Below are positions 1 to 64,000 of a stretch of DNA of 64,000 nt, one piece after another (within the stretch, counting starts at the first letter, position 1; each line of letters starts with the position of its first letter). The notes beneath the pieces were generated by a model that saw nothing but the letters and a program-made list of their open reading frames with translations, had not been told where the DNA came from and did not search any database. A program made the position numbers and the translations under genes. This stretch comes from Apostichopus japonicus (lineage: Eukaryota > Echinodermata > Holothuroidea > Aspidochirotida > Stichopodidae), in the NCBI RefSeq assembly GCF_037975245.1, contig NC_092580.1, positions 5,866,501-5,930,500 of the forward strand, given 5' to 3'.

Positions 1-373
1 GTAGCAACAGTCATATGGTACAAGGAAGCAGACAGATATATATGTTCAGGTAGAGGTTTGTGCTCAGGTTAGGTATATGCAGATTGACAGCAGTGTAACC
101 AATTGGATAAAGTGGTAGTGCAACCGCAAATCACAACCTAAGATTTAACAATTTGATGGTAAATCAATACATTTGGCATCTAACTAACACCCCATATGTA
201 CTCTTATTCTAATTCTAGGTTACACTTTATATTGTATATTTTCAGGGATATTTTTGTAATGGATAGGGATCTTTGTGTTGATCTGTCGAGACAATAGAAG
301 ATTGTTAATTCATCCAGCTAATCTTATTGGTTTTTTTTATATGATTCCCTTTTGCATTAAATCAGCTCTTCTT

Positions 374-575
374 TGTTTGTCATTTTTAATTCAGCACTGA
401 CAGGTTTTAAATACTTTACTAGGCAGTAGAATGCTTCATATGCTAAATAACAATTTCTGGTTGTCATACAAACAGCTACTTATTTGTCCCTTTAAATTCA
501 GCACTGACAGGTTTTAAATGCTCTACTATGCAGTAGGATGCTTCATATGTTTAATAACAATTTCCGCTTGTCTTT
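374..575. repeat. Imperfect ~106-bp tandem duplication (2 copies)
   Basis: Two adjacent blocks, about 374-470 and 481-575, share the words 'ttcagcactgacaggtttt', 'atgcttcatatg' and 'aataacaatttc' in the same order with scattered substitutions. This is an old local duplication with no coding potential. Confidence 0.75.
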
Positions 576-1904
576 TAATAACAACAGCATTGCATGCTCT
601 GAAATGACAGCAAAATTTATGTTGAGAGAATATTAAATCGATGTGGTTCTAAATGGAACATTCCTTCTGACTGGGTTAATACATTCATGATGCATATTGA
701 TTGATTGATAAAATTGTATGAGACATGCTTATTAAAATCCATGCCATTATTTTTAATCAAATTTATATTTACATTTTACAGGCAAGATAACATGCAGTAG
801 TTAGTGTATATGCAAATTAAACAGGTTACCTTGGTTACCCAATGGGCTCCATACTGTGTCCTAGCTTCAATTTATTCCTTTACATTCTTTGTTTGTTTTT
901 AATTTTCAGAAGGGCTTGTTAGTATTCTTTTCAAATGCAATTCAGTCACTCAATTTTCAATCACCATTAAATCAATTGTTCCATTAAAATTCTATAAACA
1001 TTGTCTGATAATATGAGTACTCATTACACATCCCAGAAAGGATGAGATGTTTAAGAAAATGAAAGAGCAATTTTTTATTTTTTATTAATAATACAACGCA
1101 TAAGCACAGGTCTTGGCCCTCAGTTAAAGACAACACTAACAATACAACTATCCAATTGAATTCTTGGAATGAAAAGTTCTGCTTAAAGTTAGTAAAACTT
1201 GATGAGTAAAACAAAAGTTGACAACAAAAACCATACAAATAAAAAGAAACATTCAAATGTGAGTTTGTTTTTCATTCATATTCTTTAAGTACAACAAGAT
1301 GCATACAAAAACATGTTAAATACAAAGGACATTATCATGGTCAAATTCAAAATTATAACGCATGAACAAGAAATACAAGGAAAAGCAAAATAAATAAAAA
1401 CAGATTGCAGTAAAGTACTGTCATACTTTTCAGACCATGTATTTCAATACATCTAGTAAAAGGCTTGAAAGGCAATTTTCAATAAACAAGAAGCTTCTTA
1501 AAACAAGAAAAATTGTTGCGTTCTTTGGGAAAACTGCTGCTGTTGCTTTTGAGAAAGGGACATAATCAGAAAGGTTACGGCTAAAACACTGAAACTTATT
1601 ATTTTATTTTTTTTAGTAACAAAAAGTGTTCTTTTTCGTTGGATAAAAAAATATTACAAGGGAATAAGCACCAATTTAAATTTCCCATTGTTTATTTAAG
1701 TTTAACATACTTTATATTATTTTTATCATGAAACTTGTATTATGTTATTGGAATCAAGTTTCAATAAAGCCACAGAAAGCTATCGAGAAAGGTGTGTTTG
1801 TAAATTCCCCGAAGTTGTGTTTACTGTCATTAAATACCATCTAAATAGGTTGATCTATTGACAAAGATACTAAACCTTTTACTTGCATTATATTGACTAT
1901 AACA

Positions 1905-1958
1905 TATGTGGATACACGAAGCTATGTGGATACATGAAGCTATGTGGATACATGAAAC
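1905..1958. repeat. 18-bp minisatellite, 3 copies
   Basis: The unit 'tatgtggatacacgaagc' occurs three times head to tail, with one C/T difference in the second copy and a diverged third copy. It is too short to be an array of any known functional class. Confidence 0.8.
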
Positions 1959-3053
1959 TGCTCTATGGGATTTTACTATGCCTATGGTATAGATTTGTAC
2001 ATAGTTTTAGTTCGTGTCAGTTTCTGATAAAGTCACCTGATCATACATTAACAGTATAGAAACAATTTGCCATGTTACAGTTTTGTCACGTTTAATGTTC
2101 CAGAAATTCTTTTACAGTACAGAACATTAATAACATGACAGATTCTTGTGCATTTACCTTATGAAAACAGGCTAGCATAATTACTTAATAGTTTGATATC
2201 ATAAACAGAGCAAGCTATCTAGATGGGCAATAGATTAATACCTTTGACATTCCTCATAATATTTGCATTTTCCACTTGACAACTTGATTGCCAGATGAAA
2301 GAATTTAAAGGTCAGGCTTTAACAGCACATATGCTTGCATCCTTCTAGTATTGGCTAAAACACAGCCTACCACGGGGGAAAACCCTTCTTACAAACTAAA
2401 ACTTTTATTATCATCAAAGAACATACAAGTCTTAAAAGCAGATTGTAGAATATTGTAAAAAGTTTTGGCTGTGTAAGTCAATTTCATGGATTTCAAGCAC
2501 ATCATCTGTCAAGGTGAACAAGTTTTGTGTCATTCATGACACTACATCAATGTTTACGTTTACAAACCTGGATTGTCTGTTAAATTACAAGACCATTAAC
2601 ACATCTCTTCATGTAGATTATATGCTTTATCAATGGGTCCTAACCGTCTCCTTGCATAACAGGAACCATAGATAGTTTTGTCTTTTATCTATGAGTCTCT
2701 CCAAACCTTGAAATCTATTGTGCCTTGTTCAAATGATTTCTACCAAAAGCAAATATATAAACTGATGAGATGTTGACCTGACCAATGTTACACTGTGTAA
2801 TTAATAGCCTATGACCAGATGTTTAAATTATCTACAAGTCCCAATTACTGTTGTTTATCTGAACTGAAATTCCATAAAATGTTATGTAAGCAATAACAGA
2901 CTGTTTCCATCACCTGATTTAGTCTTGTTATGTTTTGACTGCAATTATAAGAGCAAAACAGACATATTTTGGGTTGTGTTTTTGATGAAGTTGTTGTCTT
3001 GTCATGGTGCAACCACACCTCTTACTTTCAGTTAACCCCAGCATGCGTTTTAA

Positions 3054-3626
3054 AGGATTAGTTCAGGTGTCACAAATGTTTATCTTATATGAATGAGGAC
3101 AATAAAAGAAACCCAATAGTGAAGAAATTATTCAAATATCTTTTTCCGTTTAGGAGATATTCAAGTTTAAAGTTCTATCTGATTGTGTAGAAACTGCTGA
3201 AATCAGACTAGCTGTGACGTCATATCCTCACATTTGTGAAAAGTCTTTGTTATTATATTAAAATATTTTGTAAGATTTTATGACTTACAACCAAAAGATA
3301 TGTCAGGAGATCTCATATGTGTCAAGGGAAGTATTTGAGATTTAACATCTGAAGAATGTTTGATTATATTTTGTTAGATTTTTGAGAAAAAAAATGTAGT
3401 TAGTTTTTAATGAAATATATTGACACATGTTAAGGAAGTGAGGATGTGACATCACACCTTCACAGTTAGTCTTTCTACACCAGTCATTTGCAAAGAAATT
3501 TTGAAATCTTCAAAGTGTGATATCTCCTTAACAGAGAATGCTACCATGGTAGTTTCTTCAATATTCTGTTTGTCTTTTTAAGCTCTTTCATACAAGATAG
3601 ACATGTCAAACACCTGAACCAATCCT
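3054..3626. mobile_element. Foldback-type MITE flanked by TTAA
   Basis: The element starts AGGATTAGTTCAGG and ends with its imperfect inverse, with TTAA directly outside on both sides (3,050-3,053 and 3,627-3,630). The inverted arms are long, about 200 bp each: the left-arm word TGTGACGTCATATCCTCAC is matched inversely in the right arm near 3,440-3,460. A TTAA target is typical of piggyBac- and Kolobok-type elements. No transposase is present, so it is non-autonomous. Confidence 0.75.
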
Positions 3627-5499
3627 TTAAGTCAGTTTAAATCCTATTGTTACTTCTAGATAACTCTTTTTATATTAGATAACTCTTTTCATTTGTACAT
3701 ACTGCTCACACAGCAGGTTTCAAAGTCAAATACATATATGAGCAAACAGCTAATAATTCCAATTAAATATTGCAAAGTTAACTGTAGCTGATTCAAGCTC
3801 TTGTCTTCAAACAGAACTCATTGATTGATCTCATGTCATAGCAATACATGCATCTCTCTAAGTTGTAGCTGAATAAACCACACATGTGCCAGTTTTTACA
3901 ATAATAAGCTAAATGACATGTAAAAATGCCTTTTGGAAACTGTAATTTGTAAAAATATGAAACAGCAGCCCATAATTTATATAACTTTGGTTCAGAGAGG
4001 GTTACAATCAGAACTGTGAACATCTGTCTTGTGATGTCACATGAGGCCGCACACAAGTTGCATACAAATTAACCTATAGTGCATTATTTTACAAGTGGAA
4101 TTTATTGGAGATCCAAGCAAACAGCTCTTATATGACAGACCAGCTCTCTTATAACAGAAACATTGATTTCATGTTACTTGGCCTTTAATGAAGTCAAGGG
4201 CTTGAAGGACAGCTAGACTATCAGTCTAATTTGATTCTGGCTGTACATTTCTGTCAAAGATATCACTCCATACCTGAGAACCACTATGTTGTTTCTGAAC
4301 TGCAATTCAATATTTCTTTCTTTTGACATGGGGAAGGGGGTGGAGCCAGGGGAGGGGGATTGGTAGAGGCACCAAGCAATTTCTGCAATTCCCAGGAAGA
4401 AAGTATTAAAGGTAGCAATAACACTGGATATTCTAGTTGACTTGTACATGGATAGGAGTGAATTCCACATAAACATTCCCCACATATGGATGTATACTGG
4501 ATTCAGAATTTTAATGAATTCATGTGTTTGGGTATATAAACTTATATTCATTTGCCTACACGGTGCCGCACACAGAGACAGTTTACCAGGGAAAATCAAT
4601 CAAACCACAAAAAAGTTTAATCTTTAGATATCATTTGTTTTAAAGCAGTTAATAGTTAACAGAGCCTACTAAGAAGGTGACCTTAATATTTATATCACGG
4701 GAGAAAAACTGTATTGAGTGAAGGTGTTAAATTGTGAAATCCAAATGATGAACAGCGTCACTTGCATTTCACGACTAAGGATATAATTCCCAAGTAAGCT
4801 GCAAATTGCTTGGTTTCTCAAGAATCATTGTCATACAGATAATACAAAGAATTTCTTCTAGCCTATAGATTACAATTTTGCAGCCAGCTAATAGTTAGTT
4901 GATTTGCTTGATGACAATATCACCTACCACACAACTCATATCAACATTGTAAGGCTAGCCCTCACAGCATCTGCTGTGAAACTGTATTTTGTAAACAGGT
5001 TCAGCAGTCTACAGTTGCCCCTAATTTGTAATGTGTGAGGTTACATTGTCATGTCATCATAAATCATATCAGATCTTCTTGAGAGCAAGAAGAGGAACCA
5101 ATTTCAAGAAAATTGTATTATTTCTTTGCAATTTGAGAATTTACTGTATTTTTGACCAAAAAAATTGAATTTCAGTTATGATTAGCTGCATATTTATCAG
5201 TTGACGGAGTGTTATTGAACTATCAAGGTAAAATGAAGGTAAAGAATGTTTGTTAGTAACTGTGCTAAACTGATGAAACAGAGGAACTCCAGAATATAAG
5301 GAATAAACAGAGCCTTTAATGCGTCTATTATCACAAAATGATTGGAACAAGTTCTACTAGAAGAAAGAAATGGCATGAATAGAAAGTTAACAAACACAGA
5401 ATCTGCTTCCAGAGATATGGACAAGAAGAATCATGACAAAGAAGACTAAATTGTTCAACTCTTTCTCAGATAAAACCCTGATTAAACCAATGATTTTCA
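3627..5499. other. Non-coding stretch downstream of the TASOR-like gene
   Basis: No exon, RNA gene or well-formed repeat is recognised. Short open frames here lack splice signals and conserved composition. The right edge is the candidate poly(A) signal of the TASOR-like gene. Confidence 0.4.
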
Positions 5500-5505
5500 T
5501 TTATT
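5500..5505 (-). terminator. Candidate poly(A) signal (AATAAA) of the TASOR-like gene
   Basis: TTTATT on the plus strand reads AATAAA on the minus strand, about 445 bases after the stop at 5,950. It is the first canonical hexamer I found in that direction. The implied 3' UTR length is plausible, but no transcript evidence is available. Confidence 0.4.
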
Positions 5506-5949
5506 TTGAGAGCACAGAAAACTTTTCCTCCACATGTCCTCTTTAAATAGACTTCACTTGATGTATAGATTTGCTCAATACAGATGTTTAATAAGCTTCA
5601 GGGGATTATTCCACACTTTTCTAGGATATCAACACCTGCAAAAACCATAAGGATAACATCACTATACCAGTAATACATTTATATTCACTTGGAGGACCAG
5701 ACCAACTTTTTTAATTTCCCTCCATAGGCAGGTATCCACTTGTCAAAAAGATGCAATCCTTTAGGAAGGTTTGGAGAGAGCAATCGATAAACCAATGTTG
5801 AGCTTGGATTCTGATCTGAAGACAGAGCTTGTAAGAGATTTATCTTTTCCTTGGAATCTGACATTGTCCATAACTCTTGAAAAAATGATGATTGTCAGTA
5901 AAAATGACTTGGTATAATAAAACGGTTGTGAGTTAATGAGTGCAAGATG

Positions 5950-8900
5950 TTATAAACTGTGCCGATGATAAGATCTATGGTAAGATTTTTTGGTCTTACT
6001 GTCAGATCTGTGCTTAGGCACCTTGGATCTAGAAGAGGGGGAATGTCTTTGATCTTTGGCTTTGTGATGATAGTAAGATGGTTGGCCCACACTGACACCG
6101 TCTTCACTGGTAAGGTCACCCTGGAAACTCGTCCCGTCTTCTATGATGCTAGACTTTGACCTACCAGAATCTGACTTGGGAGGAGGACTTGGAGAGTGGT
6201 TGCTACTGGTCGAAACAGACCCTCTGGGTGAATCACCCTGCCGAGGAGACGACCTCTGAGAAATTGAACGTTGCTTCTCGTGGGTGAGTGGTCTAGCCAC
6301 TTCTTGCACCTGTGCAAAACACAAGATGGGATATTCATCAAGATATTAAAACTAGAAACTTATTACCAAGGTTTTATACTTTCAATAAATGACGGACCAG
6401 GGTGAAGAGGTGAGGTGACAATAGCCTATATTTCCAGTAGAATTCAAGGGCGACTATCGTTCATTACAGTTAAGTGAAGGGGAAGGGTCAAAACCACTGA
6501 GCTAGCACAGAAAAATTATTTATGATTGTAACACTTCCTTCCTTTGCCAACACTATCACATTCCATTTCAAGGCCTACTTTTGTAAGACACTTCTAATTG
6601 CTAGTATAAAACTTACCTTTCTTAAAGCACCATACTGTATCTGAGAGTTGCCAGGATTCTGTGTGTGAAGGGTGTTAAGAACTATTTCCTGGAGATGAAC
6701 CTCTTGCTGTGTTGGAGGACTTATTTCGTACTCGCTGTTCAAAAGTAAGAGAAAACCTGTCTATATTGACTAATATGAAAATGGCAGAAAGGAACTCACA
6801 TATCATAGAAGAAAATGCATCATTTAACAAAAAAACCTGCCTGTAGAAACTTGTTGATCTAAGGTGACCTTTAACTTCCACCAAAAAAAAAGAAAAGAGG
6901 GTTCATTTACTTAAAGTGGTGAAACTGCACAGCAATGTATTGCATGTATCCTTTATACATACCAAAATGACCAAGATGCTGTCAAAGTATCAAATTGTAA
7001 CACACTTAACTAGCTTTTAAAGTAAGCATGCTATAACTTTGGACTATTTCATTTTTATTACAATCTTTAGAGAAATAGAAATGTAAACTTGTGAGAAAAT
7101 GTCAAGATTGCAATGATTCCCATATGATTAATTCACATTAATGAAAATAATTCATTAGTTTCAAAAATAAAGCTACTAGAGTATATTATATGTAGGGTTA
7201 TAGATTTATAATAATAAATCTATGAGGGAAGATGTTTAGTGTCCGTACTAACCTCTTGTTTTAAATTTAGATTGTAAGTAGAAACTAATGATTAATTCAA
7301 ACATGCATAATGAGAAACAAATGGCTCAAATGAGTAACGCTTCACATTCTGTCCATTTCAAACTGTACAGTACTTACTACATGACACATTAAAAGCTATT
7401 TGTTTAGAAAATATAGAAAAAAAGTTAGAGCCAAAAGAAAGAAATTGATTAATTTGCTTGTGTTTAAATTTCAATCAGTTACCTCAGAATACCATGTCCT
7501 GCTCTTCATGTTCTAATAAACCATTCTCTGCTCTTTTAAAAGTTATTTGCATAATTTCCTAGTCACTTATTTTTCACAAATCTGTCTTCAAGATTGCTGT
7601 ATTCAATTATACAATTCAGTAACAATTCGCAACATTTTCAATTTCACAAACCCGGGTATTGTAGAATAATTGATCACTGAAGAGAGAAAATGTTTGCCTT
7701 TTTGAGAACTTTACTAATAAGCACAAAAGCATTATATGTGAGAGCAGAGAGTAGCTGGTTATTGATTGCAGAGTTTGAGAGTAAATTATATTGCTGTCAA
7801 ATTTTCTTGAACAGAAACTACCTTGCTAGTTAGTGGCATTAATGTCACAGGGACATGTTAGATCTTGAGAAAGTATGATTCAATTGGAAAGACAAAGTAC
7901 ACTAGCACACTGTCAATAACCACTCTAGACCACCCATACTCTTTCACAGTGAATGTAATTGTCCAAGGCTACTTTACATATAAGAATCAGGACTGGAGGT
8001 GCTTAGGCTCATTAACATCTTTTTGCACAAGTAGAAACACTTCAGAGAGCACCCTCAGAATACATGATGTGCTAATGAGTGATTATGTTGAAGTATACAA
8101 TTATGACATAAACTTAAACATCTGGGTTGTTTCATTCATTATGTCTGTAATCTACCAGACTGGTCTTGAGAATAGATAGTGTTGCTTGGTTATGTGCCCA
8201 AGTTCTATCTTTGGTGATTTTTCTTAAAAAGTAACAGTTCTAAACAAATTTCAATCTTGAGATAACTTGAAAGGTTAAACATAGAAGAAGCAATTTATGT
8301 AAGCATCAGTAGTAACACAATATATTCTGTTATATTTTTAAGTAAATTTAATGTTAGTTGCTATATACTGAGTGAAAACAGGAACATTGACAGCAGTAAA
8401 TGTAGCTGAATGATTGATACAAAACAACATAGAAAGCAACAGGTTCAGTTGGGATTGATCATGCAAGCTTGAGCATATAGAATTGTGCCTGCTAATGCAG
8501 ACTTTGGGAAGAGGAAGTTGCAAGCATTTGACTTTTGGCTGGTAACATTGTACCATTAGGCTACTCTCGGATGAGTAATTACTAGATGGTTAGCAACAAC
8601 CAAGTCCCAAAAGGAGTGTATTCATACAATATATTAAGATCTCATGTAGGAGTTAGTTTGAAGTATGTCCTGGTATGATAAGTATTGGTTCTCAACACAT
8701 AACCCCAAAATAGGATTGATACCAATTATATTTATTATTAACATTTCATTTCTTCAGGCATTAATTTTTATTCTCTTTCCAGATTTTCTGATCAGTATGC
8801 TGTTAACAATCTTTCCTTTTCTATTACAAACATGAAAATCTCAAGGTATCAACTACACAGAGCATTGTCCTAGGTAATTCACTATTTATAGATATGAGAA

Positions 8901-11900
8901 AATAGCCAAACTGTAAAAGGTAATGTCAGTTTTGAATTCATATAGAAACTTGTTTTCAAGCACAAAGAAAGTTTTGACTAGAAAAAGATTAGAAGCAATG
9001 ACCTTTGGAATAGAAGTGGTAGCTCATAATTGTGCTTGTTTGAATCCCAGTCTAGCCAAGAATTTCTATTCTCAAGAAAAACAAATTTCTATTCGCAAAA
9101 AAGATTTTGTTTTGTAGTTCTTAAGTCAGTTTTTTTCATTACGAACATGTTTTGGTTTGTTGGAAGGAACAGTAATTACAAAGCAGTATAAGTTCAGTTC
9201 AGTATAAGTTAATTAAACTTTAGATTAAGTAGGTTATTGAGCTGTCAGCAGCATTAAGCATTAACCGCAATACTGGGTTACACGCTTAAGGTAGTGTTAG
9301 TAAGATGAGATTAATCTAACAACACCAAGTCCCTACAACATACTTCTGCACTTCAGATGCGACCATCTTCCTAATAGTGGAAAGAGAGAAAAGAAAAGGG
9401 TACACAAGCTGTCATTGCATCTCTTCAGGAGGAGTGTTGCAGCTGTAACCTAGAAGCATCCAGGAATGACACCCATAGTCATGAACCTCAACTCATTCTA
9501 AACTTACCCCACATAACCTTAAGTCATAGATTGCTACATGCTCTGGTTTACAGAAACCTTGATTATACTCATGGTTCTACATGGCATTCCTCTTAAAAAT
9601 CAGTGAACCATTTAATGCATCTGCATGTTGCTGAAACATAAACCAAGATGGAAAAGGGCAGAACTTACTAGCACTTAAACAATGGTTTCTGTTTTCATTC
9701 AAGTAGTTCTTGCATGAACACATTTCTATATGAGTTCATCCAGTTCATTATTTAGGATCTAGGTAAATCAATTTCTGTTTGAATTGTTGGGACCACAGAA
9801 AATGTAACTCAATATTACCTGTTTCTACTTAACCTTCACCATATAATCCCATTTATCTACCAACTAATCACTTCAATAACAACCGATTCCTTGGCTCCAC
9901 CGATATGAGTGCAGTGATGACAAAACAAAGTACTATTAATATTAACTTGGTGCCAATTTATCCCTGTACTAAATTTTGAAGCTTAGACTCTTGCTAGAAA
10001 GAAGTTTGGTAAGTCTTATTAAATAAAGAGTCAAAATAACAGATTATGCCTAGTTTTTCCTTCTCATGGACAACTTTAAATGTATTTTGTAAAAATAAAG
10101 TTTATAAAGGGCAACACCATCTCCTCACAACAACAGAATACCTTGGTGCTGTCATTGCTATTTTCATCCTGTGCTCTACCAATATTAGGTTGCACTGGCA
10201 CATCATCTTTCTGCTTATTCCATGAAACTAGTTTCCACATAAACAGTCTCTAGAGATGACATTACTTGGCAGAACAGTTGTGAAGGTTTTTCATGCACAC
10301 ACAGAGTGATGTTGTGCAACAATTCACATATTTAACATACTCTTTGAAACAAGTCAACTGCAATACAAAACACTGCTTAACAACAACACAACAAAATTTC
10401 AAAACATGCACATATTATCAAACAAATGTAAACAAGCAACTGGCACCGTTTCCCTCACAACAAGTTGGCTACTATGCAATCAAACATGGGTATGGATCTC
10501 ACTTTCTTTTTGAAAGATTGTATCAAAGTTTCCCATAAATAACTTCACACCAGATATGAAATCTTTCCTAAGATTCAATTATAGCAGATTGTGTAACTTT
10601 ATGATGACTCAGAAGCAGAGACAGCATCAATTATAAAAGGGAGTCTAGCCTTAGTTACTTCTAATTTTGAAGCCAAAATTTTGAAGCCAAAACTCTTGCT
10701 AGGAAGAAAAAGATTGTTAATTGTGAACAATACCGACGATGCAGCATCTAACAGTTGCTTGAAGTGAAGTCCAGGAGGCTGAACATTCTTCAAAATCAGT
10801 AGCAATAATAGAACTGTGAATCAGTGATTCACAAAAGGGTTAGAAGCTAACCAACATGTGTGACCATTCACAGACAATGCTGTTGCACTAAGGTTGATCT
10901 CTTCAAACAATGGATAACTGCTACAAAGTTGAGAATTTGGAGCTGGTCGTAATAACTGATGCTATATATGTTAGCAATGCAATAAGGAAACACATGCAGT
11001 ATTAAGTATACATAGCTCAGTGGGTCAAAGGTCAAACTCACATTGCCAACCCTGATCCTGGGATAGGCTTTAGGGCTCCTCTGGTTTTGACAAACTTCCT
11101 ATAAAAATAGATTGAGGAAGGGATAGAACATGGAATTTCAACAGAAAACTTGTACAATGTATGATACGTAGCAGCCTTTCAGAGACATAAAAGTATGAGA
11201 TGCGATTTTGTAATATCTTGAAGAAGCTATCAAAATATTGATATAGGGAGATAACCACCAGCTAGTTACAAAACACCTTAGTATCAGCTTGTAAATAATG
11301 CAATGATGCCTGACAGCAATCTTTGTGGCCCACCTGGATTTATCTCCAAGTTGCATAACATGGACACAGCATTCACATTCTTGCATGATGCAAATAATTG
11401 TTATCATAATATAACACATTATATGTTTATCTGCAAAAACAAAGAATGTTCATATGCAATGTTGTTCTTTTTGAGAGCTCAAAAGCCAGTAAAAGGAATA
11501 ACCCATAACATCAATAGTTCTCATTAGGGAGGGACAGAATGACTCACCTTGTGATACCATGGAGAACTGATTTGACCAATGCATATAGATCCGGGGGCCC
11601 TCCTTGAGATTGGTTTGACACTGGAGGGCCTTTAATTGTGACAGTCAGCTGGTCGTTCAAGTCCCCTTTCACTATGACATTGCGGGACCACTGAGCTTCA
11701 CTACCAACTTGTGGATTCATAGCAGAAAGTTCATTGCACTTGTCCCAGGGTGGCGGTGACTCTGGGGTTTCCGGTGGGATTTCTTTGTGCACTAAACTCA
11801 GTGTTTCCCAAGGAGGGGGAGACTGAGGTGTAGCTGGCACACTGGAAGAGGTGGTATTCCTGGACACAGTTGACAATATAGAAGCCAGTTTGGTCATTGG

Positions 11901-14900
11901 ATCTCCAGCATCACCTTAATGTGGAAATAAAAACTCATCAATCTCAATCTACTGAAAATTACAATGCTACAAATTTAGTTATAAAATAAAGATAACAGAG
12001 GCCCTTCGAAGGATGTGTTACACAAATTTCATGACCAACATGCAATAATATGCTTGTAAACAAGTTGTATGCATGTACCAACAGCTGAGAGAAAAGGCAC
12101 CAGCAGCACAACCACCAGACAGGTCAGATTTGGCTAGGGGAGGATCGGAGGAGATAGAGGTGAAAAGAGGTAACAGCTGCAATCCTCAAGAAGATAATGT
12201 AGTAGTTTAGATAACATGTGAACCAGAATGCAAAAATGCATCAAAGATTTGCTGATGTAATCTTCATGATTCTGATATAATGTATAGTGAGGGTGTACAA
12301 CATACTTGATCTTAGTAATACAGTGAAAAGCATTGAGAAGGTGACACAAACTAACTATGACACAGGCTGTCCTGAAATGACCATCGACCTCAAGAACAGG
12401 CTTCTTGTACTAAATGTGATTCATCAACATACTACATGACATCTGTCCATGTTGAAATATTGTGTAAATTATGGTTTTCACAATTTGACCCCTGGTGAAC
12501 TCAAACTCCCATTGACCTCTGCCCACAACATTAGGCTTCTTGTACTCATATGGTACAATCACATAACAAATATGCCATCTACCCAACTTCCCTTGCGATA
12601 TTAGTGTAGAGAGACCAGGAGTAAATATTTAGGGTTTGTTGACTTCAAATGACCTTTGACCTCCACCAAAAACAATAGGCTCCTTAAATTTAATATGGTT
12701 CATCTACAACCAAATATAAGATCTGTCCAACGTTCCCTTCTTGCAATATCACAATTTGACCTGTTGTACCCAAAATGACCTTTGACTTCCACAAAAAAAC
12801 AATATTTTAGGCTTCTTGTACACAATATGGTTCTACTAAACACTAAATATGAAATTGGTCTAACCTTCTCTTCTTCAGATATCGTGTTTGCAAGCTGGGC
12901 ATCACAAACGCACACACACACTTCCACACATACGCCATCATGAATGCAAAGGTTATGATTATCATCGAAACCAAAAATGTGAAAATTCATTCTTGCACAA
13001 CTGTTGCCATCTAAAAGCAGTTATTGTATAAAACAAAGATTTAAGCCAAAACAATGATAACTAATATGAAACAACTAAACCTTTGCAGCTGATCAACTAT
13101 GTCACTACTGGAGAGGACATTTTAAACACTCACAGCAAACTTTGATATAACTTAAAAACAACAGATATAGGATACAGTAACCGTCATGTGTCCAACACCA
13201 CTGTTAATGTAACTGCAGCCCTAAATTTCTGAACAGTTGGAAAAACAATGTCTTTTCTTAAAATTTCTTACTTACACTTGGACAGATGATTTCGGTCTAA
13301 CAGTGAATAACTCCAATATCTTATGATACTTGCATATAGCATTCTCTCTTTGAAGCACCCACCTGTTCTAAGCCTCTTTGAAGAAGAGAGATACCCTCCT
13401 CCATCTTCAACCTGCCTCTTGTTATTGTTTTCCACATCTGAGGTCATAGATGTGTCATAGGAAGTGGATGGTCCTGGGTCTAGCCCTTCTGAGACCTCTG
13501 GATACTGTTGCATAAGTGAATGAGGAAAGGGAAAGCCAGATCCTGATGGACTTTGGCCCTGGACCCGACCTAATATTGATCTCAATGAATCTAATGTCAG
13601 ACCAGCTGGAGAGAGAGGATCAGGACCCACAGGGGACTCTCCTCCGGGGTCTTCAGGAGGGATGTCCTGCTGCTGGAGGTGAGGGCTTGAGAGAATGTTC
13701 TTTAGGTAATCAAAAATCTGGGCAGATTCTTGAATGGGCTTCCTGTCAAGATCCATTACCAGAGGTGGTTGAGCAGGGAATTCCCCATCGGGAGAATTAA
13801 AGTATGGTTCAGATTCATTGGCACTGACATAATCATAAGTAGAATGATCAGGGGTAGTAGGTTGGTGCTGGCTCAGCGAAGGATTGGGAGTGACCATTCC
13901 TATCGAGTCTTGTTCGGCGGAGAAAGTGGGCATCTGTACGGCTGGCGAGAGTGCTTTCAGTTTTTCTGCAACTCTCTGTCTCTGAAAGCTGACCTTCAAC
14001 TGCTCTGCCTGCTTGAGACCGGCTCGCTCCTGCAGTAACATTTCTAAGTTACCCTTCAGTTCAGATATCCTTGTCTGGTATCCCTTCACTGCCTCTGTAG
14101 TACCTGAGACGTCAGAGGATGACGCAGACATGGAAACAATCTTCTCCTTGACCTTCACCAGTTCTGTCAACTGATTGATCTTATGATTAATATCTGGTAA
14201 TGCAGAATTCTGAGAAAACATTCTGGTGGGCTTTGGAGGATAGGTAAACTTTTGTTCATCCTGTAACTCTGACGACCCACCCTGTTTATCACCCTGTTTG
14301 ACCCTTGCCCTATTGCTCTCATCAGATGTGTCCTTTGTTAGTGTCCTTGGGTCTTGTTGTGTCTGTGGTGGTGGCGGACTGTCTTCTTCAATTGGAGAGA
14401 AACTGCCTTCCACATGTTCCAGTCTACCTGAATGGAAGGGTACTTGTTCTACAGTGGGAACAATTTGAGGTGCCTCCACCACCTGAGGCAGATGATTTTG
14501 ACTAGGCTTCATGTCTTTCACTATGCTGTTGGTGGCATCCTTCAGAACTGTATCCGTGTTAATGTTCCTGTTGTTACCATCTTTTGAAACCTCACCCGGA
14601 GGAGGATCCTTGCTCTCACTGACAGAGTTTCGAATTGCACTTCTCAAGGGGGTCTTCTTTTTGACTTTTTCTCCCGAGTAGAAACTGGTCATATGTTGGA
14701 ATACCTTCCCAATATCTGCCTTACAATTAGCAGTCTTTGATTGACTTACGACCGGTAACTGAGGCTTTTCATCTTCTACTCTGGATGCAGCCTTTTTCAG
14801 TCCTATATCTAAAATTAAAAAGTAGAAGATCAATAAATATTAAGAATATCAATCAAGGATAATGTGAAAACTGGCAAAAGTATTGAAATAGACAAGAAAT

Positions 14901-17900
14901 TGGGTTAGAACAGCCCCCCAAACTCATACCTTAGGATAGCAAGTCCTAGCTATGATATGAGTTGTCACCCTCAACAAAGAGAATCTTCTTTTCAATCAGC
15001 CCTTTTCTATCTACTTCTTTACTCTTTAAAAATTTAAGAATTATTTTTGCAAAGAAATTCAATATTTGTTACTTTTAGTCCATTAGAACAGAATATCAAA
15101 ACTTGTATTCTCAACACAAAAATGAATAAAAGAGGTTTCAATGACTGATCTGTTAATCATAAAGAGAGTTCATGAAGTCAACTGCTAGACTAGAAATCTC
15201 AGAAAAGATGTTATAAATAATATACAGAGACATTATGAATGGTATAGTCATTTCACTGCTTAACTGTAATGGAAGCCATCTGGGGTAGGATTGTCTAATG
15301 AAAGTAGAAAACAGGCCTCAAATGTCATTTCTTAAGATTAGGCTTCAACCACTGAGCATCAGTGTGTCTAGTAAGAAATGCCACATTCAGTCTTCGATAT
15401 ATAACCAACTGTATCATTTTTTTGGCTCAATATGTAATGTCTTTGCACTGAAAGTACAGAAATATGGCAACTGAGAACTTCAACTTTACACAAACTTGAC
15501 AATTTTGAAACTAAATCTTTCTCTAATGTGTCACATCAGCAGCCACTGCCACATAGCTTTAATACATACAGCTCTAAAGACTGGCGTTAATATTTCCTAC
15601 CTGTCAAAATTCTGAAAGAACTTCTGTTTGATACAAACAATACGTGGAGCACACATGTTTTGACAGACTTAGTGACCCCTAATTCTTCAGTCAGAGTACA
15701 TGGTGGCAGTACAAACAACAATTTGTTGTCAATCTTCTTCTGCAAGGCCTGTTAAAAAAAAAAACATGCAGTGTGTATGGTCAGCTCTTTGACTTCATTT
15801 ATTGCCAATCCCAGGATTTATTTTCAAGCAGAGACATCTCAATTATCACAACAACAAAAAATAAGAATTATAACCTATTCATGACTACTTTCTGAAAGTT
15901 TTAGAAATGAAACACGTTGGAAATCTTGGGGACAATAAATTTGATCTTTAAATAAAGAGCATAACTAGTCCATGAACACTGACAGAAATAATGCTAGTAT
16001 TTGAGAAAATATTCAGATATTTGGAAGATGCTTTTAAGAAGGCCTTTAAATATCCACAGCAACAATAAATAGGGAAGGGTAAATTCAAACAAGTCTTTGT
16101 AGACAAAATTCATTTTAACAACAATCCAAAGTACATATCAACCTGATATATTTATCACAATTTTCACTCTTTTCCTGTAATAACCTTACCTGGAATGTGT
16201 ACTCAACTCCCTCTTCACTATCATTTAGTGTGTCATTCCACTAAACGTGGCAACGCAGTGTGCAAGATAAATGGAAAAAGAAGCAACACTTTTTTTAACT
16301 GCAATCTTTACATCCAAAACCTTAAAGGGAAGGGGTGGCCACATGAATCTCTATAAAAATTTATGAGATACAAATGAGATTTTACTGAATATCATAATTA
16401 TACCCTGTGGCAGAATCTGCATGCCATTGATTCCTTTTTGCATAAAATAACAAATTTGATCAACTAATTTCTTACCATGTCATTTTCCTTCAGGCATTTG
16501 AATAGTTCAAGAAATGCAGTTTTATCTCCAATCCTCCTCATCTGTGCATAGCTGAAGTAGCGTCCCTTTGCAGAAACTACAAATGAAAGAAAAAATCCAC
16601 AAATGCTACAGACATACATAAGATCAACTGTAACTCTTTCCTCTTTACAAATCAGGACTCTGACCATTCTACTCACTCCCTCCTAAACACAAATGCACAT
16701 ACTTAGGAATATACATGGCTAAACAGACAATGCACAGACTGGCAATATCATGAAGCCACTGGTGAGAATCTATCTAGTCCACTTTCTACGTCATTTCAAA
16801 ATTTCTGATAAAGAAAAAAAGTTTTAAACATTTAATAGTTATCATAGTTTATAGGTTTTTTGTGTTATTGAGTAAGTTTGAACATTGAAAGTATCAAAAT
16901 GAAAAATGAAAATATTGCCAGGGATTAACTTCCTTACCCTCTCTGTATCTTGAAAAATGACAGAGCTTTGGATGCTTGCTGATGTTGGACGGCATTATCT
17001 GTTTGACTTTACTGATCGGTAGGGCAGTGTTGAGATTCAGACGTCTAGGCCTGACAAAAAAAAAAAAAAAACCCAAGTTCACAAGTATAAAATTTACAGC
17101 TTAATGCATCAGTATTAATAAAACTTGTAATTAACAAATCAGAATGGAAAAAATATATATGGTTTGATTCCTCAATAAATTTTGGAATGTCTTTCACTTT
17201 CCTAAGTTGCACAAAAGTAACTGTCTACAAACAAACTTTGCTTTTATACAAATGTAGATAGCATTTTATGTACATATGTTTGAAATATCTGAAAGAGAGT
17301 GCAATTTATCTGGTTATAAGGAGGCAGTTTCTGATTTGAGGCCACAACTTTCACACATGAACATGAAATTCTAACCTCCCACTTATTCTTTCAACTAAGC
17401 AATATCAATAAGAAGTGAATTAATAATATTTTAAGCTCTGTCCAAGTGTCTGCTGCAAGTATCACCATGTATGAATGTACAAAGAGAAACTTGTTTGAAT
17501 TTTATTTTGAATTTTGAATTTGAATTTTGAATTTTTATTTTGAGTTTGAAGTTTATTTGACTAACTTAAAATTTCCCCCACAGAGTAAACTGTGTATATT
17601 CGGCTGTGTTAATAGTATACTCCCTATCGTACATGGAAGGTTCACAAACATTGATTTTCATGAAAGATTGTGTGAGTTATGTGACCAAAATTCTTTAGGA
17701 GACGAATTTTGTTACATTTTTGTTTGTCCTTACTTTTCAGCCGATAGGATTGAGTTCTTGAGACCATATTTTAGGAAAAGACCCAGCTCTATTAAAAAGA
17801 AGCATTTGTTTCAATAATAAAAGTGTCCTTGTAAATCTAAGTAAATTTTGTAGTAATATTCTAAAAACGTTTGTCTCTTAAGGAAGTTTCTTTCTCTTAA

Positions 17901-20900
17901 CAGTCTGTGGTGATACGTTCCATTTTTAGACTTTTCCAAAGTCCCCCCCCCCCCGGCCCCCTCTTTCTCCTCTCAAACTATTCAGCATAAATTGTTGGAA
18001 GAACGTGTCATTCTTTCCTCTTTCCTTTTTAATCCCAATGTTCTTAGGTTAATATGTTATTTGTCAATTTGTTGTTAATCTCTGGATTGTTATTGAAATG
18101 TACCGTGTAAATGTCTATTATACCTCACTGAGGAAATGTGGAGAAAAATAAACTAAACTAAACTAAACTACCCAATGATATTAATCCATGACAGACAAAA
18201 GAAACAACTGATCTAACCAAAGACAAACAAAGGCATCTAAGACTTTATAACATTACTTGGGTTTTTACTTCCTTTCCTGCATTATACTTAAGTTTTATCC
18301 ACACTGTAATGCCTTTCTAAGAAACTACTTAGTCTGGCATTATTAAACTAAATTGAGGGCCAAACTTACAAGAAACATATTTTCTTAGCTTTGTCACACA
18401 CATGTTGACAAATAATGTAAGAGAAAGTTTGAGTTAACGGAAAGTACAAAAGGGACAATAGTATCTGCAAACTGCATGTATAGAAATGCGTGTGTCACAT
18501 TTAAAAGCTGGACTTACAGGTCTGTTGGCAAGAATGGAAGTCTACTGGATACAAGGCAAGCACTACAATGCTCTTTGCCCCCATTGATAAGTTTACCCTT
18601 CCACAAGGTGATTGGCGGTGAATACACTGTTATGATAAAAGAGGAAAAGAGTGAAACATTTTAGAAACAAAGTTTAATTACGAACAATATCAATTATATA
18701 TTACCAATAATGCTCTATAAACACAGATCACAAACTTGCATTGCATTTATATTTATATAAATTACAGGTTAAGAGAAAATGACATTTGAAAATAACCTCA
18801 ACCCCTTCAAAATTTGCACAAAATGAACAAGTTTGTGACATCACAGAATCACTTCTTGTCAATACATTCAACCTCAGTGGACCAAATACCCCATAGAGAA
18901 ACTTATAGATAACTATTTGCCAATCGTATAGGTGTAGAAAGAAGACTTCAATACACACCAAAGATTTTTCCTTATTCCATTTCCACCTCCAATTCCTTTA
19001 CACTGTTTACAACTGGTTTAGTCTCAATTCCACTCTTAATGTCAAAAGTTGACTTATTCATAGATTAGGAGTAAATAACTAAAAAATAACTTAATAATGA
19101 TGAATGAGCCTCTCAATGGTATTGATTACTTACTGGCTTTTAGCATTGATAATGCTCAGTTAATAACCTAACAGCCTATTACTAGTCACAATACTATGTA
19201 GTTATTGACATAACATTTATGTAGGTAAACGGTATGACAAATTCTGTAATGGCTGGCAATATTTTTAGAAATAGGACCCAGCAATACCCTAATATACTTT
19301 GGGCTGTCTGGACAAAGTGAATCCCTGACATCTAAACCATGTTCATACTGTTTAAACTTTCAAAGGCTTGTAGTAAGTACTTTAATATCATTTCTCTCAA
19401 CCTGTAAATTTAATATGTATATATATACTTTGATGAAGTGCTGGTTTATATTTTTTGAGGTTATTTATCCTTAATATGAACCTCTGATCTATTCTGTTAA
19501 TAATATCATGAGAACATCAATGAGGTTCAAAGGAAATAAGAACTAAACATTGAGGGAAGACTGAAGCACCTCAAAGAGCAACGTGGACAATTTTAATTGA
19601 ATAATTCCCCACATTTTCCAGTAATTTTTTCACTTTGGGAAAATTTTCACCAGTCATGGTTTTTGTTTCTTGGCTAAGAACCAACATTTTAGTCACTTTT
19701 TTTCTGTTTGTCTCTAGGTTTCTTAGTTCCTTTAATTTGGTGACAAACCTGTGGTATATAGCGCAGGTTTCTTAGTTCCTTTAGTGATGTCTTCTTCTTT
19801 ACGAGTGACGTCCTTCTTGCTAGCTCTAAGATCATGAGAGAAGTAATAATAGTGATAATATAGCGCTTAATACAGCATTTCAAAGCTCTTAACAAAGTAG
19901 GAAAGAGACAAAGGAAACCAAGGAAAGAAAGAGACTAGGAATCAAACAGAAATGTTTTAAGTTGTCTCTTGAAAATACAGAGGGAGGGAGAGTCACAAAC
20001 ATGAAATGGGAGTTCGTTCCAAAGAGAAGGTGCAGCGACAGAAAGGCACGATCGCCATAACGAGTGCGTTGACCAGGAGTTAATTGCAAATGCATATGAT
20101 AGGAAGAGCGAAGCGTAACTGTAGTTGACCGACGCAAAAGGAGTAAGAAGTAGAGCAATTGGTTAAAAACATTACAACCAAAGTTTCAAATTATACAACC
20201 TACCTATACTGCCTAAAAGTTCCAAACATGTCACATTTGATTTCTGTATTGATCCATAACAATGTTAAGCCTTTAAAAGCTTTGGAAATCTTTCAATTGG
20301 ATGTCAAATCCATTTGAAAAAATGTTGAAACAGAAATTTGGCTGAATAGTCAGTCAACACAAGGACCTTTGACAGTAACATCTTTGCATTGTATATACCA
20401 CTCCAGATAATTAGTTCTACTCACTAGGAATGAGGCTACAAACTTTAATGACACAGTAAAGAATAAGACAATGAACTTTTTTTGCAAGCTTTACAATCAG
20501 CACAGCACAAAAAGAAGCAATAAAGGCAATATTTCATGTTTCTGCAACAGCAGGTTTCTCATACTTACACATCAAAGGCACCACCAAGTGAAGTTGATTC
20601 TTTCTTCCTCTCTGTGTATTTAAAGTAGACAAGAGCAAAAGGACAGACCTGCTGTGGCCTTTTGGCCATTTCCAAATCTCCAAATTGGTAGCAATATATC
20701 TAAGAATCAAAAAACAACAAATATCTTGTTATCTATATTTAATGGTTTTATTTACAAATACTGGACACATCAAGTAGTGAGAGCTTAGTTCTACATAACC
20801 TTTGTAAGGCTGAGAATATTGATTCAGATGCATTCTTCATAATATTTGTGATGTTAACCATTTAAATATTGAAGAGGCAACTGTCTTTCTCAAGAATAAT

Positions 20901-23900
20901 GTGACATTGCAATAATTTCCTGTCCTAAAGGCAAATCTCATGGTAGCCATGGACTGACTTACAGCACATTTTGTAAGCAATTTTGGCTGCTAATTGGAGG
21001 CAATGTTGGCCATTCGCTATAATCATGGTTATGATGTTACTATATTGACCAGAGAGCAAGGGTGTGCTATTATTACTTTAATCCCCAGGCCCGGTAAAAA
21101 TTTAAACTTAGTTAGGAACTACCACTCTTTATTTTTATTAAACACTGACAACAAAGTATGTTCCAAAGTCCTCGCCAACAGAATTAAGCATACTCTCCAC
21201 TCTATTATTAGCTCAAATCCAACTGGTTTTTATCAAAAATCAGTTAATTGGTAGAAAACATTTGTTTTGTACTAGATTTGAAAAGACTATTGATTTTTGT
21301 TCTAGACATGCAGTCTTCTAATTCCAGTAGATTTTGAAAGTGCACAGCAATGAAACAACAGGTTGGATAGGACTAGCACAGGTATGATATCGCGGCGCCA
21401 TATAAGTGGCATAACCCATTGCTTAATGTAAGCAATTTATGCAAGTATACTTCAACAAATGCTGTATGAAACTTTTCAATCACACAAACCACATATTCAT
21501 TAGTAGTTTGTTCATATAGGGTATTGCACTGTCAGGGTGGAATGGCTGTAGAGTTACACACTCGCAAGTTACGAGACTTTTTCATAGATCACTCAAAAAA
21601 AAAAAGGGGAAAAACATTGCATGTTTTGTTTCTAAAAGTAATTTTAGCATGTAAGAGGTAAATATAAATATGCAGCCTTGACATATAAATCAGTTCACAG
21701 GTTATTTAGTCTTATCCATACACCAGACTGAAGGCCTGCACAGCCTGTATATGTAGTAACATTAGGCTTATGTATGCTATTATAGTATAGGTCGAGTTAG
21801 GTTTCAGGCTGATTGTCTAATGAAAAAGGGGCCAACCAAAATTAGCAAATTGTAACCCGGAAGCAAATGTTTAGACCTGGGTGAAACAGTACACAAATGA
21901 TATCAATGCTGCATGGAAAGTGTTTCTTGTTGTGTACTTGCATAATTATGGGAGAGCTTTTCTTTTTCAGTGTAAAATGGAGTGTAATAATATTTGTACT
22001 CAGAACCATTTCATTACTGATGTTTGCCTTGCCTGGTCTCATCTCTTGTTTAGAAAAAAGATCAACAATTTTAAGAATAAAATTATTTGGAATAGTTATT
22101 TCATTAAAACCTGACTAATATGACTGTGTTTTACAAGCCTTTGAATCAGAAGGGCATCATGTATGTTAACGATGATCTAGATGCCATTAACTGTCCTTAA
22201 CAGATCAATGCTTTTAATCATCAATATCTATAACTATCCTTTTATCCGTCTTTACTGCCTAATTGACATGATGAAACAATAACTTATTTGTCTTGGGAAT
22301 GTTAAATTATCTGTAATTTCATTTTGAATTGGTCGTCAAAAGAGACTTCTTTTTTAGGTACGAACTACTTTTAAAGCACCCATATAACTTTTTTATCTTC
22401 CACCTACAATATTATCTTTTCTTTAAAAAAAAAATGACAGAAGAGGCTTTAACTTGCAACTGATGTTTGCACAAGTTAAAATTTCTCTAATGTATATAGT
22501 AGAAGTACTATATAAGTTATGAGCAATTCCAAATCAGCATTAAGTTCTTGATTGTACTTCTTCAACGACTGCATTTCATTCAGTTCTTTCTTGTTATCTA
22601 AGTTGAATCATTTTTTCCTTTCTTCTTGCAAATTTAAAAAGACTTTTTTTAGATGCACAAATACATGCAAAGATGATTTGAATAAAGTATTGTGTGCTCA
22701 ACAATTAGAAAATATAAATTACATAATAAGACCAAAGGTCTGGGAGTATTTTTGGAGTACCATCATGTTAAGATCATCATTTAACACTCTGTACGTAATT
22801 TCACTTTTTACGTTCCTCCCCTACCCCCGACCACATTCATGGCAAAGAAAAGCTTTATCACCAAATATTAAGAGGATATTCTCATATGAAAATATTGAAA
22901 GTTGGGATTACCTTAAAAGTGAAGTTTACAACATTGCTAAATCTTTGACAATGGTAAAGAACAACATAACTTGTTGTCTTTCCTGATTCATACCTTGATT
23001 GCTGAGGATGATTTCTTTGTTTTCATTTTGAGGTCGGGAGGGGGGGGGGGGGGTGGGTGAGGAGAGCAGAGGTTTACCCTAATGACCTTGGTAGATTTAA
23101 GTCTACAGTTTATATTCACTGTGGTACTGCTCAGCACTTTACCTGATTAGAGACAAACGTCTGCACTCTGGAAGATGTCAAATCCACTACGATGTTCTTA
23201 GCAACATGTGAATCAAACTTTGGAGTTGGTTCCATGGCTTGTTTGTGGTGAGTTAATGGTACTGCTTTAACTTTACCCTGAGGAATCAAAAAAAAAATAT
23301 CCATGAATATTGAAGGTATGAGAGGTGAAATAGATGGAACCTTATCTCTTCATAGTTAAGAAACTTCTTCAAGGGTAGAGCATATACTATATTTATACTC
23401 TACTTTCACATTCCATAACTCTCTGTATTCGCTACATTTGTTGTATATATGTTTGAAAAAACAAATGAAATAAACGAAATAAACAAAAATATGTAACTCT
23501 TCAGATGACAACAGAATTACACCATGCTATTGCCTTCACATGGAAGCATTATAAGCAAAATAAATGTCAGAAAAAATGGTCGTTTGGAATGATGCATTCC
23601 TGATCACATAATTGCTGAATTTTCACTTTATATCCCACAAAAAATGGATAAAAATGCTGCATAAAAATTCCCATCTGATGAATAGTATTAGTATATAATG
23701 TCACGAACGGTGATGTGCCGATGGTGCAAGACCAGCCTTCGCTCCTACAACTTTTCTCTATCGGGTGCTGGAACATCCGTACACTTCAGACCCCACTTGC
23801 TGCTGAACATCTGGAACTGTCTCTGTCTAACTACAGATATGATATCATCGGTCTGAGCGAAACACACAACATCGGGAAACAAGAGGATCTCGGAGGTCGA

Positions 23901-26900
23901 CTGATCATGTCTGGGGGCCAGATCAAACTGGAGTAGGCATATTGATGTCTCCACGAGCCTACAGAGCTATGTGTAATTGCTGGCAGCTCTCTGACCGCCT
24001 GATGGCAGCTAGATACCGTTTGATGCAGGGCAGTCTGCTTTTCATCTCTGTCTATGCACCTACTGCAAATTCAACCAACGATGTGAGGGAAGCTTTCTAC
24101 GGAGAACTCGATGACTTCATTCATCTGCATCGAAAACGGACAGACATCCTGGCAGTGGCCGGCGACTGGAATGCCAAGATTGGATCAAGCGAAAATGGTG
24201 AAAGCATCATAGGACCATACGGCCATGGAACCAGGAACGAAGCTGGAGCTAGGCTAATTGACTTTGCTGCAAGCCATAACATCACGCCGGCTAACACATG
24301 GTTCCCTGGCCGCCGCGGCCACAAAATTACCTGGAACAGTCCTGACGGCCGCACCAAAAATGCTATCGACCACGTTTTTGTCGATAGGACTAAACGCAAA
24401 CACCTCACTCACTGCAGGTCTTTTAGCTGCAAGTTTGAGACTGACCACAGACTGGTACTGTGCAACATCAAACTGAAGTTCTCTTCGCCTGCTCATCCCA
24501 GACGTAGACATTCTGTAAACATCCACAGGCTGACCGACGCAGCAGTAGCTCAAAAATTCTGCAACAGTGTGAAAGAAGCTATAGCTAACACTGTCGACCC
24601 ACCTCTAGACAGCATAGCTGCCATCATCCATGATCGAGCGACAGACACATGTGGTACTCAGAGAGCTTGTGTTAACAAACCATATCTTCGGCCTGATACC
24701 ATCGAGCTGATCAGAAGAAAGAATGCTGCCAGGAACACCACTGAGCAGAAACATCTCCGAAATCTGGTGAAGCACAAGTGCGAGAAAGACATGGTAACGT
24801 GGGTCCTGGAACAAGTTTCCACCATTGAGGCTGCCTACCATAACAATGACACAGCCACGCTATTCAGAACAACGAAACTGCTGACTGGCAAGACCAATGC
24901 TCCAAATGTGAACATTAAGGATGCAAACGGCACCCCCCTGGAGAGTGTTACCGAAGAGGTCAGTCGCTGGCACGAATACGCAACCATCCTTTTCCAGTCA
25001 GACCTGCAGCGTGGTGGTCTACAATATGCAACCTCATGTGTTTCAGATGATGCTCTCCCAACACTGGCAGAGGTTGAGAAAGCCATCAAGGTCCTCAAGA
25101 ACAACAAAGCTGCTGGCCCTGACGACGTTCTGGCTGATTGCATCAAGACTGCTGCAACTGATACCACCATTCTCAGCACCATCCACAAGGCTGTGCAGTG
25201 TATCTGGTCTACAGGCATCTGGCCTTCAACGATGACATCTTCCACTTACATTGCCCTCCATAAGAAGAACGACAGAGGGGTTTGTGAAAACTATCGCACA
25301 TTGGCTCTCATAAGTCATGCCAGCAAAGTGGTGCTTAACATCATGCAGTCACGTCTTCAGACTAATCTCGACGATGTAAGTGAGGTGCAGTTCGGCTTCC
25401 GCTCCGGGAAGTCAACCACAGATGCTATCTTCGCTCTTAAGACTATCACATCTGCCTACTACAGAGCCCACACCCCACTCCATCTCATTTTCGTGGATTA
25501 CAAGAAAGCTTTTGACAGTGTGAATCATGCCCTCCTAATGGAGAAGCTGGAACAGATGGGCGTGGACAGAGATGTCATTAGACTCACAGAGAGACTTTAT
25601 CACGATGCTGGCGGCGTCTTACAATGGAAAAATGAGACTACAGATGCTTTCAATACGCCTGTCGGTTGTAGACAGGGCTGCCCACTTTCTCCAATCCTCT
25701 TCTCTCTCTACACTGAATGCCTTATGAGGGAATGGCATGCAAGGACCGCTGGTTTGCCTGGTGCTACCATAGGAGACCGCACAGTGAAGGAACTGAGATA
25801 CGCCGATGATCTTGTCCTGTTTGCGCTATCCGCTGCGGAAGCAGAAACGGCTCTCAACATCTTAGCGGACGTTTCCAAACCCTATCAGCTTGTGATACAC
25901 CCGGGAAAAACGGCTCACCTTGTCATCAAGACGGACCCGAACTCTACCGATACCATCCACCTGGGGACCTCCATTATCCCCAACGTTAACTCTTTCATGT
26001 ACCTCGGCTCCACCATCACCTACAACACTGATGACACTCCAGAAATCAGCAAGCGGATCGCCATAGCCAAGACTACACTCCGCGAGTGCAAGTACCTCCG
26101 AAGCCCACACCTCTCCGTTGCGACTAAACTTCTGGTCATCAGAGCCCTAGTAATGTCTAGGTTGACCTATGGCTCTACTACATGGTCGATTAAGAATTCG
26201 GATGCAGCCAAACTGGATGCTTTTGGTCTTACCGTCTGGAGATGGCTGCTAGGTGTCAATTGGAGCGACCACGTTACCAACGAGTCACTTATGCGTATGA
26301 TAGATGGTAGATGGCTATTCACCTATGACACTATTGTGCAGAGAAAAATGGACTGGTTCAGCCACATCGCCCGTCAACAGGGTCTCCAGTGGGACCTCTT
26401 GTCAGGTGCCGTTCTGGGCACAGTGAGTAGTCGTGGGCGGCCTCGGATGACCTGGTATGATAACATCAGAGCCTCAACCGGTCTAACCATGGAGGAAGCA
26501 AAACAGCAGGCTCTTTCCCGGATTCATCTGCGGATACGTGGTCACCATCCAGCTCCACTTCGCCGGTCATCTCGCATCGCTTTGAGACAGCGCCCACGGA
26601 CTCTTCAGAGTCTTTGACGATTTTCTATCTATATAATGTCTATGAGTATCTACTGTAGGTTGATTTACATACAAGTGTGACATGTATACTGGTTTACCAA
26701 TTCCAGATATATACACAACCTTTACTCGTATGTGACTTTACAGTTGTATGTAACATTAAAATGGAATTAATATGTTATTAATATGTAAAAAGCTATCTGG
26801 CTTCTGGTAATATATGACTATATATCATTTATATATGACACTATATCAACATAACAATTGTCCTTACTGCCCTAAGTCATTAAAAATGGACTAATGAAAT

Positions 26901-29874
26901 ATAAACAAGTTTACTTACTAAAACTGTCATAAATCTCACCTTAAGAACTTTGAAGACCAGTAATATATGTTCTTTACCAGTTCCCAGGCTGGTAGCACTT
27001 AGAATGTCTGAGAATCTGTTTAAGTACACACCTGAAATGAGAAAACATGTCATGTTTACTATTGATAGGACACTGCAGTGACTGCACCATTACTACACGA
27101 TGACATCTCCAACAACATGCCACAACGTTATGTGAACTTCCTGTGAACGTTTCATTACTCCACAATTACTGTTTTAGTTACATGGATAACAATGCATATA
27201 TACCAAGACTAGTGCAAGACCAAGTTAAAATGAAAAGTGTAAAACTTAGCTGAGAAAAATTGCAACATGTCCATTGAGCCAATTTTATCTGGAGGTTTCT
27301 CACTGTCTGCATTTACATTTCTCCATTAACTGATGCAGGATTACCAAGGATTCTAGATGATGTAATAACTTAGGTCATCTCTTTGTACATGGTTCTTTGT
27401 CTATTGGATACAAAGTATCTTTAAAGTATTTACTTGTCAAAGGTTTGACAAAGATATCAAAGGATAAATTAAACCTATACTAAACTCTATCAACATGTGA
27501 AACTACAAAATATAAGCTTTCCATTTTTCACTGGTTGAATATTGAGTAACTTAATCATCAACCCAGAGCTCCCTTGGTGCATTTTGTTGGCTGCAATTGT
27601 TCCAGTATTTTTACCTCTGATGGCTTCTTATCACTAATACACAACCACCCAATAGATAGTTTTGGAAGCCAATGTAGGGCACCCATACTGCAAATGATAT
27701 TATTTTCAAGCAAGTTACATTAAACTTTCCTAATTTCAGACACAGAATTATTATGAAAACATCGACCTGTTATATAATAGACTAGGAATCACAAGCAAAC
27801 AGACCATTGATACCGTAGCTGTACTATATTTCCAAGATAACACTCTCACCCATATCACCATGTCCAAGCCGATGTTCTCTGGATTGACCTGTCCATCTCA
27901 CATGCAACCCATCTTGACATATCAGTTTTGCCTGAGAAAAATGGTAACACACATTTTGCAAGTAAAAGGGAGAGGAATGCAAAATGAAACTGACCCATAG
28001 GTTCCTATGAAAACAAGTCAAGCAACCTTAACATAGTTAGCAAGTACGCATGCAAGGATGTTAGTTACAACAACAAGTTACAACAACAGGTCATAATGTA
28101 CTTGCACTATTTCACCAATCAAAGATGATAACAAACTACATAAAGTATTTTATAATTGGCAGATCTCAATTAAAGCAAATATACCCCTTTTCTGGAATAC
28201 TTAAAATAAACTCACATTTATTGAGATCCTGCTATGAGAAATTGATGTAGCCTGTGACTGGTTAATAATACTACAAGTAATGGATTGTACTTTCATTTCA
28301 CTTGCACTGACTTCTCAGGATTATATAAAACTTTCTATTTTAGATAATAATGCAGATACTCTCCAACCCCCCCCCCCCTAATTCCACACAACTCTAACCA
28401 TCTAACTTACATCTATTCTGTTCTTTCACTTTTCCTCTAGAGATGAACTGTAGTGTTTTATTTGTTAAGTATTTGACTGTTCCCATCACTACTCAAGCCT
28501 TTTACTTACAATGTTCATATTATCCACCAACAGAAACGCATACTGCTCAGCAACCTCCCTATCAGACCTTCCATCTTCTTTCATTTCCTTCCTCCGTTCT
28601 TGAAACTGATAAGGCAATAAAAAACACCAGTATTCCTCAGCACATAAAATAATTTTCAAAGTAATTTATCACAAAATGATGGAAGATAGGAGATGGAAAG
28701 TGAGATCTGATTGCTTCCTTGGAGACACAATAACTTGCTTCATGGAAGTTTACCAGCAGTAAATTTAAAAAAAAAAAAAAATTATACAATAGTTTAACAA
28801 CTAAGATCATGTCACAAAGTGCTTTTGGATCAAAAGAACATGTATACAAAGATGGCCCTCCAACAACTGTCTTTTTGCTTCAACTAAAGTAATAATTTTT
28901 ACATAAAGACTGCACAAAAATAAATGTGAAGTAAACCACTCTGTCATTTATTAATCATGGGCTGTTTGTTCCAATGTCAACCGTTCTCACCTCTGTATTA
29001 AGTTTGTCATTATGGACAAGGAATGCTTTCTCATACTCAAAGGAAGCCCTGGATGTGGGATCTCTGTACTGTTGGACAACAGCAGGAAGCAAATACTTTT
29101 GGAAGCTGTTTGAGTCCAATGAAACCTCTTCTAGGAGTTCTACAGAAAATTAGAATAATGGAAAGTACAAAGCATTAAAGAAAACAAATGTGCTAGCATA
29201 TGAGATGTTAACACCAGAGTACAAAATATCATTCACTATCAGAGCATCTTTAATGTTAAATAAAACATTAAGAAACAATGACACCTAGTACAATGGAAAA
29301 GCATTAACCACTTACGTAAATACAAATTACCAAACATGGAATCTAATGAATTGGTTTATGTGTTCTTTTTCTAATCTTGCTCTAATTTTTCATTTCCATC
29401 AAGCACAGTATAATGTGATCATAGGACAGCTTGTACATAAAGAGCAACAATCTTAAAAAGAAAACCTTTTATCATAACTTTCAGACTTTTGGTTTGTCCC
29501 TAGGGAGATGATGGTATACTCTTTTCCACTTTGAACCATCAGATCCTCTAATCACCTGCAAGTGATAACTCACCTTTTTCTTTAGCTTTCCTTGGTATAA
29601 CAAATGCCCTCATGTCTTTCCTCCTTGGGCCATGTTCTTTTGATACTTTTGGTTTCTCTTTAGGAGATGGTGGTGGTAATCCTTTCAATCTCATCCTTGG
29701 ACCATCGAACTTGCCCCTTGCACTCCTAGCAGGGGCACTATTCCTCCTTTGAGGGGTAGCCGATGATGCATTTTGGCTTGTCTTGTTCTTTAACTTTCTC
29801 TCTTCTGTTGTTTTCTTGATAGGTGTAGACTTTTTCTTTGATGTGGTGTCAGAAAACTTCACTTTTTCACTCAT
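5950..29874 (-). CDS. TASOR: TASOR-like protein (HUSH complex scaffold), 16 coding exons
   Basis: Exons: 29574-29874, 28991-29139, 28510-28605, 27850-27931, 26940-27031, 23143-23277, 20569-20699, 18518-18626, 16938-17050, 16476-16576, 16190-16240, 15601-15748, 13363-14808, 11548-11914, 6617-6734, 5950-6309, giving about 1,265 aa. Every junction keeps phase with GT-AG sites except exon 7/8. Exons 2-7 encode the DUF3715 (TASOR pseudo-PARP) domain; visible landmarks are QYAFLLVD, GVYLNRFSDIL, PKFDSHVAKN and KRPQQVCPFALVYF. Exons 8-12, starting YSPPITLWKGKL, match the following SPOC-like region. Exon 13 is long and mostly disordered, with a coiled-coil stretch and a KRLRT nuclear-localisation-like end; the C-terminus is Ser/Arg-rich. 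In vertebrates TASOR holds MPP8 and periphilin to lay down H3K9me3 over LINEs and intronless transgenes. This protein is shorter than human TASOR (about 1,670 aa). I chose the ATG opening MSEKVKF; an in-frame upstream ATG (29,928) is possible. TASOR2 or another DUF3715 member is the main alternative. Confidence 0.85.
6735..11547 (-). other. Large intron 14 of the TASOR-like gene
   Basis: This 4.8-kb stretch lies between TASOR exons 14 and 15, whose phases match (2 then 1 base). I see no further exon or recognisable transposon. A 15-base word 'aattttgaagccaaa' occurs twice in tandem near 10,660-10,690. Near 11,027 there is a GGTCAAAGGTCA nuclear-receptor-like half-site pair. Confidence 0.45.
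12378..12870. repeat. Degenerate tandem array (about 4 x 126-138 bp) with DR1-like sites
   Basis: Four diverged copies begin near 12,378, 12,512, 12,650 and 12,776. Each carries a TGACC(T)TTGACCT-like block followed by 'aggcttcttgtac', 'atggttcatctac' and 'caatttgacc' in the same order. The third copy (12,650-12,662) is a perfect TGACCTTTGACCT, the inverse of the DR1 nuclear-receptor site AGGTCAAAGGTCA. The array lies in TASOR intron 13. Confidence 0.7.
17527..18170 (+). mobile_element. LINE 3'-end remnant with (ACTAA)n tail
   Basis: A short frame at 17,527-17,817 ends in a C-rich motif of the form ERLCELCDQ...DEFCYIFVCPYF. This resembles the C-terminal zinc-knuckle-like tail (CxxC...H/C...CP) seen after the reverse transcriptase of several LINE clades. 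About 350 bases further on, the sequence ends in repeated 'aaactaaactaaacta', as expected of a LINE 3' tail. It sits antisense in TASOR intron 8. The clade is not determined. Confidence 0.6.
19690..20160. repeat. Probable dispersed repeat with an internal direct repeat
   Basis: The word 'aggtttcttagttccttta' occurs at about 19,716 and again about 50 bases later. The rest, including 'gttcgttccaaagagaaggtgcagcgacag' in two parts, has a composition unlike the flanking intron and resembles dispersed repeats of marine invertebrates. This is recollection only, with no copy inside this window. It lies in TASOR intron 7. Confidence 0.35.
20990..22120 (+). mobile_element. Decayed L1/Tx1-type LINE fragment
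   Basis: The frame at 20,994-21,254 reads through the reverse-transcriptase motif block IITLIPRPGK...NYHSLFLLNTDNKVCSKVLANRIK, the equivalent of the IPKPGKD...NYRPISLLN..YKI..K.LANR block of L1/Tx1 RTs. A later piece near 21,881-22,114 ends LFRKKINNFKNKIIWNSYF, like the post-RT region of Tx1-type elements. Stops and frame changes separate the pieces. It is antisense in TASOR intron 6. Confidence 0.65.
23715..23936 (+). pseudogene. 5' endonuclease segment of the RTE-like LINE (frameshifted)
   Basis: This frame carries the start of an apurinic/apyrimidinic-type endonuclease: GCWNIRTLQTP (the usual ..WN(V/I)R.. strand) and IIGLSETH with the catalytic Glu. The reading frame is lost by one base at or near the five-G run at 23,913-23,917. 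The continuation, VGILMSPRAYRAM, is then read in the frame of the downstream RT ORF. It is otherwise undamaged. Confidence 0.75.
23942..26617 (+). CDS. LINE endonuclease/reverse transcriptase ORF (RTE-like), 891 codons open
   Basis: In order the product shows endonuclease motifs VYAPT, AGDWNAKIGSS (catalytic Asp/Asn), TWNSPDGRTKNAIDHVFV and TDHRLV. It then shows reverse-transcriptase motifs NYRTLALISHASK, QFGFRSGKSTTDAIF, DYKKAFDSVNH, GCRQGCPLSPILF and the catalytic YADDLVLF. A C-terminal segment (LTYGSTTWSIK...WRWLLGV..., GRPRMTW) is typical of RTE/BovB-type proteins. The first codon in this frame is a TTG, not a natural start; the true start lies upstream at about 23,715-23,721 in another frame (see the endonuclease segment). 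The catalytic residues are present, so apart from that frameshift the enzyme looks intact. It probably copies LINE RNA by target-primed reverse transcription. Confidence 0.85.
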   Translation: MMSPRAYRAMCNCWQLSDRLMAARYRLMQGSLLFISVYAPTANSTNDVREAFYGELDDFIHLHRKRTDILAVAGDWNAKIGSSENGESIIGPYGHGTRNEAGARLIDFAASHNITPANTWFPGRRGHKITWNSPDGRTKNAIDHVFVDRTKRKHLTHCRSFSCKFETDHRLVLCNIKLKFSSPAHPRRRHSVNIHRLTDAAVAQKFCNSVKEAIANTVDPPLDSIAAIIHDRATDTCGTQRACVNKPYLRPDTIELIRRKNAARNTTEQKHLRNLVKHKCEKDMVTWVLEQVSTIEAAYHNNDTATLFRTTKLLTGKTNAPNVNIKDANGTPLESVTEEVSRWHEYATILFQSDLQRGGLQYATSCVSDDALPTLAEVEKAIKVLKNNKAAGPDDVLADCIKTAATDTTILSTIHKAVQCIWSTGIWPSTMTSSTYIALHKKNDRGVCENYRTLALISHASKVVLNIMQSRLQTNLDDVSEVQFGFRSGKSTTDAIFALKTITSAYYRAHTPLHLIFVDYKKAFDSVNHALLMEKLEQMGVDRDVIRLTERLYHDAGGVLQWKNETTDAFNTPVGCRQGCPLSPILFSLYTECLMREWHARTAGLPGATIGDRTVKELRYADDLVLFALSAAEAETALNILADVSKPYQLVIHPGKTAHLVIKTDPNSTDTIHLGTSIIPNVNSFMYLGSTITYNTDDTPEISKRIAIAKTTLRECKYLRSPHLSVATKLLVIRALVMSRLTYGSTTWSIKNSDAAKLDAFGLTVWRWLLGVNWSDHVTNESLMRMIDGRWLFTYDTIVQRKMDWFSHIARQQGLQWDLLSGAVLGTVSSRGRPRMTWYDNIRASTGLTMEEAKQQALSRIHLRIRGHHPAPLRRSSRIALRQRPRTLQSL

Positions 29875-31330
29875 ATTAATGTCCTTTGATATTTGAAGCA
29901 CATTTAGCAATAATACTTCTCTTTTCACTCAGAAAAGAATGCCAAGTGCTTCAGTCATATCTTTTTAAATTTGGTTCTACAAAGAAAAGATTTGGAAACT
30001 TAATGTATATTGCATCTACATGCATGTTCATAAGCTTTTACTTATGTAGTTGCATTTATATTCTACAAGGTGCAGATTCAGAAACAGCTTAAAGAAACTG
30101 CCCTGCACCTCGTTGGGAATGTAGCTAGTCACGACAATTGAGTGAGTAATTTCAAATGACTGCATATATCACTCTCGAGCATGGTCTCAAAATGGAATGT
30201 TGCAGGCTATATACTGGAATTAAATATCACATAATAAGGTTTGCAAAACTTGGTTCTATTGGCACTTACTCACTAGGACTATGTTTATCCTACTTTCTGA
30301 GATTCAAACTTAACTTTTGCTTTTACTAATATTAAATAAAAATATTAGTGTTTTAGATAAAAAGCCATTGCCAAAATAGAATAAATTTTGAATTTGTAGT
30401 TGTAAACAATGACCACTTTGATTCAAGCTGTCTGCTCTGTGAGCGCAAGGACAATGATGTAAACTGGAGTTAATTCAGGGCCTTGTTTAAATTCGGGGAC
30501 ATTTCTGTAGTCACCTTTAATATGGGGAATATGGGTTATTTTTTTCACCTAAGGTTGGCAGTTTACAGTTATAGTTTTAGCATAATGTTAGGTTTCAAAG
30601 ACTTGACAATCCGGCATGATAATTGTTAGTAATTCTTGCTTAGGTAATGGATGCATGATGCAGGCATAGCATTTGCCTGGTTAGATATAAACTATGCATA
30701 CAGGTTAGGCCTCATTGCCCTAAGGTAGCTAATGCACACTCATGCAGCTAGCCTAGTTAGGCTATACGAAAAGACTACGCATCACATTAGCAATTCAAAT
30801 TCAAGGGGCCCAAACTTATGCTAGGCCTAGCCTATAGCCTACTACTAGTACTAGGCCTATAACTATGGGACTTAAATTCTTTGCCTAGTACAATCAGTAA
30901 CTAGCCTAGTCTAAAACCCTTCAAAAATGCTTTAATATATTCTGTTCTTTATCGATTACCTAATATATCATCACATCATGCCCTCAGAGTTAAAAATCTC
31001 ATTCAAGAATGAAAAAGTTACTTCATCGTGAAGAACCCTATTCTTCTTGGTTGTTACTTGCGAGCGTTCGTAGATTTTAGACAGCAGGCTAGGTGAGGAT
31101 TGTTTTCAATTCTTGACATGGGCAGCGCTCAGTTGTGTGCGCATTGTCAAAATTACGTACAGGGTGTACAACTGTGATATCAATTCTTCATCCATGATCA
31201 CGAACTGCCCGTGGTAAAGGCCAATGGCAAGGAACTCCTATGGCAGGTTTACATGATGGCAGGTGTAAAGGAGGGTGGGGAAAAGGATGGGGAGGATTGA
31301 GTGTAAGGAATAATGGATAGTGTGCTGGGC
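29875..31330. other. Upstream region of the TASOR-like gene
   Basis: This holds the presumed 5' UTR and promoter of the TASOR-like gene (transcribed leftward). I cannot place the transcription start. Between 30,700 and 30,910 the words 'aggcctag', 'cctatag' and 'tagcctag' recur many times, a low-complexity flavour common in echinoderm DNA. No exon, RNA gene or clear TATA box is visible. Confidence 0.4.
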
Positions 31331-31838
31331 TATCATACAGTTTAGTCTAGCTTAGTAGAAGAAAAGGATCAGGAGGGACACTCAAGTCCCCATCAAGGAC
31401 CCTATAGGAGAGAGAAAAAAACTGAAGACACAAACACTCAGACCCGATTACAATCCGTTCCACTCATTCACAACCCTATTAGCAAAAAAAGTTATGCCGA
31501 ATATTAATCCTACTTAGTGACTTTTTGAGTTTAAGACTATGACCTCTGGTACAACTACCATTAGCGTGAAAAAATCAGTGAAGGATAAATTGTCAAACCA
31601 TACACAATCTTAAAAACCCGAATCAAGTCACCACGTAAGCTCCAGTGTGGTGAGATTCAACAGTTGTAACGCCTATAGTGAGGAACACCCTTTTAGGAAC
31701 TAATCATCCTAGTAGCCCTCCTCTGGACCTTTTCCATTACTTCCTTATCCTTAGCAAAATATGGGTTCCAAGCCTACACAGCATACTCCAGATGAGGCCT
31801 AAGCAACTGCTTATAAAGCCTAACAACTGTGTCCTCTT

Positions 31839-33191
31839 CAGGGGCGTATCCAGGATTTTCCAATAGGGGGGGGGGGGCGCCAGGCATGAATGATCGCCGT
31901 CCTGGGGGATGGGTCTAAGGGGAGGTGGTGTACAATTTTTGCTTTCAAAGAAGGGCTGAAATGCAAAATGGTGTCATATGCATGGGCGGCGATCCGTACT
32001 TCCGAGTGGGGGGGGGGGGGGATATGACCTTGTTGACTATCTAAGCGTAGCGCCACCATGGGTTGGCGCGAAGCGTACAAGAAAATTTTGGGATTAACAA
32101 ACCCTCTAGATGGCCGGAAACGGCACTTCCCGAGGTTTCCAAGCGGCATATACCCAACTTTAAAATAGGGATGTCATGTCCGAAATATCTCATAATCAGG
32201 ATCCAAAATACTTTTTTTTTTAATTTCGGGTGTTATTTTTGGAAAATTGCCCCTGTCAATCTTGTTTCAGGCGCAACGTTAGAATGTTCGAGAGCTCTGT
32301 TATATTATTCGATGAAGAAAATGGCCTCATGCAGGCTATTATAGGCCTATACACATGCAATACACAATTACACATAGTTACATTCCTATAGGTACCGATT
32401 GCTAGGGCATCCAGGTGAAACGTGTATTAAGCATTACCCTGGTTACATGAGATTCTCAGCTGTTCGAGGGAACATGTACGTGTGTAGGCCTACTATAGGG
32501 CCTATATGAATACTATGAGGGTGCATATATGTACTATATCAATACCGTGGGCGCAATAATACATTTTGTTGTTATAGGGCCAATGAAGCCTACAGTCAAC
32601 TATTTTTGCTTTATAAAGACGCTTTATTTGAAAAGATCGCACTGCTTTTATGGTAGGCGAGAAATGAAGCTAAAAAAGAGCCGTACATTAACGAAGATGC
32701 ATAAATGTAGGCATGAAAATATTCTTATCCCTGGCATTTGGTTGGGGGGGGGGGGTATGGTGCATTACATCCCCTCCACCCATTTTCATGGGGGGATATA
32801 TCCCCCCTCCACCCAGGATCGCCGCCCATGGCCATATGTGATCCATTTTTCGACCTTAATAATAAGCAACATTTCCAGTAAATATGGACACAAAATGCAC
32901 AATTTAGTATGGCTGGCATGTCATTTAGTGTTTATAGTGATAATACAAACACAATTACCATCTATGTTTCTAAAACTATTATGCCGCCGAACTTCGCCAG
33001 AACCTTTTTTTTGGCAAACAAAAAATAAAGCATACGGGAGGGGGGGGGGGGTTGAGCGATCACCGACATCTCACATAAAGGTCGTCATCAATTTTTTTTT
33101 TTTTTTTTTTTTTTGCTAAACTTTTTTTTTTTTTTGGTGACGGCCAATAGGGGGGCGCGCGCCTGTTGCGCCCCCCCTGGATACGCCCCTG
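31839..33191. mobile_element. hAT-like non-autonomous DNA transposon, 5-bp TSD
   Basis: The terminal inverted repeats begin CAGGGGCGTATCCAGG at 31,839 and the exact inverse ends at 33,191; the pentamer CTCTT lies directly outside on both sides (31,834-31,838 and 33,192-33,196). CAGGGGCG-type ends fit hAT elements, some families of which make 5-bp duplications. Long G runs follow the TIRs. No transposase frame was found. It is inserted in the CR1-type LINE and itself carries another insertion. Confidence 0.8.
31981..32830. mobile_element. Second hAT-like element nested in the first, 8-bp TSD
   Basis: The inverted ends read CATGGGCGGCGATCC on both sides. The outside octamers are GTCATATG (31,973-31,980) and GCCATATG (32,831-32,838), differing at one position, as expected of an aged 8-bp hAT duplication. 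G-rich subterminal runs are present. I see no transposase in it; the longest frames are not similar to any family I know. Confidence 0.75.
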
Positions 33192-33485
33192 CTCTTTTAG
33201 AAAACTGAAGATCCTCTTGATCATACCTAAAACCCTATTACCTTTTTTTTAGCAGCTTCGAGACAATGTTTAGAAGGCTGCAGAGATGAGTCAATGTAGA
33301 TACCTAGGTCTCTTCAACAAAAACCTCCTGCAACTCCTCACCATTAAGATTGTATACTTTTGGTTACTACTACCAATATGCATCACCTTGCATTTATCAT
33401 TATTAAAAAGCTTGTGCCATCCCTCGGACCAGGAAAAAACCTTTGAAATTCTCAGAATCCGCTTTTGGGAGAGACCTCAGAATAC

Positions 33486-33985
33486 GGCCAGGTCGATAAC
33501 GCGGAAACCGCCGAAATCGATATAAACCGAGTTCGGTAATAGAGATAGGGGTTCGATATCAACGATTTCCGCGCTATCGACCTTGCTATATAGCAAGGTC
33601 GAAAACGCGGAAAGCGCGGAAACGAGAGGAATTTGTCAAGGGAGGGTGACGAAGTCTTTTGGGCGGATTTCAGCCTATATGGCCAGGTAGGGGTGCGGGT
33701 TTAAAGCTATTTCTCCGTAAATGTAGGTCGAAAACGCGGAAATCTTAAAGTTTACAATGGATGAGAGAGACTATTTTGTCAAGTGAAGGAAAAGAAGTTT
33801 TCGAGCGCATTTCAGCCAAAATGAGCTCAGGGCTTATGTTTTTTTTTACTAAATGCAGTCGAAAACGCGGAAATGTGTTTTTACACAAAGAATGGCGAAA
33901 ATAGACGATTTTGTCAAGGGAGGGTGAAAGTGTTTTAGGCGCATTTCAGCTGTAATGCCAGCGTCTTTTACTTAGGCTTAAGAGT
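33486..33985 (+). repeat. Foldback-type repeat unit, copy 1 (CGAAAACGCGGAAA subrepeats)
   Basis: It starts with GGCCAGGTCGATAACG. The first ~100 bases form a near-perfect hairpin (the GGTCGATAACGCGGAAA start is matched inversely at 33,566-33,581), followed by a perfect 22-bp palindrome at 33,579-33,600. Three diverged 125-135-bp subrepeats follow, each opening near GTCGAAAACGCGGAAA (about 33,598, 33,727 and 33,858) and holding 'ttttgtcaagggaggg' and 'gcgcatttcagc'. Long ends made of subrepeats are typical of foldback and some Mutator-like elements. Confidence 0.7.
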
Positions 33986-34200
33986 ATAGGTGTCAATGGA
34001 AATTTTCTGTCTTGGATCGAGAATTGGCTTGGTAATAGGAAACAGGGTGGTAATTAAAGGCTGTGCATCTTCAAGGCAAGACATTACTAGTGGGGTTCTG
34101 TTTTGGGTCCCTTGTTGTTTGTTGCCTATATAAATGACATTGACGGAGATATTTTGCGTACAACTAAGAAGTTTGCCGATGACCCAAATTGTATTCTGAG
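33986..34200 (+). mobile_element. Inverted CR1-type LINE reverse-transcriptase fragment
   Basis: The plus strand reads NGNFLSWIENWLGNRKQ, then SVLGPLLFVAYINDI and KFADD, the CR1-type RT core, with two stops. It ends at the 10-mer GTATTCTGAG (34,191-34,200). The minus-strand LINE piece on the other side of repeat copy 1 starts with the inverse of that 10-mer (33,476-33,485) and continues the same protein immediately after the catalytic Asp pair. The two were therefore probably contiguous before a transposon insertion and a local inversion. Confidence 0.7.
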
Positions 34201-34740
34201 GGCCAGGTCGATAACGCAGAAATAGCGGATATCGATAAATCGAGTTCGGTAATCGAGATACCGGGTTAGATATCAACGGTTTCCGCGTTATCGACCTTCC
34301 TATATAGCAAGGTCGAAAACGCGGAAACGAGAGGAATTTGTCGAGGGATGGTGACGAAGTCTTTGTGCGCATTTCAGCCTATATGCGCCAGGAAGTGGTG
34401 CGTGTTTAAAGCTATTTCACCGTAAATGTAGGTCGAAAACGCGGAAATCTTAAAGTTTACAATGGATGGATTAGATTATTTTGTCAAGGGAGGATGAAAA
34501 CGTTTTTTAAGCGCATTTCAGCCAATATGGGCCAGGAAGGATGGGGAAGTGCCTATTTTTTTTATATACTAAATGCAGGTCGAAAACGAGGAAATGTGTT
34601 TTTACAATGGCAAAACTAGATGATTTTGTCAAGGGAGGGTGAAAAAGTGTTTTAGGCGAATTTCAGCTGTAATGCGCCAAGAAGGGGTGGGGGTATAAGA
34701 TTTATTTTCACTAAATACCGGTCGAAAAAATATATATATA
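34201..34740 (+). repeat. Foldback-type repeat unit, copy 2
   Basis: This repeats copy 1 in the same orientation: GGCCAGGTCGATAACG start, terminal hairpin, near-palindrome at about 34,293-34,314, and subrepeats opening near 34,311, 34,431, 34,579 and 34,720. Differences from copy 1 are scattered substitutions and small indels. No transposase frame is visible. Confidence 0.7.
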
Positions 34741-34747
34741 CATACAC

Positions 34748-34975
34748 GTGGCACCTCAGTGTGAGTGGGCAAAATGCAACTTTTGTCCTCAAACTTTTTC
34801 GCCCGCTTAACGCGTGTTCATATATATTCCGATTGTGTACTCTTTCATTTTAGTTTGTTATACACCTAGATTCGTCGTGTATGATTTTATCAAGCTTTAC
34901 TCAATATTAGCTAAAGAGCCGGTATGCTGAGAGAGCAAAAAAGTTGCAGTTTGCCCACTCACAATGCGCCTTTAC
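34748..34975. mobile_element. Small MITE with GTGAGTGGGCAAA inverted ends
   Basis: The left end contains TGTGAGTGGGCAAAATGCAA and the right end contains the inverse of TTGTGAGTGGGCAAACTGCA, giving inverted repeats of about 30 bases around a ~170-base AT-rich centre. The target duplication is unclear. A stretch from inside it (TTGTGTACTCT...AGTTTGTT...AGATTC.TCG.GTAT) recurs in direct orientation at about 35,108-35,190, so a second partial copy lies alongside. Confidence 0.6.
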
Positions 34976-35189
34976 ATTTCTCCATAGCTTGCCTCTTGAA
35001 AAGCTTCCTACTTGCGCGAGAAGCTAAAAAGGATTTTAAGAAAGAAGAAAGTGTTGAAGTTTCAACTACCTGTTAATATCAGAAAATTTCCATTGTACCT
35101 CCGTTTGTGTACTCTCTTTCTTTTTAGTTTGTTGTTTGAGATATCTTTATTTAGAAAACACTTAGATTCATCGGGTATAAAGTACTTAT

Positions 35190-36120
35190 CAAGCTCTTTT
35201 TTTTTTACAGAAATTACATCTTTTTCTTTACAAAATTCAACTTTGTAGAAAAGATATCTACTGGAATATATAATGATGACAACTTTTTCTGTATTTATTC
35301 ACTCGAAATAATCTAAAATGATAAAATATTAATAATTTACAATCAAGCAGGTATTATATTAAATGTTCCAATTTCCCCATATCATACTTAAAAACATCTT
35401 TCTAATAAAGAAGTGAGGAAACAAAGTCCCCGAAAGATGACATGAAGAATTTTGTTTCAAAATAAATTGAAAAGTTGCAGTGAGGGGAGAAAATATTTAT
35501 ATATGACACTTAATTCTGAATGTATTAAACAAATCAAAAGTTTAATAGTTAATCAAAAGTTTAATAACCAACACTCAAAAGTTTAATTTGCTCCAGAAAG
35601 ATGCCCCTATTCACAACAAAAATCGTTTATTACATTAAAAAAGAAGAAGCTGTAAACGAATTCATTTATTGAACAACATTTGTGAGTGAAATATATTTTA
35701 GAAAGCCTGACATTTCTATCCTTTCTGCTAAATCTCTATCAAACAAAAACATTGTTAAAACCTGATCAAGAATGGTATAACTTGAAGGCCTGCAACTCTT
35801 TAACTAATATTCTGTACCATTTACCCAATGATAAGAATGTGTTCTACAAGACTATGACAGTGTGAAACAGTTCATGGAGTCTTACGAATATTAATGTAGA
35901 CAATCAATTTACAATAGTCTTTCAAGAACGATCAGTGGTGTTCTAAATGGTTTTGACGTTTCTTGCTAACATGCATGAGCTTATCTTCAGCAATAATATC
36001 ATACCTCTTTCCGTTTGATTACGTGTACAAAATTTACATGTGAAATATGTTAAAGTCATGTTTTATTCAATTTTTGTGACACAACTGGATAGCCACTTCT
36101 ATCTTTCATGGCACTACACT
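35190..36120. other. Non-coding stretch between repeats and RIBC2
   Basis: AT-rich sequence with no exon, RNA gene or recognisable transposon ends. 'aaaagtttaata' recurs a few times near 35,535-35,590. Confidence 0.4.
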
Positions 36121-36128
36121 GTTTAAAG

Positions 36129-36203
36129 GGTTCCCTAACTGGGGTGCTTGAACCCCCAGGGGGTGTGTGAGTCCATCCCAGGGATAAAGTTAGGGAAACC
36201 CTG
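36129..36203 (-). mobile_element. 75-bp hAT-type micro-MITE with perfect 8-bp TSD
   Basis: On the minus strand it begins CAGGGTTTCCCTAACTT and ends with the inverse of GGTTCCCTAACT. The octamer GTTTAAAG is present unchanged on both sides (36,121-36,128 and 36,204-36,211). The CAGGGTTTCCC end and the 8-bp duplication fit hAT elements. The perfect duplication suggests a fairly recent insertion. Confidence 0.8.
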
Positions 36204-36392
36204 GTTTAAAGAATCCAAAGTTATGAAAACATTGCAAATGGCTAGATCAGAAATGTGCTGATTAATGCATATCTAAAGGTTTGAAATCACAATGTATTGT
36301 CAGATGGACATTAATTAATAAACATCTTCATTAGTTTGGTTAGTTAATTACCAACTAGATCAAAATCATATCAAGTGATAAGGGTTGTTTGC

Positions 36393-36398
36393 TTTATT
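36393..36398 (-). terminator. Candidate poly(A) signal (AATAAA) of RIBC2
   Basis: TTTATT on the plus strand, about 350 bases beyond the RIBC2 stop on the minus strand. A plausible 3' UTR end, but without transcript support. Confidence 0.4.
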
Positions 36399-36747
36399 AT
36401 ATTTCCAGTATTTATATTACCTTATCACTAGGCAATACTCAATTCAAACTGTTAACCAGCCTATCGAAGGCATGATACTGTACGTAGGTCCTTCTTGAAT
36501 CATAGTTCAATATATATTGCTCAAACTAGAACTCCTAGATGGAATTTCTCCTGGAAATCCTGGTATTTGATTAGTTTTATGGTTATGATTAAAGTATAAC
36601 AGTATGTAAGTAGCCATGAATAGATCAAAATTAATCTGTGACCGCAAAGAGTGATTGACGCCTGCTGAAATTGCTTGTGGCAGATCTATTTTCTATCTGT
36701 ACTGAACTATTTTACAAAACATGTACAGAAATCAACGCTGGATAACA

Positions 36748-39700
36748 TCATCGACTGGATGTGTTGAATTGCTGGAAATAACTTGCAGTTGGAGGGTTTG
36801 TGTAAACTTCCTTATCCATATACTCCATGCTGTTAACAAGAAGAAAGAAAAGAATTTGTTAAAATAACAGAAAAACAGATGGTGTTATTATCTTCTCCAA
36901 TGCATGGTAACAAGTCTGATACACATATGAGAAATGCCGAAGCTTTCGTTTTTAAACTTTTTTGGTATAAACCCTACCATATATGCAAATATTAACATTT
37001 TGTTAAGTGATAAATATGAGCAAGACATTATTGCCATGTTACAAATATTTCTTTTGACTTACTTAGTTCAATTGCAATCCTTATTTTGTGTACAACCTAG
37101 CCATTGAAAAAATTGTCAAACTCAAGAAGCTGCTAATGAAGCTATAGCTCTGATGATGGTTTTGTAATAAACTTTTACAATGTTCAAAATATTTAACTGC
37201 TTTAGCTCTTGCACTTGTGACACACATGCCACATAAGAACAACATAAAATATTTACATATATAGACATGGCAACCTTTGGCAAGAGACATTAAATGCAAA
37301 AAAATGTCAGCTGCATGTGCACTCCATGGTAACATGTTTACTGTTAAACTTGGTAAATTTATCAGCCATGACAAAACCAACTACATGGCACTATGGTCAC
37401 ATGTCATTGATGCTAATGGATAAATATTTAACAACTTACTGTGCTTTTTGATCTGCAGAAAGCCTTGCATTAGACTCTGCTTGTTCTTTCTCCAATGCCT
37501 TCCTCATTCTTTCTTGTTCTCTTTCCATCAGAGTTGCCACTCTCGCATCAGCTAATCTCTGTTTATCCCACTCTTTGTTTCTTTGTTCCTCCTCCTCCAT
37601 GAGTTGCTTCTTCTCCTGCCTCTGCAAATCCTGAATCCTACGGATCTCTTCAATCTGTTCCGGAGACATTCCCTTCCATCGGTCTGTGATGACACGGTGA
37701 GGACCGAAGGCACTGGAAGCCACATCTGGATTTTCAGTCAACATATCACCGTTGATAAGGTTAGCAATTTCTGTGAAGTTATTGTCGAGTTCTTCCTCAT
37801 TAGACAATCGCTTCTTTTCCTTCTGCTCATCATCCTGTATCAAGAATAAAACATTGTTTGCTTAAATTCCTTCATGACAAATTGCATGCATCTACCAATA
37901 CACTTACAGAGCAAGCATAAGTAATAGCAGATCGGGTTGAAGGTCTGATTTTAGAAGTCTCTTGATTCTCTGAGGGAATTTATGTATCATGTAGTGTAGG
38001 ATAGCAGAAGTACCCTTGCAATTTGTCTAAAAGGTGCCCAGCTCACTTACAGAAATGAACACTTATTCTAAACATGGTTAATTGATCCTGTTAAGTAGCT
38101 TAAATCCAGGTGGTAGAGTGCTGTCATCACAAGTTCTTCATGTAAAAAAAAACAGCAGTTTAAGCAAGTATTTGATAGAGTAATATTTAACAAAAGGGTC
38201 ACCAACAATCAATTACATGTTTCGTGATATCCATGCTTTGCTCAGATATCCAACACAATGTCAATTTGCAAGAACTTTACATCTGGCAAATTTTAGAGCC
38301 TCAGTGCAACACATACTGACAACAGCCTGCTCTTTAGTGCTTGTCTAAAATGCCAAGTCTGCATTAGAATGATTTTCGTTTTGCCTATAATTACACACAA
38401 GGATTATGATAAAGCTTTAATATTCAGACACAGATAAACAAACACTCTAAACATACCCCATTTCATGGAGAGATAAACTACATGATTATCTAAGGAAAGA
38501 TTCTAAAGACTGACCATTTTTCAAGGTGGTATCATGAACCACTCACCGAAGAGTTTTACTGGCAATAACTAGTTTACAATCAATTAATATGTAAGGTTGT
38601 AAGCAAGAAAGTGAAAGGGAGCTTTGCACTAGCAGCTTAGAACAATATATTTTGTTATTTTAACAAATGGTTGGAAAAGAGTGAGGTCAATTTACCAAAG
38701 CTTTATTGTAATCTCTGGTAGCTTCATTGATTGCCCTCCTGCACTCTTCTTCTGCTTTGGCAAGATCACAAGCCCTCTGGTCCATTTCTCTTCTATGCAG
38801 GTCATATATTCTGTCAGCTTCTTCCTGTCTCTTTTGAGCCAATTTCTTTTCCTGAGCCTGTTTCCTGGTCCATTCTCTCATTTGACCCTGCATCAAATTT
38901 TTCCTTGCCTCGTCGTTCAGATCTTCTCCATCAAACCTTTGCAAACTGGCTAATCCACAACGTGGGTCATCATCAGAAACACGAGCAGGCTTATCCTTAA
39001 GCTTAGCATCTGGATCATTCAAATCCCATTCCCTACGGCTCTCAGGTTGTTGGTGAACGTCTCTAAAGTCAACCAAGGCTTTGTTTAGATTTCGAATATC
39101 TTGCTCCTGGCGTCTTTGTAATAGTTCAGCTATTTTGTCAGTTCTCACCATATCATTTGCTGCAACAAAAGAACAATCTTTACAATTAAAATGTTATTTG
39201 ATGATACATCACTTTTCCATCAAATCATGAAGAGAGTAGATGGATTTGAAAAACTAAAAACCAAGTACTCTTGTTGCATGCTTAATATAACTTCATAAAT
39301 GAATCTGGCAATATCAGCCAAGTGAATAACATCATCATCACACTCAAGCCACAGAGCAAAGTATATTTCTGATAATAAGTTTCTCTGCATAGTATCAGCA
39401 CTTATCAGAAATATAAAATCTAACAGAGTAATTATTAACAGATTTTGAGACAGCAATAAATTCATTTTAATGTTCCTGATTTGCCTAATTGCCTATATAT
39501 ATATATTTATACCTATAGATTCTTTCTTTCATTGTCATCCCCCTACATCCTGCCTCATTCTATTCATTATAACAGGTGTATGACCCTGGGCAACACCATC
39601 TCCAATAACTGTGGTGTAGACTGGTACCGAAAGTGAAAGAGAGATTAATTCAATCCCCTTAAGATTGACTTTTTACAGCCTGTAGATGGTATAACATAGA

Positions 39701-42566
39701 CCATTGTACTCTTGAGGTCACTAGTTTGGATACCTCTGCAAGCTAAACAATTCATACATGTTTTATGTTAACCAAATAGTAGCAGCATGATGGGTCAAGG
39801 ATTAGTAGAAAACTTTGTTTGTATATTATTATATGACAATCATGCCAAAATTGCCATGTTCCCTTTTCCTAAAAAGTCTGGGATTTTATGGCAATAGTGT
39901 TTAATACCCAGCCTTTCCCAATTTAAGAGGATTTTACTGGAATAGTGATTTTATTCTATAGCAATGTGAAAGAAAAGGAATATACAAAGGGTTCTGTATA
40001 TGTGACTTATCATTTTAATTTCTCTCACAAATTCCTGAATTTACTCACCAAATGCTTCATCACGTTCTCTTTCTTGCTGTTCTTGATTTTTTCTGATCTT
40101 AACCTGTTCATTTAAAGCTTGTTGGTCAATCTGTAAGGATAAACAAAAAACATCACATAAAAAATCCAGAGTAATAAAAAATGACAGAAGTAAAGCAAAT
40201 TAATTTCAGAAAAAATTCATATCATTGTGAGAAGTGACTCTGATAACACTCTGAGATGCATGAGATATAACAGAGCAAATTAAAATAATTAAAATACCCA
40301 AATCTCTACATGTAAGCCTGTATAGTGATACCAACTTTTTGTATGGAAAATAAGCAATGCCCTAATATTTACTATGATGGTACAGGATGCCAATTGATAT
40401 ATTTCTTTGCTTGGCTGAGAATTCGCTTAAATTTTATGGGTTTTTTTTCTATCTTGCCAATTGAAGGTGTCCAGAATAACAAAGGGTATCCAAATTTGGA
40501 TTACCAGCTTTGGAAAACTGAATGTGACTATGCTTTGTTTTTTTTTTATATAGCTACATTAACCCATGGAGAATTTTGTTTATCTGGTATGGTTACCAAA
40601 ATCACTTACTTCCAGCCAATGCATTGTGATCAAAATTTCAGGAACTGTTTAACTATAAGCATTTGTTTTGTTGCAATGTTGTGTGTATTTCTTCACTACT
40701 GCACTAGGAAGTGAGAAAGCAACTGATACTTTACAAACAAGAACCCTATAAAGTATGATTGAAATTGGTATCCAAACTAGGCCTATATGAAATACAAGCA
40801 TCTGTTTTTGGAACAATTCTTTATTTGGAAGGGCTATCCTTAATGTTATTTCATCCATCATCTGGTTATGTGTTAAGTGACAGCACAGGGCCTAAACATT
40901 CCTAGCCTATAGCTCTTGCCATTTCCTTTACAAATGCATAGCATGGTGGGCTCATAATTAATGCACTTAAGGATTTGATCAACGATATCTACCAAGGAAA
41001 AATCCAAATCACTCAACTGTATGTGTTTTTCATATGTGTAGTTCCTCAGAAATGTTCTGATCTCAAAATATTTAAGGTTCTGTGCTTATGCACCGTACAA
41101 TTGAGCAGAATTTGACCACAAAATGTCTGCTGTGTGAAGTTCTTTCATACCCCTAAATTGACACATCCGTCGATAAGTTAACTGTAGTGTAGGCCTTAGC
41201 ATACAACCTTTGACTTTGGATGCTACTTGCTATGCTCTGAACCTCTAAGCTCAGACAGGTCAGGTCCCAGAGAGTAGTTGTATCCCATTGAAGTAATTTT
41301 GGTTATTTTTTGGGAGTAAGATTTCCAAATGTCCAAAAAACGTGTAAAACTGGGGGGAGGGTGCTAAAAGCTTAATAAATACCACAATTTGGTAAGCAAA
41401 TAGCTGAAATGGATTCAAACTCATAAAATATGTAATTCTGCTTGACTGCAAAAAGTTTAGGTGGCCTGCTGTATCGTTGCTAGTAATAATTGAAGGTGCG
41501 TCAATTATGGGGTACTGTTATTTTCCGCACACGTTACTTTCCGCAGAAACAAAACGGTGTTTTCCGCTGACAAATTTGTCATGGGAAACAACTTTTTTTT
41601 CAGCGGAAAGTACCGTTTTTTGTGAGGAACAGAATGACTTACTGAAATGATTAGGCACATATGGAAGGATTTAGGAGGATGGAGAAGATTAGATGTAACT
41701 CGTAAGAAAGGTGGTGCAAAATGCGTGTTCGGGTCTTAAAACAGCCCTTACTTATACAGCCATTTGCAGCGAAAATCAAAAAGATACGGCCTTATACAAC
41801 TTTTTTTCAAACCATCATTACACAGACCGCAGATTTAATACTTTATTAGATACTCAATCCTTCATAATGCGGGCGTCCCTTTGCCCTTTTATCCGCCGAC
41901 CGCCTCATACTTCTTTAATAATCCCTAATTACAAACACCCGAAGCCTCCTGTAAATTATAAGCAGCTTAACTTTTCTGACATGAACTCAGTCTAACCATC
42001 CTTTATCAACGTTCTTTGATACTTTCTCATGTTATTTTAATCATCCTGCCTGAATTTGGTATCCTAAAATTGAGGAAAAGTATAGTGTACAGGTAAGTGA
42101 AAAAAAAGTGTTTTCCGCAAAAGAATTTTTTCAGCGGAAAGTAATCTGTGGAAAGTAACGTATGCGAAAAACAACTGAAACCCAATAACAGGGGTGCGTC
42201 AATTATGAAGCCTTTACTATATATACACCTTAAAATTCTTACACAGTAACACAGCTAGCCTAATCTTCTGATTGTAAACATTTCAACATCAAATTGATGT
42301 CCAAATACAAGCCATTTCTTACTTAGGTATAACTTGGCCACAGTTATACTTTTGATGTAACTAATAAGAAGGTGGGAGCTTTTGTTTACGTTTGAACACT
42401 ACTTCCGTGCTTAGCTTCCAAGTTCTTGGCAGTTGTTTTTACAACTTACCCCAACAGTTCTGACTTTTGCATTGAAGATTCGGCTTTGTCTTTCCAACTC
42501 CAAATTTCTTCGACGTTCAATGGCAGCCGCCTCTTTTTGATCGATGGGCAAATCAAGTTTATACAT
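36748..42566 (-). CDS. RIBC2: RIBC2 (RIB43A-like ciliary microtubule inner protein), 5 exons
   Basis: Exons 42450-42566, 40049-40130, 38696-39159, 37440-37834 and 36748-36829 join in phase with GT-AG sites to a 379-aa protein; human RIBC1 and RIBC2 are about 380 aa. Family landmarks are the start [44 protein letters not shown] and the terminal [18 protein letters not shown]. The protein is almost wholly coiled coil, rich in Glu, Arg, Gln and Lys. RIB43A proteins lie inside the A-tubule of axonemal doublets near the protofilament ribbon. I chose the ATG just after a 'tttttcag' acceptor because the family starts at this point; a 5' UTR exon may lie upstream. RIBC1 is the alternative paralogue; many invertebrates have a single RIB43A gene. 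BBS2 lies head to head upstream. Confidence 0.9.
40938..41509 (-). mobile_element. MITE copy A (inverted relative to copy B), in RIBC2 intron 1
   Basis: This ~570-bp segment is the reverse complement, with scattered differences, of 43,569-44,144. Family ends are imperfect inverted repeats containing ATAATTGATGCAC. Its terminal ~13 bases continue at 42,208-42,220, because a 683-bp element has inserted close to its end. No coding capacity is seen. Confidence 0.8.
41510..42192. mobile_element. 683-bp insertion with 15-bp direct repeats, nested in MITE copy A
   Basis: The 15-mer GGTGCGTCAATTATG lies directly on both sides (41,495-41,509 and 42,193-42,207). The ends are imperfect inverted repeats: TTTTCCGCACACGTTACTTT on the left and, inverted on the right, TTTTTCGCATACGTTACTTT. 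Further TTTCCGC/GCGGAAA pairs make subterminal hairpins. There is no transposase frame. A 15-bp duplication is long for known DNA transposons, so the class is uncertain. Confidence 0.75.
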
Positions 42567-43568
42567 CCTTGCCTGAAAAACAAAGGAGGTTACCGCAAAT
42601 TTGATTCAAAAGACACCTTATCAATAACAGAAAATGTGAAATTTTTTGTTCTAATGCCCCTACAAAGTATAGGCTTGTACTAGAAACATACAGCAATACT
42701 TTTAGAACGCTATTGACTAAGTTAGGCTTCACTGCACTGTTTACTCTGTACTGCTGTAATGCGGTAAAAGTTATGGTCGTGGGGACCGAAATATACAGTA
42801 ATACACGCACTACGTAGCTGGTAGCACTAGCACATGGTTGCTAAGGAACGTTGCTAAGTGACAAGCTGAACAGTTCTCTGTGTCTGAGTTCTGACTCAGT
42901 CGTCAATATTATAAATTTTCAAAATTAAGATAAGGAACAATAAATTATATTTTAGAGTTAACCCTTAACTTTTTTCTCACTTCACTTGTAGTTCCTTTAT
43001 GTTTATGAATGGAAATTAAATAAAATAACATTGTGAAAACTACTGCAGTTGGTAGACTATAATGAATTACTTATCTTGGACGAAATACTCAAGATGACCA
43101 GAATCCCGTGAATCTGAGGATCATTGACGAAGCAAAGTTACATCGAAAGTGAGAAATTTTGTCCATGAAAGTACGTTTGCATGTCACAAATTGTTTACTT
43201 AAATTATTTTTAGTCGTTCTCCCCCTTCCATTAAATTGTTTTTCCCTTCCCGTGATGTCCATTACCGTTTTTTTTTCTGAAGGTCTACTTTCGGTAATCT
43301 ATTTCAGTGTAGATGAATGTCATTAGTACTAGTTCTGCGATTTCCAAGGGTACGTTATGTAGGCATGTGTAACGGAGGCTTTGTTACTTTTGTAGCGAAT
43401 TATTAAATAAAGGATACCTTTACTCAAACGTGAAGTTAACATTTTATATATTTCATATTTTTTACCCATATAGTAAAATTTGAACACAAACATCCAGTAC
43501 AGCATTGATTTTGCTTAAACTGAGCTATAATATTCGATCATCAACATTAGTATAGGCTATTATTAGTA
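42567..43568. promoter_or_regulatory. Shared intergenic promoter region of RIBC2 and BBS2
   Basis: The two ciliary genes diverge from here. It contains two adjacent X-box-like motifs at 42,837-42,862 and no transposon ends between the two MITE copies apart from the flanking ones. The first BBS2 exon is non-coding, because 'ttattttttcag' at 44,211 is an acceptor 19 bases before its ATG. A possible donor for that exon is AAGG/GTACGT at 43,349/43,350. Start sites cannot be fixed from sequence alone. Confidence 0.6.
42837..42862. promoter_or_regulatory. Tandem RFX X-box-like motifs
   Basis: GTTGCTAAGGAAC (42,837-42,849) is followed without gap by GTTGCTAAGTGAC (42,850-42,862). Each has a good left half (GTTGCY) and a weaker right half against the X-box pattern GTNRCC-N(0-3)-RGYAAC. 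RFX factors drive ciliary genes across animals, and both flanking genes are ciliary. Functional use is inferred. Confidence 0.55.
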
Positions 43569-44144
43569 GTAAATGCTTAATAATTGATGCACCATCAAAT
43601 ATTACTAGCAACAATATAGCAGGCAATCAAAACTTTCTGCAGTCAAGCAGAGTAACATATTTCATAAGTTTGAATCAATTTCAGATATATGCTGATCAAT
43701 TTTTTTTTAAAGCTTTTAACACACCCCCCCCCCCCAGCTTTTCATGTTTTTGGCATTAGGAAATCTCACTCCCTAAAAATAACCAAAATTACTTCAAATA
43801 TAATATCACTACTCTCTGGGACCTGACCTGTTTGAGCTTAAGAGGCTCAGAGCATAGCAAACATCATCCAAAGTCAATGGATGTATACCTCCTACCTACA
43901 CTAGAGTTCGACCAATGTGTCAATTTAAGGGTATGAAAGAACTTCACACAGCAGACATTTTGGGGTCAAATTCTGCTGCATTGTACGTTGCGTAGGCACA
44001 GAACAATCAATATTTTGAGATCAGAACATTTCTGAGGAACTACACGTATGAAAAATGCATACAGTTGAGTGATTTGGGTTTTTCGTTGACAACTATCGTT
44101 AATCAAATCCTTAAGTGCATCAATTATAAGCCCACCATGCTATA
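43569..44144 (+). mobile_element. MITE copy B, in the BBS2 5' region
   Basis: About 575 bp, the inverted sister of copy A. It begins TAGTAAATGCTTAATAATTGATGCACC and ends with TAAGTGCATCAATTATAAG followed by CCCACCATGCTAT, an imperfect terminal inverted repeat of about 26 bases. It lies just before the acceptor of the first BBS2 coding exon, so probably in the 5' UTR intron. Confidence 0.8.
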
Positions 44145-44230
44145 CTATATATACTATAATTGATCAGATGGGATAAATTCGTTCATGTTTAAAGAATTTT
44201 TTATTTTTCAGAATGACCTAAGCATGCAAA

Positions 44231-47200
44231 ATGTTGGTCCCTGTGTTCACTTTGAAACTGAATCACAAAATCAACCCTCGGATGGTTACAGTGGGTAAAT
44301 ATGATGGCATACATCCAAACCTTACAGCAGCTACCACAGCAGGGAAGGTTAGTCTCAGTATTAAGTCAACTATGCATTTTGTATGTCTTTGCTACCACTA
44401 GTAATAAAGTCCACCCTTTATCAGAAATTTTAGAAGAAAATTTCAACTGGTGTTCATTATGACATATGTGAAATGTGTTGTATTATACCCTAAGTAATGG
44501 AAGTGAAATTACCATTCAAATGCTAGCCAGTTCCTCTGAACACAGGACTTTCACAACATTATGTGGTATAAGTTCAGTTTCATTATCAATAGGCTTCAGA
44601 GGTGAACTAATTTATTATTTAGGTATGTATGCCTTCCATTTATATATATTTATTTATGTGTTCTGTTTGTTATATTTTGTATGTTTTATATGTGCAGGGA
44701 TCCTGGGTTACGAATAAAGTTAATTAAATAAATATAAATAAAATGAGTGTAGAGGTGCAAAATGTTGCATTTGATTAGGTTTTAAGCCTGCTTATGTTAA
44801 CCTTGTTTTGGCTTAAGTAGCATCATTGCTTTAATGTTGTATAATGTTTCCCAGTTACTCTTTCTTTTGGCAGGTCTTCATTCATAATCCTCACTCCAGG
44901 AACTTGTCAGGTGGAAGGGCAAGTGAGCTCAGCCTTGACTCTGACATAAGTCTCCTGAGCATCAACAAAGGTATCAGTGCAGTAGCAGCAGGCTCTTTGG
45001 ATCCAGTTGGTGTCAGTGACATGTTGCTGGTTGGGACTCAGACTGACCTATTAGCATATGATGTACAGAATAATACGGATGTATTTTACAAAGAGGTAGT
45101 CCTTCTGTGTTTGTGTTTTAATAAGAAGAAAATGACTTTCAAAGTTTTGATGTGCCCAGATGAAAGAAGAAACATTGAAATTTTCAAGGCTTAAAATATT
45201 GAATGGTTTTAATCTGTATTTATTTCATAACCCTGATAGCAGACAATTATGTCATTTGCTAGTTTACAGATGAAAGTATCATAATTAGTTATGATTTTGT
45301 CTCATTTTGTACAGGCTCCTGATGGTGTGAATGCTATTGCTATTGGCAAACTTGGATCGATTGATTCAAAATTAGCGATAAGTGGAGGCAACTGTGCTCT
45401 CCAAGGATATGACATAGAAGGCAATGACCTCTTTTGGACAGTGAGTTGGACTTACCTCTGTGTAATTAGGGGTAGTTTGTTTAATCTTCAATATCCTTAC
45501 AGATTATAAGACACTTATTACCTCTCATTTCTACTGTGTGATTTGCCTTCATACAGGCTTTAAATAATGTCACATCAATTTTAGAGAATCGCTTGAACCT
45601 GTTGATATTAAACCAATCAAAACTTTTTGTTCTCATAAACTGCTAGTTACTGACCTGTCCATATCTTTACAAAACTATTCTCTTAATGTATTCTCATGTA
45701 TCCTCTTTCTGTCTCATTGGTCACTCTTAAATATTAGCTTTGGTGAATTCACTTTTGAAAACATCTATTTTTTTTGGATATCTGGACTTATCTGGTTTCA
45801 CAGTTATGATTTTGTGAAATCATCACTTCCATTTCTGATTTGATAACCTTCAACATTAAATTCCTCATTGCAGGTCACTGGTGACAATGTGTGTTCTTTG
45901 GCGTTGTCTGACTTTGCTGGTGAGGGAATCTCAGAGCTCATTGTGGGATCGGAAGATTATGATATCAGAGTCTTCAGAGAGGATGAAATTATCGCTGAAA
46001 TGACAGAGACAGAGGTATATGAACAGTATTCATACATTATTTTGGGATAAAAGGAAACAACTTACTTTGCATTGTGAAGTACTTTATGTTAGTTTAGATA
46101 TCTTCCTCCAGTTAAGTTTGTAGCGTTTGAGCATATGTAGCTAGAACTGTTTTATCAGAAACCTGTTATATTCAAAACGTAATGTTGAGCATCAATCATA
46201 ACTACCAATTTTCTTGTCGATATTTCAGTGTTGATCATGATACTAAGCAGCAACTGTCATTCAAAATGTGGTAATCATATTTTGAAGGAAATTACTACAT
46301 TAGGCACATTGCAGAATACTACAGCTGGCAGATGTTATAACTCTGCCTCAGAAGATGAAAAGGTGGGTGGGGGTTGGGCAATTTAATTTGCCGTGGGCTG
46401 TTTTCTTGCCATCTTGAAGAGAATATTTGAGGATGAGAGCTGTCAACTTTAAATTATCACTTCTCTCCTTTTCTGTAGGCTATTACAGCATTGTGTCCCA
46501 TGACAGCCGGTAGATTTGGCTACGCACTGGCTAATGGAACTGTGGGTGTATACAACAAAACATCACGTTACTGGAGGATAAAGGTATATAGGAAGTGACA
46601 ATAACCTTATACCTAAAGTGTGTTCTGCTGTCTTGTTGTTGTATTCTCTCCAAGCATATTATTTTATTGCCCAACCAATTAATGCCATTAACATTGGGTA
46701 CCAATGCATTTAGTCAGCGTAATTACATATATAGTTTTAGATGATTGAATGTAGAAATCACAACCAATGGTAGTTATTTGTTATTATATGTTTACTTCCT
46801 TAAAGATCCTAATAAATACCACTCAAAGTGCTAGTTCTTCAGTTTTAGTAAAACTCTTGTAATTCAGATTAATTTTGATTTCATTTTCCTTCTTACATTT
46901 TCAGTCCAAGAATCAAGCCGTCAGTATCCATAGCTTTGACCTGAATGGAGATGGTGTTGATGAGCTCATCACTGGATGGACCAATGGAAAGGTTTATTAT
47001 GTAGACTTATTTCAATGTAACATTTATGTGAAAGTCATAGTTGGATGAGGGGTATTGTTTAGTTGACGCTCTGGTTTGTATGTAAATTGATGCCCAACTT
47101 TCAAAACTGACATTTGATGACTAAATAATCCCATTTTTAATCCCCAAGTATTTTGCCCACTTTTTTGATAATTCCAACTGCATATTTTCAAGATAAAATT

Positions 47201-50200
47201 ATCTTTGAGACTGACCAGAAACTGGCATATACCTTCAATGCAACAAAGCTGACTAAAACATCATAATTCATGGAATGCCAGATTAAATAATTTGACAGTC
47301 TATGACACATGTGATATCTGTTGTGTTTGTATAACTTAACCAAGCCTGAATCTAAACAGTAAATCACTCAACTATTGTACATTTTCTTTAGGTTTATCTT
47401 GTGAATTTGTCTGTAACTAATTATAATTCTTTGCAACCTTCTGGTGATGCTGTAACTGATCCAGCTCTATAACATGATGAAAGTTTTAATTATCTGTATT
47501 TGGGGTTAAAGCTAACATAGATTCATAAATCTTTGCAGATTGATGCTCGAAGTGACAGGACAGGGGAAGTGGTGTTTAAGGACAATATGTCTTCATCTGT
47601 AGCTGGCATCGTAGAAGGTGACTACAGGAGCAATGGAAATACAGAACTCATCTGTTGTTCTGTGGAGGGTGAAGGTAAATATTCTAAAAATAAGGTGAAA
47701 ATTACTGAAGAAATCTTTCTTTGCCAGTTTCTGAAGCTTTAGGTCTTGGCAGATATTTCTAATTTCTACTATCATTTCTAGTGTTTAAGTCCTAGATCAG
47801 CAATCAGGTGTATTGTACTTATTCTATATGAGCCCATCACACCTTTTCCCAATACTCTCAAATTTGGACACACCCTAAACCCTGCCATATCATAAAACAT
47901 TTTGCAATAGGTGCTGGTTCATCTCTCCATTCAGGTAGTCCCTGACATACATTTTTCGGACAAAGGCACTCCCTTTCTTCCACCTCACACTCAAAATTAG
48001 ACCCCTGGATTTACATGCACCTGTTTCCATATTAACCCATCTTGAAAATGGAAGAGTCGCAGCTGATGCTTAAATCAACCAAGGACAATAGTTTTCTTTT
48101 GTGTAAACAAGTTAGCAAGACAGTGTTAAACCATTTCGTCTTGTTTAGTATGAAGAGCATATAATTTGGTATGGTGTTAATAACTTGTTTTTGTATGGTG
48201 CTATCCCATGTGATTGCATTTCAGAATCATTGTTGTTTTACACTTTGACATTTACTCCAATAAGTTTGTCTTCTCAAATTCTAAAAACCATAGTAAAAGG
48301 CTTCTTGCCAGCCACACAAGAGCAGAAAGGAAATTTGATGGACGTTAATATTGAACAAGAGAAAGTTAGAGAAATGAGTCAAAGGAAACAAAACTTACTC
48401 CTGGAGCTAAAGAACTATGAAGAAAATGCAAAGGTGAGGACTGATTATTCTTTAAGAATTTGTCATCATAATCTTTTGTCAGCAATTCTTATTCAATCTG
48501 AAGCAAACATTGGTTTCATTATATTACAAATTTAGTTCTTCGAACTTAAATAGACCCTTGTAATGAAATTTCAATATCAGGAAATTATAGAAAAACATTT
48601 AAAAGCTCCACTTGTTATCCAATATTATCCAATAAAGGTCAACCAATTTAAGATTGTACCAACAACCATGAACATGGAAAACCTCACTTACATAGTTTGA
48701 ACAATATTCTAAAGTGGTTGTGAGAAAGCAGTGTGGCCAAGATATTTCTACTTCCTCTTTTCCATAATATAGGCAGCCTCTACGGACAGGCCGTCTGGTC
48801 TTGGGGACCTTGACAAAGGTCAGATGGGTATCATACCAGCCAATACACAACTACAAACCTCACTGTCAATTAGACTGGATGCGGAGGGTCAAGAGGTAGG
48901 AACTGTAATAAATTCTAAGCTCTCTTTGTTTACTGGCTGAACTTCATTCACTACATTCATTTAAACAGTCTTTTAACACTCAAAGTCACATTTCTTAATA
49001 CTATTGTTTTTAGAGCAGTAAATGTAACCAGCTGTTCAGTTGCAATGGATGAGGCAACAGAGTCCTCCATAATGGACTTTGTGTAATTACTGAAAGGACT
49101 CTCAGTATACTAGCAGATATACATGAACTGTGAGTGTGGATGCTTTACTGTAAATTCTCATTATTGACATTGTAGACAAATGGTGTTGCTTTTCTACATT
49201 CGCAGCCACATGTGGACTTGTTTGTCTGTACCACTAATGACACTGTTCTCAGAGCTGTCCTAATATTTGCAGAAGGAATCTTTGAGGGTGAAAGTCATGT
49301 AGTGTAAGTACAAAATCCATGTAGTGTTAGAATATGGAAGTGATGTAGCAAAGGTATGAAAGTTCTATAGTGTAAATATGAAAGCCAAATAATGTAAGTA
49401 TTAAATCTATGATGCATCAGTAGGAAAGGAAGTATGACAGTTCAATTGATGTTAAGATGAAAGCACTGTATTGTTATGATGAAGTGGTTCAGGCCTAAGT
49501 AAGAAAATGCTGTTGGATTTTTCCTTTGTCATATCAAATATCAAATATCTCTTTAGAATTGTTGGACTGAATACAGATCAGCATCTGTAAGAGAAGAGAA
49601 CTGTCAGCTCAGTTTCTATATATTCACTGCATCTTTGTAATAAGACTATGTGCACTTCATTTATGAAGTAGGTTCAGATTATCAAGAGCAATGAACCAGA
49701 ATTATAAACAACTTGGTGCAAACAATGAAATGATGTATGAGAGACTCCAGTGGAGAACGTACCAAGGAAAGTTTAAAATATAAGTCCCAATTATCACAAC
49801 ATCATATTTGTCAATTTTTTAAAAATTTGGCAAATAAATCTTCGTTTTTTCAATTTCTTTGCATTTGTTTTGTTTTACAGCCATCCTAATCTTAACCAAC
49901 TCAACAATACCTTACATGTGCCAATCTATCCACGTAAGGATGTTCCAGTTGATTTGCATATCAAAGCATTTGTGGGTTGTAAATCAAGGTAAGCCATCTC
50001 CTTAAAATATGCCATGCCTTCTTCTTTGGGCATGTCCACTTGAATTCTTAAAGAATGGATATTATTCAATTGATCACGATGGATAGGTTATGCAGTTAAA
50101 CCCTGTGTTTGATATTTTTATCCGCATGTCTGCACACCAGAGTATTAAAACTCCTGTTATTTGTGTATCTTTCATTTCTTCTTGCAGTACCCAGTTTCAT

Positions 50201-52977
50201 GTCTTTGAATTAACCAGACAGTTGCCAAGGTTTTCAATGTACACACCTTGTACTGAACAGGTCCCAGAACCTAAGAGCTCTGTGACATTCACAGTCAACG
50301 AAAGAGTCCAAAGGGTATGCTTCTTTTTCTGTCAACTTTGTCGAGTTTTCTTCTGTGTCAGTCTTCACCATTAAATAATCTTATGGTGCCATTAGTAAAT
50401 ACCATAAGTACAGGTAAGGGGACTAGGCTATGAGTACAAAGCTAAGTATGAGTGCAAGTGGTGGAGTACTACAGTAGCATATCATTTCAAGGTTATTGCA
50501 TTCTGACTGTGAGAGATTTAGTATTTACTTAACTTTAATTTACATTCATGCATCTTTTCAGATTGTTTTATGGATCAACCAGCACTTCCTTCTGAACAAT
50601 GAATTAACTTGTGATGGTGACCTAAATGCTGGCTTCATGTCCCTCAGGGGATCGGGACCAATTTTCATCCAGATGAAAAGTGGAGGCCAGGTACGTCATC
50701 TTTACATTTTTATGTTCTAGCAAATCTAAATGTAATTCTCTTGAAATATCAAAGTATACCCAACCTTCTAAGATTTGCATGATATGTGTTGTGGAGATGT
50801 GTTTCAAATGCATTGTGTTCTGATTATGTCAATAATTTACCACTGGAAGAGAGATTGTTGGGTCCATCTGGATCAGAAATATACCATTTACAACCCTACC
50901 TGCTAACAGAAAAATATCAAAGTACTCCTCTGATGTTGTCCTTAGTGCTCTGTATATTACAAATAACTTCTGTGGCCCATAACACTAAGATCTCTCTTAA
51001 ACAATCTGCTGGATGCATTTTGTTTACTTTCACATTTATTGTTTGTCTATTTCTTTGCAGGTTACTCTACGTACAGATGACATGGATTTAGCTGGGGACC
51101 TCGTCCAGGCAGTAGCCTCCTTCCTGGGGCTTGATGAATTGCAGGTTACAGCAGATTTTCCTATGCACATGGAAGAACTGAAAGAAATACTCGTCAAGGT
51201 AAGACATTCATGGTATCTGTAAAACTACAGCTTTGGTCAATTTGAATTAGTCAAATGAAATATTTGTTGTTTGTAAACAACATATGGCAATTTAATGAGA
51301 CAGTCAAGTTTCCTTCTGAAGTTATTCACCAATAAGAGCAAATTGTTAGTTTTAAAATAAATACGACTTTTTTTAAAAGCTTTTATTTTATTTTGAGGGA
51401 TTAGGTGTTTACGTGTAATGATATTCTTCCCAAATTATTGAAGTGACTATCATCATGTGACCGCAAGGAGTTCTTTGTGTAAATATTTGAAATCTCATTA
51501 TCCAAGTAATTCATCTGTTAAAAATTTATATTGGGCTCTTCATTGACTAAGGAATAGAACTAAAACTATTGTTTTCTTTCTGAATAAGATATGTATTATA
51601 AACAACTATATCCAAACACAAAACAAGCCACAACATTTGGTGTCAATATGACCTCACTAAATCTTAGGAGGCTATGTACAATTTGTCATGTGAATTTATT
51701 GTTTTACTTGAAGGTGGACAGTTTTCATGAAGTGAGGCAGAAGCTTACAGCTGAGATGGCAGATCATTCCAATCTAATAAAGAGCTTAGTGGTGAGAGCA
51801 GAAGATGCTAGGCTGATGGGTGATATGTAAGTACATACAAACATGTATACATATATAAAACAGCTAGGCAAGCATCTTACTTGGATCAATTTTTTGAACA
51901 GCAACTGTGTATATGATTTTGCAAAACAGCAAGGTTTAAGCATTCAAATACTTTTAAAAATTTATTGCTATTTACTTGCCATGACATTAAAGACAGAATT
52001 AAGAGGCTTTTTTAATGACTTAAAATTTACAGGAGAAATATGAGAAGAGGCTACATGGAACTGTTTGACTTAAATCGTGACTTGATAAATGGTTACAAAG
52101 TCAGGTGCAACAACCACCAAGAACTGTTAAGCTGCTTGAAACAAGTCAACCAAACGATACAAAAAGCTGGAAGTTTAAGAGGTAAGTCAATATCATTTCT
52201 GTGTAAAGAATTAGGGCAAAGTTTGATCAAAAGATGAATGATGCAAATTTATTTCTCAGGTTGTTTCCAAAATAATTGTAGTTAATTGTTGATATTGGTC
52301 GTATCCCTATTGATGAGCACACTTTAAACTTGTAACCTCAGCTTAGCAATAGTGTCTTACCATGACATGAAAGCCACTGCTATGCAGAATATAATGGATG
52401 TTAATGCAGCAAACTCACGTACAGATGAGATTTATACTCTGCTGTGTGTGTATATTTACTAAGCTGCAGTACGTATGCAATGTATTTTGTTAACCTTCTG
52501 ATTAATTCAAACTAATTAGCAATTATGTCATTCTATCAGTCACAATAATAATGTGAATAACTATTCCTTATCAAATATTTACAGGACACAAGATAAAGAA
52601 AGATTAACTTAAAAAGCTAAATTCAGAGTTATCTCCCAATTTTCACTGATTAACAGTTTTCTGCTTTATCTTAGTATCTGGCATAAACAAAACCATTAGT
52701 GTGTGTATCATTGTACTCAAAAGTTGTATTTTTCACACTTGAATAATAAACGATAAAGTTAATGATGTCTTACTATAATTCTTGAAGTAAATATGAACCC
52801 AGTATCCTGACGTAAATTGTTATTTATGTAACAAGTTGTTTGTTTTCTTCTCTCTTTTTGTCTCGTTTTCATAAAGTGGGCAAGTTCAAAACCCAAGTGG
52901 TCTCACAGTGTCGCCAGGCCATCAAAGACAACAATGTTAGCGCCCTCTTGAAAATTATCAAGACTGGGGCATCCTGA
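44231..52977 (+). CDS. BBS2: BBS2 (BBSome subunit), 17 coding exons, complete
   Basis: Exons: 44231-44347, 44874-45095, 45315-45440, 45874-46014, 46479-46583, 46905-46991, 47539-47674, 48294-48433, 48773-48895, 49206-49303, 49881-49988, 50188-50314, 50562-50690, 51061-51198, 51714-51826, 52033-52181, 52877-52977. All are joined in phase by GT-AG introns, giving 719 aa (human BBS2 is 721). Landmarks along the chain are [148 protein letters not shown] and RCNNHQELL. The order is an N-terminal beta-propeller, coiled coil, GAE-like and platform/alpha regions. BBS2 pairs with BBS7 and BBS9 in the BBSome, which carries membrane proteins in and out of cilia. No damage is seen. The ATG matches the family start. 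Confidence 0.95.
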
Positions 52978-55118
52978 AGGCCGGAAAGTACAGTCACTTT
53001 AGAGGGACATTTGCAAACCCAAATGATATGTTTGGGCATTGTCAGACATATTTTAACATTTCACTCTGGTAAACCTTTCTCTGGTCATGGTCTAAGAATG
53101 GTTAAGGAAGATGGCTCTCTCATGAAGTACTTTAGCATGTAAATCATTCCATCAGATTGTGTTTTAACTAGATAACAGTTTCAAGATGGTTATGTGATAA
53201 TGATATGTTTACTGAAACAATTGGTAAATGATCATTTTATTAAATTGGTGTGGTATGACATAGTTAAATGTTGTATCATGCAGTGATGAGGTCAGTGGAG
53301 AAGGGGAATCAGGAGGAGGCATATGTCCATTCAAGCAAATGTCTCACTGATCTGCCAGTTATGGTTGATGGCTTCTGCCTTAATATTTAATAGTCATTGA
53401 TGTTTTATCATGTGAACCTGAACTATCAAATTTCAGTCTCAGAACAAAGTTTGATTGGTTCTGAAAGAAACAGTTGTTAATGTAACAGACCGCAGCAGTA
53501 TGTCGCTTTGTGTATTCCTTCACCTTGACATGACTTATTCATAACAAAGCTACATCATGTTTAACATTTTTTTAAGTTGAAAAAATGAATGTGGGAGTGA
53601 TGAATGCTGAGGATGAAAGATGTCAAACCTAATGTAAGTAAAATTTTCAGTTGAGTCATTTTCTTGGTGAGTTTGAAATAGTGCTTTAATGTTTCACTTA
53701 ATAATTCTGTATATCTTGTAACACTCTGTAGTAGATTTGTGATCTTCAGTGCTCTTTTAAATTCATCTCTTCCTTTCACTTGCTTTTCTGTTTATAACCT
53801 TGGAATGTTTATAGCCTTGGATATGTCCTTATTCATGCTGAAAATAAAAAGAAACCAAGTTTTGACCTGCTTGACTGAAGATCTTAAATACAAGCTTAGT
53901 TTGTACCCCTTTTGTTTATGTGATTTGCTAAAACTTAACCCTTTATTGCAGAGATTTTGCATTGTAGCATCACTTTCCAATGATGAAAAGAGGATTGGGA
54001 AGGGTTGGGGAATCCATGTTATCATATTAACCTTGACACAGCACCACACCTTGACTAAATCTATGCCATTGTGTTGTCTTTCATGTCATGCATGTTGAAA
54101 AATAAAATGAGCAAATCACAGGCTATTTAAATCTTCTCTTTAGTTTTGTTATCTATCATGCCGATACTACTATACACTTGAGATAGAGCATTCAAGAGAT
54201 TTGGAAGGTTCCATCATATTTTAAGGAATCTAATTTTACACTGTTTGATTGGTTGTAGAGCAACTAGATAATTGCAGAATTGAAAGTCAAAAGTTGCGTC
54301 ATATCGTCGGCATTTTTTAAGTGGGTTGCTTCATTTTAAGTTGCGGAAACATGAATGAAATTTAATTGGAAACCTGAAAACAAAGCTATTTATCATAACA
54401 ATAATTTGTATCATGTCAGGATGATGCACTCTTGGAGGAAGTAAATTGGCAGGGAAATGAAAATATTTACATAAATTAAAGCAATATAAGTTAAACGGAT
54501 AAATATATTGTATGTTTCTGAAATATACACAGTTATTTACAACAAAGTCTAAATATCTATGAAAAAAATTAATAACAAATGTTCTAAGCAGTGTTTTTAA
54601 GAAAACCTAGATCGATAGCTGCAGACCTTCATGTGTCTTACTAAGTTTTTAAGTTCTTACATTATTTTTTGAGTTCAAGGATAAATCTGGCAGTATTTTC
54701 ATGAGTCATGCAAATGTCACACAAACTTGTACTACTCGGACAGTCTCTTGCAAGTCACTTCTAAGCCATCATAGCATTTTGCTTGAATTGGTCAACTCTT
54801 AGCAGGTTAAGTAGCTGACATGAAACCTACATTGTAAGCAATGTATAGCTACAACTACTACTTTGAATTAGTGTTTTAAGATAAGCAGCTAGCATTCACT
54901 TCTATCATATTTGAAGCAAAATAATGGCTAGCAATTTTAGCAAACCAAGATCAGGAACAAATTGAACACTTTGGGTAGGGAAGGCAAGACAGTCAGAGGG
55001 GGAGATATATAGATTAAAAACAAATATCCAAACTGGAATAGACCTCAAAACAAAGCAGCTGGCTGGAGTCTTGTCATACCCAGTATGAACGTGTAGTTTC
55101 ACATCTCATTTGGTTATT
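52978..55118. other. Convergent 3' region of BBS2 and the unidentified minus-strand gene
   Basis: This holds the BBS2 3' UTR and, towards 55,119, the 3' UTR of the unidentified minus-strand gene. No exon or transposon is recognised. The open frame at 53,739-54,098 has no splice signals or conserved motif and is taken as chance. Confidence 0.45.
54101..54106 (+). terminator. Candidate poly(A) signal (AATAAA) of BBS2
   Basis: AATAAA about 1.1 kb after the BBS2 stop. An earlier AATAAA lies near 53,842. Which is used cannot be told from sequence. Confidence 0.35.
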
Positions 55119-58100
55119 TTAATAGGAATCCATCCGTCTCCTCTTCATATCTGTGGACATAAAGACATGCATGTTGTGACCATACCTCCAAAACTTCCAG
55201 AATACAGATTCGCACCTTGTAATAGGGTTAATGTAGCTATAAACACTACGCAGACTCTAGTACTGTTTATTTGACAAACTTTACATACAACTAACTAATG
55301 GATAACTAATAAGATGTAAAGGTGCGACCTCATTATATCACAGTGATATTACCACATGTGGCGATCAGCACTGCACAATGAAAGGGTTACCTGCAAAAAT
55401 ACTGAAAGTTTATAGTATTGTTTATAGTAATGTTTATAGTACTGTAAACTGTATTTTATTGTCAAAATTCAGAACTATAGAACTTCACTTTGAGACATTA
55501 CACTTAATTTGCTGGCAAGAACGACTATAACATGAACAAAAGTAAGTCAACTGTCATCGTAACATAGACAACATAGTGTGTAGACCCAAAGATTTGGATT
55601 GTTCGAAAGATAATCAATACCAGTCCTCCCCATCAATGACACACTCTGACAGTAGGTTGGCCAACTGGGAACCTTGGACACAACTCTGCATGCTTTACAA
55701 AAGTATAATATTAGCAATCCATTTTGACCCTACACCCACCCCCCCCCCCACCTCAATGCAGACTTAAGCATGTATGTCTATTACCCATATGAATGCCAAT
55801 GCATACAAGGTTCATGGTCTGCAATGTAACAAACCTTCATAGAAATGACACTCACCTCCACTCTGCATACTGCTGAAAGGTTCATTGGTTTGTCTCATTC
55901 CAGTTTTGAGTCTAGGTGACTTTCGTATTGCATCTCCTATGTGGTTCCTAGACCTGACCCTTGGAGGTGATGGTGCCTTCATCTCACTGCCTCTCAACCC
56001 ACCTTCTCTATCCAAAGTACCACTTTCCCCTTGGTGGGGTACTGGAGATCCTCCTTGGAGTAGGATTTTAGGTTTTTCTGGCAAAACATCCAACATATCC
56101 TCTACAGCCCAAAAGTCAGGATCATCTACAAAATGCAAAGCCAATAACAATGTCACTGAGAAACTGACCAAAACTACTATTCATCAGTTTTAATTTCTCA
56201 TTTTCTAACTCTTACTGAGGGATATGTGACTCTCACTTTAAAAGTTTGTAAAAAACAGCCAATATACAGTATACAACTATAGACAATTATACAAATAGCT
56301 TTGTATTGATTTACTCAAGCTCTGTGTTACAGCTGCAGCATATCAAATTTGCACACTGTAAACAACAGAGAGGCTAATTTGTTCTTGCTTTTGATGAGCC
56401 ATTTTGCTTGAATTTCTGGATGTCATAATGTAAAGAATATATTATAAGTGACTTTCAAACTATTTAATGTCATGCGTTATAAATTTTGGAGAGAATTAGT
56501 TAACCTTGTAAGATGAATGGTATCAGTGAGTTCCTCATTTGAGTCTTCTACAATTTAATTTAATCAAGTCTAATTCATTCGAGTTTAATTTAATCGATGC
56601 ATTTTACCTGACTCTGTAAACCTTTTCAGGTTTACATATAAGCAACAAACCCTTTGATACTTGGGAATGCTACAAAAAGTTCTTCTTGCGCCAAAAAAAA
56701 AAGAAGGAAGGAATGTGCTTGTCATTTGATAATACCGACCTCCATCCAAGCACCTTGTGTATAGCTAAAGCTATTCTTGGGTACACATGCTGAAATGGTA
56801 TTGTAGGTCCAGAAAAAAGTACTGCGTTTCAGTATTGAACAATATACCTCTCCAAAATAGTAAATTGGCTTTTTGGTAACTTGCAGAATTAGAAAGTACA
56901 AATTATGCAAACACAGGAAAGTATTGCAGAAATATATATTGTATAAATTATAGAAATATGAATAAACAATGACAGTCCTGCAGATGATGCAGCAGAAATA
57001 CTAGAACTTTTTCAGAAAGACACTAACAATGTATGCACTGTTTGTAACATATTCACAAAATTGAAAAATGCAGGGATAGGGTGAGGTGAGACTGTAACCT
57101 AAACTGAACTTCATCTTCAATGGTCGGGAAATTAATAGTAAACAATTGAAATTAAAGCCTTTGTCCTGGTACACCTAAAAAGAAGGACTGGGAGGAAAAA
57201 GAGAGAACACTTATGGCTTAACAGTAGGTGTGATGAGATGAAGAGAATGTAAAAAAAGAGATAAGGGCTGGGTTCATTATCCAGAGATTGCAAAAATATG
57301 ATGAAGGGGATATACACCATGGCAAATGGAAACATATCCCATCTACTACAAAGTCTTACATTCATTACAGTGAATAATATTTAATTAAAAGGAAGTAAGC
57401 TAGGCATCAATAATGAAGCAATGGCACACAAATAGCAATTTTACATTATTCACACAGGGTTGGACTTACCCTCTGCTAATACTGTTATTTCCAGGACATC
57501 ATTTCCCTGAAGATTACCAATTTCAGTAGGTGATGTTACCTTGGGAGTTGGGGCTTTAATACCATGGGGTAGTAGTAAAGTATCTAAAGGGGTGGATGTA
57601 GCCACTGGTACTAGACCTAGGAAACAAAAGAAAAAGTAGAGACTTAAGAGAGATTCAAAAAATTCAAACCTAACACATCGAGAAATATCTGCAAATATCT
57701 GTTTATTGCATGGACATGGTCTTTCCATTGTAGTTGTACATACTTTAAAGTGGTTGTCCAACAAGATGATTATCAAATGGAAGGTATTACTAGAAGCTTG
57801 AAATTAACCAGACGACACTTGGATAACCTCACAGATTGTGTTGGTAGTTCATCAAGAGTTCTGTCACATCTGACCCCTAGACAACCCTGATTTTAGTATT
57901 ACGAAATATTGTACACTAGTATGATAATAGACAGCACCAATTGAGCAGCATTGTGTATTCTTAAAAGATCTAACTTGTTTTTTATTCAACTTTGTAGTAT
58001 TATACATACCATCAAAAAGCTGATTTGGAGATGTTGATGTTTGCATCTTAGAGGAAGAATTGGATACATCTGTATTTATCTAAAGGGAGAAAGATGATAA

Positions 58101-60557
58101 CAGAGGGTTAAATTAACACAAAGTTAATAAGACTTTAAGTCCATGCTGATAGCAAGAGAAAAATATATGATGCTGATAAATAACCAAATTTAACTACAAA
58201 AGTAAAGTATGGATGAACTTAATGTGTGCGACTAACTTTCTGATCATTCAATGTCCACAGTGGCTAGGACTCACTGAGCCTGCTGGTGAGTACCACCACT
58301 CGGCTACTTTCTATGACTACTTCAAAAATGAAGAAGAACATTTTGATAAAAACAAAATCTTACATCTTAACAAAGAGAGGAAAATGCAATTAACAAATTG
58401 CCATTAAAATGGAAAAGCCTGAATAGGTCCATAACATAATGTTTGCTGACTTGGGTCTGCTATCTGTCATTGAATAAACTCATAGGAGTATAGAAACATC
58501 ACTTATGAAACATCTCCTCAGATAACACAACTGACACACAAATAGATGAATAGGAAAATACCCTGATATCCAAACTGGCTTATAAATGGTACTATCAATC
58601 TGCATGGCTTTTCCACCAATTCCAAGATTTTAAAAATCCACTTTGTTGTTTTAGAGCACAAAGACGAGGTCATAAGTTCTCCATTCTTACAACCATATTT
58701 ATGTTCAAGTTATTTCAGTTAACCGAGCAGTTAAAGCTCTATCCTTTTGATCTGGGACCAACACCTTCACCTACAGCTTGACTTGATCTGTATTCACAGG
58801 CAAGTAAAAGAGATAAAATGAGTTATTTCTTAAACCTTTTCTTTCTGTATCTCTTCCTGTTTTCGTCTCATCTGCTCCCTGAACTCTTGTTGCTTCTGTA
58901 GCTGCAGCATCTTCCTTTGTTGCTTCTTTTGTTCATCTGGTATGCTTAAATTGTTAAGCATTGGGGGCAAAAACATCACAAAGACATAAGAAAAAAATGA
59001 AAAATATATACTGTTAGATTTTAGATGTATATTTAAAAATATATATATAAGACATAAGGGAAAAATGAAAAATATAAAACTGTTAGTTTTTAGGTGTATA
59101 TTATTAAAAAAAGTTATAATTGGCCCTCAGTAGAATATCTTAATATCTGCCTTTCTTGCTTTTTTTTTTGGTTTTTCTAGAGTGTTAAAAAAAAATTTAG
59201 CATCAGGATGGGGGGGGGGTGGGGGTGGGGGGATAGAACAAAGGAATAAGAAACAAAGAAATGTAAAACAAAATTGTCAACTGTTAGTTTCAAAGTGAAT
59301 ATTTTTATGTTCTTTTAAATTGCCTCCTCAGTAACATATTTAACTTTGTTGGAGGAAGCTGGAGTAAAATCTGATAGCTGCTGGGATTGATCAATTGCAC
59401 GAAATTCAGCTCTGGTAAAAACTATGATACTTATAAACAAAATTCAGTCCAAATATCAACACAAACATGGCTACAAATATTGAAAACTGACTAAACACAA
59501 CTAATTGCTTTAAATCTCTGAAGTTTGACAACATGACTTCAGTGACAATACAGGAATAAGATATTTGAAGTATCTTTGATAACAACAACTGTACTGAGGT
59601 AATGGCATTATATAAAAGTTTTCCTCCTGTTGATCAAATAGGTCTTGCTTCAGACCAAGTTTACAAAGCAGAAACTATTACAAACTATTACAAACCATTT
59701 GCTTGCCGATCGAGTTTGCATTTTTCTCTCCACTGTGCCTGTCTCCTGAACATGTTCTCTCTGATGTTGATGACTTTCATCTCCGTCCAAATTAATTCTG
59801 TGACTCTGAATTTGCTGTAATTCTTCTTCACCTAGGGACTTGACACCAGACTTGTACTCTTCTGTAATGGCGTTGTGTCCGGTGGGAACAGTCTTTGCTA
59901 TATTTGGTGCAGATACTGATGTAGTTAACTTTGGAACGGTCACTGATTTTGTCACCATCCCAGACGGTGTAACTGATGTAGACTTTGGTGGAAATGCCGA
60001 ACTTGTTGAACTTTGTACACTTGGTTCGTGGGTAACATGGTTGCTGCACATTCCGTCTGTTACAATAGGACTGACACTCACCCCTGTTGATACTGCTGAT
60101 GAGGTTCTAGTACATGGGTTAGAGACAGGGTCCACTGGTGAAGGTACCAGAAAGGGTACTGCCTTCTGAGCTGTTGTTGGACATGGCGATTGTGTTGGTA
60201 TACTAGTCCGCCTATGAGAAGTCAGCCTTGCTTTCACTATAGCTGTGTCAATGTCTGAATGTTTAAGATCTTTGATGTCAAAAGTTGGTTGAGGCTAAAA
60301 TAAGGAAAACAAACAAATACAGAGGTATGAATGGTTTGACTTGTCATGATGTTTTAAGTACAATCCTGCGACCAAGAAACTGATCAATAATTCAACTGAT
60401 TCATAATGGCTTAAAAATGTTAACTATGAATTCATACGTTTCAAGACAATATAATCAAGATTAACTGGTTGATATACTCACTACTTTAGGTGCTCTTCCT
60501 ATAAAATTTAAGTAAGACTTGTCTCCCAAGCAGTTTCCCAACCCATGGCCAAAACTC
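55119..60557 (-). CDS. Unidentified protein, C-terminal 433 aa (7 exons; 5' end not found)
   Basis: Exons 60482-60557, 59696-60294, 58836-58944, 58010-58079, 57470-57616, 55856-56125 and 55119-55150 join in phase with GT-AG sites and end at a TAA. The first recognised exon starts mid-codon, so more exons lie upstream, possibly beyond the LINE at 61.5 kb or outside the window. The best-ordered segment is at its start (FGHGLGNCLGDKSYLNFIGR). A Ser/Thr/Pro/Val-rich stretch follows, then an acidic GEEELQQIQ piece, a Gln/Lys/Arg coiled coil (QKKQQRKMLQLQKQQEFREQ), DDPDFWAVEDMLDVLPEKP, and a basic end with RKSPRLK and MKRRRMDSY, suggesting a nuclear protein. I do not recognise the family. Weak points are the GTTTAA donor after exon 58836-58944, the GTTTGT donor at 59,696, and a choice of acceptor (58,944 or 58,936). 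Confidence 0.7.
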
Positions 60558-60853
60558 CTATAAAATCAAATGGATAACATTTGTGTGTCAATACTACTAT
60601 ATATGAAACAGAAAGCAATGCAATAACTGAGTTATAAACTGCTGGTCGTCTGAGAATAAAATTTCTTACAATGGTCATAAATTTTCTTGGTTTATCAGAT
60701 TAATCTACAGGTAAAGATGCTATGTAACTTCAGTTATAACATAAGTTTGATATCAACATGTCTCAAGAGTAATTAAAAATCCATAGTTGAGATAAGGTTT
60801 GTCATTTCTGCTTTTTTAGTATAGCATACATGTCCATTAACTGCATGTATTTA
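60558..60853. other. Non-coding stretch
   Basis: Probably intron or upstream sequence of the unidentified gene. I looked for its next exon here and found none that keeps phase. Confidence 0.4.
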
Positions 60854-61410
60854 CAGGGCTGGAAATAAGGCTTGGTGAGGGTAAGGCCATTTGGCCTCAG
60901 TGATTTATAAATTCGGGGGGGGGGGGGGGCACCAAGGCCATAAAGTTGGGCACCAAGGCCAAACATTGTTTGGCAGTAGGGCACCCAGGCCCAAACCTTT
61001 CTGTTGCTAAACAGCCACAAAAACATCAATTTGTAATATTAATGTGATATTATGAGTATGTAGGAGAACACATAGTACACACCCTATTGGTTTGCTCAAT
61101 CATGTATTAATTCTGTTATGATAATGTAAAATTGACTAAATATGCAAACACACATGTTTGATTCATAGTTTAATGTTATCTGATCTTTATCTCGTGTAAG
61201 TTTATATCGGGGACTTCATGATTTTGTAAAATAGTTTTATGAATCTACTTGGAATTGCATTCAAGTGAAAGGGCACAGTGGCCAAATTACAGCCAAGGAA
61301 TTTGGGCACGATAGCCTTTGAGGCCTTCCATGATAGGTGTTTTTTGTATGACATCAAGGCCATCCTGGAAAACTACGACAGCAATTGCCTTCATTTTATT
61401 TCCAGCCCTG
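60854..61410. mobile_element. hAT-type non-autonomous element, 557 bp
   Basis: It begins CAGGGCTGGAAATAAGG and ends with the inverse of CAGGGCTGGAAATAAA. The hexamer TATTTA lies outside both ends (60,848-60,853 and 61,411-61,416). CAGGG ends with a short duplication fit hAT. The inside holds 'caccaaggcca' and 'aaggcc' repeats and a long G run, but no transposase. Confidence 0.75.
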
Positions 61411-61479
61411 TATTTAGTATAGTGGATTAGCTAAAACAAATGAAAAGAAAACCAACATAATAAGGTCAATTTTTAGGTA

Positions 61480-64000
61480 GGAGTAGGTGGCGCTGCTCTA
61501 GTGGCGACACACTCGCACTAGTTCTCTCCAGTTTTTCGTCCATTTTAATGTTCGTTTTGTATAATCGTCTACTTTCATACATACAAGATGAAGCCAATCG
61601 TCTGGATGACCATATTGGTCGTATTTCTTGGGACAATATCTCTTTGTTTTGGAGAAATCAGTGATTTTCAGTCGACCGCCGACAAGAGATATTCTACAGC
61701 CGAGCTCTACGCACTACGCAGCCAGCCTATACATAGTGAGTTACAACGTCTGTTCATTGACAATAGCATTCCCAAGGAAATTCGAAAACGGAAACGGGGT
61801 AAGGCAGGAGGTGTGAGGAAGAGGAACAGGCGATTGAAGCACAAACCCTACCTACCATCTATCATAATGGGTAACGTACAATCAATAACTAATAAAATTG
61901 ATGAGATCTCCGCTAACTGCAAATTTCTGCAGGAATTTCGGAATGCAAGTATACTATCATTCACCGAGACCTGGCTTACCGAACACCATACTGACTCCCA
62001 TGCCTTGATAGAAGGATTTACACTATTAAGAGGGGATCGGACAACTCAATCCGGGAAAGGAAAAGGGGGTGGGGTGTGCATATACGTGAATCAGAAGTGG
62101 TGCCACCCGAATAATGCCCATATTAAACGTCACTCATGTTCCCCCAATATCGAGATTTTAACTGTCACATGTCGCCCTTATTACTTGCCACGGGAGTTTT
62201 CTCACGTTATTATCCACACTGTCTATGTTCCACATCGCAATGTTGCCAAATCAGCGGCAATGGAACTCATTGACATTATTGATAAATTTGAAACCTCCGC
62301 GCCGGATGCTCTCACTATAATCAACGGTGATTTTAACCATTGTAATCTCAGACGAAGCAGTGTGCATTATTATCAACAAGTCAAGTGTGCCACCCGCGAA
62401 GCTGCAACCCTGGACTTGCTCTATACAAATGTGAAAGACGCTTATCTGTCCGTCCAACTTCCCAAACTCGGTAGAGCAGACCATAATCTGGTTAATCTGA
62501 TGCCCAGATATCGACCCATCGTGAAGAGGGAGAATCCCCGTGTAATCCATGTACAACAATGGAACAATGACGCTGTTGATCATCTGCGGGCTGAGTTGGA
62601 CAGTACAGACTGGGATATGTTTGTGGAGGCCAGCGCTGACCTGGATGAACTGACACGTACAATAAGTGATTACATATCTTTCTGTGTTGACAATACCATC
62701 CCTAAGAAGGAAGTCAAAGTTTTCCCAAATAACAAACCGTGGATCACAAAGAAGGTGAAGAATATCATCAACAAGAAGAAGGGCCTATTCAAGAGGGGTG
62801 ACTCGGGCGCACTGAGGGAGGTACAAAAGGAGCTTAAAAGAGTGATCGCCCAGGAGAAAGCCGCTTACCGGGACAAGATAGAGAAACTGTTCACAAACAA
62901 TAACATGAAACGGGTCTGGGAGGGTATTCGCCTTATGAGTGGCTACAGTAATAACTCTAGTTCTCGCCACATACCAGAAATGAGCCATGATTATGCCAAT
63001 GATTTGAATCACTTTTATAACCGTTTTGACCAGCAAGATTTTACAGATGAATATAGTAAGCTTCAAACCTTATTGACAAATTATACTTGTGACGTAGTGG
63101 TGTCCGAGGGGGACGTTAGTCGGCAGTTTTCCAGGTTAAACCCATCTAAGGCTGCTGGACCCGATAATGTCCAACCTAAGGTTTTGAAGCATTGTGCAAT
63201 AGAGCTGGCTCACATTTTTACTGTAATTTACAATTTGTCCTTCAAAACTGGGGAGGTGCCTTATCTTTGGAAGCAATCCAGTATTATTCCAGTGCCAAAA
63301 TGTTCTGTCATCTCTCGTATGAACGACCTTCGCCCTATAGCGTTAACTGCAGTGCCAATGAAGGTATGCGAGCGTTTATTCTTAAATCATTTTAATCCTC
63401 TAGTTGCTCCATTTTTAGATCCTTTACAGTTTGCTTACAAGGCTAGCCGTAGTTGTGAAGATGCCATACTGCTACTTCTTCAATGCCTGTACTCACACTT
63501 AGAGCACCATGGCAATTCTGCACGCGTGATGTTCTTTGACTTCTCTTCTGCATTCAACACTATTCAGCCTCACAATCTTGCTACAAAGCTTATCAACATG
63601 GGCATCCCACATGGGTTTATTCACTGGATTGTCAAGTATCTCACAAATCGCACCCAATTTGTCAAACTCGGTCCCAACTGTCGATCTAACATTATTACCT
63701 CCAACACCGGAGCGCCGCAAGGCACAGTTCTAGCTCCGTTTCTTTTCACCTTGTACACGTCTGACTGCAGATCCCAGGAGAAGATATGTCCCATCATCAA
63801 GTTTGCCGATGACACAGCCATGGCTGGTCTCATTCGTGGTAATGATGATGGGGCATATCTCTGCCAGCTGCAGTCATTCGTTGACTATTGTGACAGTAAC
63901 TTCTTGCAATTGAATATTTCTAAAACGAAGGAAATGATCATCGACTTCCGCCTTAATGCTGTTGAATCTCCTCCAGTCATGATCAAGGGTAAAGAAGTTG
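61480..64000 (+). mobile_element. L2/CR1-type LINE, open to the window edge
   Basis: About 100 bases of 5' sequence ('ggtggcgctgctctagtggcgacac') precede a long single ORF. The left end is approximate; no target duplication can be seen because the 3' end is outside the window. It is GC-richer than its surroundings and undamaged in 2.4 kb, so probably a young insertion. It is antisense to the unidentified gene upstream of that gene's first recognised exon. Confidence 0.8.
61588..64000 (+). CDS. L2/CR1-type LINE endonuclease-reverse transcriptase (partial, 804 codons, no stop)
   Basis: The frame from ATG 61,588 stays open to the last base. After a hydrophobic N-terminus (residues about 5-22) come YSTAELYALRSQ and a very basic patch (KRKRGK...RKRNRRLK). 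The endonuclease follows: GNVQSITNKIDEI, SFTETWL (catalytic Glu), GFTLLRGDR, GGGVCIYV, YLPREF, INGDFNH and GRADHNLV. A linker with NNKPWITKKVK leads to the RT: NPSKAAGPDNVQPKVLK, LRPIALTAVPMK, DPLQFAYKASRS, FFDFSSAFNTIQP, NTGAPQGTVLAPFLF and the catalytic FADDTAM. The block order and wording match L2-type LINEs known from fish and other deuterostomes. Both enzymes keep their key residues. Confidence 0.85.
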   Translation, partial: MKPIVWMTILVVFLGTISLCFGEISDFQSTADKRYSTAELYALRSQPIHSELQRLFIDNSIPKEIRKRKRGKAGGVRKRNRRLKHKPYLPSIIMGNVQSITNKIDEISANCKFLQEFRNASILSFTETWLTEHHTDSHALIEGFTLLRGDRTTQSGKGKGGGVCIYVNQKWCHPNNAHIKRHSCSPNIEILTVTCRPYYLPREFSHVIIHTVYVPHRNVAKSAAMELIDIIDKFETSAPDALTIINGDFNHCNLRRSSVHYYQQVKCATREAATLDLLYTNVKDAYLSVQLPKLGRADHNLVNLMPRYRPIVKRENPRVIHVQQWNNDAVDHLRAELDSTDWDMFVEASADLDELTRTISDYISFCVDNTIPKKEVKVFPNNKPWITKKVKNIINKKKGLFKRGDSGALREVQKELKRVIAQEKAAYRDKIEKLFTNNNMKRVWEGIRLMSGYSNNSSSRHIPEMSHDYANDLNHFYNRFDQQDFTDEYSKLQTLLTNYTCDVVVSEGDVSRQFSRLNPSKAAGPDNVQPKVLKHCAIELAHIFTVIYNLSFKTGEVPYLWKQSSIIPVPKCSVISRMNDLRPIALTAVPMKVCERLFLNHFNPLVAPFLDPLQFAYKASRSCEDAILLLLQCLYSHLEHHGNSARVMFFDFSSAFNTIQPHNLATKLINMGIPHGFIHWIVKYLTNRTQFVKLGPNCRSNIITSNTGAPQGTVLAPFLFTLYTSDCRSQEKICPIIKFADDTAMAGLIRGNDDGAYLCQLQSFVDYCDSNFLQLNISKTKEMIIDFRLNAVESPPVMIKGKEV

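Follow-up and report, generated by a model that had tools for sequence, protein, structure and literature searches.

TASOR (FAM208A) is a subunit of the HUSH complex, and the human protein of 1,670 residues carries an extended beta8-beta9 loop which among the human PARPs is described as unique to TASOR (PMC7532188). TASOR-like proteins, defined as having DUF3715 followed by SPOC-DomI, are reported from across metazoa; the split between TASOR and TASORB is placed as likely early in vertebrates, and TEX15 is given as vertebrate-specific (PMC10578480). In the published tree SPOC-DomI is marked for some DUF3715 sequences but not for others, and since the definition requires this domain not every invertebrate DUF3715 gene is TASOR-like (PMC10578480). 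As to the transposable elements found within genes, LINEs and LTR elements in mammalian introns are reported to lie antisense to the gene more often than in sense, as a general pattern (PMC3088655).

We analyzed a stretch of 64,000 nucleotides from Apostichopus japonicus, here called the window. On its minus strand we find a gene which runs from an ATG at 29,874 to a stop codon at 5,950 and thus spans 23,925 bp. Our reading is that this is very probably a TASOR-like gene and that the LINEs in its longer introns, of several kinds and probably not all of one age, are ordinary insertions. The exons were assembled manually, guided by open frames and splice sites, which gave 16 exons and one candidate exon of 51 nt (Table 1). 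The predicted protein has about 1,284 residues; 1,267 of them were used in the searches, with the candidate exon excluded. All introns have GT and AG ends, several of these sites with weak context or score, and of the whole model a strict automatic screen for splice sites returned just exon 9 and the exon 12 donor. Exons 8 to 16 are open throughout to the single final stop. All joins are in phase except the one between exons 7 and 8. Here, at 20,569/18,626 on the minus strand, two bases are left over at the end of exon 7 where exon 8 calls for one, if GT-AG sites are used. The donor of exon 7 has a score of 0.5, and no small exon with an acceptor score of at least 1.0 and a donor score of at least 3.0 was found between the two exons. 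The phase break may be a sequencing error, a missed exon or a real lesion. The intron that follows exon 12 contains, at 12,647-12,883, a sequence of about 110 bp in two copies with 74% identity to each other.

Table 1. Features of the TASOR-like gene and of the LINE pieces in its introns (positions in the window)
Feature	Position	Strand	Basis
Exon 1, ATG 29,874	29574..29874	-	open frame, donor gtgagt
Exon 2, where the TASOR 6tl1 match begins	28991..29139	-	hand-built, PDB match
Exon 3, DUF3715	28510..28605	-	hand-built, Pfam and PDB match
Exon 4, DUF3715	27850..27931	-	hand-built, PDB match
Exon 5, DUF3715	26940..27031	-	hand-built, PDB match
Right copy of the target-site duplication (11-bp direct repeat)	26630..26640
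EN-RT LINE, 2,927 bp, intron 5, antisense to the gene	23703..26629	+	RVT_1, direct repeats
Left copy of the target-site duplication (11-bp direct repeat)	23692..23702
Exon 6, DUF3715	23143..23277	-	hand-built, PDB match
L1-type RT fragment, intron 6, antisense	20994..21251	+	human L1 ORF2p match
Exon 7, where the pseudo-PARP domain ends, with the extended beta8-beta9 loop; out of phase with exon 8	20569..20699	-
LINE-like 3' end, intron 7 (20,568-18,627), sense to the gene	19840..20162	-	LINE-like motifs
Exon 8	18518..18626	-	hand-built
LINE-like 3' end, intron 8, antisense	17587..18170	+	LINE-like motifs
Exon 9	16938..17050	-	hand-built and strict splice screen
Exon 10	16476..16576	-	hand-built
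Candidate exon of 51 nt, phase 0 at both ends	16190..16240	-	absent from searched protein
Exon 11	15601..15748	-	hand-built
Exon 12, largest, 1,446 nt	13363..14808	-	hand-built; donor also in strict screen
Exon 13	11548..11914	-	hand-built
Exon 14	11042..11098	-	hand-built
Exon 15	6617..6734	-	hand-built
Exon 16, stop codon at end	5950..6309	-	hand-built

In the predicted protein DUF3715 (PF12509) is matched with E = 1.2e-27 and 97.2 bits against a cut-off of 28.5, over 150 of 150 profile positions, and it is the sole Pfam family found at E<=1. The best match in the PDB is the pseudo-PARP domain of human TASOR (6tl1, E = 1.9e-46) with 81 of 192 aligned residues identical; the one other match is a designed repeat protein. 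The initial annotation had proposed an invertebrate TASOR, and its placement of the gene in the DUF3715 family holds, TASOR being the only solved relative with a real match. We converted the TASOR residue numbers from the construct described in PMC7532188. On this numbering the pairwise alignment shows the same residues at the two degenerate NAD-binding positions, L184 and Y217, and it runs through the beta8-beta9 loop (303-316, 14 residues) with no gap, the loop being of equal length in the two proteins. Two tyrosines are exchanged for phenylalanine, that is, the plug residue Y295 and Y305, the latter a conservative change at a position which is needed in human TASOR.

The LINE in intron 5, already described in the initial annotation, is real. 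A frame of 924 residues (23,843-26,614) contains RVT_1 with E = 8.4e-35 in Pfam, and Exo_endo_phos_2 is seen at 26.3 bits, slightly below its cut-off of 27.4. The EN start at 23,736-23,900 lies in another frame than the RT, and since it is out of frame with the rest the element is broken at this point. Direct repeats of 11 bp bound the element exactly at both ends. The flanks searched for such repeats were picked around the claimed ends of the LINE, and one in 60 shuffles of these two flanks equals 11. The element is thus a near-complete retrotransposed insertion between target-site duplications. Its CpG observed/expected ratio is 0.67 (whole window 0.37), which fits a recent insertion; composition could also account for this value. 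The 924-residue frame has no close relatives in the viral contigs that were searched. Its best PDB matches are L1 ORF2p and R2, which do not settle the clade. RTE was the name given by the initial annotation; the C-terminal motifs would agree with it, and we use it here as an assumption.

A second antisense piece lies in intron 6. It has 86 open residues, of which 59 (21,066-21,242) match human L1 ORF2p with a best E of 1.1e-6, and its CpG observed/expected ratio is 0.37. Judged from this match the piece is identified as a decayed L1-type fragment. An L1/Tx1 remnant had earlier been drawn from 20,990 to 22,120; the L1-type RT is there, but the extension to 22,120 finds no support.

The pieces in introns 7 and 8 are LINE-like 3' ends. 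In the antisense piece of intron 8 a C-terminus with a cysteine motif (17,587-17,814) precedes a tail near position 18,150 in which TAAAC is repeated, and the CpG observed/expected ratio of the piece is 0.54. By its motifs it is a putative 3' end of a LINE. Thus the third LINE piece of the initial annotation (17,527-18,170) is plausible on the plus strand from 17,587 onwards, but Pfam gives only an unrelated match (E = 0.17) and the viral scan, in a collection with few animal sequences, no relatives. The three pieces named there do occupy separate introns, namely 5, 6 and 8. The piece in intron 7 is oriented in the sense of the gene. It consists of a C-terminus spread over two frames, which is followed by a short-repeat tail, GCGCTATAT...TATTATTAC. 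Again by its motifs, this C-terminus is presumed to be like that of CR1/L2-type LINEs, and that the piece is a LINE appears quite probable to us. The CpG observed/expected ratio of this short piece is 0.92. Scans of viral and bacterial-genome collections, which hold few animal sequences, gave no usable relative of this piece, and an L2-type tail pattern did not occur in the viral scan. The one match that came up in the scans with the two 3' ends, a Mycobacterium stretch, was rejected as spurious, its open reading frames being unlike those of a LINE. The motif letters do not occur among the papers listed by a literature search.

Altogether we count four LINE pieces in introns 5, 6, 7 and 8, three of the four antisense and one probably sense. 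A fourth, sense-oriented piece had probably been overlooked earlier, and the statement that every LINE lies opposite to the gene is probably wrong because of the LINE-like 3' end at 20,162-19,840. At even odds, at least three of four pieces are antisense with a probability of 0.31; this rises to 0.56 if 65% of such insertions are antisense, a share which we assumed for illustration. Should the piece in intron 7 not be a LINE, three of three would be antisense, with probabilities of 0.125 and 0.275, respectively. As these values are unremarkable for three of four as well as for three of three pieces, the orientation does not need an explanation. The sample is too small for any claim of an orientation bias. 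Pfam scans of the unspliced frames of the gene region, on both strands and in three frames each, revealed no other transposon domains. Such scans are weak for small pieces: they passed over the DUF3715 exons of the gene itself and also the L1 fragment, the latter even when it was scanned alone. Since small pieces can be missed in this way, the four LINE pieces are no full census.

It is possible, if rather doubtful, that selection against sense LINEs shaped the pattern. Sense copies would then have been lost via their termination or splice signals and antisense copies would mostly have been left in place. This would agree with the antisense excess published for mammalian LINEs and LTR elements (PMC3088655), and the one near-complete element is indeed antisense. 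Four insertions are, however, insufficient for such a conclusion (P = 0.31), and the probable sense piece is still present in intron 7. With a sample of this size the LINE pattern carries no message.

The second alternative concerns the gene. It might not be a working TASOR but a decayed copy, or else it might encode a different kind of DUF3715 protein. SPOC is not matched in the protein by Pfam at E<=1, its expected place being exons 8 to 11, and neither PIN_TASOR (PF24630) nor TASOR_alpha-beta (PF23314) is matched at E<=1. The latter two were also absent at E<=5 from the unspliced minus-strand frames of positions 1-9,990, in a scan which is insensitive to exon-sized pieces. The DomII and PIN domains of vertebrate-type TASOR were thus not found, and the predicted protein apparently lacks the C-terminal PIN region. 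Exons 8 to 16 gave a single match in the PDB, to an unrelated chain with E = 0.83. The missing Pfam matches, the out-of-phase join of exons 7 and 8 in spite of GT-AG sites, and a published tree in which SPOC-DomI is marked in only a part of the DUF3715 sequences (PMC10578480) would all be compatible with a gene that is not a working TASOR. Nevertheless, the other joins are in phase, the exons downstream of the break are open to a single stop, GT and AG are found at the intron ends throughout, and the single phase break would be explained if a small exon was missed or the sequence contains an error. Moreover, the closest solved relative is TASOR, and the loop that is unique to TASOR is retained at equal length. 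TEX15 is reported as vertebrate-specific (PMC10578480), and the TEX15 domain (PF15326) has no match in the protein at E<=1. We therefore consider a gene which is not a working TASOR to be very unlikely.

Finally, self-targeting of the silencer's own gene had been raised by the initial annotation. According to this idea a HUSH-like complex would read the LINEs in the gene of its own scaffold and so tune its level. A near-complete LINE is present in the gene, and in human cells the TASOR-regulated H3K9me3 within genes is reported to lie mostly over intronic L1s (PMC7532188). Thus intronic L1s are HUSH targets there, and the location in an intron alone is no protection for an L1. In reporters, by contrast, HUSH repression is found to track the A content of the sense strand, the reverse complement of ORF2 is fully HUSH-resistant and introns protect from HUSH (PMC8770142). 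Human ORF2 has 41% A and 20% T (PMC8770142), whereas the host transcript would read the intron-5 LINE as 22.9% A and 27.0% T and the sense strand of the LINE itself has 27.0% A. The reporter rules ask for a long and A-rich unspliced transcript of the sense strand (PMC8770142), and what the promoter of the gene would deliver is an intronic stretch of 22.9% A. Since the LINE is antisense, low in A and intronic, it should by these rules be a poor target from the host transcript, and the published reporter rules thus argue against the recognition of an antisense LINE via the transcript of its host gene (PMC8770142). By the same rules the LINE could become a target only if it were transcribed from its own strand. 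The argument from base composition is weakened, however, because an L1 without its A-bias is reported to lose the recognition by SAFB but to keep the repression by HUSH; SAFB binds to sense and not to antisense intronic L1 (PMC10901741). Literature searches on autoregulation and on intronic LINEs, host genes and orientation returned titles and abstract openings in which self-regulation of TASOR does not appear, and the passages of PMC10915761 that were consulted contain nothing about the TASOR gene itself. As the sequence bears no sign of a feedback and the reporter rules run contrary to it (PMC8770142), we regard self-targeting as highly improbable, and still less credible is the full chain in which the intron-5 LINE is transcribed from its own strand, is recognised by a HUSH-like complex, brings H3K9me3 onto the gene and lets LINE activity set the dose of the silencer. 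If true, this would be a retrotransposon-sensing feedback inside the silencer's own gene.

Several other features of the window were recorded. Synteny with human TASOR, whose neighbour we take to be CCDC66, finds no support, the neighbours in the window being RIB43A and BBS2. The RIB43A gene (about 36,750-42,540, minus strand), which shares the strand of the TASOR-like gene and lies upstream of it, has several exons, the best frame with E = 1.1e-94. The BBS2 gene (about 44,290-52,960, plus strand) is matched in Pfam from BBS2_N to BBS2_CtH and in the PDB by BBS2 with E = 3.2e-53. An inverted pair of sequences at 40,938-41,508 and 43,580-44,143, one copy of which is within the span of RIB43A, is 84% identical over 578 aligned positions. 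The pair is perhaps a mobile-element family; in Pfam the only match is a weak one to FANCL_C, in one of the copies (E = 0.011). Diverged local repeats, with pairs 69-84% identical, are found at 33,486-34,728. Outside the gene, at the end of the window, there is also a second EN-RT LINE at about 61.9-64.0 kb (61,924-63,969, plus strand; RVT_1 with E = 1.7e-23), which in a tblastn comparison with the intron-5 element gives E = 1.3e-13 and is 22% identical.

We suggest the following view of the locus. The protein would act like TASOR, as the scaffold of an RNA-directed silencing complex that sets H3K9me3. As a member of a HUSH complex it would be expected to assemble with MPP8 and periphilin. The LINEs in its gene would be passengers, presumably tolerated since they are intronic and spliced out. 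Their orientation would be due to chance, to which the mild selection that usually acts against sense LINEs may or may not have contributed. The gene adds one more annotated TASOR-like gene to a family already known across metazoa.

How does this locus compare with the described systems? Most of the LINE pieces are antisense, as is the case for the antisense-biased intronic LINEs of mammals (PMC3088655), but here there are only four pieces and one of them is probably sense. The element in intron 5 resembles an RTE-type LINE, a kind with a single ORF for EN and RT, in that both domains are combined in one element with a short 3' end and a target-site duplication. With TASOR2/TASORB the gene product has DUF3715 in common, as it has with TEX15 (PMC10578480), the Pfam model of the latter being unmatched here. 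From TASOR itself the protein differs in having no match to PIN_TASOR or TASOR_alpha-beta, in its phenylalanine in place of Y305 and in its length of about 1,284 residues against the 1,670 of the human protein. With TASOR it shares the DUF3715 pseudo-PARP domain, the residues L184 and Y217 and the beta8-beta9 loop of 14 residues.
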